From positions 1 through 42,384 of the forward strand of contig NZ_JACIGI010000031.1 in the NCBI RefSeq assembly GCF_014197795.1: a stretch of DNA of 42,384 nt, written 5' to 3'. The notes beneath the pieces were generated by a model. That model was given only the letters and a program-made list of their open reading frames with translations. It was not told the DNA's origin and made no database searches. The position numbers and the translations under genes were made by a program. This DNA is from Roseospira goensis. Lineage in GTDB: Bacteria; Pseudomonadota; Alphaproteobacteria; Rhodospirillales; Rhodospirillaceae. Below, piece by piece: positions 1 through 42,384 of this stretch (position 1 is its first letter; every line of letters begins with the position of its first letter).

Positions 1-18
1 GCCCCATACATCCACCAC

Positions 19-95
<77 letters not shown>

Positions 96-99
96 CAGA

Positions 100-134
100 A
101 AAGCCCGCTAAGTCATACACTTAGCGGGCTTTCT
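100..134 (+). terminator. Rho-independent terminator of tRNA-fMet
   Basis: A perfect 12-bp stem (101-112 with 120-131, arm AAGCCCGCTAAG) with a 7-nt loop is followed by a short T-rich tail. It lies 5 nt after the tRNA CCA. On the other strand it could also stop transcription coming from drmB. Confidence 0.85.
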
Positions 135-285
135 TCATGTGCCTAAATCCACCCAATTTCCCGCCCAGGTAACATATAGGTAGCTCCAGAAAGCGAATTT
201 GCGGCGGCATGGGCGTAGGCCGCGGCCCATTCCGAGGGGTGGGGGACGGCCGTCTGGTTGATCTGGCAAGGTGTAGCCAGTCCGC

Positions 286-2187
286 TCACGAAGTTGTCCG
301 TTGCCATGCGTGTTCAAAAAACGCGGAGCCGCCACTTGCGAGCGTATCGACCAAAAACGCCCTGTCGAGATACTGGTTCCGCGCTTCGCAACTGGTTTCA
401 GAGACGAGTAGGCATCCATGACAAGCTGCGCCCTGCAGGGCTCTGTCATCCAAAGTGGTGCCGGGATCGTGGTCCGAGCAAATTGGATCGTTCGAGCAGA
501 CATGGAGACGCTCAAAGGCGCGTCTGAAGATGGGAACGATCATCCGATGCTGGGCGACTACGCCGCCCAATGTCCCTTGAGTCCCAGACGTCGCCGTATA
601 GATTAGAAGTCCACACTTGTCAAAACGGCCAGGCTGAGACAGTGACTCCAGCGCGTAAACTCTTTCTTTCAACGCGTTGGCTGGGTAACCGCAGACCAAG
701 GCAATTTCGCTCATCAGCGCATGCGAAAGGCTATGAATCATGGTGTAGACAACGCCGGGCAGGCGAAGCGGATCGATGTCGCGGCTCAGGGCCCAGGTGC
801 GATAGGCCGCCGAAAGGCGCGCCGCACGTTCCTGTGTTCCCGTCCTTACCAGCCAATCGGCGACCGAGGCCGGGTCGAAGTGAAAAAAGAGCCCTTCACC
901 GAACTGCTCGACCGCCGGCAGCCAATCCAGGTCCGAAGAGAGTGGTGCTCCGTCAACCTTGAGCTGTATGTCTTCCAGTTCATCGTCGAAGGCAGTTCGT
1001 GCAGCTTCGAATCGAGTGAAACCGTATAGACAAGAGACCTCTCGCAGCCGATGGACGGCGATCAAAGCCTGGATACCTGAGCAGATAGGGTCACTGTCCG
1101 GATCCCAGGTAACGCGCGACAGCGTTTCCGCGAACAGCCGGGCCTGCCGTGTGTCCTCACCGATGTGCGGTCGGCCGCAGGCGAACACGTCGAACTCGGC
1201 TAGTTTTGGGGAGCGGGATAGGTTTTGTGTCGCCTGGGTGATCTGCCTTTGAACCTCGTCCCAAACCTCCTGATTTGACCAGCCCTCAAGCGCAGCCTTG
1301 AGCTCCGGCACCACCTTCCGGGCGACGCCGATCTCAGCCGCGCTGTCGCATTCCTGTAGACGGCTAAGATTGGCCTGCACCCGCTGGGCCAGCTCGTCAG
1401 AGGCCGCCGGCAGTGAGATGACTGTTGCGATCTGCGCGAAGTAGGCATTGGTGGCGGTGCGAGTCAGAAGACGGAGGGCCTTGTTACATCCCGCCGGGTC
1501 CGGCGTGTCTAGCCAAGGCCGCTCACCCTTGCACGGGCCCAGTCGGCCCGGCGCGAACAGCTGATCCAGGCTGAGGCTGCGCCCGCAATCGCACCGAATG
1601 CTCACATCCCGCGGGTCTGCGCTGGTGCCTTTTTCCACCATCCAAAGCGGTTCGCGGCAGTGGTCCTGCCCATGCACCACCCAGCGCCAATCAATATCCT
1701 GGAGGTGCCCTTTCTCGCACGCGCCGACGAAGCGGATCGGTGTGACGGTCCGCTTTCTGCCGTTGTCATCGATCCATTTCAGTTTACCCGAGGGATCGAG
1801 GTCGCCCCATTTTACTAAACGGCGTCGTCGTTCTCGGTTCGCGTCCTCGGCATTGTCCTGAGGCCCACCGTCCTCGGCGTCCACGACGAACCAGATCGGA
1901 AACACAGTGACCTGGACGCCTGGAGGCGCTTTCGTTCCCGGCTGATCTTCCAGCAAGGGCGGCGTTCGGAGGGACAGGTGGCGGGCTTCGTCGAGACGGC
2001 CGGCGGCTTTGAGCATGGCCTCCAAGCGGGCGGCAAGGCGATCCTCCTCGATCACTCTGAACGTGCCATCCCGCATCTCCCAGCGATCGAGTCCGCCAAT
2101 CAGGACGGATCGAGTGGGCAGGTCCACCATGGCGCCGGGACCGAACGTGGTGATCAGTTGGCCAATCCGCTGGGTCGTGCGGCTCAT
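286..2187 (-). CDS. drmB: DISARM protein DrmB (DUF1998 domain)
   Basis: The 633-aa protein has the DUF1998 signature near its C-terminus (CHGCLLVSETSCEARNQYLD, about residues 590-610) and further zinc-binding style Cys pairs (CEKGH; RCDCG). In DISARM, DrmB works with the helicase DrmA as the core pair that recognises and blocks incoming phage DNA. The N-terminus (QLITTFGPGAMVDLP) is typical of the family. Its start lies 21 bp after the drmA stop, so the two are co-transcribed. It is the last gene of the operon; only about 150 bp with no visible gene separate it from the tRNA terminator, and the expected drmC is missing. Family assignment is strong; function is inferred from the family. Confidence 0.93.
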   Translation of the reverse strand: MSRTTQRIGQLITTFGPGAMVDLPTRSVLIGGLDRWEMRDGTFRVIEEDRLAARLEAMLKAAGRLDEARHLSLRTPPLLEDQPGTKAPPGVQVTVFPIWFVVDAEDGGPQDNAEDANRERRRRLVKWGDLDPSGKLKWIDDNGRKRTVTPIRFVGACEKGHLQDIDWRWVVHGQDHCREPLWMVEKGTSADPRDVSIRCDCGRSLSLDQLFAPGRLGPCKGERPWLDTPDPAGCNKALRLLTRTATNAYFAQIATVISLPAASDELAQRVQANLSRLQECDSAAEIGVARKVVPELKAALEGWSNQEVWDEVQRQITQATQNLSRSPKLAEFDVFACGRPHIGEDTRQARLFAETLSRVTWDPDSDPICSGIQALIAVHRLREVSCLYGFTRFEAARTAFDDELEDIQLKVDGAPLSSDLDWLPAVEQFGEGLFFHFDPASVADWLVRTGTQERAARLSAAYRTWALSRDIDPLRLPGVVYTMIHSLSHALMSEIALVCGYPANALKERVYALESLSQPGRFDKCGLLIYTATSGTQGTLGGVVAQHRMIVPIFRRAFERLHVCSNDPICSDHDPGTTLDDRALQGAACHGCLLVSETSCEARNQYLDRAFLVDTLASGGSAFFEHAWQRTTS

Positions 2188-2208
2188 GCTGAAGGTTCCC
2201 CGGATCCG

Positions 2209-5200
2209 TCAGTCGAGATCATCGGCATTGGCCAGTGGCTGGCCCCATGGGTTCATGACCTTGAGATAGACGCTGCCCTCAACATCCCGCATGGACCATC
2301 CGGCTACAAAATTCTGATGGTCGGGGCTTTCGTCCTTGATGAGGGGATCCAAAGGTGCATAGAGGAGATGCCGCCTGCCGCCCCGATGGGAATAGGAAAA
2401 GCGGGTCCCTTGAGCCGTCAGGTCATCGGCCGTGCGCGTCCATGCGTCAAGAAGGTCGGCAACACGGGTCCTTAGTGCTCCTTTTCCGCCCACGACGCAG
2501 TCCTCGTCTGGCACCCGGCTCACAATAGCGTCGATCACGCGGGTGCGGACGTCGGGATTGTCGGACAACGCGCCGACGGCCGTTTCCGCCGTCATCGCTG
2601 AATCGATATGGCGCCCGATCGCAACCACGATGGCGGCCAGCGCTCGGTCGAGCGCGCGTGGGGCCCAAGGTGTCACTGTCGTCGCCTCCACCGACCGGTA
2701 GAACGATCGGTGGAAGGCGCCGAAACCCTCATAGTGCGTCCGGTCCCGTGGCTTGTGCAGGTTCAGGATGGTCAGAACCAACCCCGGTCGAAAGGCGTCC
2801 CGGCCCACGCGGCTGGTGGACTGGATGTATTCGGCCGCTGTTTTCGGCTGCCCCTGAACGACCATCACGCCGAGCCGAGAGATATCCAGGCCCACCGAGA
2901 TCATGTTGGTGGCGAGGGCGACATCGACACGCGCGCCAGACAGGGAAAAGGGGCGCGATAGGGCCGTCTTGGCCTGGGCCACGTCGTCTGTCGAGACGCG
3001 CGACGTCAGTTCCAGGGGTTCGCCGATGTGGCGATCCGCGAAGGGGGCGTCCGGCGGGGCTAGGCGGCGCCGCTGGCGTCCGTACCCCCGGGCATAGTTG
3101 CGCACTTCGTCCTCGACGATGCGCCGCGCACCGCCCAGTTCTCGCAGGCTGTTGAAGTAGCATAGCGCCGTCATGTAGGGGTCCGCCGCCGCCCCGTGCT
3201 CTTCGAACGCCTTCATGCCGGCGGCCGTCAACGTGTTGAGGGTCCTCAGGAACACCAGCTTCGGCCCACGTCCCTGGGCCGCCAGGCCGACATACCAGCG
3301 CGGTGGATTCTGCTCGTCGCGCACGGTTCGGGCAAAAAAGCTGTCCGTGCGGTCGATGCCGGGGGGCGGGAACACGGCGGTATCCGTCCGGTCGAACAGC
3401 AGCCGGATCTGCTCCGAGGCCTGACGAACCGTCGCCGTCGATGCGACGATCTTGGGCCGGACACGCCCCCCGTCATGAACCCTTGAGGCCAGACGGTCGA
3501 TGGCTGTCTCGTACAGCGCCGCCACGGTTCCCAGCGGCCCCGAGATCAGATGCAATTCGTCCTGGATGATGAGGGCAGGCGGTTCAAGCGTTGACCCGTT
3601 GAACAGCGGCCGTCCCGCGCGTGGGTCATCGGCGGCGCCGAAGAAGCCCAGGTCGGCCTCGAACCGATCCACATGGCCGAAGAAATGCCCGGTCTCGCCG
3701 ATCCACGGAAGGGCAGCGAACTTATCCACCGTGGCGATGAGGAACGCCGGCAGGCGGCGATAGATGGCATCATCCACCGTGACGATGGGCAAGGGGCGGT
3801 CGCCTGTGAAGTCACAGGCCGTATTGGCGCACCGGATCTCCAGGTTGTGGGGTGTCTGGGCGTTCGGGACCAAATCGAACGACTGCCGCGAGAACGCCGT
3901 GCCGCACCAGGGACATGTCTTGAGTGGAGCCGGCGGCTTTTCTCCTGTCCTCTTGAACCGACGCACCTGCGTGACGGCGGTATGGTTGCCGGTGTTGCCT
4001 CGGCCCCCCAGGACGTTCGGGGTTGCCGCCGAGCCCACCCACAGCCCGATCTCGATGGGCCAGTCTCCCAGCACCGGCCGGCCCTGCGCATCCACCAGGG
4101 CCGGGTCGGTGCGCGCCAGCTCGAGGGCGCAGACCACGCCGGCGGCCCGCGACAGCTGGTCCAGGGTCAGCAGACGCAGCGTGTAGCGCATGATGACGGT
4201 GACCCCAGCCCCCAGGACACCTGAGGCAGACAGTCGTCTGTGGGCGATGGCGAACGCGGCGAGCCCGAGGTAGGCCTCCGTCTTTCCGCCACCGGTGGGG
4301 AAGAACAACAGGTCCACCGTCTCCCTGTCGGGATGGTCCCCCTTCACCAGCCCCGGCAGGTTGAGGAGCACGAAGGCAAGCTGAAACGGTCGCCAGCGCA
4401 GGGCGGCAACGGTTTCCGGGGCCTGGCCGATGTCCGATCCAATCCGCTGCCGGTGTGCTCGAGATACAGCCCGGTTCGCGATGGCGAACGCCTGCCGGGC
4501 GCGGGGCTGTTCGCGCAGCAGCCGAATGCCCTCGGCGATGCGGTCGCGGGCGCGGCGCATCGCCGTGACCAACGTTTCCCCGGTCTCGCGTCGCCGGGGT
4601 GCCAGCAGGCTGGCGGCCTCAGTGACTTGGGACCCAATCCAAGTTCCGTACTGGTCCGGTAGGGGGGCCAGGGCATCCCCGAGGGCTTCGCCAGTGCCAT
4701 CGGCCAACGCAGCCAGTGCCTCGGCATCGAAGGCGACGTCCGTGATGGCTTCGTTTGGTGCGATCCGGTCCACCTCCGCCAGCGGTAGCGGGGTTGTCCA
4801 GACGTGGCGGACCACACCGTCGGTGGGATCGCGTGTCCAGTCCGTCGCCGTGTTGCGGCCGGTGGCAAAATCCTCTTCGTTGCGGTAGTGCAGGTCGGCG
4901 ACGCGCAGGTCATGATCGGTCGAACGGTAGTCCGACAGGTCCAGCCGAGGTGCGAAGCCCGCGTCGCAGAACACGTCAAGCCGGGCCTGGAACGCATAGC
5001 TGACGTCGCGGTGTCGGCTGCGTGGCCGACGCCGTCTGTTGACCAGGAACAGGGTGACGACCAACACCTCCCGCGTGTGTCCTTCCGGCATCCGGATCGT
5101 GGTCGGCCGGGCCACGCTTTCCAGCACCAGGGCACCGCCGGCGCCCATGGGGGCGGCACTGCCTGGCAACACCGTCCGGGCGGGTGCGCCCGGTGCGACG

Positions 5201-5730
5201 TCAATCGTGACCTTTGCCTCGCCCGGCTGGCGGATCCAATCCGGCGCGAAGGGGTCCTGGTTCTCGCTGTCTTCTGTCTCAGCCGTGCTGATGTCCGTGG
5301 CCTCGGGGGCGCGCCAGATCGTCGGCAGCGGCGGTTCGGTGACATAGTCGCCCCAGGTGGCCCGCACCTGAAGGCGGGACACGGTGCGGTCCACCAGAAC
5401 GGTCAGCCCCACCGACGAGGGCAGGAAGCGGCGCTTGGCGGCTGGGGTGTCGTCGGCAGCCTCATCGTCAGCCGCGCCATCTCCCAAGACAGAGGCATCG
5501 GTGTCTTCCGTCTCCAGGAGCGTTTCCCGATCTTCCTGCATGGTGGGGTCATCGGCCGCGCCGACCGGGTCCTCCGCCGGCGCGATGAAGCCGGTCAGGT
5601 ACCACCGCGAGGGCGGCTCCTTCAGGCGTTCGCGGGCCAGATCGGCGTCGGTCGGCTGCGGTGCAGGCCCAACCAGATCGCGGCGCAGAACGTCGACAAG
5701 CTGGGAGCGGATGGCGGAGGGCGTGGTCAT
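2209..5730 (-). CDS. drmA: DISARM helicase DrmA
   Basis: The 1173-aa SF2-type helicase has the DrmA N-terminal motif RWYLTGFIAP (about residues 43-52). A Walker A-like motif (FFPTGGGKTEA) lies near residue 477, a four-Cys zinc ribbon (CPWCG ... CANTACDF) around 605-640, and DEXH as DELHLISGP near 725. The helicase C-terminal part (ATNMISVGLDISRLGVMVV, then STSRVGRD) spans about 945-980. DrmA pairs with DrmB in DISARM and binds and blocks foreign DNA. It starts 24 bp after the stop of the YwgA-like gene. Length and motif order fit an intact gene. Confidence 0.93.
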   Translation of the reverse strand: MTTPSAIRSQLVDVLRRDLVGPAPQPTDADLARERLKEPPSRWYLTGFIAPAEDPVGAADDPTMQEDRETLLETEDTDASVLGDGAADDEAADDTPAAKRRFLPSSVGLTVLVDRTVSRLQVRATWGDYVTEPPLPTIWRAPEATDISTAETEDSENQDPFAPDWIRQPGEAKVTIDVAPGAPARTVLPGSAAPMGAGGALVLESVARPTTIRMPEGHTREVLVVTLFLVNRRRRPRSRHRDVSYAFQARLDVFCDAGFAPRLDLSDYRSTDHDLRVADLHYRNEEDFATGRNTATDWTRDPTDGVVRHVWTTPLPLAEVDRIAPNEAITDVAFDAEALAALADGTGEALGDALAPLPDQYGTWIGSQVTEAASLLAPRRRETGETLVTAMRRARDRIAEGIRLLREQPRARQAFAIANRAVSRAHRQRIGSDIGQAPETVAALRWRPFQLAFVLLNLPGLVKGDHPDRETVDLLFFPTGGGKTEAYLGLAAFAIAHRRLSASGVLGAGVTVIMRYTLRLLTLDQLSRAAGVVCALELARTDPALVDAQGRPVLGDWPIEIGLWVGSAATPNVLGGRGNTGNHTAVTQVRRFKRTGEKPPAPLKTCPWCGTAFSRQSFDLVPNAQTPHNLEIRCANTACDFTGDRPLPIVTVDDAIYRRLPAFLIATVDKFAALPWIGETGHFFGHVDRFEADLGFFGAADDPRAGRPLFNGSTLEPPALIIQDELHLISGPLGTVAALYETAIDRLASRVHDGGRVRPKIVASTATVRQASEQIRLLFDRTDTAVFPPPGIDRTDSFFARTVRDEQNPPRWYVGLAAQGRGPKLVFLRTLNTLTAAGMKAFEEHGAAADPYMTALCYFNSLRELGGARRIVEDEVRNYARGYGRQRRRLAPPDAPFADRHIGEPLELTSRVSTDDVAQAKTALSRPFSLSGARVDVALATNMISVGLDISRLGVMVVQGQPKTAAEYIQSTSRVGRDAFRPGLVLTILNLHKPRDRTHYEGFGAFHRSFYRSVEATTVTPWAPRALDRALAAIVVAIGRHIDSAMTAETAVGALSDNPDVRTRVIDAIVSRVPDEDCVVGGKGALRTRVADLLDAWTRTADDLTAQGTRFSYSHRGGRRHLLYAPLDPLIKDESPDHQNFVAGWSMRDVEGSVYLKVMNPWGQPLANADDLD

Positions 5731-5754
5731 GACAACGGGATCGGGTACGGCATG

Positions 5755-6288
5755 TCAGGCGATGGCCGGGAGCGGCTTGGGGGTTTTGAGCGCGCTGATC
5801 TGCCTGTAGATGTCCTTCGCTTTCGCCAAGCGCTCCGGCGAGGCCTTTTCCGGCTTGCGGCGCGCCGTTTCCTCCCAGGGATCGGGGACCTTCTCGACCA
5901 TGTGCAGAAAGGCGGCGGTGGCGGCCAACTCGAGTTCGATGGCACCGAACGTCGCGACGGTGCTAACGAAGGCACTCTTGCCCTCGTCCAGCGTCTCCGG
6001 ATCGGAATCGACGGTATAGATCGAATACCAGCCGCCCCACTGGGTGGGTTTTTCCTCCTCCTTGACGAGTTCGAAGACTTCGGCCAACTCCATGGCGTCC
6101 GACAGGTCCTCGCTGTAGGGGCCGTAGTGCCGGTATTCGAAGTCGAATCCCTCGCCGTAGCCGGCGAGTTCCATCAGGTAGGCCGTTTTCTGAAGGCGGG
6201 TGCGTCCAACCAACCTACCTCCGGCATGACGGACGATGCTGACGGCCTTTTCCCGGTCGGCCATAGCCTTCCTCATGAACCCGGTCAT
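5755..6288 (-). CDS. YwgA-like protein inside the DISARM operon
   Basis: The 177-aa protein resembles Bacillus YwgA: an N-terminal stretch GRTRLQKTAYLMELAGYG followed by FEYRHYGPYSEDL. The pattern LQK...Y...YGPYS recalls the Panacea/SocA-like (DUF4065) antitoxin fold, a remote similarity I infer by eye. Its start overlaps the stop of the upstream HD gene by 4 nt (ATGA) and a G-rich ribosome site precedes it, so translation is coupled. In Bacillus, ywgA also lies near an HD phosphohydrolase gene (ywfO), which supports a functional pair. It is not one of the defined DISARM genes. Possible roles are regulator, partner or antidote of the HD enzyme. Other in-frame ATGs lie at residues 5 and 9. Confidence 0.75.
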   Translation of the reverse strand: MTGFMRKAMADREKAVSIVRHAGGRLVGRTRLQKTAYLMELAGYGEGFDFEYRHYGPYSEDLSDAMELAEVFELVKEEEKPTQWGGWYSIYTVDSDPETLDEGKSAFVSTVATFGAIELELAATAAFLHMVEKVPDPWEETARRKPEKASPERLAKAKDIYRQISALKTPKPLPAIA

Positions 6289-7721
6289 GTGCCCGTCCCC
6301 CCTGTTTCCTGGTCCAAGGCTGTCCTCACCACCGCTTCGGCATCCGGGTCGTCACGGCCCACATAGGCCCTGAAAAACTCGAACGGCTCAACCGCCGCAA
6401 CAATCGGCGACACGGTTGCGATGTCAACCACATCGCCGGCCAGAGAGCGCATGTGGATTTGATTCAGAGGCCCTTTCGATCCCTGCAGTCGGGTATAACA
6501 GCTTCGTTTTCCCTCATCGATCAGAATGCGCGGCGCTTGGGCGGCATTGTCCGCGTTGAATTGCTCGATCCGCTGCCCGATCAATTCCTGGCGCGCTTTC
6601 ACCCATCGACGTTGGTCCTCACGCTCAGCCTCGGTCATGGCCTTGTGCGCCGGGCGCCGCCGTTCAAGTTCGATGCGGATATCGATGCACCTCGGCAGCC
6701 TTCGGTCCAGAAGCATGCGGCTCAGACGCCCAACGTCCGCGTCATTTGCCTCCCGCATCATCGGCAATGCGCCCCAGAACACGGTGTCATCGAGGTCCAG
6801 GGCGCGATCAAGGCAATCGGGCGACACGGCAAACCGGATGATCGGGTGCGTCTCCGGCAGGCCGGTTGCCGCGACGTTTTCCGACTTCACCAGCGTCATG
6901 ACGCGCGCCATCAGTTCGGTGAACACTTTTTCGGCGGCGCGGGTTGCCTTGTGAAAGTATACATTGGGATAGAGGTGAAACAAAGAGAGAACGTAGTTTT
7001 CCGCCGCTTGCGTCGCTTTCGGGCCGAGCACGAAGGTCTCGATGGTACCGGCGGGTTCGTTGTCCTCCACCACCTGAACCTCACCGATCTCCAGGTTCGC
7101 CGTCAGCCACTCAAAGTCGATCCTGCTGTTGCGCACGCCGGTCATCAGGCTGTCGCGCCGCATGTAATCCAGGCGGTCGGCATCGAACTGGCTGGATACC
7201 ACGGCGTCATAAAGGGTACCCGGCCCCTTGCGCCCGATCAGCGTCGCGACGTCATTGGCGAAGCCGCTGCCCATCGCTCTGAAAGCCTCGGCGATCTCGC
7301 TGTCCCGGATCAGGCGCTGGCTGACCTCTTCATGGCTGGCCAGCGCCAGACCGAAGCGCTCGCCGATCTTCTCGAAGGCATGGCTGAACATGCCGTGGCC
7401 GACATCGTGAACCAGGGCGGCGGCCACGGCAACGCGGGCGTCATGCTCAAGAACTTCGCTTCCGGAGTCCGAGATATATTTCCGAATGATGCCCATCAGG
7501 CGCCGGGCGGTGTGGAAAACGCCGAGGCTGTGCGCGAAGCGGGTGTGGGTCGCGCCCGGAAACGTGTATTCCGAAAAGCCAAGCTGGCGCACGCGGCGCA
7601 GGCGCTGAAACGGGCGTGTCTGGACCACGGTCCACAGGGTTTGTTCAAACTGACTGCGGTCGAACGGGATCAGATCGTGCAGGGGATCGCGGATGCGCTG
7701 GGGTCTGGCGGACGCGGTCAT
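6285..7721 (-). CDS. HD-domain phosphohydrolase (dNTPase-like) inside DISARM operon
   Basis: The 478-aa protein belongs to the HD superfamily related to dGTPases and YwfO. It opens with RDPLHDLI, then has HTRFAHSLG (metal His about residue 64), VHDVGHGMFSH (His-Asp at 105-106) and SQFDADRLDYMRRDS, the late Asp motif of dNTP triphosphohydrolases. The start at 7721 has GGAG 8 nt upstream and lies 40 bp past the drmMI stop; a longer reading to 7841 would overlap drmMI and lacks family similarity. By family it may cleave (d)NTPs or other nucleoside phosphates. Within a phage-defence operon this could mean dNTP depletion, which is inference. All metal residues appear present. Confidence 0.85.
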   Translation of the reverse strand: MTASARPQRIRDPLHDLIPFDRSQFEQTLWTVVQTRPFQRLRRVRQLGFSEYTFPGATHTRFAHSLGVFHTARRLMGIIRKYISDSGSEVLEHDARVAVAAALVHDVGHGMFSHAFEKIGERFGLALASHEEVSQRLIRDSEIAEAFRAMGSGFANDVATLIGRKGPGTLYDAVVSSQFDADRLDYMRRDSLMTGVRNSRIDFEWLTANLEIGEVQVVEDNEPAGTIETFVLGPKATQAAENYVLSLFHLYPNVYFHKATRAAEKVFTELMARVMTLVKSENVAATGLPETHPIIRFAVSPDCLDRALDLDDTVFWGALPMMREANDADVGRLSRMLLDRRLPRCIDIRIELERRRPAHKAMTEAEREDQRRWVKARQELIGQRIEQFNADNAAQAPRILIDEGKRSCYTRLQGSKGPLNQIHMRSLAGDVVDIATVSPIVAAVEPFEFFRAYVGRDDPDAEAVVRTALDQETGGTGT

Positions 7722-7761
7722 GAGGGCTCCATCAGGGACGACACCCTGACGTGTACCACTC

Positions 7762-10700
7762 TCAGGGATCGGCGAAAAGTTCGCCCTGACGATCGGGCGC
7801 GCGGCCCGTCCCTTTGGTCTCGTCGCCGTCATCTTCCGCATCGTCTCCCGCGTCGTCCCGGGGGCCGGCGGTCAGGCCGAGGGCCTGTTCCGCCGCCGCG
7901 CGCTCGGCGTTGAGGGCCAACAGGCGGGCCAGCACCTCATCGCGCACCGGGGCCGGCCAGAACAGGCGGCCCTGATAGGTGAAGTCGGCTTCCGTGTCTT
8001 CGGTCAGGAATTCCGGCACGGCGTCGGGGATCAGGTCGTCCCAGCCATAGGCGCGCAGGACGGCGTGGTCCATGGCGGTGTGCAACTCCCGCAGGCGCAC
8101 GATGTCAGCCGATTTTTCGCGGGGAGTGTGGAAGCGGTTGTAGGTCTTGGTCAGGCCCTCGTCGCGCGCGATCATCAGCGCGGCGCGGTGGTCGTGATAG
8201 GCGCGGCCGGCGGCTTCCAGCGCCGGGTCAATTGAATTGTTAAGAAAGGGGAATGTGAAAAAACAATCTGATACCGTGTACGTTAAATCGTCCTTAAATG
8301 TGGTTCCAAAAAACCTTGCCCAAGTTTCATGAATTCTGCATTGAATGCATGAAAATTTGATGTCGTTTCCCAGAAATACATTTAAGTTCTGCGAAAATAC
8401 CAAACTGCTCTGCAGTATTGAGATTAGAAATTGTGGAGATGCCTTGCTAGAGGTCGCGTAAACCCAATCGTTTGACGAAATGTCACAATACAGGCCAGAC
8501 CTTCTTTCAGCGAAGCGCCACCATCGGTTTCTATAGGCTGGCCGGTTGTCCGTGGCCCTTTCAGGGCGAACCGTACGCTCTATGATCTCCAACAGATCCG
8601 GCCAATCCGCCGCCACCGGGCCGGGGTAGTCGCGCGCCATGATGCCATCGCGTCTTTGTCTGTCCCGCGCCTCTTCCGACAGATCCCACCAACTGTCCGT
8701 GTTGGGGTCGCGGCGCAGGGGGAAGTCCTCGAAGTCGATCACATAGCGCCGGTGCCGCTGGCGCGGGTCATTGTTGACCTCCTGGCCGCCGATATAGGGG
8801 AAGATGCGTTCCGCGTTGCGCGGGTCCTTCTCGATCAGGCGTTCCATGTCCGCCAGGGACGACGCCTCCCCCTTCGCCGCAGCGACGTCATCGAAGGTGA
8901 AGCCCATGCCGAGCACGATGGAGCCCTGGAACGCCTTGCCCCGGTTGGCCGTCAGCCGTTGCGGGGAGTCGTCCAGCGGTCCGTCCACCAGATAGGCGGA
9001 GATGCGCTCGACCAGCCGCCCGTCCAGCAGTGGCTTCGCGACCGTGCCCTTGACCACCGTGACGACGGAGACCACCACGGCGGCATCGCCCGGCCATTTC
9101 AGGCGGCGGGTGGCGTGGCTGATGGCACCGCCGGCCTTCAGGATGGCGGTCAGGCCGGTGGCCCGGGTGTCGCCCTGGCGGATGGTGTTGGTGGCGATCA
9201 GGCCGAAGGCGCCGCCCTCGCGGATCAGGCCGAAGGCGCGGCGGAAGAAATGCGCCACCACATCGCTGTTGCCGTGGGCGCCTGGGTTGATCGTCTTCAG
9301 CCAGTCAGCGTATCCGGCGCGATGGCCGGCCGCCAGGGTGTTCTTGCCGGCGAACGGCGGGTTGCCGACGATGGCGTCGAAGCCCGGGTTGGGCCGGTCC
9401 ACGAACACCTCGGGGAATTCGACCGGCCAGTGGAACGGCGTGACCGGATGCTCGCCCCGCCGCAACCCGGTGCGCAGGTCGTCCACCTTGCCCTGTTCGG
9501 CCGGGCTGTCGTGCCAGCTTTCCAGGTCCTGTCGCGCCTTTTCCCGGGCGCGCGCCCTGTCGGCGGAGAAGAAGGCGGCGATGACGGCATCGCCCAGCCG
9601 ACGCACCTCGTCCAGCACCGGTTCGACCTGGCGCAGGCGCACCTCCTGTACGGCCTGGGCGACATCGTCCGGAGCCTCCCGGATCTCCCGCCGCGCGGCC
9701 ATGACCTTGTCGATGCGCTGGCGGACATGCCGCGACAGCAGCGGCACGCCCTTGCCGCCCGGCGCCCAATGCAGCGCGCCGATGGCGGTGAGGGTCAGGC
9801 CGACGAGGCTGTCGCCGGCCTTCAGCGCATGGTCGAGGAAGGTGAACTCGTGGTCGCGGGCCAGGGTGGCCAGCCACAGCGACAACCGCGCCAGATCGAC
9901 CGCCATCGGGTTGCGGTCCACGCCGTACAGGCAGCGTTGCGCCACCAGACGGCGCGCCAGCAGATCCTCGTCCTCATCCGACGGCACCTGGGGGCGGCTG
10001 CCGGGATGACGTGCCCAGGCGGCGACCAGGGCCTCGGCCAGCACGCGGCAGGCCTCGACCAGGAAGGCGCCGGAGCCCATGGCCGGGTCGCAGACCTTCA
10101 GGTCCAGCACCTGCGCCGGGGTGGCGTCCGGCCCCAGACGCTCCAGGGCCGGCGCCAGGGTCTGGCGCACGATCGGGCCGCTTAGGTCGCGCGGGGTGTA
10201 ATGGCTGCCTGTGCGGCGACGCTCGTCGGTGGGCTGCAGGATGGCGGCGCCGGCCGGCAGCACGGCGGCGCCGGGGCTGCCGCGCTCATCCGCGATGGGT
10301 TCCAGCGCGGCCGCCAGAGCGGTGCGGTCGTTGGCGGCCTTGAGCGCGCGTTCCACGCCGGCGCCGAAACTGGTGCGGTGGGTGCCTTCCTTCAGGCGCT
10401 TGAGGCGATCCTTGGCCTTCAGCCCAACGAGTTCGTCCAGATCGACGTAAACCGGCACCGCGTTGCGCTTGCCGCCGCGGATGGCCAGCACGGGGCCGCA
10501 GGCGGCCTCGACCGTGAAGCCCATGACGGTCTCGTAAACCGAGCCGATTTGCTCCACGTCCAGGGTGCGGTAGGACAGGCGCTCGCCGTCCAGCATCAAC
10601 AGCCCGTCCAGGATGGCCAGGACGGTGCCGTCGGTCAGGGCTGGAACGCGCGACGCCTGGTCAGGGGTGGCCCGGCCCTCCAGAAACGGGAAGCGGGTGG

Positions 10701-11853
10701 GGTCGAACAGCGTGCCGCCGCGCCCGATCATGAAGCCGCCCCGGACGCCGCCATGGATCATGCGGAACAGGGCGAGGATCTGGCCCCAGCCGCCGACCCG
10801 CTCGTCCATCGTGTCGGGGTGGCGGGCGCGGTCGTCCAGCAGGCGGGCATGCAGGCCGCGCAGGGCATAGCCGCGCTCGTACAGATCGCGGGCGGCCGCG
10901 TCGGTGCGGGCCGGCAGCAGGTCCCGGTCCTCGGCGAACAGGATGAAGACGAGGCGGAGAAGGACCGTCAGCAGGCCCTCGTACAGGTGCTGCGGCCGGT
11001 GTTCGACCAGGCCGGCGATCAGGTCGGGTTCGGCGGCCTTGAAGCCCCGGAGCAGGTCATGCAAGGCTCCCAGCACCTGCCCCGACAGCTTTGTCGAGAC
11101 ACTGGCCTGGGCGGCACGGCTTTCACGCAGCAGCGCGGACAGCCGGTGGCTTTCCGGTGCCGTGAACAGGCGCTCGACACCCAGCATCAGTTTGAGCCCG
11201 CCCAGCATGGACCGCCCGGCGACGGTCGTCAGCGGCTGCAGCGGGAAGGCGAGCCAGCCGGAAGTCTCACCCTTCGGCGCATAGACCAGCCGGATCTCGG
11301 CATCTTGAGGGCGCTGCCGTGGTTCACAGACCAGCACGCCGGCCTCGATGCCGCTTTCGCGCAGGAGGCGTTCGAAGCGGTGTTGCGGGGTCGCTTCCCA
11401 GCCGTCCAGGCCGCCGCGCGCGTCGGGATCGACACCGGGCGCCTCCAGCCGGACCAGAAGCTGATGGCGGGGCGCGCCGTTGGCCCCCGCGCCGGATTTG
11501 CCCGCCGCTTGAACGGCCCACTGCGGTTCCAGCGTCGTGTCGTAGTCCGGCAAATGGACGCAGACTCGGTCGTCCAGCGCGGGACCGTCGGGCGCACCCT
11601 CGATCCGCGCGGCCGGCCAGCCCAGGATGTCGCTGAAGAAGGCCCAAGGGTCGGGCAGGGATGGGCCGTCATCTGTCGGGTCGCCCAGCAGCGCCGCGAC
11701 GGCGGCGTTGTCGGCGCGGGTCTGGAGTTCCGGCACCAGACCCAGCTCGCGCAGCCGCTCCGGGGCGACCACGAGGCCCACGGGCCTGACATGATCAAGC
11801 CATTCCCGATCCGGATCGGTCAGGGGGATGTCGGCGTTTCGCATCCGCGTCAT
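7762..11853 (-). CDS. drmMI: DISARM adenine methyltransferase DrmMI
   Basis: The protein is about 1363 aa, a size usual for DISARM class 1 methylases of the Eco57I/PglX-like type. SAM-binding motif I (CDPAMGSGAFLVEACR) is near residue 588 and catalytic motif IV (GNPPF) near 832, typical of N6-adenine methylation. It would mark host DNA as self. The chosen ATG overlaps the drmD stop by 4 nt (ATGA); the reading frame extends 5 codons further upstream. Within the C-terminal third (about residues 1110-1210, bases 8231-8520) GC falls to roughly 39% by hand count, while the flanks look close to 70%. This part includes the likely target-recognition region, so a recombinational swap is suspected. No frameshift is visible. 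Confidence 0.92.
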   Translation of the reverse strand: MTRMRNADIPLTDPDREWLDHVRPVGLVVAPERLRELGLVPELQTRADNAAVAALLGDPTDDGPSLPDPWAFFSDILGWPAARIEGAPDGPALDDRVCVHLPDYDTTLEPQWAVQAAGKSGAGANGAPRHQLLVRLEAPGVDPDARGGLDGWEATPQHRFERLLRESGIEAGVLVCEPRQRPQDAEIRLVYAPKGETSGWLAFPLQPLTTVAGRSMLGGLKLMLGVERLFTAPESHRLSALLRESRAAQASVSTKLSGQVLGALHDLLRGFKAAEPDLIAGLVEHRPQHLYEGLLTVLLRLVFILFAEDRDLLPARTDAAARDLYERGYALRGLHARLLDDRARHPDTMDERVGGWGQILALFRMIHGGVRGGFMIGRGGTLFDPTRFPFLEGRATPDQASRVPALTDGTVLAILDGLLMLDGERLSYRTLDVEQIGSVYETVMGFTVEAACGPVLAIRGGKRNAVPVYVDLDELVGLKAKDRLKRLKEGTHRTSFGAGVERALKAANDRTALAAALEPIADERGSPGAAVLPAGAAILQPTDERRRTGSHYTPRDLSGPIVRQTLAPALERLGPDATPAQVLDLKVCDPAMGSGAFLVEACRVLAEALVAAWARHPGSRPQVPSDEDEDLLARRLVAQRCLYGVDRNPMAVDLARLSLWLATLARDHEFTFLDHALKAGDSLVGLTLTAIGALHWAPGGKGVPLLSRHVRQRIDKVMAARREIREAPDDVAQAVQEVRLRQVEPVLDEVRRLGDAVIAAFFSADRARAREKARQDLESWHDSPAEQGKVDDLRTGLRRGEHPVTPFHWPVEFPEVFVDRPNPGFDAIVGNPPFAGKNTLAAGHRAGYADWLKTINPGAHGNSDVVAHFFRRAFGLIREGGAFGLIATNTIRQGDTRATGLTAILKAGGAISHATRRLKWPGDAAVVVSVVTVVKGTVAKPLLDGRLVERISAYLVDGPLDDSPQRLTANRGKAFQGSIVLGMGFTFDDVAAAKGEASSLADMERLIEKDPRNAERIFPYIGGQEVNNDPRQRHRRYVIDFEDFPLRRDPNTDSWWDLSEEARDRQRRDGIMARDYPGPVAADWPDLLEIIERTVRPERATDNRPAYRNRWWRFAERRSGLYCDISSNDWVYATSSKASPQFLISILQSSLVFSQNLNVFLGNDIKFSCIQCRIHETWARFFGTTFKDDLTYTVSDCFFTFPFLNNSIDPALEAAGRAYHDHRAALMIARDEGLTKTYNRFHTPREKSADIVRLRELHTAMDHAVLRAYGWDDLIPDAVPEFLTEDTEADFTYQGRLFWPAPVRDEVLARLLALNAERAAAEQALGLTAGPRDDAGDDAEDDGDETKGTGRAPDRQGELFADP
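8231..8520 (-). other. AT-rich mosaic block inside drmMI
   Basis: About 290 bp with roughly 39% GC (114 of 290 by hand count) sit in a gene otherwise very GC-rich. The frame stays open. The encoded part contains WVYATSSKASPQFLISILQ and ends at the conserved DCFFTFPF motif, which lies at the end of the target-recognition region in related methylases. The sharp change of composition at both edges suggests import by recombination. Confidence 0.7.
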
Positions 11854-14800
11854 CCCGTCGCCGGCCAAAGATAGACGAGGCCGACCGCCTCCACCCGGTG
11901 TGCGCGCGGGGCATGGGCGTCGCGGACGCGGGCGGGTTCCTCGGCGATCTCGCGATCAAGGGCGGTCAGGCGCTCCGCCCAATGGCGGCGGTCGCGCTCG
12001 CGCTGGCGGCGTTCCTCGGCCGGCCAAAGTTCAAGCTGATCGGCGTCTTTCGCCGTTCTTGCGATGCGCGCACGCTGGTCCACCAGAAGCGCTTTCAGGC
12101 TGTCCGCCTCGCGCGCGCCCAGGGTTTCCAGTTGTGCCGTCACGGTGTCCAGGCGCGACGCCGCGCGCTCGTTCAAGGTCGCCTTGAGGGCGCGGGAGTC
12201 ACCGGGGGCCATGGCGCGTACGCGGTCGGCCACGGACTCAGGTACTGGACGACCAGCGCGGAGGGCGTCCTCAAGCTGGTCCATGGTGGTCGCCTCGCCC
12301 GTCTGCCCCAGGGCCTTGAGCGGGGTTCGGCCCCAGTCCCGTTCGCGAATCAGAGCGGTCACCGGGATGAACTCCTCGTGCAGGCGGGCGGCGCCGGGGC
12401 CATAGACGGCCAGACGCCCGACCATGACGAGACGCGGCTGGGCACCGGGACCGATCAGGGCGCAGACGCGGTTCAGGCGGGCCTGGAAACCCTGCGACAG
12501 GAACCGCGACAACAGCCGCCGGACGAAGCGGTGTTCCAGGTGGATCTGGACCACGTCGGCAGCATCGGCGCCCGTCTCTGCGATGGGCGGTTCGAAGGCG
12601 ACGGCGCGGGCCGGTTCACGCTGGCGCCAGACGGCGACGGGTTCACGGTGTCCGCGTTTGCGCGGGCGGAGATCGTCGAAGATGGTTGTCCAGCCCGGAT
12701 CATTCGCGAACAGCGGCAAGGCGGGGTCCAGCCTGAAGGTCTCGACGCCGTCCTTCAGCGTGTCCGCGCGGGCCGCATCCAGGGACACCCCCGACCGCCC
12801 CAGGGCCGTTTCGACCACGCGTCGCAGCTCACCGGGATCAATGCCGACCTTGCGTCGGGAATCTTCCAGAACACGGCGCAGATCATCCAGGTCCGCCTTC
12901 AGGCGTGAGATGCGGGCGTCCCGTTCGTCGTCCATCTCGTCGCGGCTGGTGGCAAGGCCCGCGTCGTCCTCTTCGGCGTCGATGGCCCGTCCCAGCGCGG
13001 CGGCATCGCCCTGTCGGATCCCCGCGCGCGTCAGGCGATCCGAGATGCGCGATTCGACGACCTGCCCGACGGAGCCAAGCTGGGTGCGGATGCGCTCGGT
13101 TTTCTCCACCAGGGTGCGCAGGACTACGTCTTCCGCGCGCTGCGCATACACAAAGTAGCGGCACGTCACGACGGGGGAAGGCTGAAGCTTGCGGTCAATA
13201 CGGCCGTTGCGTTGTTCCAGGCGGCTGGGGTTCCAGGGCAGGTCCACATGAATCAGGTCGTGGCAGTGGCTTTGCAGGTTGATGCCCTCCCGCGCGGCAT
13301 CGGTACACAACAGGATGCGCACGGGCGCCTTGTCCGGATCGGCGGTGAAGGCGGCCTTGACGGCCTCGCGGCGGTCGGCACCGGTGGCACCGGTGAAGGT
13401 TTCGACGCGAGCATCGGCGCGGTCCGTCTCGGCCAGGGCTTCCAGCAGGCGCTTCTGCAACCAACGCCGGGTGTCTTCGTACTCGGTAAACAGGATCAGC
13501 CGGCGGCGGGTCCAGGTCGTGCCGTCGTCGGCCAGCATGTGGGTCCGCACCCATTCCATAATCCAGTCGACGCGCGCATCGGGTCTGGTTGCCGCCGGTT
13601 TCGCCACCGCCAGCATGCGATCAACGTGTTCAAGCTCGTCCGCAAGGGCGGTGCGGGTCGCTTCGCGGGCGCCCAGACGGGTGATTGCGTCCGTCTCGTC
13701 ATCCTCCTCCCGGTCCAGCATGTTTTCGAGGGTGGCGTCGTCGTCCGCGCCTGGGAGCAGGTCGTCAAGGTCCGGTGGCGACAGGTCGTCCGGCTTGGGC
13801 CTGTCCAGGAGGTCTTTCTCTGCGGCGTCCAGCGCGGCGGCCAGGGATCGGCGGTGAACCTCCAGCGTGCGGGCGAACGCCGCGACCGAAGACAGAAGGC
13901 GCTGTTGCAGATGAATGAAGACCAGCGTTGCCCGCGTCCGCTGTCCGGGCGGAAGACCTGCCAGACGACTGTCGCGCACGTCGGCATATGCCATCAACAT
14001 GCGCGACAGAACGAGTTCCGGCGAGGAGTCTGGCAAGCCGTCCAGGACAACCGGCTCCACCCTTCGTTCAGGAAAGGCACGAGAGTCGATGGCTCTCAGG
14101 TCTGCCTTCAGGCGGCGCACCATGATCGGCTCCAGGTCCCTCGGGCGCACCGGCACTCCCCGCGTGAAGCGCTGCGGGTCCAGGATTTCCAGCAGGGCCG
14201 AAAAGCTGTTGGAATGGCCGTTGTGGGGCGTGGCCGTAAGGAACAGGCGATGTTCGAACCGGGGTGCGATGTCGCGGATGGCCTGGGTGAACTGGCTGTC
14301 GATGGCGTATTTTGCGCCGCTTGCGGGGGCTGAGTTGTGCGCCTCGTCGAGGATCAGTAGTGAACGGGGGCGGAAGGAGCCGAGGATATCGCGCAAGCCG
14401 GCCGTGTAGGTCTCATCGGTCAACAGGCGGTGCGAAATGATGAAGCGTGACCCAGTGCTCCAGGGGTTGACCCCAAACCCCCTCAATCGCCGCAGCTCGG
14501 CAAGCCTTTCTCGGTCGATGATGGTGAATGAAAGGCCGAACTTGGCTTCCAACTCGTCCTGCCATTGCTGAGTCATGGATGGCGGGGCCGCCACCGCTAT
14601 CATGTCGATGCGCCGCCGTAGCAGGAGTTCGCGAACAATCAGGCCGGCCTCAATGGTCTTGCCCAGGCCGACGTCGTCAGCGATCAGCAGGTTGACGCGT
14701 GGGAGTCGGAGCGCCTTGCGTAGTGGCAACAGCTGATAGGCATCCAGGCGAATACCGGCCCGGAACGGCGACTGCAATAGATGCCGGTCCGCCGAGGTCG

Positions 14801-15101
14801 CCGTGTTCCATTTGAGGGTTCGCAGATAGGAGGCGAACACTGGAATGTCGTCCGTGCCGTCTCGAGCGATTTCCCCCCACGCATCATCCGACAAAACCTG
14901 CGGCGCGATCTCCGCAGACCAGACCACATCCAGTTGGTCACCCTGAGCGTCGTCGGAAATACAAGAAAGGTTGAGGAAGGGCGTCCCGCCATCAGGGTGC
15001 GAAGCGCCTTCTACAAGCCAGGGGCGTCTACGGATCTCGACGAAATCTCCTACGGAAGGATGGCGCTCCACCGAGTTCTCCATGTCAGGTGTCGCCCTCA
15101 T
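11850..15101 (-). CDS. drmD: DISARM SNF2-like helicase DrmD
   Basis: The 1083-aa SNF2/SF2 helicase defines class 1 DISARM. It has Walker A (ADDVGLGKTIEAGLI, about residue 140), DEAH (LLILDEAHNS, about 252), a TATPHNGH motif III region, and a C-terminal helicase domain (LFTEYEDTRRWLQKRL about 540; LCTDAAREGINLQ about 595; WNPSRLEQRNGRIDR about 625). It is the first gene of the operon. An alternative ATG lies six codons in (15083), and neither start has a convincing ribosome site. It presumably translocates on DNA together with the methylase and DrmAB to exclude phage DNA; this is a family-based role. Confidence 0.92.
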   Translation of the reverse strand: MRATPDMENSVERHPSVGDFVEIRRRPWLVEGASHPDGGTPFLNLSCISDDAQGDQLDVVWSAEIAPQVLSDDAWGEIARDGTDDIPVFASYLRTLKWNTATSADRHLLQSPFRAGIRLDAYQLLPLRKALRLPRVNLLIADDVGLGKTIEAGLIVRELLLRRRIDMIAVAAPPSMTQQWQDELEAKFGLSFTIIDRERLAELRRLRGFGVNPWSTGSRFIISHRLLTDETYTAGLRDILGSFRPRSLLILDEAHNSAPASGAKYAIDSQFTQAIRDIAPRFEHRLFLTATPHNGHSNSFSALLEILDPQRFTRGVPVRPRDLEPIMVRRLKADLRAIDSRAFPERRVEPVVLDGLPDSSPELVLSRMLMAYADVRDSRLAGLPPGQRTRATLVFIHLQQRLLSSVAAFARTLEVHRRSLAAALDAAEKDLLDRPKPDDLSPPDLDDLLPGADDDATLENMLDREEDDETDAITRLGAREATRTALADELEHVDRMLAVAKPAATRPDARVDWIMEWVRTHMLADDGTTWTRRRLILFTEYEDTRRWLQKRLLEALAETDRADARVETFTGATGADRREAVKAAFTADPDKAPVRILLCTDAAREGINLQSHCHDLIHVDLPWNPSRLEQRNGRIDRKLQPSPVVTCRYFVYAQRAEDVVLRTLVEKTERIRTQLGSVGQVVESRISDRLTRAGIRQGDAAALGRAIDAEEDDAGLATSRDEMDDERDARISRLKADLDDLRRVLEDSRRKVGIDPGELRRVVETALGRSGVSLDAARADTLKDGVETFRLDPALPLFANDPGWTTIFDDLRPRKRGHREPVAVWRQREPARAVAFEPPIAETGADAADVVQIHLEHRFVRRLLSRFLSQGFQARLNRVCALIGPGAQPRLVMVGRLAVYGPGAARLHEEFIPVTALIRERDWGRTPLKALGQTGEATTMDQLEDALRAGRPVPESVADRVRAMAPGDSRALKATLNERAASRLDTVTAQLETLGAREADSLKALLVDQRARIARTAKDADQLELWPAEERRQRERDRRHWAERLTALDREIAEEPARVRDAHAPRAHRVEAVGLVYLWPATG

Positions 15102-15201
15102 CCTGCCTGATCTGGTTCTCCAATCAAGGGTCGAGGATCAAGCCCTGTCAGATCCTTTCAAATCTGAAAAGCCTTATCGTAGCGTGGCGCTGGCGGCCGC
15201 G

Positions 15202-15221
15202 ATGCGGATTTATCTCCGCAT
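15202..15221. promoter_or_regulatory. Inverted repeat upstream of DISARM operon
   Basis: ATGCGGA-TTTATC-TCCGCAT is a perfect 7-bp inverted repeat with 6-nt spacer about 100 bp upstream of drmD, in an AT-richer gap between araC and drmD. It could be an operator. A weaker repeat TTTCA-AATC-TGAAA lies at 15156-15169. I see no clear -35/-10 pair. Confidence 0.35.
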
Positions 15222-15299
15222 GATGCACTCTTAACGGATCCCGATCCCGCCTGCACCGCTTTCGTGAAACCGTTCTGGCGAGTGCTTCTGAGGCGGCCA

Positions 15300-16178
15300 C
15301 TAAATCCTGTCCCGGCGGAACTGCGAGGGCGTCGTTCCGGTCACCTTGCGGAACACTTTGGTGAAATGTCCGTGGTTGGAGAAGCCTACGTCCAGGGCGA
15401 TGTCGACGATGGTCCGGCGGTCGTCCAGTAGGAGTTCCTTCGCCTTCTCGACCCGCCGTTCATGGAGATACTGGTACGGGCTGCGGCCGAACGAGGTGTG
15501 AAACGCAGTGCCGAAGTGTGAGCGGCCGAGGCCGACCACTGTGGCCATCTCGGAAAGCGGAACGGTGCGGTCGAGGTTGGCGTCTATGAAAGCCGTGATC
15601 CGTCTCTGTCGCGAGGCGCCGAGGCCCCCGGAGAGATAGTGCGCGTCACCATCTCCGACGGCGTACTTCTCAAAAAGCCGGAATGCGAAAGCCGCGCCGA
15701 ATTGGTCGACGGACCGGCTTGCTCTTTCAGCCGCCTGATTTAGGGTTTCCGCAAACCACGGGATCATGTCCGACAGCACGGTGTCCTCGACGACAGCAGA
15801 GGGGATGAGACGCGGCACCTTCCCCTGGAACATCGGCGCAATCGACGACTCCACGAACTCCGGCGTCAGCGCCACAATCAGGGCGGCATCGCACCCATCC
15901 CATTCGACCCGCACCGGCCGATCCGCCGGGATCAGATGGAAAGCGGTTCCGGACAGCGATACCGTCTGGTCCTTCGGCGCGTCCAGGGTGCGCCAGCGGG
16001 CTGTCACCGCGCTCGCCGGCCGCACGAGCGCCGTCTGAAGAAGTTTCGTCCAGTGCCCCGGACGGGGCGGGAACCGGCAGCGGCAGACGATGAGGCCGTT
16101 ACCGGTCGCCCGCTCGGTCAGAGTGTCACACAGGACCAACCTGTCCGCCTGGAAATCGATCGTCAGGATGTCCGTCAT
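15300..16178 (-). CDS. AraC-family transcriptional regulator
   Basis: The 292-aa protein has an N-terminal sensing region and a C-terminal double helix-turn-helix of the AraC/XylS type. The HTH covers about residues 195-292, with GLGRSHFGTAFHTSFGRSP, YLHERRVEKAKELLL, IVDIALDVGFSNHGHFTKVF and ending TPSQFRRD. The start at 16178 has GGAG 8 nt upstream; an upstream ATG at 16238 has less support. It lies on the same strand as the DISARM operon, ending 198 bp before drmD, so it may control that operon, but its ligand and targets are unknown. It could equally be an unrelated neighbour. Confidence 0.88.
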   Translation of the reverse strand: MTDILTIDFQADRLVLCDTLTERATGNGLIVCRCRFPPRPGHWTKLLQTALVRPASAVTARWRTLDAPKDQTVSLSGTAFHLIPADRPVRVEWDGCDAALIVALTPEFVESSIAPMFQGKVPRLIPSAVVEDTVLSDMIPWFAETLNQAAERASRSVDQFGAAFAFRLFEKYAVGDGDAHYLSGGLGASRQRRITAFIDANLDRTVPLSEMATVVGLGRSHFGTAFHTSFGRSPYQYLHERRVEKAKELLLDDRRTIVDIALDVGFSNHGHFTKVFRKVTGTTPSQFRRDRI

Positions 16179-16603
16179 GGCAAGCGCTCCATGATCGGTG
16201 CGGTCGACACCCCCCAAGCACGCTCTCGCAGCGCGCAACCGCTAAAGGCACGGCAAGACTTCGATTATGGTTCATCGTCTTCTTGTCTTAATTGTGTCGA
16301 CAGAAAATGGTCGTTGGACGGATGTATGGCGATGTTTAGAGCCGCTCTAGTCTGCGGGCATCGCGTCTCACTGCCGGGGAAACAGCAGAGGTCTGCGACG
16401 TTTTGGTTCGTTTGCCTGATATCGCATGAGACCCCGGTATTTCGTGAAAGCCGCTCTTGCCAGGGTTGTCGATAGTCATCGACAGGGCCGCGTCAGGTAG
16501 AACGGCCGGAACTCCGAACATCCTCTGATCCCGTTCCAATCCGGTGCGACATCGTCGGCCGGTTGCGCCGTTTCGCGCCGTGGTCCTTGAGGAGGGCCGT
16601 TCC
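16179..16603. other. Divergent intergenic region with 7-bp inverted repeat at 16467-16484
   Basis: These 425 bp separate the divergent araC and DUF2285-type genes and hold no convincing ORF. The part near 16255-16340 is AT-richer, as expected for promoters. A perfect repeat TGTCGAT-AGTC-ATCGACA at 16467-16484 lies about 120 bp before the DUF2285 gene and is a candidate operator for one of the two regulators. Confidence 0.45.
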
Positions 16604-17432
16604 ATGATCGAGAGGCGCCGCTTTCCTCCGCCGCCTTTTCCGCCGCCCGACTGGCGGAACGCCGCGACCTATCGCCCCCTGCTGGCGCTCGACCGAACCG
16701 CCTGGGCTTGGCAGTGGCTGAAACGCAACCCGGACTTCCTCGTGTCGGTGCGGCGGACCCGGCCGTACGCGAGCACACCCATTGCCAGGACGCCCGCGCC
16801 TCGGTTCGTGATCTCGCCCCGTGCCGAGATGGACCACCAATGGGGTGTCCTGTTTCGCCGACGAGACGATGGACCTGGTGTTCTGGTCGAGCGAGATGGT
16901 GCCGAGCGTCCTGACCGTCGAGGCCCGGGCTGGGGATGCCACCGCGGCCGAGCCGTTCGACCTGGGCCGGCTTCCGCTGCCGATCATGCTGCTGCGGCAA
17001 CCGAGCAGCGCCCGGCAGTTGCTGATCCGGGACGGGGCGCGCTGCCTCCAGATCGAGGTGCTGACCAATGGAACGCCCCGGCATCCCGCGCGGCATCCGG
17101 TCCGCCTTCTGTTTCCGCTGGGGCCGGCGCCCGAGGACGAGCCGCGCCTGTTGGCCTTGCGGCGGTTCCTGCATGTCCGGCGGGAAAGCGTCCTTCCCGA
17201 CCGCCTGTACCCGCCGGAACGGCGTGCCGGGCGGTGGCTGGACATGCTACGCGCCTGCGATGCGCGACGGGCCGGAGCGTCCCAGCGCCAGATCGCCGCC
17301 GCCATCTTCGGCGCGGACCGGGCGGCGCAGGACTGGGGCGGGCGGTCGGACTATCTGCGCCTGCGGGTTCAGAGACTGGTTCGCGGCGCCGAGAACATGG
17401 CGGCTCGGGGGTATCGCGACCTCCTTCGGTAA
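16604..17432 (+). pseudogene. DUF2285 (RovC-like DNA-binding) regulator, frameshifted
   Basis: The N-terminal part in one frame (start 16604, GGAGG upstream) reads DWRNAATYRPLLALDRTAWAW and WLKRNPDFL, the domain found at the front of these regulators. Around 16841-16850 the frame must shift by one base: the continuation FADETMDLVFWSSEMVPSVL and the C-terminal DUF2285 domain (QLLIRDGARCLQIEV ... DYLRLRVQRLVRGAENM) lie in the next frame and stop at 17432. One extra G in the G4 run at 16842-16845 would explain it. Such proteins sit at the edge of alphaproteobacterial conjugative elements and regulate transcription. It is either a true inactivation or a base error in the sequence. Confidence 0.7.
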
Positions 17433-17498
17433 GCGGGAACCTGCTGGAGGCGGAGGGTCGGTGGGGGATCCGCGACGGGTTTGGATGGCGGAGGGAGT

Positions 17499-17552
17499 TG
17501 TCAACGCCGCGTGAATTTTCCCCAGAAGTGGCGCGCGAATTTTCCCCACATT
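17499..17552 (+). repeat. IS21 left terminal repeat
   Basis: It starts TGTCAACGCC and contains two copies of a (G)AATTTTCCCCA block about 23 bp apart. It matches the right end at 37 of 54 positions by eye. Confidence 0.9.
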
Positions 17553-17562
17553 GAAAAAAGGG

Positions 17563-18441
17563 TTATGTGTTGGGCTGTTGATCGGGGCTCCTGTTTTTCG
17601 GTGGTCGGCCCCTTCGTTTCGGCGCCGTCGGGGACGGTGATGTGGACGGTCGGGCCAGTGTGTTTTCCGGGATCAGGCCGGCGTGCTGACGCAGGCGATA
17701 GCTGGCGCCTTCGATCTGTATAACGACGGCGTGGTGGAGCAGGCGGTCGAGCAGCGCGGTGGCGACGACGGGATCACCGAAGACGTCGCCCCACTCGGCG
17801 AAGCCGCGGTTGGACGTGAGGATCATGGCGCCGCGCTCGTATCGGGCATTGACGAGCTGGAAGAAGAGGTTGCCGCCGCCGGGGATGACGGGCAGGTAGC
17901 CGATCTCGTCCACGATCAGCAGCGCCGGCCGGCAGAGGAAGCGGATGCGTTCGCGCAGGGTGCCCTCGCGTTCGGCCTTGGCGAGGGATGCGATGACCTC
18001 GGCCAGGGTGGCGAAATAGACGCTGCGGCCGGCCTTGACCGCCTCGACACCCAGCGCCAGGGCCAGATGGCTCTTGCCGGTGCCGGGCGGACCGAGCAGA
18101 TGCAGGACCTCATGGCGGTCGATGAATTCGAGCTGCGCCAGGGTGAGGATGCGATTGCGGTCGAGCGACGGCTGGAAGGAGAAGTCGAAGTCGGCCAGGG
18201 TCTTGACCGTGGTCAGCCGGGCCATCTGCAGGGCTGCTTTCACGCGGCGTCCCTCGCGGCCGGTGTATTCCTCGGCCAGCAGGGCGTCGAGCGCCTCCAG
18301 CGGGGCCACCTCACCGCGCTCCAGCTGGCGGATGGTGTGGTCGAGAATCTCCAGGGCACGCGGCATCTTCAGGCCGACGAGATGCCGCCGCAGGCTGTCG
18401 ACGGTGGAGGTGGCGCCGGTGGTGGTCACGGTCGAGGTCAT
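17563..18441 (-). CDS. istB: IS21 transposition helper ATPase IstB
   Basis: The 292-aa protein is an AAA+ ATPase of the IstB/DnaC-like group: Walker A LLGPPGTGKSHLALALG, Walker B LLIVDEIGYLP, then LTSNRGFAEWGDVFGD. It assembles on target DNA and delivers it to the IstA transposase. The start is the ATG overlapping the istA stop by 4 nt (ATGA), the usual coupled arrangement. The C-terminal tail is basic and Pro-rich (PKRRGRPPKN). Confidence 0.97.
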   Translation of the reverse strand: MTSTVTTTGATSTVDSLRRHLVGLKMPRALEILDHTIRQLERGEVAPLEALDALLAEEYTGREGRRVKAALQMARLTTVKTLADFDFSFQPSLDRNRILTLAQLEFIDRHEVLHLLGPPGTGKSHLALALGVEAVKAGRSVYFATLAEVIASLAKAEREGTLRERIRFLCRPALLIVDEIGYLPVIPGGGNLFFQLVNARYERGAMILTSNRGFAEWGDVFGDPVVATALLDRLLHHAVVIQIEGASYRLRQHAGLIPENTLARPSTSPSPTAPKRRGRPPKNRSPDQQPNT

Positions 18442-19697
18442 GGCCGCGCCTCCCCGGCCAGGCGCCGCCCGACCTCGGCATAGACGTCGAGCGGCCGGCG
18501 CGACACCCGGGTGCCCCCAAAACCGATCGGCTCGGGCGGCGGGTCGCGCGGGGTCTGGCTGTTGGGCGGCGGCGGCGCCGTGCGGTGACCCTCGGCGATG
18601 CGGCGCAGCCCGCGGCCGTCCAGCACGGGATGGCTGGCGATCAGCGTGTCGTCCTCGAGGATGCGGATCTCGTCGGCGAGGACATGGACCTCCACGGCGC
18701 GCCGCCGGGTGCAGTCGGGGACGCTGTAGAGGTTGCCGCCGACGGAGACCATGCCGTCGCGCGTGACGCGCCGCTCCAGGCTCAGCACGGCGCGGAAGGG
18801 GCCGGCCGGCAGCGGCTTGAGGGACGGCCGTTCCTCGGCGAAGTGCTCGGCGACGATGCGGCGCGTGGTGGCATGGCACCGCGCGTTGGCCACCTCGTCG
18901 CGCCACTGCTCGAACTGCCGGTTCAGGTCCTCGAGGGAGCGGAAGCTGCGGCCCAGGAAGAAATCCTGGCGGACATAGCGGAACGGCCGCTCGACCTTGC
19001 CCTTGGTCTTGGCGCGATAGGGCCGGCAGGCCTTGGGCGCAAAGCCGTGGTGGGCGGCGAAGGCCAGCAGGGTCCTGTTGTAGACGATGCCCTCGTCACC
19101 GTCGCCCTGGACGGCCGTCTTCATGCGGTCGAAGAGCACCTGCTCGGGGACCCCGCCGACGGCGGTGAAGGCGGCGGTGAGGCAGCGCAGCACCGTCTGC
19201 AGGTCCTGGTGGGGGACGAAGCGGCCCCACAGGAACCGGCTGTGGCCCAGCACGAAGGAGAACAGCCACACCACGCGCTCGGTTCCCGGTTCGTCGGTGA
19301 AGGTGGTGCGGAAGTGGGCGAAGTCCACCTGGGCCTGGCGGCCTGCCGGGGTCTCGAACCGGCGCTCGAAAGCGGGACTGGCGGCGGGTCGGACGGTTCG
19401 GACATAGTCCTTTACGGCGGTGTAACCGCCGCTGTAGCCGCGCTCGCGGATCTCGCGCAGCAGCCGCTTGGCGGTCAGCTCGGGCACAGCCTGAAGACGC
19501 TGGCGCAGATACTCCTGCCAGGGGGCAATGACGGGCTCCCTGGGCGGCCGGGGGGCGTAGACCGGCGGCTCCAGCCCGCGCTTGATGCATTTGCGGACCG
19601 TCTTGCGGTCCAGTCCGGTGCGCCGGGCAATGGCCGACAGGCTCAGGCCCTGCCGGTGAAGATCAAGGATCATGACAACGTCCCCAAGTGTGACCAC
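18438..19697 (-). CDS. istA: IS21 transposase IstA
   Basis: The 419-aa DDE transposase has an N-terminal helix-turn-helix (LSLSAIARRTGLDRKTVRK, about residues 18-36). The integrase core begins with QVDFAHFRT and includes VLFDRMKTAV and KGKVERPFRYVRQDFF. The Mu-transposase C-terminal region holds VSVGGNLYSVP. The gene reads toward istB and overlaps it by 4 nt. No frameshift or stop interrupts it. Confidence 0.97.
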   Translation of the reverse strand: MVTLGDVVMILDLHRQGLSLSAIARRTGLDRKTVRKCIKRGLEPPVYAPRPPREPVIAPWQEYLRQRLQAVPELTAKRLLREIRERGYSGGYTAVKDYVRTVRPAASPAFERRFETPAGRQAQVDFAHFRTTFTDEPGTERVVWLFSFVLGHSRFLWGRFVPHQDLQTVLRCLTAAFTAVGGVPEQVLFDRMKTAVQGDGDEGIVYNRTLLAFAAHHGFAPKACRPYRAKTKGKVERPFRYVRQDFFLGRSFRSLEDLNRQFEQWRDEVANARCHATTRRIVAEHFAEERPSLKPLPAGPFRAVLSLERRVTRDGMVSVGGNLYSVPDCTRRRAVEVHVLADEIRILEDDTLIASHPVLDGRGLRRIAEGHRTAPPPPNSQTPRDPPPEPIGFGGTRVSRRPLDVYAEVGRRLAGEARP

Positions 19698-19747
19698 CGC
19701 GCCCTCCGCCCCCTCTGTTGGAGAGCGGCATCTGGGAGGCGCGGCGT

Positions 19748-19785
19748 TCGCGTAACCCTGGGGGCTAGCCCCCAGGGTTACGCGA
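19748..19785. repeat. Perfect 38-bp palindrome upstream of istA
   Basis: An uninterrupted palindrome with centre CTAG (arm AACCCTGGGGGCT) lies between the IS21 right end and istA. As RNA it would form an 18-19-bp hairpin with almost no loop. It may block read-through from outside or hide the istA leader, roles known for hairpins near other IS ends; here this is inference. Confidence 0.85.
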
Positions 19786-19795
19786 CGGTTGCGTC

Positions 19796-19849
19796 AGGGT
19801 GGGGAATTTTCAAACGCCACAAATGGGGAGTTTTCATCCGGCACTGACA
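19796..19849 (-). repeat. IS21 right terminal repeat
   Basis: Read on the minus strand it starts TGTCAGTGCC and has two CTCCCCA/TTCCCCA blocks spaced as in the left end. It ends at the GGGAGT duplication. Confidence 0.9.
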
Positions 19850-19887
19850 GGGAGTGGCCTTCCGCCGGCCCGTCGGGGAGACATGCC

Positions 19888-20841
19888 ATGTCCCGCGCAC
19901 CCGCACGGCGGTCCAACGGCGACCGCGCGAACCTGTATTCCGAGATCACCGACCGCATCATCGCCGAGCTTGAGGCCGGGCGCCTGCCCTGGGTCCAACC
20001 CTGGGGCACCGATCAGGCCCGCACAGCGGTCGGCCTGCCGCGCAACGCCGGCTCGGGCCGGCCGTACTCCGGGATCAACGTCCTGATCCTCTGGGGAGCC
20101 GTCATCGAACGCGGGTATTCCGGCCAGGGCTGGTTGACCTTTCGGCAGGCCAAGGCCCTGGGCGGCTCCGTCCGCAAGGGCGAGCGCGGCACCACCGTCG
20201 TCTACGCCGACCGTTTCGTGCCGGAGGACGAGCGCCGCCGCGCTCTGGAGAAGGGCGAGAATCCCCAGGCCATCCCATTCCTGAAGCGCTTCACGGTGTT
20301 CAACACCGACCAGTGCTCCGACCTGCCCGAGGACATCGCCACCACCGCGCCGCCGGTTCCCGAGGGCCTGATCCTGCCCCGTGCCGAGGCCCTGATCGCC
20401 GGCACCCGGGTGGATTTCCGCATCGGCGGCAACCGCGCCTTCTACAACCCCCTGCACGACTTCGTGCAGGTGCCTCCTCCGCAGGCGTTCTACGAAACGT
20501 TGAATTGGCATCGCACGGCGCTGCATGAACTGGGTCACGCGAGTGGCCACAGAACGCGTCTCGACCGCGACCTCTCCGGTTCGTTCGGCTCCCGCAAGTA
20601 TGCCTTCGAGGAACTGGTGGCCGAGATCACCGCTGCCTTCACCTGCGCGGCGCTGTCGATAATCCCGACCGTCCGCCACGCCGATTATATCGCATCCTGG
20701 GCTGACGTCTTGCGCGAAGACAACCGCGCCATCATCCGCGGTGCCAGTCAGGCCAGCAAGGCCGCCGACTGGCTGATGGGCTGCCTGCCCGAGCATGTCG
20801 TGATCCCCGCCACCACCCTCGATAACGAGGAGGTCGCGTGA
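19888..20841 (+). CDS. ArdC-like antirestriction protein (zincin domain)
   Basis: The 317-aa protein has an N-terminal ArdC single-strand DNA-binding domain (ITDRIIAELEAGRLPWVQPW; GRPYSGINVLIL; GWLTFRQAKALGG). Its C-terminal metallopeptidase-like domain has HELGHASGH (HExxH about residue 213) and EELVAEITAAF with the probable third ligand. ArdC proteins protect incoming plasmid DNA against host restriction during transfer. The start is set by GGGGAG 7-8 nt upstream; the frame runs back into the IS21 end but that part is not native. It overlaps the next gene by 1 nt. Confidence 0.92.
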   Translation: MSRAPARRSNGDRANLYSEITDRIIAELEAGRLPWVQPWGTDQARTAVGLPRNAGSGRPYSGINVLILWGAVIERGYSGQGWLTFRQAKALGGSVRKGERGTTVVYADRFVPEDERRRALEKGENPQAIPFLKRFTVFNTDQCSDLPEDIATTAPPVPEGLILPRAEALIAGTRVDFRIGGNRAFYNPLHDFVQVPPPQAFYETLNWHRTALHELGHASGHRTRLDRDLSGSFGSRKYAFEELVAEITAAFTCAALSIIPTVRHADYIASWADVLREDNRAIIRGASQASKAADWLMGCLPEHVVIPATTLDNEEVA

Positions 20842-21341
20842 TGAAAGCCACCGGTACGCCTCTCTTTCTATTCCTCATTGCCATGGCGGTCATCGCCTTC
20901 TGGCCGCTGTCGAAGCCCCTGCCCATCGGTCCAGCCACCGTCCTGTCCGGCGACAGGCTGGTGATCCATGACGTCACGTTCCGGCTCGTGGACATCCGTG
21001 CGCCGGATCCGGATCGCATGTGCCGGCACCGCGACGGTCGCCCCTGGCCCTGCGGGGCCGATGCGATGGCCACCCTGCGCGAGGCCACCGGCGACTTCCT
21101 CGTGTCCTGCGCCGTCCAGGGACCGGAACAGGACGGCGCCGCCCCCGCGCGCTGCGTCGTTCGCGGCGAGGATCTGGGCCGCACGATGCTGTTGGAGGGA
21201 CTGGCGGTCGCCATCGGCCAGCCGTCCACCGAATACCTGGGCGCCGAACGCACCGCCCGGTTCCTGCAAAAGGGCCTGTGGGATGATCCGGATCACACCG
21301 ACGCGGCCGAGATTTCGGGCGGTGCGGTCCGCCGGAGGTGA
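20841..21341 (+). CDS. Thermonuclease-family (SNase-like) protein, membrane-anchored or exported
   Basis: The 166-aa protein has an N-terminal hydrophobic segment (FLFLIAMAVIAFWPL, about residues 9-23). An SNase fold follows: FRLVDIRAPDPD, GADAMATLREATG, RGEDLGRTMLLEGLAVA. The Arg and Asp of the active site are recognisable, but the catalytic Glu expected after the proline of the AP(E) motif is Asp, so activity is uncertain. GGAGG lies about 7 nt upstream and the start overlaps the ardC stop (TGATG). Such genes often follow ardC in these elements; their job there is not established. Confidence 0.82.
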   Translation: MKATGTPLFLFLIAMAVIAFWPLSKPLPIGPATVLSGDRLVIHDVTFRLVDIRAPDPDRMCRHRDGRPWPCGADAMATLREATGDFLVSCAVQGPEQDGAAPARCVVRGEDLGRTMLLEGLAVAIGQPSTEYLGAERTARFLQKGLWDDPDHTDAAEISGGAVRRR

Positions 21342-21358
21342 AGGGCCGTGGGGGTTTT

Positions 21359-21405
21359 CGTGACCGGTTATCGGGTCGGAGGGAGGCTCCGGCCGGCCGG
21401 TCACG
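21359..21405 (+). promoter_or_regulatory. Hairpin abutting the parB ribosome site
   Basis: CGTGACCGG (21359-21367) pairs perfectly with CCGGTCACG (21397-21405). The right arm ends at the first G of the GGAG that precedes parB. It could limit parB translation, end the upstream transcript or be a protein site. Confidence 0.45.
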
Positions 21406-21415
21406 GAGAACCACC

Positions 21416-23572
21416 ATGACGAGTGCATCCCGCAAGAGCGCGTCCCGCAAGGTGACCCTGAACGGCACGCGCGACATCCCCTTCAACGCGCTGGTCCTGT
21501 CGCAGGCCAACGTCCGCCGGGTCAAGGACAGCGTCTCCATCGAGGATCTGGCCGACGACATCGCCCGGCGGGGTCTGCTGCAGAGCCTGACTGTGCGCCC
21601 GATCCGCCAGGAGGACGGCACCGAGACCGGCACGTTCGAGGTGCCGGTCGGTGGCCGTCGCTATCGCGCCCTCGAACGGCTGGTCAGGCAGAAGCGCATG
21701 ACCAGGACCGCACCCGTGCCCTGCATCGTCCATGACGACGGTCTGGCCGAGGAAGATTCGCTGGCCGAGAACGTCCAGCGCGTTGCCCTGCATCCCCTCG
21801 ACCAGTTCCGTGCCTTCCAGGCCCTGCGTGAGGCCGGGCTGACCGAGGAGGACATCGCGGCACGCTTCTTCATCACCCCCACCGTGGTGCGCCAGCGTCT
21901 TCGGCTGGCTTCGGTGTCGCCGCGCCTGCTGGACCTCTATGCCGAGGGCACCCTGGTCCTGGAACAGCTCATGGCCTTCGCCGTCACCCCCGACCACGAC
22001 CGCCAGGAACAGGTCTGGGAGGCCCTGTCCCAGGGCAGTCACCGCCCGCCCCATGTCATCCGCCGCATGCTGACCGAGACCGCCGTGCGGGCGGGTGATC
22101 GACGCGCCCAGTTCATCGGCATCGAGGCCTACGAGGCCGCCGGCGGTCTTGTCCTGCGCGATCTGTTCACCGAGGACAATGGCGGCTGGCTGCAGGACGT
22201 CGGCCTCTTGGAGCGCCTGGTGGCCGAACGGCTCAGCACCGTCGCCGAGAAAGTCCGCGCCGAGGGCTGGCGCTGGGTCGAGGCGGCGGTCGACTTCCCC
22301 TACGGCCACACCAATGGTCTGCGCCGTCTGCCGCGCGAGACCGTCCCCCTGACCGAGGCGGAACAGGCCGAGCGCGAGGCCCTGGTGGGAGAGATGGACG
22401 CCCTGTTGGCGGGGTATCCGGAACCCACCGAACTGCCCGAGGACGTCGACGCGCGCGTGGGCGAGATCGAGACCGCGCTGAAGGCGTTCGAGAACCGTCC
22501 GGCCACGTTCGAGCCCGACGAGGTGGCCCGCGCCGGCGTCTTCGTCTCCATCGATCTCGATGGCGAGGTCCGCATCGAACGCGGCTTCGTCCGGCCCGAG
22601 GATGAACCGCCCGTGCCGGCCCCCGAGGCCGATCCGGATGCTCAGGCGTCGGCCGAACCGGACGGCACCGAGGGTGCCCCGCTGTCCACCGGGGCCATGC
22701 CCGAGGCCAACGCGCCGGGTGCCACCCAGGCGACGGATCCCGACCCGGATCCCGTGGACGACCCGTTGCGCCCGCTGCCGGACCGGCTGGTCACCGAACT
22801 GACCGCGCACCGCACGCTGGCGCTCCGGGACGCGCTGGCCACTCGCCCCGACACCGCCTTCCTGGCCGTGCTGCACGCCTTGTGCCTCTCCACCTTCCAT
22901 CGCCACGCCGTCGCAACCTGCCTGGAGATCACCGGCCGTTCGGGGCCGTTGGCGGTGCAGGCCCCAGGGCTGAAGGACAGTGCGTCGGCGCGGGCCCTGG
23001 ACGCCCGCCAGGATGCCTGGATCGACCGCCTGCCGGCCGATCCGCGCGACCTTTGGGGGGCGTTGCAGGCCCTGTCGTCGGACGAGCGCATGGACCTGCT
23101 GGCCCATTGCGCCTCGCGCACCGTCAACGCGGTGGTCGAGCCCTGGAACCGGGTGCCGGCCCGTACCGATCATGCCGACGCGCTGGCGCGGGCGGTCGGG
23201 CTGGACATGGTCGCCGCCGGCTGGCGCCCGACGGTCGACACCTACCTGAGCCGAGTTCCCAAGGCTCGCATCCTGGCCGCCGTCCGCGAGGCGGTGGGCG
23301 ACGAAGCCGCCGACCGTCTCGTTTCGCTGCGCAAGGGCGAAATGGCGACCGAAGCCGAGGCCCTGCTGGCCGAAACCGGCTGGCTGCCGGAGCCGTTGCG
23401 GACGCCCCAAGCGGACAAGTCGGCCGTCCCCGAAGTCCCGGACGCGGTGTCCGAGGGGCCGGAGGCGGGTGCTGCCGATGCCGATATCGGCGCGCCGAAA
23501 GCGCCACCGAACGAGGGCAAGACGGGTCCCCATGCCGAACACATCGACGACGCCACCCGCGCCGCCGAATAG
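21416..23572 (+). CDS. ParB/RepB/Spo0J-family partition protein
   Basis: The 718-aa protein has a ParB N-terminal nuclease-like (CTP-binding) domain: IPFNALVLSQANVRR, GGRRYRALE, and SLAENVQR. A helix-turn-helix follows (LTEEDIAARFFITPTVVRQRL, about residues 140-160). A long acidic, proline-rich linker (about 395-455) leads to a C-terminal helical region. The start is fixed by GGAG 8 nt upstream. ParB proteins bind parS-like sites for segregation or regulation; no parA lies in this window, so it may work with a distant ParA or mainly as a regulator. The length is far above that of a chromosomal ParB, as is usual for this plasmid type. Confidence 0.88.
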   Translation: MTSASRKSASRKVTLNGTRDIPFNALVLSQANVRRVKDSVSIEDLADDIARRGLLQSLTVRPIRQEDGTETGTFEVPVGGRRYRALERLVRQKRMTRTAPVPCIVHDDGLAEEDSLAENVQRVALHPLDQFRAFQALREAGLTEEDIAARFFITPTVVRQRLRLASVSPRLLDLYAEGTLVLEQLMAFAVTPDHDRQEQVWEALSQGSHRPPHVIRRMLTETAVRAGDRRAQFIGIEAYEAAGGLVLRDLFTEDNGGWLQDVGLLERLVAERLSTVAEKVRAEGWRWVEAAVDFPYGHTNGLRRLPRETVPLTEAEQAEREALVGEMDALLAGYPEPTELPEDVDARVGEIETALKAFENRPATFEPDEVARAGVFVSIDLDGEVRIERGFVRPEDEPPVPAPEADPDAQASAEPDGTEGAPLSTGAMPEANAPGATQATDPDPDPVDDPLRPLPDRLVTELTAHRTLALRDALATRPDTAFLAVLHALCLSTFHRHAVATCLEITGRSGPLAVQAPGLKDSASARALDARQDAWIDRLPADPRDLWGALQALSSDERMDLLAHCASRTVNAVVEPWNRVPARTDHADALARAVGLDMVAAGWRPTVDTYLSRVPKARILAAVREAVGDEAADRLVSLRKGEMATEAEALLAETGWLPEPLRTPQADKSAVPEVPDAVSEGPEAGAADADIGAPKAPPNEGKTGPHAEHIDDATRAAE

Positions 23573-23587
23573 CCCGCATCCCTCACG

Positions 23588-23624
23588 CGGCCCGGTTCCG
23601 GTGTTCCCGGGGCCGGGCCGTTTC
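23588..23624 (+). terminator. Hairpin terminator after parB
   Basis: CGGCCCGG (23588-23595) pairs with CCGGGCCG (23613-23620) and is followed by TTTCT. It lies between parB and the Toprim gene. Confidence 0.6.
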
Positions 23625-23643
23625 TCTGCCGGAGGGCTCCGCC

Positions 23644-24645
23644 ATGTCCCTTCCCGAGATCGTGTCCCGCCTGGCCGCCGAGGCCGAGGCGGTCTGTCGT
23701 ACCTATCTTCCCGCCGGCCGGCGCCAAGGCGCCTATTGGCAGGTCGGCGATGTACTCGGCACACCCGGCGGCAGTCTCTATGTCCGCCTGACCGGCCCCC
23801 GTGCCGGTAAATGGACCGATGCTGCGACTTCGCAACACGGCGATCTGCTGGACCTGATCGCCGCCAACCGCGGCCTGGACCTGCGCGCCGCCCTCGACGA
23901 GGCCACCGCCTTCCTGCGCCTGCCACACGATCCCCCGGCTCCCGCGCGCGAGCCCGTTCCCGCCAATTCCACCGCCGTCGCACAACGCCTGTTCGCGGCT
24001 TCCCGGCCCATCGCCGGTACCCTGGCCGCGCGCTATCTGGCTGGACGCGGCATCGTTCTGGCCCATCCCGAGCCCGCGCTCCGCTTCCATCCCCGTGCTT
24101 TCTGCCGGCCCGATCCGGGCATGACTCGCACCCAATGGCCGGCCCTGATTGCCGCCGTCACCGCCGCCGACGGCACCCTGACCGGTGTTCATCGCACCTT
24201 CCTCGACCCCGCCACCAGCGGTAAGGCGCCGCTGATCCGGCCGCGCCGCGCGCTCGGATTGCTGCTCGGCAACGGCGTCTGGTTCGGTGCCGCCCGCCCC
24301 GTCCTGGTCGTCGGCGAGGGTCTGGAAACCATCCTTTCTCTGCGTTCCGTGCTACCGGATCTGCCCGCCGTCGCGGCGTTATCGGCCGCTCATCTCGGCG
24401 CGTTCAAGCCGCCGCCCGGCCTGCGCCGCCTGTACGTGGCCCACGATGCCGACGCCCCCGGCCTGCACGCGCTGGCGCGTCTGGCAGGCCGCCTCGGACC
24501 CCGCCCCATCACAGTCCGTCCGCTGCCGCCGGTCGGTGCGGATGCCAACGCCGACCTGCTGTCCCTCGGCCCGCGCCGGTTCCGCGCGCGTGTTCTCGGC
24601 CACCTGGATCCGGCCGATGTGCCCCTGGCCCTCGGTAGGGAATGA
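23644..24645 (+). CDS. Toprim-domain protein (plasmid primase-like)
   Basis: The 333-aa protein has an N-terminal DUF7146-like part (CRTYLPAGRRQGAYWQVGD; GKWTDAATSQHGDLLDLIAA). A Toprim domain follows: VLVVGEGLETILSL carries the catalytic Glu and RLYVAHDADAPG the Asp-x-Asp, about residues 220-275. Proteins of this type in alphaproteobacterial plasmids resemble DNA primases and may prime the transferred strand. A GGAGGG ribosome site sets the start. No N-terminal zinc finger is evident, so it may not be a complete primase. Confidence 0.85.
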   Translation: MSLPEIVSRLAAEAEAVCRTYLPAGRRQGAYWQVGDVLGTPGGSLYVRLTGPRAGKWTDAATSQHGDLLDLIAANRGLDLRAALDEATAFLRLPHDPPAPAREPVPANSTAVAQRLFAASRPIAGTLAARYLAGRGIVLAHPEPALRFHPRAFCRPDPGMTRTQWPALIAAVTAADGTLTGVHRTFLDPATSGKAPLIRPRRALGLLLGNGVWFGAARPVLVVGEGLETILSLRSVLPDLPAVAALSAAHLGAFKPPPGLRRLYVAHDADAPGLHALARLAGRLGPRPITVRPLPPVGADANADLLSLGPRRFRARVLGHLDPADVPLALGRE

Positions 24646-24892
24646 GCCGGGACAGGGGCGCCGGATCGGCGGGGACCGGCGGTCGCGTTTGGTTTCTCCC
24701 CCGCGTGGGACCGCGCCGGCGGCCTTTCCATGTGGGGGTCTGCCGGAGGCCGGCCGGCGCCGCAAGGACGCCAAGGCGTCCTCCTCCACTGCGTTGCGGC
24801 CCGATCGGGTGCGGCGCCGTCCTCGGGGCCTCCGGCGGGCGATCCCCGGAAAGGCCGCGATGGGCGCGGCCTCCAGCCAGCGGGAGAGCCCC

Positions 24893-25834
24893 ATGGTCCG
24901 CGACGTCCTGCCCCCCACCGACGATCCGCAGCCCGCCGTCTCCGCCACCGCCCACCTGCTCGAGGAACTGCACCTTTACGGCATCCGCCCGTTCCAGGAC
25001 GAACCCGATCCGCGTCCCATGCCCGACGCGGAGACCGCCGAAAGCGCCGTCATAGCCTGCCTCGACACCCTCGCCGACCTGTTCACCGGCACCCGCCTGG
25101 AGGACGATCTCGGCGACCTGCTGTGGTCCGTCGTCAACGCCTTCCACCGCCGCGTCGGCGCGCTCGACCGGGCGTTGGACACCAACGAACAGGCCCAGCG
25201 GCGCTCCCAGGCCGAGCAGGATGGCAGCGAGGTCCGATCCGTCGAGCTCGAACGCTTGACCGCCGAGGGCATCGGCCTGATCGAACGCCGCAACGCCTTC
25301 GAGGCGTTCCGCGACACCGCCGCCGAGGCTTTCGAGGCCATCACCGGCGGTGCCTGGCGTCCGCGCGTCGGGTCGTTCACCAACCGCCGGGCGCTGACCG
25401 CCGCCGTCATCGACAGCCGGGATTTCCTGGCCGCGCGGCAGCGCGCCGAGACCCAGGTGCTGTTGCCGCCGGGTCCGCGCGTAGCCTTCGCCGGCGGCCC
25501 GGCCTGCACCGATCATCGGCGCATCTGGGCCGTGCTCGACAAGGTGCGCGACCGCCATCCCGACATGGTGCTGCTGCACGGCGGCGCGCCGAAAGGCGCC
25601 GAGCGCATTGCCGCCTGCTGGGCCGACCAGCGCGGTGTGCCGCAGGTCGTCTTCCGACCCGACTGGACCCGCCACGGCAAGGCCGCGCCCTTCCGCCGCA
25701 ACGAGCAACTGCTCGACGCGCTGCCTATCGGTGTTATCGTTTTCCCAGGCTCCGGCATCACCGACAACCTCGCCGACACCGCCCGGCGCATGGGCATCCC
25801 GGTGTGGAAAATCGGCCTGGATGGCGGCGCGTGA
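24893..25834 (+). CDS. DUF2493-domain protein (SLOG-like)
   Basis: The 313-aa protein has a helical N-terminal part (about residues 1-190) and a C-terminal DUF2493 Rossmann-like domain: RVAFAGGPACTDHRRIW, LLHGGAPKGAERIAACWA, GVIVFPGSGITDNLADTA. The domain is related to the SLOG nucleotide-binding families, suggesting binding of a nucleotide or derivative. The gene is a standing member of this plasmid/ICE backbone and has no known function. The start at 24893 has GGGAG upstream; the 247-bp gap before it is GC-rich with a small hairpin at 24765-24782. Confidence 0.83.
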   Translation: MVRDVLPPTDDPQPAVSATAHLLEELHLYGIRPFQDEPDPRPMPDAETAESAVIACLDTLADLFTGTRLEDDLGDLLWSVVNAFHRRVGALDRALDTNEQAQRRSQAEQDGSEVRSVELERLTAEGIGLIERRNAFEAFRDTAAEAFEAITGGAWRPRVGSFTNRRALTAAVIDSRDFLAARQRAETQVLLPPGPRVAFAGGPACTDHRRIWAVLDKVRDRHPDMVLLHGGAPKGAERIAACWADQRGVPQVVFRPDWTRHGKAAPFRRNEQLLDALPIGVIVFPGSGITDNLADTARRMGIPVWKIGLDGGA

Positions 25835-25906
25835 GCGCCGCCAAACACAAGTGTCATAGCCGCTGACGGCATGGCCTTTCCGGCTGGGTTGGGCCGAAAG
25901 GAGGCT

Positions 25907-25946
25907 GGCAGCTTCCGCGCGTCGCAGACGGGAAGCTGCCCTTATT
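25907..25946 (+). terminator. Hairpin terminator after the DUF2493 gene
   Basis: GGCAGCTTCC (25907-25916) pairs perfectly with GGAAGCTGCC (25931-25940), followed by CTTATT. A second hairpin just before it (around 25874-25901, CCTTTC...GAAAGG) strengthens the block between the maintenance genes and the YaaC-like gene. Confidence 0.7.
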
Positions 25947-26058
25947 CGACCAATCCTATTGTTCACGCCACGGAAAAACGTCAAGATCGCGCTCGGACTT
26001 TCTAAGCGCCACGAGATCATTTAGCATTCACCACTCGTCCGATGGTGAGGAGGATGAA

Positions 26059-27195
26059 TTGAGGCTGCAAGACCCCCGCGAAGGTGAAATCATTCATGTA
26101 AAAAAGCGGCCAGCCGCCTTCTCCTTCTTCCCCACCTATCACGGCGCTACCCGAGAGGGTTTGCACTCCACGCTGTTCGCGACCCATCCTTGGAACATAA
26201 TCAGGCACGAACTAGAGAAAATCATCGACGCCACTGCCCAGCGACAGGCCCTGGCGTTTTCCAATCAGGCACGGGACTTTTTCACCGCAGCCCAGAGTTC
26301 GGACGTCAATGCCGCGAAGCCGCTTTTACTCTACTACTCGCTCCTTAACCTCGCGAAGTGCTTTGTCGTAAAGAAGCGCGGCACCGCCCTCGGGATAGTT
26401 AGACACGGGCTCTCGGAAAGGCTGCCAGCTACGCAGGGCGCAATCCATGGCCACGTCTCCATCGATATTGCACAGAACCCGGGCGTGAGTGCGTTCGTGA
26501 TGTTCGCCAACGCACTCAACGCGCCCCTGCCGGTGCCGGCAGCGGGGAACACGCATGTCCAGATGCGATCACAGGACTTCCTCGGCCAGATCCTGATCGG
26601 GCACCGAGTGTTCAGCCAAGCGGAGCGGCAGACAGAGCGCTTCATCAGCCTGGAACGCGTCGAGTACATGCACGATCCCGCAACCAGAGAGGCCTGGATC
26701 AGGGCAAGAGCCTACGCTGACGATTTCATCCGTCTTGGCTATCCAATGACGGGACTATCCAAGAGCCTAAACGACGCCTCGATCTGGAGAAACGTAAAAT
26801 GCGAGCACACGATCGACGGGCGACGGATCATTGAAGCCGAGATGACGAATGTGGTCGCTTATGGCCAACGCCCTTCTCAGGCTTTGGAACAGCTCAGCGG
26901 TATGACCCGGTCAAGATTGTGGAGGTCGGTCACTGCCACCCCGCCCTACCGGAAGTATTATGTCTACCACGCCTCGTCGACGCAGTTCCTTATGAATCAG
27001 CTGCTCACGATGTATCTCGCCACTTTCTATTTTGGCTCTATCACACGCTACAAGCCGGAGCAGTTCGACTTTATCCTGCGCAGCCCGATCGGCCCGTTCG
27101 TGTTCGAATTCTTCGCCAATCAGCCCACGCAGTTCCTATACCTCATGACTTCGGAATTCACAGGCCAGGAAGTCGCGAAGGCAGCTATCGCCTGA
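26059..27195 (+). CDS. YaaC-like protein
   Basis: The 378-aa protein resembles the YaaC family of Bacillus: HPWNIIRHELEKI near the N-terminus, LLYYSLLNLAKCFV about residues 90-105, and a conserved end with KPEQFDFILRSPIGPFVFEF and YLMTSEFTGQEV. The start is TTG with GGAGG five bases upstream; an ATG just before gives only two codons. Function is unknown; YaaC-like proteins have no established activity. Composition is less GC-rich than the neighbours, and the gene is isolated between a terminator and a hairpin at 27223. It looks like transferred cargo, possibly defensive, but there is no direct evidence. Confidence 0.75.
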   Translation: MRLQDPREGEIIHVKKRPAAFSFFPTYHGATREGLHSTLFATHPWNIIRHELEKIIDATAQRQALAFSNQARDFFTAAQSSDVNAAKPLLLYYSLLNLAKCFVVKKRGTALGIVRHGLSERLPATQGAIHGHVSIDIAQNPGVSAFVMFANALNAPLPVPAAGNTHVQMRSQDFLGQILIGHRVFSQAERQTERFISLERVEYMHDPATREAWIRARAYADDFIRLGYPMTGLSKSLNDASIWRNVKCEHTIDGRRIIEAEMTNVVAYGQRPSQALEQLSGMTRSRLWRSVTATPPYRKYYVYHASSTQFLMNQLLTMYLATFYFGSITRYKPEQFDFILRSPIGPFVFEFFANQPTQFLYLMTSEFTGQEVAKAAIA

Positions 27196-27222
27196 AAGGA
27201 AACCCTCGCCCCACCCCCCTAT

Positions 27223-27242
27223 GCGACGCTATACAGCGTCGC
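27223..27242 (+). terminator. Possible terminator hairpin after the YaaC-like gene
   Basis: GCGACGCT-ATAC-AGCGTCGC is a perfect 8-bp stem with a 4-nt loop 28 bp after the stop codon. There is no T-run, so an intrinsic terminator is not certain. Confidence 0.45.
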
Positions 27243-28162
27243 GGATGTCCGGATCGGGAATGATTAAGGGGCGGCTTTCCGGGACCGCCATTCAGCACCC
27301 TGAACGATGAAAATGGGCGCAAATCTTACGGTGATGAATAATACCCGTTTTGGGTCGCCGATGCATCAGTTTTCACACCAGGATGGTGGCGCCCGCGCGG
27401 CTTGGCCGCCGCACGCCGGGCTCTCGTGAACCGAGCCGCCTTGCGGCGTCTCGGCCTTCGGCTTCGATCCCCTGGCGCAAGGAAGACAAAGGAAACTTGG
27501 GCGCGGTGCGGGCGGTGAGGGCCGCTCGCATCCCCCGACATCGGCACGTGGCAGCGCGTCGTGAACGCCTGAAGCAGTAACCGCTGGCTCCCGAGTCGGC
27601 CGCTGATCGCCCTCTCTTTGGGATCAGCTTGACCCGCGACGGACGGAGTGGGTGGGCCATTCAGGGCGTGCGGATCGGTCCAGAGACGGCGCGCCAGCCA
27701 GCGAGCCCGGCGTCTCCCGTGATCCTCGACGGCGCGTCAGGCCGCCCATGCGGAGACGCGTATGGCCGCGATGCCAACGCCTTTGCCCGCCTGGGTCGCT
27801 CAGTCCGGCGACGGTGCTGGCGGTTTGCCGTCGCCCGATGAATCCTGTCGTCTGTCCGCTGAAAGCATGCCCGAGTATGGCCATTTCGGTCTCCCATGGC
27901 GTCCGTGTCCTGCGCGCGCGACCATCCCTGCGTGTCTCCTGAAGGCCGTGAACCCGCGCCGCGCCGGTCCAACCCCGCGCCCCGACAAATTTCCCCTGGC
28001 CGGTTCCCGGCCATTCCTCGCGGGACAAATTTGCCGGGCCTTGGGGTCCTCCCCTGCGGTCCGGCCCTTCGCTGCGCTGCGGGTGGGCCGACGCGCCTCG
28101 CGGGCTCCCTGGCCGAGACATCGCAGGGATGGTCCCAGCGAGACACGGCAAGGAGACCCACC
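27243..28162. other. About 0.9 kb without recognisable genes
   Basis: No ORF here has recognisable similarity or a good ribosome site. The sequence is GC-rich with many short repeats. A motif GACAAATTT followed by CCC or GCC occurs twice (about 27984 and 28023) around a GGCCGGTTCCCGGCC stem. An AATCCTGT (27842-27849) resembles the core of RP4-type nick sites (YATCCTGY) but lacks the first pyrimidine. The position before the transfer genes would suit an origin of transfer or an origin of replication; neither is shown. Confidence 0.4.
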
Positions 28163-28501
28163 ATGGCCATCACCCTCGGCACCTTCACCAAGCAGGACGA
28201 CGGCAGCTTCACCGGCACCCTGAAGACCCTGAACGTCACCGCGAACCTGAGCATCGTCCCGGTCGCCAAGGCGTCCGACAACGCCCCCGACCATCGCGTC
28301 TACGCCGGCGGCGGCCAGCGTTACGAGGTGGGCGCGGGCTGGAGCCAGGTCGCCAAGTCCAGCGGCGAAACCTACCTCAACCTCAAGATCGGCGCGCCCG
28401 AATTCGGCCCGCACTGGGTCCGCGCGCGGCTGGTCAAGCTGGAGCGCCCCGGCGACGACGGCACCACCCACATCGCCCTGTGGGAGCCGCGCGACCGCTG
28501 A
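28163..28501 (+). CDS. DUF736-domain protein
   Basis: The 112-aa protein is a typical DUF736 member: starts AITLGTFTKQDDGSFTGTL, has a middle VYAGGGQRYEVGAGW and KSSGETYLNLKI, and ends ALWEPRDR. The family is found almost only on alphaproteobacterial plasmids and ICEs close to the transfer genes; its function is unknown. A GGAG ribosome site 8 nt upstream sets the start. A strong terminator follows, so it is probably transcribed alone. Confidence 0.9.
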   Translation: MAITLGTFTKQDDGSFTGTLKTLNVTANLSIVPVAKASDNAPDHRVYAGGGQRYEVGAGWSQVAKSSGETYLNLKIGAPEFGPHWVRARLVKLERPGDDGTTHIALWEPRDR

Positions 28502-28518
28502 TCCCGGCCTTCCTCACG

Positions 28519-28550
28519 AGCCCCGCCCCGGTGCGCCGGTGGCGGGGTTT
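28519..28550 (+). terminator. Rho-independent terminator after DUF736 gene
   Basis: AGCCCCGCC (28519-28527) pairs with GGCGGGGTT (28541-28549, one G-T pair). An inner CCGG-TGCG-CCGG stem caps it, and the T-tract overlaps the end of the stem. Confidence 0.75.
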
Positions 28551-28699
28551 CGTGTGCTTGGGCCGGGTCCGTCCGCGCATGCCGCCGCTACGCCCACGGG
28601 GGGCTCGAAAACGCCCGCGCCCGATTTCGAGCGTCCCGCGCCGCCGTCATGCCCGTCACGCTGGCTCCCGTTGCATCCCCAGACGAGGAGGGTCCGGCC

Positions 28700-28939
28700 A
28701 TGGACGACGAGGCCACCCGTGCGGCCCGGGCGAAGAAGGGCAGCCCGTTCCTGAACACCGCGCAGGCCGCGTTTTACGTCGGCTTGTCGGCGCGCACGCT
28801 GGAGAAGATGCGCCTGACCGGTGGCGGTCCCCGCTTCCGCAAGCACGGCCGGTATGTGCGCTATCACATCGATGATCTCGACGCCTGGTCGCTGGGCGAA
28901 CAGCGCGTGTCGACCTCGGACGCGGGAGAGACGCCATGA
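28700..28939 (+). CDS. AlpA/MerR-like helix-turn-helix protein
   Basis: The 79-aa protein has a winged-helix excisionase-like motif: FLNTAQAAFYVGLSARTLEKM, then GGPRFRKHGRYVRYHIDDLDAW. Such small proteins act as DNA-binding regulators or excisionase-like factors in mobile elements. GGAGG precedes the ATG. The stop overlaps the start of traF (ATGA), so it heads a small operon with traF and the transglycosylase. Confidence 0.88.
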   Translation: MDDEATRAARAKKGSPFLNTAQAAFYVGLSARTLEKMRLTGGGPRFRKHGRYVRYHIDDLDAWSLGEQRVSTSDAGETP

Positions 28940-29472
28940 CCGCCCGCGCCATTCTGCGCCGCCGCCGTCGGCGCCAGCGGCCGGTCGTGCTGGCGCTGGC
29001 CGGCCTGGGCGTCGCCATTCTGTCGCTCACGCCCGCGGAGCGGGCCATGCCCTGGCTGGTGTGGAACGCATCCGCCAGCGCGCCCGTCGGGCTTTATCGC
29101 ATGACCGACGCGCCCGCCGAACGGGGCGCCCTGGTGCTGGTCCGGCCGTCCGCCGATATGGCCGCGCTGGCCGCCGAACGCGGCTATCTGCCGGCCGGCG
29201 TCCCCCTGATCAAGCGCATCGCCGCCGTCGCGGGCGACCACGTCTGCGCCGTCGGATCGGCGGCCGTCCTGCACACCCAAACCGTCGTTCCCCGCCGGGA
29301 GACGGACGCCTCAGGACGCCCGTTGCCGCGCTGGAGCGAGTGCCGCCGTCTCGCCGACGGCGAGGTCTTCCTGCTCATGGCCGAGGCGCCGGACTCCTTC
29401 GACAGTCGCTACTTCGGGCCGGTGCCGTTGGCCTCGGTGATGGGGAGGCTCGTGCCGCTATGGACCGACTGA
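28936..29472 (+). CDS. traF: TraF-like conjugative signal peptidase (S26)
   Basis: The 178-aa protein has one N-terminal membrane segment (VVLALAGLGVAILSL, about residues 17-31). The S26 catalytic Ser lies in NASASAPVGLYR and the Lys in VPLIKRIAAVAGD; a late DSRYFGPV motif is also typical. In RP4-like systems TraF matures the TrbC pilin into its cyclic form, and a trbC gene lies downstream at 38524. Translation is coupled to the HTH gene before it. Confidence 0.92.
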   Translation: MTARAILRRRRRRQRPVVLALAGLGVAILSLTPAERAMPWLVWNASASAPVGLYRMTDAPAERGALVLVRPSADMAALAAERGYLPAGVPLIKRIAAVAGDHVCAVGSAAVLHTQTVVPRRETDASGRPLPRWSECRRLADGEVFLLMAEAPDSFDSRYFGPVPLASVMGRLVPLWTD

Positions 29473-30101
29473 CGCTCGCCCTGCTGGGCGCGATCACGGT
29501 CGTGGCCGCGCCCGCCCAGGCCGCCGACCTTGCCGAGTGGCGGTCCCATGTCGCCGAGACCGAGCGCAGGTTCGGCGTGCCCGCCGCCTGGATCGAGGCT
29601 GTTTTGATCGCCGAAAGCGCCGGCAATCCGGCTGCCGTGTCGCCGAAGGGCGCCATGGGCCTGATGCAGATCATGCCCGCGACCTGGGTCGAGTTGCGCG
29701 CCGAACACGGCCTGGGCGACGATCCCTTCGCGCCTCGCGACAACATCCTGGCCGGCGCCGCATACTTGCGCGCCATGCACGACCGGTTCGGCTTTCCGGG
29801 GCTGTTCGCCGCCTACAACGCCGGCCCGACGCGGTACCAAGCGCACCTGATGACGGGCGATCCGTTGCCCGCCGAGACCCGTGTCTTCGTCGCCCGGGTC
29901 ACTCAAATCCTCGGCGAAACGGCATCACCGCACGTCCCAAACGGGCGGCCAAACACGTCCCCCAGCATCGCGGAAACGCCCCCGAGTCCGTCCGGACGCG
30001 GCCTGTTTTTCACGCTCGGAACGACGTCCGGCGCGTCGTTTTCGGCGTCGCAAAGCGGCCTGTTCGTGCCGCTGACAACGGTCACCGACGCCGTCGATTG
30101 A
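29460..30101 (+). CDS. Lytic transglycosylase (VirB1-like)
   Basis: The 213-aa protein has a signal peptide (LTLALLGAITVVAAPAQAAD) and an SLT domain with the catalytic Glu in EAVLIAESAGNPAAVS, then GAMGLMQIMPATW and AYNAGPTRYQ. The C-terminal tail (about residues 150-213) is low-complexity and Pro/Ser-rich. It opens the peptidoglycan for the conjugation channel. It overlaps traF by 13 nt with GGGAGG upstream inside traF. The 247 bp that follow, to the relaxase, are AT-richer and hold no gene I recognise. Confidence 0.92.
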   Translation: MDRLTLALLGAITVVAAPAQAADLAEWRSHVAETERRFGVPAAWIEAVLIAESAGNPAAVSPKGAMGLMQIMPATWVELRAEHGLGDDPFAPRDNILAGAAYLRAMHDRFGFPGLFAAYNAGPTRYQAHLMTGDPLPAETRVFVARVTQILGETASPHVPNGRPNTSPSIAETPPSPSGRGLFFTLGTTSGASFSASQSGLFVPLTTVTDAVD

Positions 30102-30348
30102 ACGGTCTCAACGGCAATAAAGTTGACGTGCGAAGCATCGCCCCCGGAACATATCCAAGACCCTACATCGCATGAGATAGTAATTGAGCGCAGAGAGAAG
30201 AGGAGTTGGATATAAGGCAAGATAAAAGAGGGCCTCCTCCTTTCGGCTATCCCTTTGTCTGCACATCGTTTTTTCGGGAGGGCGCTGAGGCGTGAGGAGG
30301 TGTTCGCCTGGAGCGCATTGATATCCATTGTCTTTTCAGGAGGCTGCC

Positions 30349-32316
30349 ATGGCCGAGGACGAGTTCACGCCGAAGCTGGGCAAACCCCGGTCGCGCGGCT
30401 CCAAAAGCGGCAAGCGCTATGCCCATCAGGTGCTGGCCGCCGTCAACCGGGCTGGCGGTCGCGCGGCGCGCAAGTCCGGCGCCGGGCTCGGCCGCATCGG
30501 GCGCGGCGGTGCGCCGGCCGCCGCGCTGGCGGGACGCCGTCGGTCGGCGTCACGATCCCGCCGCCGCGTGATCGTCAAGGCGCGGATTGTCCGCCTGGCC
30601 GGGAAGGGGATGGAGACGGCGCGCGCCCATCTGCGCTACATCCAGCGCGACGGCGTGACCCGCGACGGAGAGCGCGGCTCGCTGTATGGCGCCGACCGGG
30701 ACCGGGAGGACGGTCGCGCCTTCCTGGAGCGCGCCGACGGCGACCGGCACCAGTTCCGCTTCATCGTCGCGCCAGAGGACGGCGGCGAATACGACGACCT
30801 GCGGCCGCTCACCCGCCGCCTGATGGCGCAGATGGAAACCGACCTCGGCAGCCGTCTGGACTGGGTGGCCGTCGACCACTTCAACACCGGTCATCCGCAT
30901 AGCCACATCCTGCTGCGCGGCAAGGATGAGCGCGGCCACGATCTGGTCATCGCCCGCGACTATATATCCCATGGCCTGCGCGAGCGCGCCGCCGATCTGG
31001 TCAGCCTTGATCTCGGACCCCGCACCGAACACGAGATCGCCCTGCGCGACCGCGCCGACATCGAGGCCGAACGGCTGGTGCCGCTGGACCGGCAGTTGCG
31101 GTCGATGGCCGACGCCGATGGCCTCGTCTCGCCGGCCGTCCGTGATGCGACCCGCCAGACGTTGCTGGCCGGACGCCTGCGCAAACTCCATCGTCTGGGG
31201 CTGGCCAAGGAGACGCGCGCCGGCCGCTGGCGTCTGACTCCCGACCTTGAACACACTCTGCGCCGCATGGGTGAGCGGGGCGACATCATCAAGACCCTGA
31301 ACCGGGCGCTTGCCGAGCGGGGCCGCGCGCCCGATCCCGGTGAGACCGTGGTTCACGATCCGGACACCGCCGGGACCCGTGTTGTCGGGCGGGTGGTGGC
31401 GCGCGGTCTGTCCGACGAGATTCGCGACCGGCAATACCTGATCGTCGATGGTCTCGACGGGCGGACTCACTATGTCGACATCGGTCCGGGCGACGGCACG
31501 GAGCCCACACCCGAAGGCGCCATTGTCGCCGTCTCCCCACGCTCCGTTCGGCCGCGCGACGTGGATCGCAGCGTGGTCGCCGTCGCCGAGGCCCACGGCG
31601 GGCGTTACAGCGTCGACCGGCATCTGGCCCACGACCCGTCGGCAACCGAGGCCTTTGCCGAGACCCATGTTCGCCGCCTGGAGGCCATCCGCCGCGCCAC
31701 CGGCGCCGTCGAGCGCGAGCCGGACGGCACCTGGGTCATCGGCCCCGATCACCTGAACCGCGTGGCGGACTTCGAACGGACCCGAGCGCGCGCGGCGCCG
31801 ATGGTGGTCCGCGTGCTGTCGCCGCTGTCGCTGGAGCGCCAAGTCGAGACCGACGGTGCGACGTGGCTCGACCGAGATCTGACCAGCGACACCCCGGAGG
31901 CTACCCGCGAGGCCGGCTTCGGCCGCGAGGTGCAAGCCGCGCGGCTGCGCCGGACCCGCTGGCTCATCGAGCAGGGCCTGGCCCGGGACGAGGCGGGAGG
32001 TGTCCGTTTCCGGCAAAACCTGTTGGCCACCCTGCGCCGGCGCGAGATGACGCGCGCGGCGGGGGCGCTGTCTGAGGAGTTGGGCCTGCCCTATGCCGAG
32101 GCCCGTCCGGGCGAGCGGGTGGAGGGGACCTATCGCCGTGCCGTCGATCTGGCCAGCGGCAAGATGGCCGTGATCGAGAAGGCTCGCGAGTTCACCCTGG
32201 TGCCCTGGCGCCCGGTGCTGGACCGCCATGTCGGCCGGTCAGTGTCCGGTGTCCTGCGCGGCGAGACCATCTCCTGGACCATCGGCCGCCAGCGTGGCGG
32301 GCCGTCGATCTCGTGA
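30349..32316 (+). CDS. DUF3363 relaxase (MOBP/VirD2-like)
   Basis: The 655-aa protein starts with a basic, probably disordered region (about residues 1-75). The relaxase core follows, with ARAHLRYIQRDGV, QFRFIVAPEDGGEY and the His triad VDHFNTGHPHSHILLRG (about residues 174-190). The DUF3363 part (about 300-655) ends RGETISWTIGRQRGG. It nicks oriT, stays bound to the 5' end and pilots the strand through the channel. AGGAGG precedes the chosen ATG. The gene appears intact, unlike the coupling protein downstream. Confidence 0.95.
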   Translation: MAEDEFTPKLGKPRSRGSKSGKRYAHQVLAAVNRAGGRAARKSGAGLGRIGRGGAPAAALAGRRRSASRSRRRVIVKARIVRLAGKGMETARAHLRYIQRDGVTRDGERGSLYGADRDREDGRAFLERADGDRHQFRFIVAPEDGGEYDDLRPLTRRLMAQMETDLGSRLDWVAVDHFNTGHPHSHILLRGKDERGHDLVIARDYISHGLRERAADLVSLDLGPRTEHEIALRDRADIEAERLVPLDRQLRSMADADGLVSPAVRDATRQTLLAGRLRKLHRLGLAKETRAGRWRLTPDLEHTLRRMGERGDIIKTLNRALAERGRAPDPGETVVHDPDTAGTRVVGRVVARGLSDEIRDRQYLIVDGLDGRTHYVDIGPGDGTEPTPEGAIVAVSPRSVRPRDVDRSVVAVAEAHGGRYSVDRHLAHDPSATEAFAETHVRRLEAIRRATGAVEREPDGTWVIGPDHLNRVADFERTRARAAPMVVRVLSPLSLERQVETDGATWLDRDLTSDTPEATREAGFGREVQAARLRRTRWLIEQGLARDEAGGVRFRQNLLATLRRREMTRAAGALSEELGLPYAEARPGERVEGTYRRAVDLASGKMAVIEKAREFTLVPWRPVLDRHVGRSVSGVLRGETISWTIGRQRGGPSIS

Positions 32317-32392
32317 GGCTGACACCGTTCCGGCCTTGCACGGTTTCCATCAACCCTGCACACTGAGAACATGCGGACACAAGGAGCTTCCC

Positions 32393-32863
32393 ATGCACGG
32401 CATGACCCTCGAGCAACTGCGCACCTCCGTCCAGGCTGGCGGCGTCCGCGACGTTACCCTCAGGGGTGAAGGCGGTTCCTTCCTGGTCGAGATCGCGACG
32501 GGCACCGACGCAGCGGTCCTGGTCAAGGCGCGCAGTACCGAACCGCGCCGGTTCCGCACGCCGACCTCGGCCATGATGGTGCTGCGCGGCGTGGGCATCG
32601 ACGAAGCCCGCCTGGATGCCCGCGACTGGGATCCGACCCGCAAGGACCGCAGCCGGGCGCGGGATTCACGCGCCGAGGCGATGCGGCGGGCGCACCGGGC
32701 GGCGGCCCACGCCGACTGGCTGGCCGGCGAGATCGCCGCGTCCATCGACGATCCCCGGCCGAACATCCCGCATGACGTGGTGATGGCGGACCTCGAAGCG
32801 GACCTTGCCGCTCTGCCGGACGGCCCGGATGACCGGTCGGGTGACGGGGGGCCTGATCCATGA
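32393..32863 (+). CDS. Antitoxin of a ParE-type pair (RelB/StbD-like)
   Basis: The 156-aa protein has an N-terminal region TLEQLRTSVQAGGVRDVTL seen in plasmid stabilisation proteins, a middle RAEAMRRAHRAAAHADW, and a C-terminal ending IDDPRPNIPHDVVMADLEADL, which resembles RelB/StbD antitoxins that wrap the toxin. AAGGAG precedes the ATG. It overlaps the toxin start by 4 nt (ATGA), the normal antitoxin-first order. It keeps the element in the population by post-segregational killing. Confidence 0.85.
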   Translation: MHGMTLEQLRTSVQAGGVRDVTLRGEGGSFLVEIATGTDAAVLVKARSTEPRRFRTPTSAMMVLRGVGIDEARLDARDWDPTRKDRSRARDSRAEAMRRAHRAAAHADWLAGEIAASIDDPRPNIPHDVVMADLEADLAALPDGPDDRSGDGGPDP

Positions 32864-33159
32864 CGGCGCCCTGGCGCCTCAACTGGCGACCGATGGCGCA
32901 GGAGGATCTCCGCAGGATCGTCCGGTACATTGGTCGCGACAATCCTTCGCGCGCCCGCACCTTCGGCCTGGACATCCGTGACAAGGTGAGCCGCCTTGCG
33001 GACCATCCGGAGATGGGCCGGCCCGGACGGCCCGGCTTGCGGGAGGGCATCCGAGAACTGGTGGCCCATCCCAGCTACGTCGTCTTCTACCGCCTGCATA
33101 CCGAGACCCGGACGGTCGAGATCCTGCGCGTCAAACACACGGCGCAGCGGATCCCGTGA
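32860..33159 (+). CDS. RelE/ParE-family toxin
   Basis: The 99-aa protein has the ParE fold signature: LNWRPMAQEDLRRIVRYI, the middle ADHPEMGRPGRPGLREGIRE, and the end SYVVFYRLHTETRTVEILRV then HTAQR. ParE toxins poison gyrase and RelE toxins cleave mRNA; the sequence looks closer to ParE. It is coupled to the antitoxin before it. Its last 29 bp overlap the convergent DUF433 gene. Confidence 0.9.
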   Translation: MTAPWRLNWRPMAQEDLRRIVRYIGRDNPSRARTFGLDIRDKVSRLADHPEMGRPGRPGLREGIRELVAHPSYVVFYRLHTETRTVEILRVKHTAQRIP

Positions 33160-33823
33160 CCTTGGCTTTGCGTCGCTTCCTTGCGATCGTGCGGTCATCT
33201 GTCGGCCGCGCGTCGGGCGGTACGACCGAGAGCCGGCGCGGCCGTCCCCGAGCCGGATGGGCCTCGGCATACAGCACGGCGAGATCCAGGGCCTCGCCGT
33301 CGAGGTCGGGGTAAGCGGCCAGGATGCGCTCGCGGGGCAGGCCGGTGGCTACCGACGCGGCCAGGTCATGCACCGGGATGCGCGTGCCCCGGACGACGGG
33401 CATGCCGCCCAGGATGGCCGGATCCTCGGTCACGCGTGCCTGCGCGGCCCCCAGCCGGGTGCCCCGCGTGTCGGCATCCGCGACGAAGGGGGACAGGCTG
33501 ACGCTCAGGAAGTCGTCGTCAACCCGCCAGTCGGCCTCCGCCCAGCCCTCGAAGGGACGAGCGAGAAGCGGGGCGGTAATGCGTTCGGAGAAGCGGCCGA
33601 TCAAGGCGAGGCGTTCCTCCGCCGTCAATGCTCGCGCGGCGCGGACATAGAACCCCACCAGCGGACAGGCGGCCAGATGGACGCGCCGCCCGTCGGCGAC
33701 CGAATAGAGCCGTTCGGGCAGGATGCGTTCGTCGATCACCCGGTTGACGTCGCGCAGGGTGACACCGGCGACGACGGCGGCCTCGTTGGGGGTCAGCAGG
33801 CTGGCGGCCATCATATGCCTCAT
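33131..33823 (-). CDS. DUF433-domain protein (antitoxin-like)
   Basis: The 230-aa protein starts with a helix-turn-helix-like region (LTPNEAAVVAGVTLRDVNRVI). The DUF433 domain covers about residues 135-190, with DPAILGGMPVVRGTRIPVHD and RILAAYPDLDGEALDLAVLY. DUF433 proteins are commonly antitoxin-like partners of PIN-type (DUF5615) toxins; no such gene is next to it here. The start is ambiguous (33823, 33814 or 33811). It converges on parE with a 29-bp overlap, so the two transcripts can pair as antisense. Confidence 0.8.
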   Translation of the reverse strand: MRHMMAASLLTPNEAAVVAGVTLRDVNRVIDERILPERLYSVADGRRVHLAACPLVGFYVRAARALTAEERLALIGRFSERITAPLLARPFEGWAEADWRVDDDFLSVSLSPFVADADTRGTRLGAAQARVTEDPAILGGMPVVRGTRIPVHDLAASVATGLPRERILAAYPDLDGEALDLAVLYAEAHPARGRPRRLSVVPPDARPTDDRTIARKRRKAKVTGSAAPCV

Positions 33824-33842
33824 AAATCGTCCGATGCTTCGG

Positions 33843-33871
33843 AATATAATTCACTCTGATTGCCTCGCCAA
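33843..33871 (-). promoter_or_regulatory. Promoter of the DUF433 gene
   Basis: On the minus strand TTGGCG (33871-33866) is followed after exactly 17 bp by TATATT (33848-33843), about 20 bp before the first ATG. Spacing and hexamers fit a sigma-70 promoter with a short leader. Confidence 0.55.
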
Positions 33872-33995
33872 GGTCCAAGGCGGTCGCGTCGTACACCATC
33901 GCATCAGACCGCCGTTGTCCGGTTCGGGCCGCTGGCCGAGCCTTGTCCGCATCGTCCCGGCACTCTCGCCGGGACCGGAGCGGACGGACGATGCC

Positions 33996-34932
33996 ATGAC
34001 CCCCACCAAGCTGCTGATCGGCCAGGTCCTGGTCGTCTTCGCCATCGTGATCCTGGGTGTCTGGGCCGCGACACAGTGGGCCGCCGACATGCTGGGCTAT
34101 CAGGCCCAACTGGGCGAGCCGTGGTTCATGCTGTTCGGCTGGCCGGTCTATCCGCCGTGGGCGCTTTTCGTCTGGTGGTTCGCCTTCGAGGCCTATGCGC
34201 CCGAGGTGTTCGACGCCGCCGGTCTGCTGGCCGGCATGAGCGGCTTCATGGGCGCCGCGGCGGCCATTGTCGGGTCGCTGTGGCGGGCGCGCCAGGGGCG
34301 GATGGTGACCACCTACGGCTCGTCGCGCTGGGCCACCCGCCGGGAGGTGGAGCGGGCCGGTCTGTTCCGCCCGGCCGGGGTGTTCCTGGGTCGGCTCGGT
34401 TCCCGCTACCTGCGCCACGACGGGCCGGAGCACGTCATGGCCTTCGCGCCCACGCGGTCGGGCAAGGGCGTGGGGCTGGTGGTGCCGACGCTGTTGTCCT
34501 GGACCGGCTCGGCCGTCATCCACGACATCAAGGGCGAGAACTGGCAGCTCACCGCCGGCTGGCGGTCGCGCTTCTCGCACTGCCTGTTGTTCAACCCGAC
34601 CGACCCGCGCTCGGCCCGGTACAATCCGCTCCTCGAAGTCCGCAAGGGACCCCACGAGGTCCGCGACGTGCAGAACATCGCCGACATCCTGGTCGACCCC
34701 GAAGGCGCGCTGGAACGGCGGAACCACTGGGAGAAGACCAGTCATGCGTTGTTGGTGGGCGCCATCCTGCATGTGCTCTACGCCGAGGAGGAGAAGACCC
34801 TGGCCCGGGTGGCGACCCTGCTGTCCGACCCCCGGCGCGGCTTCGCCCGCACCCTGCACCGGATGATGACCATCAACCACCTGGGCACCGACGCCGAGCC
34901 CCGTGTCCATCCGGTCGTGGCCTCGGCCGCTG
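33996..34932 (+). pseudogene. virD4: VirD4/TraG coupling protein, 5' part only
   Basis: About 312 native residues remain. There are N-terminal membrane segments (LLIGQVLVVFAIVILGVWA; the PPWALFVWWFAF region). Walker A is FAPTRSGKGVGLVVPTLLSW near residue 151, and the conserved VIHDIKGENW and NPTDPRSARYNPLLEV follow. Similarity ends after VHPVVASAA; the frame then runs on without sense to 35063. Walker B and the rest of the motor domain (about 300 residues) are gone, replaced by the cassette 34933-36912, and a likely 3' remnant lies at 36913-36988. Without it the relaxosome cannot be coupled to the channel. Confidence 0.9.
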
Positions 34933-35131
34933 GCAGCGTTACCGTCCATTTAAGCTGCCATGGACCGCCAAACCCAACGACCCGTCATTGCAATCAGCCT
35001 GCTTGTCCCCCACTTCCTACAACAACCGACCGAAAGTTGCCGGATCCTGTTGACATCGGGTGAATCTTGTTGCTTTCTGTAGAGGTGTGGCGTATGAGAT
35101 GCGTCCCCAAAATCCACAGTGAGCGTATGGC

Positions 35132-35344
35132 ATGCCTCGGTGTAACGGTGAAATCAAGAGATTGCGGTTGGCGTTAGGCTTGTCACAAAACAAGGCGGCG
35201 GGTCGAGCTGACTTGGATCGCTCAACTTATCGGAATGCAGAGCACGGCGAGCCTGTGAGCGAGCTCACCGTTGAAAAGATCGCCATGTGCTTTTCGGATC
35301 TTAGTGGGAAGCCAGTCACTGCGGCTCAGCTTGTCAAAGAGTGA
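35132..35344 (+). CDS. XRE-type helix-turn-helix regulator
   Basis: The 70-aa protein has a single HTH_3-like domain: EIKRLRLALGLSQNKAAGRA, then LDRSTYRNAEHGEPVSELTV and a third helix VEKIAMCFS. It probably represses its own cassette. The stop overlaps the GTG start of the next ORF by 4 nt, so the two form an operon. Confidence 0.8.
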   Translation: MPRCNGEIKRLRLALGLSQNKAAGRADLDRSTYRNAEHGEPVSELTVEKIAMCFSDLSGKPVTAAQLVKE

Positions 35345-35592
35345 AAGTCTGGCTTGAGGAGGTAGCTGTGGCAGATGCGAAGACACGGAGAAGTGCCGCC
35401 GAAGTTTATGCTTCTGTGGCATCGCCGAGTGAGCTTCTGTACCATATTGCCCATGCTCGGAAAGAGAACTCCGCTGAAAAATACGACGGCGAACAGTTGA
35501 AGTGCGTCTCGGCCAATCGGCGTGCTGCTGATATTGCTCAATTCCGTGCGGCGACGCAATTGTTCAAAGAGCGCTCAATCCCTCGAAAATAA
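35341..35592 (+). CDS. Hypothetical 83-aa protein
   Basis: I do not recognise this protein. It starts with GTG in a GTGA overlap with the XRE gene stop and ends 15 bp before a strong terminator. It is mixed, mostly helical in appearance, with a basic C-terminus (LFKERSIPRK). The coupling suggests that it works with the XRE regulator, for example as a toxin or partner, but nothing in the sequence shows this. Confidence 0.6.
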   Translation: MKVWLEEVAVADAKTRRSAAEVYASVASPSELLYHIAHARKENSAEKYDGEQLKCVSANRRAADIAQFRAATQLFKERSIPRK

Positions 35593-35606
35593 ACAAGGTT
35601 TCTTGG

Positions 35607-35641
35607 AAGAGAGCCCGATGGATTGGGTTCTCTTTATTTTT
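35607..35641 (+). terminator. Rho-independent terminator
   Basis: AAGAGAGCCC (35607-35616) pairs with GGGTTCTCTT (35625-35634, one G-T pair), followed by TTTATTTTT. It closes the XRE/83-aa operon. Confidence 0.9.
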
Positions 35642-35654
35642 GGGAAAATGGCAG

Positions 35655-36182
35655 ATGATGTTTTCTGAGGCAGAAATACAACAAAGATTTGAAGATCTTT
35701 ACAATATCGCTTGCGGTTTTTGTGCCGATTTTAACGAGGGTTGCGATATAAGAGCCGAAATAGATCCGTCTTTATTGTATTTATGTGTGGTATCAATGTA
35801 TGATGATATTTCACGATATAAAGACTACCATCTTAATAACCCTGAAAAACAGCGTTCTAATCCCATTAAACGTGCAGCGTACGGTGCAAAATGGATTACG
35901 CGTTTCTCGCCCATAATTTTTCCACGAATGGGGCATGAAACGGGCGAAGGCGCGTCTAAAGACAGTGATGTTCTAGTCAATGCAGCTTTTGCTCTTCATT
36001 TTGCTCTTGTGAATATGGAAATTGAGGCTAGCGTTAGCCTTCGGCTTTCTACCGAATATTACTATCAGATTGTTTATGATCTTCTTTACCGCTCTCTTTC
36101 GTCAGATGCTCTTATAATACTGTTTCAGGCTTTAGCTGATGTTGCGAATAAAACACGTGGCCCTACTTACTTAATTGAATAG
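35655..36182 (+). CDS. Hypothetical protein, AT-rich cargo
   Basis: The protein of about 175 aa has no recognised domain. It looks all-helical, with aromatic-rich stretches (LLYLCVVSMYDDISRYKDY; STEYYYQIVYDLLYRSL) and no obvious signal peptide. A TTG 15 bases upstream gives a longer reading, but the ATG pair at 35655/35658 after GGGA is preferred because a terminator ends at 35641. It is strongly AT-rich compared with the backbone, a sign of transfer. Its 3' end overlaps the convergent membrane protein gene by 12 bp. The two may form a unit. Confidence 0.6.
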   Translation: MMFSEAEIQQRFEDLYNIACGFCADFNEGCDIRAEIDPSLLYLCVVSMYDDISRYKDYHLNNPEKQRSNPIKRAAYGAKWITRFSPIIFPRMGHETGEGASKDSDVLVNAAFALHFALVNMEIEASVSLRLSTEYYYQIVYDLLYRSLSSDALIILFQALADVANKTRGPTYLIE

Positions 36183-36845
36183 GCTTAATACTATTTGAGC
36201 GGCAGTTATGAGCGTTGGTATGGCCATTAATAAAGTGGACACTAAATAGGAAAAAAACACAAAAGTCCTGATTCCGAAGCCGCTATTGTCATAAAGCTCA
36301 TATTTTTTGTGCAAAAGATTTGAAACGGGGCCTGAGTGCTTGCTTAGCCAATGCTCTCTACTAGATCGAACGCCAGCGTTCCGCATTCTTTCAAGCTTTT
36401 CCCCGTCAGCATCGTTTCTTGTACTTCCTTTTTCGGATTGATCACCTGCTCTATCATCCAAAATAAAGGTTTCACCTAAATTGAAAACCTCTTTCAACTC
36501 AAGATTTATTGCCTTGGCGCGCTCCATGGTTATAACAGCAAGTTCTTGAGAAAAAAATTCGTAGCGGTTCGAGAATATTTTTATAACGTCGGGGCAAAAA
36601 ATATTGTAAACAATTGTGGATATTGAAAAGGACAGAACCCCAAAATAGATGAAGTGTAGACTGTTAACGGTAAACTCTTCCGCCTCCGTATCCGCCAACC
36701 CTATGCGCTGCCCTACAATAGAAAACAAGCTGGATGTAAAATCTCCGAACAAAATAAAATATCCAATAACTGGCATCAGAACAGTCATCCTAGATATCGG
36801 TGACCGTCCGACCGAACGAAGCTGATACCAAGTAGGAACCTTCAT
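36171..36845 (-). CDS. Hypothetical membrane protein, AT-rich cargo
   Basis: The 224-aa protein has hydrophobic segments near residues 20-42 (MTVLMPVIGYFILFG), 65-85 (LHFIYFGVLSFSISTIVYNI) and 192-222 (VFFSYLVSTLLMAIPTLITA). A charged soluble loop (about 90-190) lies between them, rich in Asp/Glu/Lys. I do not recognise the family. The ATG at 36845 follows a purine-rich GGGGCGAGGA; a TTG at 36863 would add six residues. A membrane protein facing an unknown soluble protein is an arrangement seen in abortive-infection pairs, but this is only a guess from layout. Confidence 0.6.
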   Translation of the reverse strand: MKVPTWYQLRSVGRSPISRMTVLMPVIGYFILFGDFTSSLFSIVGQRIGLADTEAEEFTVNSLHFIYFGVLSFSISTIVYNIFCPDVIKIFSNRYEFFSQELAVITMERAKAINLELKEVFNLGETFILDDRAGDQSEKGSTRNDADGEKLERMRNAGVRSSREHWLSKHSGPVSNLLHKKYELYDNSGFGIRTFVFFSYLVSTLLMAIPTLITAAQIVLSLFN

Positions 36846-36912
36846 TCCTCGCCCCCACCCCAAACTACCGCGAGAATTTTAGCGCACGCGCGGCTTCAGG
36901 AAAACATAATTT

Positions 36913-36988
36913 GTACCAGGACGCGTTCGGCGCCCACGGCGTCAACGAGGGCCGGCCCCGGGGCGAGGATCTGCTGCCGGGATTCTGA
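36913..36988 (+). pseudogene. virD4: Probable 3' remnant of virD4
   Basis: A short open frame with almost only G/C third positions reads QDAFGAHGVNEGRPRGED and stops with TGA at 36986-36988, 127 bp before copG. virD4 normally precedes copG in this module, and composition switches here from AT-rich cassette to GC-rich backbone. The assignment rests on position and codon use. Confidence 0.5.
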
Positions 36989-37115
36989 GCCTTCGGACCC
37001 TCCCGGACCCTGGGGCGCGCAAGGGCGTACATAACCGCTCTCAGCGATTCCGCCCGTCCGAGAGAGCCTTGCTCCAACCGCCGCCGCGCCTCGCGGCCAA
37101 GCCGGAGCAAGCCCC

Positions 37116-37532
37116 ATGCGCCGTCCCCGTATTCGTCATCAATGCCTGCTGGAGGCCGACCTCAGCGACCGCCTCGACGCGGCCGCACGCCATCCTTCGG
37201 CCACCAAGTCCGCCATCATCGCCGATGCCCTGAAGGCGTGGTTCGAGCGCAAGGGCCAGCATGAGCTGGACAACCGATTCGGCCCGCGCCTCGACCGGCT
37301 GTCGCGCGGGCAGGCGCAAATCCGCCGCGACCTGGACGTGGTGCTCGAGAGCCTGGCGCTGTTCGTGCGCTACCAGCTGACCCAGACCGCCCACCTGCCG
37401 GAACCCGACGCCGCCGCCCGCGCGCAGGGCCAGGACCGCTTCCAGCGCTTCGTCGACCAGGTCGGGCGCCGCATCGCCAAGGGTAAGGGAACCTTGCGGT
37501 CGGCCGATCCGGACACGGAGGCGTCGTCATGA
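37116..37532 (+). CDS. CopG-family ribbon-helix-helix regulator
   Basis: The 138-aa protein has an N-terminal ribbon-helix-helix (HQCLLEADLSDRLDAAARHP, then TKSAIIADALKAWFERKG) and a helical C-terminal part. It sits directly before trbB, overlapping it by 4 nt (ATGA), as in other alphaproteobacterial trb operons, and probably regulates them. An inverted repeat CTTGCTCC (37068-37075)/GGAGCAAG (37104-37111) covers its ribosome site and may take part in control. Confidence 0.9.
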   Translation: MRRPRIRHQCLLEADLSDRLDAAARHPSATKSAIIADALKAWFERKGQHELDNRFGPRLDRLSRGQAQIRRDLDVVLESLALFVRYQLTQTAHLPEPDAAARAQGQDRFQRFVDQVGRRIAKGKGTLRSADPDTEASS

Positions 37533-38497
37533 TCCCGCACCCGGAAGCCGACGACCGCCGCCGCACCATGCTGCGCACCGCCATGGGACCGGTCATCGCC
37601 GCCGCGCTCGCCGATCCGGCCGTGCTGGAGGTCATGGTCAACCCGGACGGCAGCCTGCGCCTGGATCGCCTGGGCGAGGGGCGCATCGACACCGGCGCCC
37701 GCCTGGGCGCCGCCGAGGCCGAACGCATCATCCGGCTGGTGGCCTCGCATGTGCGCGCCGAGGTCCACGCCGACAGCCCGGTGGTCAGCGCCGAGTTGCC
37801 CTCGGGCGAGCGCTTCGAGGGCCTGCTGCCGCCGGTCGCCCCGGCACCCTGCTTCGCCATCCGCAAGCCGGCGTCGCGGGTCCACACCCTGGCCGACTAC
37901 ATCGCCGACGGCATTCTCACGCCGATCCAGGCGGACGGTCTGCGCGCGGCCGTGCGGGCGCGGCGCAACATCCTCATCGCCGGCGGCACGTCGTCGGGCA
38001 AGACCACGCTGGCCAACGCCCTGCTGGCCGAGGTCGCGGCCGGCGACGAGCGCGTGATCCTCATCGAGGACACCCGCGAGCTTCAGTGCGCGGCGCCTGA
38101 CTGCGTCAGCCTGCGCACCCGGCGCGGCCATGTCTCGCTGGCCGATCTGGTGCGCTCAACCCTGCGCCTGCGCCCCGACCGCATCATCGTCGGTGAGGTC
38201 CGGGGGGCCGAGGCGCTGGACATGCTCAAGGCCTGGAACACCGGCCACCCCGGCGGCATCGCCACCGTCCATGCCAACTCGGCCCGTGCCGCTCTCTACC
38301 GCATCGAACAGCTCTGCCAGGAGGGCGTGGTCACCGTCCCCCGGCGTCTCATCGCCGAGGCCATCGACCTCGTTGTCTTCATCGCCGGCCGAGGCTCGGC
38401 CCGCCGGGTGGAGACCGTCGCTGCCGTCACCGGCCTCGACGGGGCGGGCGATTACGCCGTCACGACTCTCACCCCCGAAGGGCTGGCCGCCCTGTGA
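37529..38497 (+). CDS. trbB: TrbB, P-type T4SS ATPase (VirB11-like)
   Basis: The 322-aa protein has Walker [18 protein letters not shown] near residue 150, Walker B region [13 protein letters not shown], and the Asp/His boxes [12 protein letters not shown] and [16 protein letters not shown]. It forms a hexameric motor at the inner membrane that powers pilus assembly and DNA transfer. It is coupled to copG at its start and intact over its full length. Confidence 0.96.
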
Positions 38498-38523
38498 CCC
38501 CATCCCGCCCACAGGAGGACCCC

Positions 38524-38862
38524 ATGACCCGTCCGTCCCGCCTTCGTCCTGTCGTCCGCAACGGCCTTGCCGCCGCTGTAGGCGCCGCCGTCCTGCTCGC
38601 CGCCACCGCCGCCCGGGCCGCCGGCTCCGGCATGCCGTGGGAGGCGCCCCTGGAACAGATCCTGGAGTCCGTCCAGGGGCCGGTGGCCAAGATCGTCGCC
38701 GTGATCATCATCATCATCACCGGGCTGACGCTAGCCTTTGGCGAGACCTCCGGCGGGTTCCGCCGCCTGATCCAGATCGTCTTCGGCCTGTCCATCGCCT
38801 TCGCGGCGTCCAGCTTCTTCCTGTCGTTCTTCTCCTTCGGCGGCGGAGCGCTGGTGCGATGA
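38524..38862 (+). CDS. trbC: TrbC pilin (VirB2-like)
   Basis: The 112-aa protein has a long signal peptide (GLAAAVGAAVLLAATAARAA) and two membrane segments (IVAVIIIIITGLTLAFG; IQIVFGLSIAFAASSFFLS). It is the precursor of the conjugative pilus subunit, processed by TraF (28936). AGGAGG precedes the ATG. The stop overlaps the start of trbD. Confidence 0.93.
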   Translation: MTRPSRLRPVVRNGLAAAVGAAVLLAATAARAAGSGMPWEAPLEQILESVQGPVAKIVAVIIIIITGLTLAFGETSGGFRRLIQIVFGLSIAFAASSFFLSFFSFGGGALVR

Positions 38863-39131
38863 GCGGGGCGCCCTCTTCCCTGCCGGGCTTCGAGGTGCCG
38901 CTGCACCGGTCCCTCACCGAGCCCATCCTGATGGGCGGCGCGCCGCGCGCGCTGGCCATCGTCATCGGCACCACCGCCGCCGCCATCGGCCTCGGCCTGC
39001 AGCAGTGGGTCGCCGGCCTGGTACTGTGGGTGGTCGGCCACACCATCGCCGTGCTGGCCGCGCGGCGCGACCCTGACGTCGCCGTCGTGCTGGTGCGCCA
39101 CCTGCGCCAGCGGGGCTGGTGGTCATGCTGA
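38859..39131 (+). CDS. trbD: TrbD (VirB3-like)
   Basis: The 90-aa inner-membrane protein begins with the conserved VPLHRSLTEPILMGGAPR. Two hydrophobic segments (ALAIVIGTTAAAIGLGL; WVAGLVLWVVGHTIAVLAA) follow. It helps assemble the channel with TrbE. It overlaps trbC (ATGA) before it and trbE (7 nt) after it. Confidence 0.93.
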   Translation: MSGAPSSLPGFEVPLHRSLTEPILMGGAPRALAIVIGTTAAAIGLGLQQWVAGLVLWVVGHTIAVLAARRDPDVAVVLVRHLRQRGWWSC

Positions 39132-40250
39132 GCCTCGCCGAATACCGGCCCCGCGCCGACCGGCTGGCCGACCACCTGCCCTGGGCCGCCCTGGCCGGGC
39201 CGGGGATCGTGCTGAACAAGGACGGCTCGTTCCAGCGCACGGTGCGCTTTCGAGGGCCGGATCTGGAGAGCGCGACCGAAGCCGAACTGGTCGGCTTGTG
39301 TGCCCGAGCCAACAACGTGCTGCGCCGGCTGGGGTCGGGTTGGGCGCTGTTCTTCGAGGCCGAACGGCGCCCGGCGCCGCACTATCCGGCCTCAGACTTC
39401 CCCGATCCGGTCTCGGCCCTGGTCGACGCCGAACGGCGCGCGGCCTTCGAGGGTGGACGCCCGGCCTTCGAGAGCGCCTATCACCTGACGCTGGTCTTCC
39501 TGCCGCCGCCCGACAGTCAGGCCCAGGCCGAGGCCGCCCTGCTGGAGCGCGAGCATCCGGCCGGCGGGCGCAACTGGCCGCGCGAGCGTGCCCGCTTCGT
39601 CGAGGAGACGGACCGCATCCTCGACCTGCTGGCCGGAGTCCTGCCTGAGGTGCGGACGCTGGACGATGCCGAGACCCTCACGGCCCTGCACGGCACCATC
39701 TCGACCAAGCGCCATCCGGTCGCCGTCCCCGACGTCCCCATGTACCTGGACTGCGTGCTGGTCGACACCCCACTGACGGGCGGACTGGAGCCGATGCTGG
39801 GAAGCGCGCACCTGCGCACCGTCACCGTGCTCGGCTTTCCGGGCATGACCCGGCCCGGCGTGCTGGACTTCGGCTACCGATTGGTCACCCGCTTCCTGCC
39901 GCTGGACAAGACCCAGGCCACCCGCGCCCTGACCCGCCTGCGCCGGCAGTGGTTCGCCAAGCGCAAGTCCATCACCGTCATGCTGCGCGAGGTGCTGACC
40001 AACGAGCCGGTGCCGCTGCTGGACAGCGACGCCGACAACAAGGTGGTCGACGCTGACGTGGCGCTGCAGGCGCCCGCGTCGGGGCTTGGCCCCGACGCGA
40101 TTCTATAGATCTGTGCGAAAAGAGGCCGGCCTTGTCCGGCTTCTTTTCGCACGGGGCGGCGATCATGTCGGCTTCGGCCACCTGACCGCCACCGTCACCG
40201 TCTGGGACGAAGACCGCGCCCGTGTCGAGGACCGGGTGGGCAACGGGCTC
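39125..40250 (+). pseudogene. trbE: TrbE (VirB4-like ATPase), truncated and interrupted
   Basis: The first part (39125-40072, about 316 residues) is a normal TrbE N-terminus: LAEYRPRADRLADHLPWAAL, GWALFFEAERRP, SDADNKVVDADVALQA. An 82-nt double hairpin (40073-40154) then breaks the frame, giving a stop at 40108. The natural text resumes at 40155 in another frame (GDHVGFGHLTATVTVWDED, RARVEDRV) and ends near 40250 where foreign sequence starts. The Walker A and B domains (roughly 450-500 residues) are gone. Two separate events hit this gene. The T4SS cannot work with this copy. Confidence 0.9.
40073..40154. repeat. 82-nt double-hairpin element inside trbE
   Basis: Hairpin A (40075-40099) has a 10-bp perfect stem, CGCGTCGGGG/CCCCGACGCG. 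Hairpin B (40113-40152) has a 17-bp stem with one G-T pair, arm GTGCGAAAAGAGGCCGG, and a 6-nt loop. The trbE reading is continuous on both sides once these 82 nt are removed, so the element was inserted or slipped in. It resembles palindromic mobile repeats (REP/MITE-like). No other copy is visible in the window. Confidence 0.75.
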
Positions 40251-40318
40251 GTACTTTCTGATGCAGAAAAGCAGACGCTTGACTTGATAATTTCAAGATG
40301 AAGTAAAACAGAATGCAA

Positions 40319-40678
40319 CTAATTGCCATCAGGCCGTGGCAACACAGCAGCTTCTAGTCTTGCTATCTCAGCGATTATACTGATCGCTGCCCCCTCGGTT
40401 CCGTCATATTTCAGAAAGCTGATAGCCCGAGAAATCGCGGACCCCACCCTATCCGCGAAATCAACTGCCTCAGCGTTGGACAATTCCCGGTCTTGGTCAT
40501 AAGCGGCAGCGGTCAGAAAATGGTAGAGGCTGTAGGCTACTGCTCGCCGCTTATCATTTGCTTCGCTTTGGCAACGATAGGCCAACGCCGCCGCATCACT
40601 TAAACAGCGAGACCCAGCGAATGCGCCTTGGATCTGACGGTTGGAAATCAGCGATTTTAGTTTCTCGACAGGCGTCAT
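40319..40678 (-). CDS. Hypothetical 119-aa protein
   Basis: I do not recognise this protein. It looks all-helical (SDAAALAYRCQSEANDKRRA; FADRVGSAISRAISFL; IIAEIARLEAAVL) with no signal peptide. It starts 12 bp after the pyrE stop on the same strand, so the two form an operon. It is AT-richer than the trb genes. A role tied to the phosphoribosyltransferase is possible but unproven. Confidence 0.6.
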   Translation of the reverse strand: MTPVEKLKSLISNRQIQGAFAGSRCLSDAAALAYRCQSEANDKRRAVAYSLYHFLTAAAYDQDRELSNAEAVDFADRVGSAISRAISFLKYDGTEGAAISIIAEIARLEAAVLPRPDGN

Positions 40679-40690
40679 AGCCCCAGGAGG

Positions 40691-41269
40691 TCACTCAAAG
40701 TCAGTGCGTGTAAGAAGAGGCACCAAGCGCACGTCTCTTTCTTGCAGGCTCTGCATAGCGCCCTCTAGACGATCCACAATGGTGAAGACCTCTTCCACCT
40801 TACATCCCGCTTCGCGCACGGCGTCAACCGCCTTTCCAACAGATCCACCGGTGGTAGTGACGTCGTCCACCAAAATCACTTTCGCGCCTATCGGTAGGTT
40901 TCCGTCAATCAGCTGATTAGTACCATGACCCTTTGGTTCTTTACGAACAAAGAAACCGGGAACCCTTCGCGGACGCACATTACTATGCGCTGCGACCACC
41001 GAAACTATTGGCACGGCACCCAAAACGAGGCCGCCTATAGCGGCTATATCCCCGCGTTTTTCGATCTCATCCAAAATTAGAGATGCGATAAGGCTGGCCC
41101 CTTCCGGGTCAAGCATGGTGGGCTTCATGTCGAAGAAATAGTCAGTCATCTTTCCCGAAGACAACTTAAAGGCACGGCCTTTTCGCAGAGACTTCTCCGC
41201 TATGATCTGGCGAAGTCTCTCTAGTGGTTTGTACGTTGTCCCGGTTTCGGCAAAGGCGACGGCCACCAT
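40691..41269 (-). CDS. pyrE: Orotate phosphoribosyltransferase homologue
   Basis: The 192-aa protein has the OPRT/PRTase core: KLSSGKMTDYFFDMKPTML near the start, GGLVLGAVPIVSVVA, VRKEPKGHGTNQLIDG with the catalytic loop, and the PRPP motif VILVDDVTTTGGSVGKAV. By family it joins orotate and PRPP to make OMP in pyrimidine synthesis. GGAG lies 8 nt upstream. It is cargo placed between broken trbE and trbJ, with an AT-richer composition, so it is probably not the housekeeping copy. It may serve nucleotide supply or a defence role. Confidence 0.88.
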   Translation of the reverse strand: MVAVAFAETGTTYKPLERLRQIIAEKSLRKGRAFKLSSGKMTDYFFDMKPTMLDPEGASLIASLILDEIEKRGDIAAIGGLVLGAVPIVSVVAAHSNVRPRRVPGFFVRKEPKGHGTNQLIDGNLPIGAKVILVDDVTTTGGSVGKAVDAVREAGCKVEEVFTIVDRLEGAMQSLQERDVRLVPLLTRTDFE

Positions 41270-41298
41270 GCATCATCTCCACAGGCCTGGAATCAAAG

Positions 41299-41317
41299 CG
41301 CGAGCACGAGGCTCGCG
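41299..41317 (-). promoter_or_regulatory. Hairpin in the pyrE leader
   Basis: CGCGAGC-ACGAG-GCTCGCG, a perfect 7-bp stem with a 5-nt loop, lies 30 bp upstream of the pyrE start. It may affect translation or transcription of the cassette. pyrE genes elsewhere use leader attenuation, but no T-run follows here. Confidence 0.35.
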
Positions 41318-41387
41318 ATACGATCTAGGCCGAGTTTGTAGTTACGTAGAGATGCGCGCTGCACCTTCTACAACATCTTGTGCGTAA

Positions 41388-42200
41388 GTGAGGAGGATAA
41401 ACTGTTTTGCACCCTGTGTCACTGACGAATTGCGCGGCGATATGCACTCGCTTGGGCGGGTGAGTCAAGGCAAATTTCAAGGCAACGCGGGGTGCTGGCG
41501 GAAGCGGAGTCATTTTGACGAACTCATTCTGCCGATCATCCTCGGTGCCGGCCATGCCGCATGGCCGGTGTTCGATTCCACCAACTACGTCCAGAACGTC
41601 CTGCAGGCCGCCCGCGCCCTGGAACAGATCAACAACCAGATCCTGGCGCTGCAGAACCAGGCCGTCATGCTGGAAAACATGGCGCGCAACCTGACCAGCC
41701 TGGACCACTCCGCGCTGGAGGACCTGACCGGTGCCCTGGTCCGCATCGACGCCCTGATGCGCGAGGCCGAGGGGCTCAGCTACGACCTCGCGGACCTCGA
41801 GGATCAGTGGCGGGCGCGTTACCCCGAGACCTACGACAGCACCGTCACCGTCGACGACATGGCCGTCGCGGCACGCCAGCGCTGGCGCGACGCCATGGAC
41901 GCCTGGCACCAGTCGATGCGCGTGCAATCGCGCATCGTCGAGGACATTCGCGCCGACCACGGCGTGCTGGCTGATCTCGTCACCCGCAGCCAGGGCGCCG
42001 TCGGCGCGCTGCAGGCCCAGCAGGCCGGTAACCAGCTCCTTGCTCTCGCCGCCAAGCAGCAGATGCAGCTGCAGACCCTGCTCGCCGCCCAGGCCCGCGC
42101 CGAGGCGCAGGAGAACGCCCGCAAGGCCCAGGCGGAGGAAGCGGCCCGCATCGCCACCGAGCGCTTCCTCGGCGACGGTGTTGCCTACACCCCGCGCTGA
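41388..42200 (+). CDS. trbJ: TrbJ with replaced 5' end
   Basis: From about 41529 the text is normal TrbJ: LPIILGAGHAAWPVFD (end of signal peptide), STNYVQNVLQAARALEQINN, a long coiled-coil body (about 110 residues), LEDQWRARYPETYD, and a Gln/Ala-rich C-terminus. The codons before that (41388-41528, start GTG or ATG at 41442) belong to foreign sequence, so the signal peptide is destroyed and export into the periplasm is doubtful. TrbJ (VirB5-like) normally contributes to pilus biogenesis. trbE should directly precede it; the cassette lies between. Confidence 0.82.
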   Translation: MRRINCFAPCVTDELRGDMHSLGRVSQGKFQGNAGCWRKRSHFDELILPIILGAGHAAWPVFDSTNYVQNVLQAARALEQINNQILALQNQAVMLENMARNLTSLDHSALEDLTGALVRIDALMREAEGLSYDLADLEDQWRARYPETYDSTVTVDDMAVAARQRWRDAMDAWHQSMRVQSRIVEDIRADHGVLADLVTRSQGAVGALQAQQAGNQLLALAAKQQMQLQTLLAAQARAEAQENARKAQAEEAARIATERFLGDGVAYTPR

Positions 42201-42243
42201 TCCCTTTGCCGTGTCTGCACTTGACCGAAGGCAGGCGACGCAC

Positions 42244-42294
42244 ATGGACGACCTTAACGTTATAGATTCCTTCCTGGACACCTTCGTCCACTAG
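42244..42294 (+). pseudogene. trbL: TrbL (VirB6-like), first 16 codons only
   Basis: MDDLNVIDSFLDTFVH matches the conserved TrbL start, and the stop TAG arises at the junction with the insertion sequence (CTAG at 42291-42294). The polytopic membrane channel protein is thus cut at its very start. It lies 43 bp after trbJ, as expected, with trbK absent. The rest may continue beyond the IS outside the window. Confidence 0.75.
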
Positions 42295-42384
42295 GCCGTA
42301 GACTCATAAGCTCTGGCACCACAGGCGTACCGAGATGAACTTGAGGGCGGCGAGGAAGTTGTCGGGACGCTTGTCGTAACGGGT
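42295..42384 (-). mobile_element. IS5-family insertion sequence, left end (runs off window)
   Basis: The element begins just after CTAG, a target type used by IS427-like members of IS5, with GCCGTAGACTCATAAG at its edge. Only the 3' end of its transposase gene is in the window. The exact terminal base cannot be fixed without the other end. Confidence 0.7.
42304..42384 (-). CDS. IS5-family transposase, C-terminal 26 residues (partial)
   Basis: The minus-strand frame reads TRYDKRPDNFLAALKFISV then RLWCQSL and TGA at 42306-42304. TRYDKR.DNFLA is the usual end of IS427/IS5-type DDE transposases. The rest lies outside the window. Confidence 0.85.
   Translation of the reverse strand, partial: TRYDKRPDNFLAALKFISVRLWCQSL

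Follow-up and report, generated by a model that had tools for sequence, protein, structure and literature searches.

Class 1 DISARM operons have the gene order drmD-drmMI-drmA-drmB-drmC, and this order is also seen at three of the loci compared here (L046, L067 and L068). In the excerpts consulted, drmC is reported both as dispensable and often missing (PMC9142583) and as typical of DISARM (PMC12458937). "Additional auxiliary genes" in DISARM operons are mentioned in the excerpts of PMC9142583, while those of PMC10270631 describe around 70 homologues of ShdA (Shield) embedded in DISARM-like operons of Pseudomonas. A further group of systems combines an effector with another defence operon: PrrC, which is nested in ecoprrI and activated on inhibition of the restriction enzyme, and PARIS are both described as RM guardians in PMC12707154, and backup effectors are described for BREX loci in PMC12839542, whose text has no occurrence of DISARM, YwgA or HD domain.

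Here we describe a DISARM operon within a 42,384-nucleotide stretch of Roseospira goensis DNA (hereafter the window) that carries a gene pair, HD-YwgA, between drmMI and drmA. It resembles the ShdA-bearing operons in having an accessory defence gene inside DISARM, but ShdA is an RmuC-domain protein of one host genus, as far as the excerpts of PMC10270631 go. In these sources, PrrC, PARIS and the BREX backup effectors form a second layer of abortive type, encoded inside an RM-like operon or next to it, and HD-YwgA shares the nesting that marks RM guardians; those effectors are nucleases, however, whereas the HD protein of the window is a putative dNTPase. DISARM operons with accessory genes have some precedent; the open-licence papers searched, some of them consulted in excerpt, describe neither a drmMI-drmA slot whose contents are exchangeable nor HD-YwgA in DISARM. 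Among such papers no title concerned the function of YwgA, and none paired it with an HD domain.

A class 1 DISARM operon without drmC

The minus strand of the window carries six complete genes in tandem, in the order drmD, drmMI, HD, YwgA-like, drmA and drmB. The first, drmD (11850..15101), encodes a SNF2-like helicase of 1083 aa (NF038317, 1025 bits, cut-off 610) and drmMI (7762..11853) an MmeI-like adenine methyltransferase of 1363 aa from the ATG at 11853 (PADLOC PDLC02643, 1176 bits; Pfam MmeI_Mtase and Eco57I; open reading frame as listed, 7762-11868). A slot of 2031 bp on the same strand (5731..7761) holds the HD gene (6285..7721) and the YwgA-like gene (5755..6288), and is followed by drmA (2209..5730; helicase, 1173 aa; NF038325, 1068 bits, cut-off 950) and drmB (286..2187; MZB/DUF1998-type, 633 aa; NF038324, 509 bits, cut-off 240; Pfam MZB). 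With ATG starts at 11853 for drmMI and 7721 for HD, the junctions from drmD to drmB measure -4, +40, -4, +24 and +21 bp, and the original prediction of gene order, single strand and all five lengths was exact to the base.

DrmD, DrmA and DrmB all score above the curated NCBI cut-offs of their NCBIfam profiles, so the class 1 core of DrmA helicase and DrmB is present, and the operon also encodes DrmD and DrmMI. The four drm genes share the order and strand of class 1 DISARM, but the window differs in having HD-YwgA between drmMI and drmA and in lacking drmC, a usual though not defining gene of the class. The DrmC model NF038319 had no match in the genome of the window, whereas 10 of 14 control genomes were positive in an identical search. 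The locus is a class 1 DISARM operon that lacks drmC, as had been proposed from the apparent absence of this PLD gene. The tRNA that had been placed beyond drmB is a tRNA-Met (CAT) at 19..95 on the plus strand (ARAGORN); the window starts at the first base of its contig, and the tRNA therefore lies at the contig end.

Beyond drmD (17563-42384) are an IS21 pair, an ArdC anti-restriction protein and a ParB-like gene, followed by DUF3363, TraG-like, T2SSE and VirB3-like genes. On account of these genes, the operon is probably carried on a conjugative-type element. The TraG/VirD4-like open reading frame (33723-37000) covers no more than positions 36-209 of its 468-position profile and ends where a stretch of low GC content (44-48%) starts, at 35-37 kb, so that this transfer gene looks cut short. 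An AraC-type regulator gene (15300-16238), immediately upstream of drmD and in the same orientation, may control DISARM.

The HD and YwgA-like proteins

The HD protein has 478 aa when read from the ATG at 7721 (open reading frame as listed, 6285-7841), a start that agrees with four of six homologues, whose frames begin there, and that has GGAG five bases 5' of it. Both its motif and a Pfam HD match of 45.1 bits (cut-off 22) place it in the HD-domain phosphohydrolase superfamily, with HD_assoc_2 at 23.2 bits (cut-off 23.1). The H...HD...D residues H64, H105-D106 and D182 are invariant across seven aligned sequences, and we take them to be catalytic, with roles as in SAMHD1. The best PDB profile match was 2o6i (E 2.4e-56, positions 10-346), listed as "HD domain protein" and presumably the E. 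faecalis dNTPase EF1143; 2q14, 2hek, 9mr6 and SAMHD1 entries followed. Given this homology to solved HD phosphohydrolases (2o6i, 2q14, 2hek and SAMHD1), the motif residues being retained, the protein likely hydrolyses dNTPs. It differs from the dGTPases, including the anti-phage dGTPases (Dgt), in falling far below the cut-offs of TIGR01353 (34.1 of 152 bits) and NF041026 (19.7 of 400 bits). Its predicted structure has a pLDDT of 52.6.

Its partner of 177 aa, for which we assume the gene name YwgA, had no Pfam match at E 0.001. The named matches are to DarG models, at 30.5 bits in PADLOC (restricted to positions 167-322 of a 329-position model) and 22.8 bits in NCBIfam against a cut-off of 250. 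The C-terminal domain of DarG sequesters the toxin DarT. The structural model of the YwgA-like protein matches the DarG chains of 7yk3, and its whole-length match, to its best solved relative, is to that C-terminal domain, so that its fold is DarG-C-like; residues 1-114 have winged-helix matches. The likeness to DarTG ends there: the window pair has no macrodomain and an HD protein stands in place of DarT, and identification as a DarTG toxin-antitoxin system was rejected. No relatives of YwgA were found in plasmids and phages at E 1e-5 (tblastn).

Occurrence of the pair outside DISARM

Besides the window, this YwgA family was found at 11 loci: seven from named genomes, three among 398 genomes of the phylum (four with the window counted) and one from IMG/VR. 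Within the window's genus it occurs in one of seven genomes. The HD gene is directly upstream of YwgA in all 10 loci whose upstream DNA is visible (L008 is truncated), and no drm genes were found by blastp within the 10.7-20.5 kb examined around each of the 11 loci. HD-YwgA thus exists outside DISARM. At one locus (L044, 8252-17515) it precedes a type I RM operon by 62 bp; this operon has two successive hsdM-like genes, hsdS and hsdR. On a Priestia plasmid, among ordinary neighbour genes, a remote relative of YwgA comes after an HD gene (hhalign probability 96.1, 69 columns; 32.8 bits), which makes the pairing look old. We presume that ywfO and ywgA of B. subtilis are another such pair.

The converse does not hold: for the HD relatives of Paenibacillus and of three alphaproteobacterial plasmids, the DNA examined gave no YwgA match. 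A recurrent four-gene cassette of radical SAM protein, 3'-5' exonuclease, AAA ATPase and HD protein, without YwgA, was observed on Sinorhizobium and Roseibium plasmids (L071, 3622-7407; L072, 267-3886; L073, 3626-7413), with annotated defence-type genes near the L071 and L073 copies.

Comparison set of class 1 DISARM loci

DrmD above cut-off was found in 4 of 385 genomes of the class, 7 of 398 of the phylum, 2 of 74 of the family and, within the genus, in one of seven genomes, the window's own. Further samples gave 4 of 321 (class of G399), 5 of 199 (order of G716) and 2 of 199 (family of G582); all these samples overlap. Together the DrmD searches yielded 17 distinct genomes besides that of the window, 12 of them with a readable drmMI-to-drmA stretch. 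A tblastn search of plasmids with DrmMI returned 30 records, of which 20 were taken and 18 were usable; those left out were H28 and H38, which look like near-copies, and H35, H36, H40, H48, H49, H50, H52 and H53. The final set of 31 loci comprises the 12 genomes, the 18 plasmid records and the window.

Loci were dropped before the count where drmA was not found (L063), where drmA-drmB-drmC was inverted (L084), where the slot, with hypothetical genes inside, spans the record start (L066/L106), where the locus runs off its contig or stretch (L083, L087, L100 and L101) or where the DrmD relative was below cut-off (L049-L052). Six of these dropped loci were scanned and had no HD match. No DrmA relatives were found in viral contigs.

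Several neighbours of these operons were observed. In L054 (NZ_CP155757.1, 4141-23888) the entire drmD-drmMI-drmA-drmB operon is flanked by the cas3 and casA genes within a type I-E CRISPR locus, and in L048 a GmrSD-type gene (5118-6854) directly follows drmB. In both L105 (1875-3387) and L067 (20093-21784), DISARM adjoins genes for a DNA cytosine methyltransferase and a very-short-patch repair endonuclease.

A variable slot between drmMI and drmA

The estimated gap exceeded 250 bp between drmMI and drmA in 19 of the 31 loci, between drmD and drmMI in four and between drmA and drmB in none; these estimates rely on tblastn starts, and the -338 obtained for L082 is 13 bp by open reading frame. 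The contents of the slot differ among loci. Seven (L055, L056, L058, L085, L086, L098 and L099; tblastn) carry a gene with HTH_3 and Peptidase_M78 domains, as read in L055 only, followed by a gene of about 170 aa, and in some there is an additional gene ahead of the HTH/M78 gene. The start of the partner is PIN-like by eye, but neither one copy nor a set of five copies at E up to 1 gave a PIN model match, and its identification as a PIN toxin was not established. In L065 the slot holds a PtuA/AriA-like ATPase and a DUF4435-like gene, and L102 and L103 have genes alike in size and place, the only properties compared. Assignment of L065 to PARIS is not firm: its ATPase scored best against PtuA (107 bits; AriA 91.5) and the partner reached 24.9 bits for AriB and 26.0 for DUF4435 (cut-off 27). 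Other contents are a GHKL ATPase with Methyltransf_35 (L096; L105 has matching DNA, 88% over 3505 bp), a UG5-nitrilase reverse transcriptase (L095), an MqsA antitoxin with an HTH and a SecB-like gene (L061), one gene each (L057 and L064) and antisense genes (L104 and L107). In L095 (5940-12310), drmMI itself is interrupted by an inserted open reading frame that is transposase-like by eye.

Exchange at this junction is visible in two Nostocales plasmids (L062 and L064), whose DrmD, DrmA and DrmB are 97-98% and DrmMI 90% identical. Their DNA homology, compared over this stretch only, breaks off where drmMI ends and is regained where drmA begins; the intervening DNA measures 161 bp in L062 and 1538 bp in L064, and the slot flanks are 96-97% identical. 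On the DrmA tree, moreover, the empty state requires nine changes, and the filled L096 stands beside the empty L046, L081 and L097 on very short branches; the tree carries flags for long branches (L104, L047 and L068) and for unusual composition in six rows. In class 1 DISARM, the junction of drmMI and drmA is a variable, exchangeable slot. The window falls within a supported set of nine DrmA rows (97/98), six with the HTH/M78 pair; its closest grouping (86/96) is below the star threshold. Its nearest rows carry the HTH/M78 pair, suggesting replacement of one module by another at this slot. GC3 of HD and YwgA (0.76 and 0.83) lies inside the range of the drm genes (0.68-0.84), and composition is therefore no mark of recent arrival.

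The general point of the original proposal, an accessory position within the operon, emerges as stronger than could at first be seen. Judged by the refuting condition set with that proposal, the pair is not a fixed part of DISARM: none of the 30 other class 1 loci has HD-YwgA, which, with the 11 pair loci free of nearby drm genes, led us to reject a recurring HD-YwgA subtype.

Function of the HD-YwgA pair

The original suggestion of an embedded accessory or effector module is judged the best reading, with the drmMI-drmA junction as an accessory position. In the form that we favour, with slightly less than even confidence, HD-YwgA is a portable, likely dNTP-hydrolysing module held in check by YwgA in an exchangeable slot, forming a second layer beside DISARM. 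The pair would be co-expressed with DISARM, the HD protein would hydrolyse dNTPs, and YwgA would bind and restrain it as the DarG C-terminal domain does DarT. Infection, most plausibly through interference with DISARM or with the DNA/nucleotide state, would release the HD enzyme, which would lower dNTPs and so stop replication of the phage (and the cell). This mechanism is modelled on PrrC and PARIS (PMC12707154) and on the BREX backup effectors (PMC12839542), as described in the excerpts of those papers.

A somewhat less probable explanation is that the pair is a passenger, i.e., a dNTP-homeostasis or stand-alone defence pair at a permissive transcribed site with no functional link to DISARM. 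This would agree with its presence in one of 31 DISARM loci, its occurrence away from drm genes elsewhere, the ordinary neighbours in Priestia, its unremarkable composition and a slot that accepts antisense genes too. The sense orientation and operon spacing of the pair (+40, -4 and +24), however, argue against it, as does a scan of 5500-8000 that found no promoter-like sites, a weak test that used the sigma-70 consensus only. On the question of co-expression the scan is weak either way, since it also gave five terminator-like sites versus 1.7 in shuffles, two of them overlapping on the coding strand within HD. Also against a passenger are the defence or antitoxin-type contents of other slots (L055, L061, L065 and L095) and the type I RM operon next to HD-YwgA in L044.

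It is doubtful that the slot hosts regulators, with the winged-helix-like YwgA and the HTH/M78 gene controlling DISARM expression and HD as a nucleotide-sensing partner. The HTH_3 and Peptidase_M78 domains of the commonest cargo (read in L055), the HTH of the L061 MqsA antitoxin and the winged-helix matches of YwgA residues 1-114 would fit such a role, but the whole-length match of YwgA is to the DarG C-terminal domain, 12 of the 31 loci have no slot above 250 bp, and reverse transcriptase-nitrilase, PtuA/AriA-like ATPase and GHKL ATPase with methyltransferase also occupy it.

The absence of drmC

None of the 14 operons in the window's DrmA clade (100/99), 13 of which had the open reading frames 3' of drmB listed in addition to the window, has drmC; their slots are empty in five (L047, L048, L054, L059 and L060), hold other cargo in eight and HD-YwgA in one, the window. 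Excluding the long-branch L047 leaves a 13-row set (100/99), again with drmC in none. Outside the clade, drmC is present in 14 of 17 loci, including L095 after a further stretch was examined. For L104, whose stretch ends 214 bp past drmB, the absence of drmC is taken from the annotated next gene. The absence of drmC is a clade trait. Over the 31 loci, with L095 corrected, drmC is present in 7 and absent from 12 with filled slots, and present in 7 and absent from 5 with empty slots (p = 0.29). The proposal that the pair replaces drmC as the DISARM effector, prompted by their joint pattern in the window, is therefore highly improbable and was set aside, since the clade lacks drmC whether the slot is empty or filled and the full set shows no association.

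Implications

Returning to the second-layer reading, a bolder version, which we consider unlikely, is that class 1 DISARM has a dedicated effector slot between the methylase gene and the helicase gene. HD-YwgA would then act as a toxin-antitoxin-like guard, its DarG-C-type protein restraining a dNTP hydrolase until a block of DISARM or the arrival of phage DNA sets it free, and DISARM would consist of two layers, the second of them interchangeable. If second-line modules are what the junction accommodates, DISARM would, like type I RM and BREX, be a host of guard systems, and every slot content would be a candidate abortive or counter-anti-restriction module. For HD-YwgA itself, a gene pair that has received little study and extends into the Bacillota, this would supply a function open to test.
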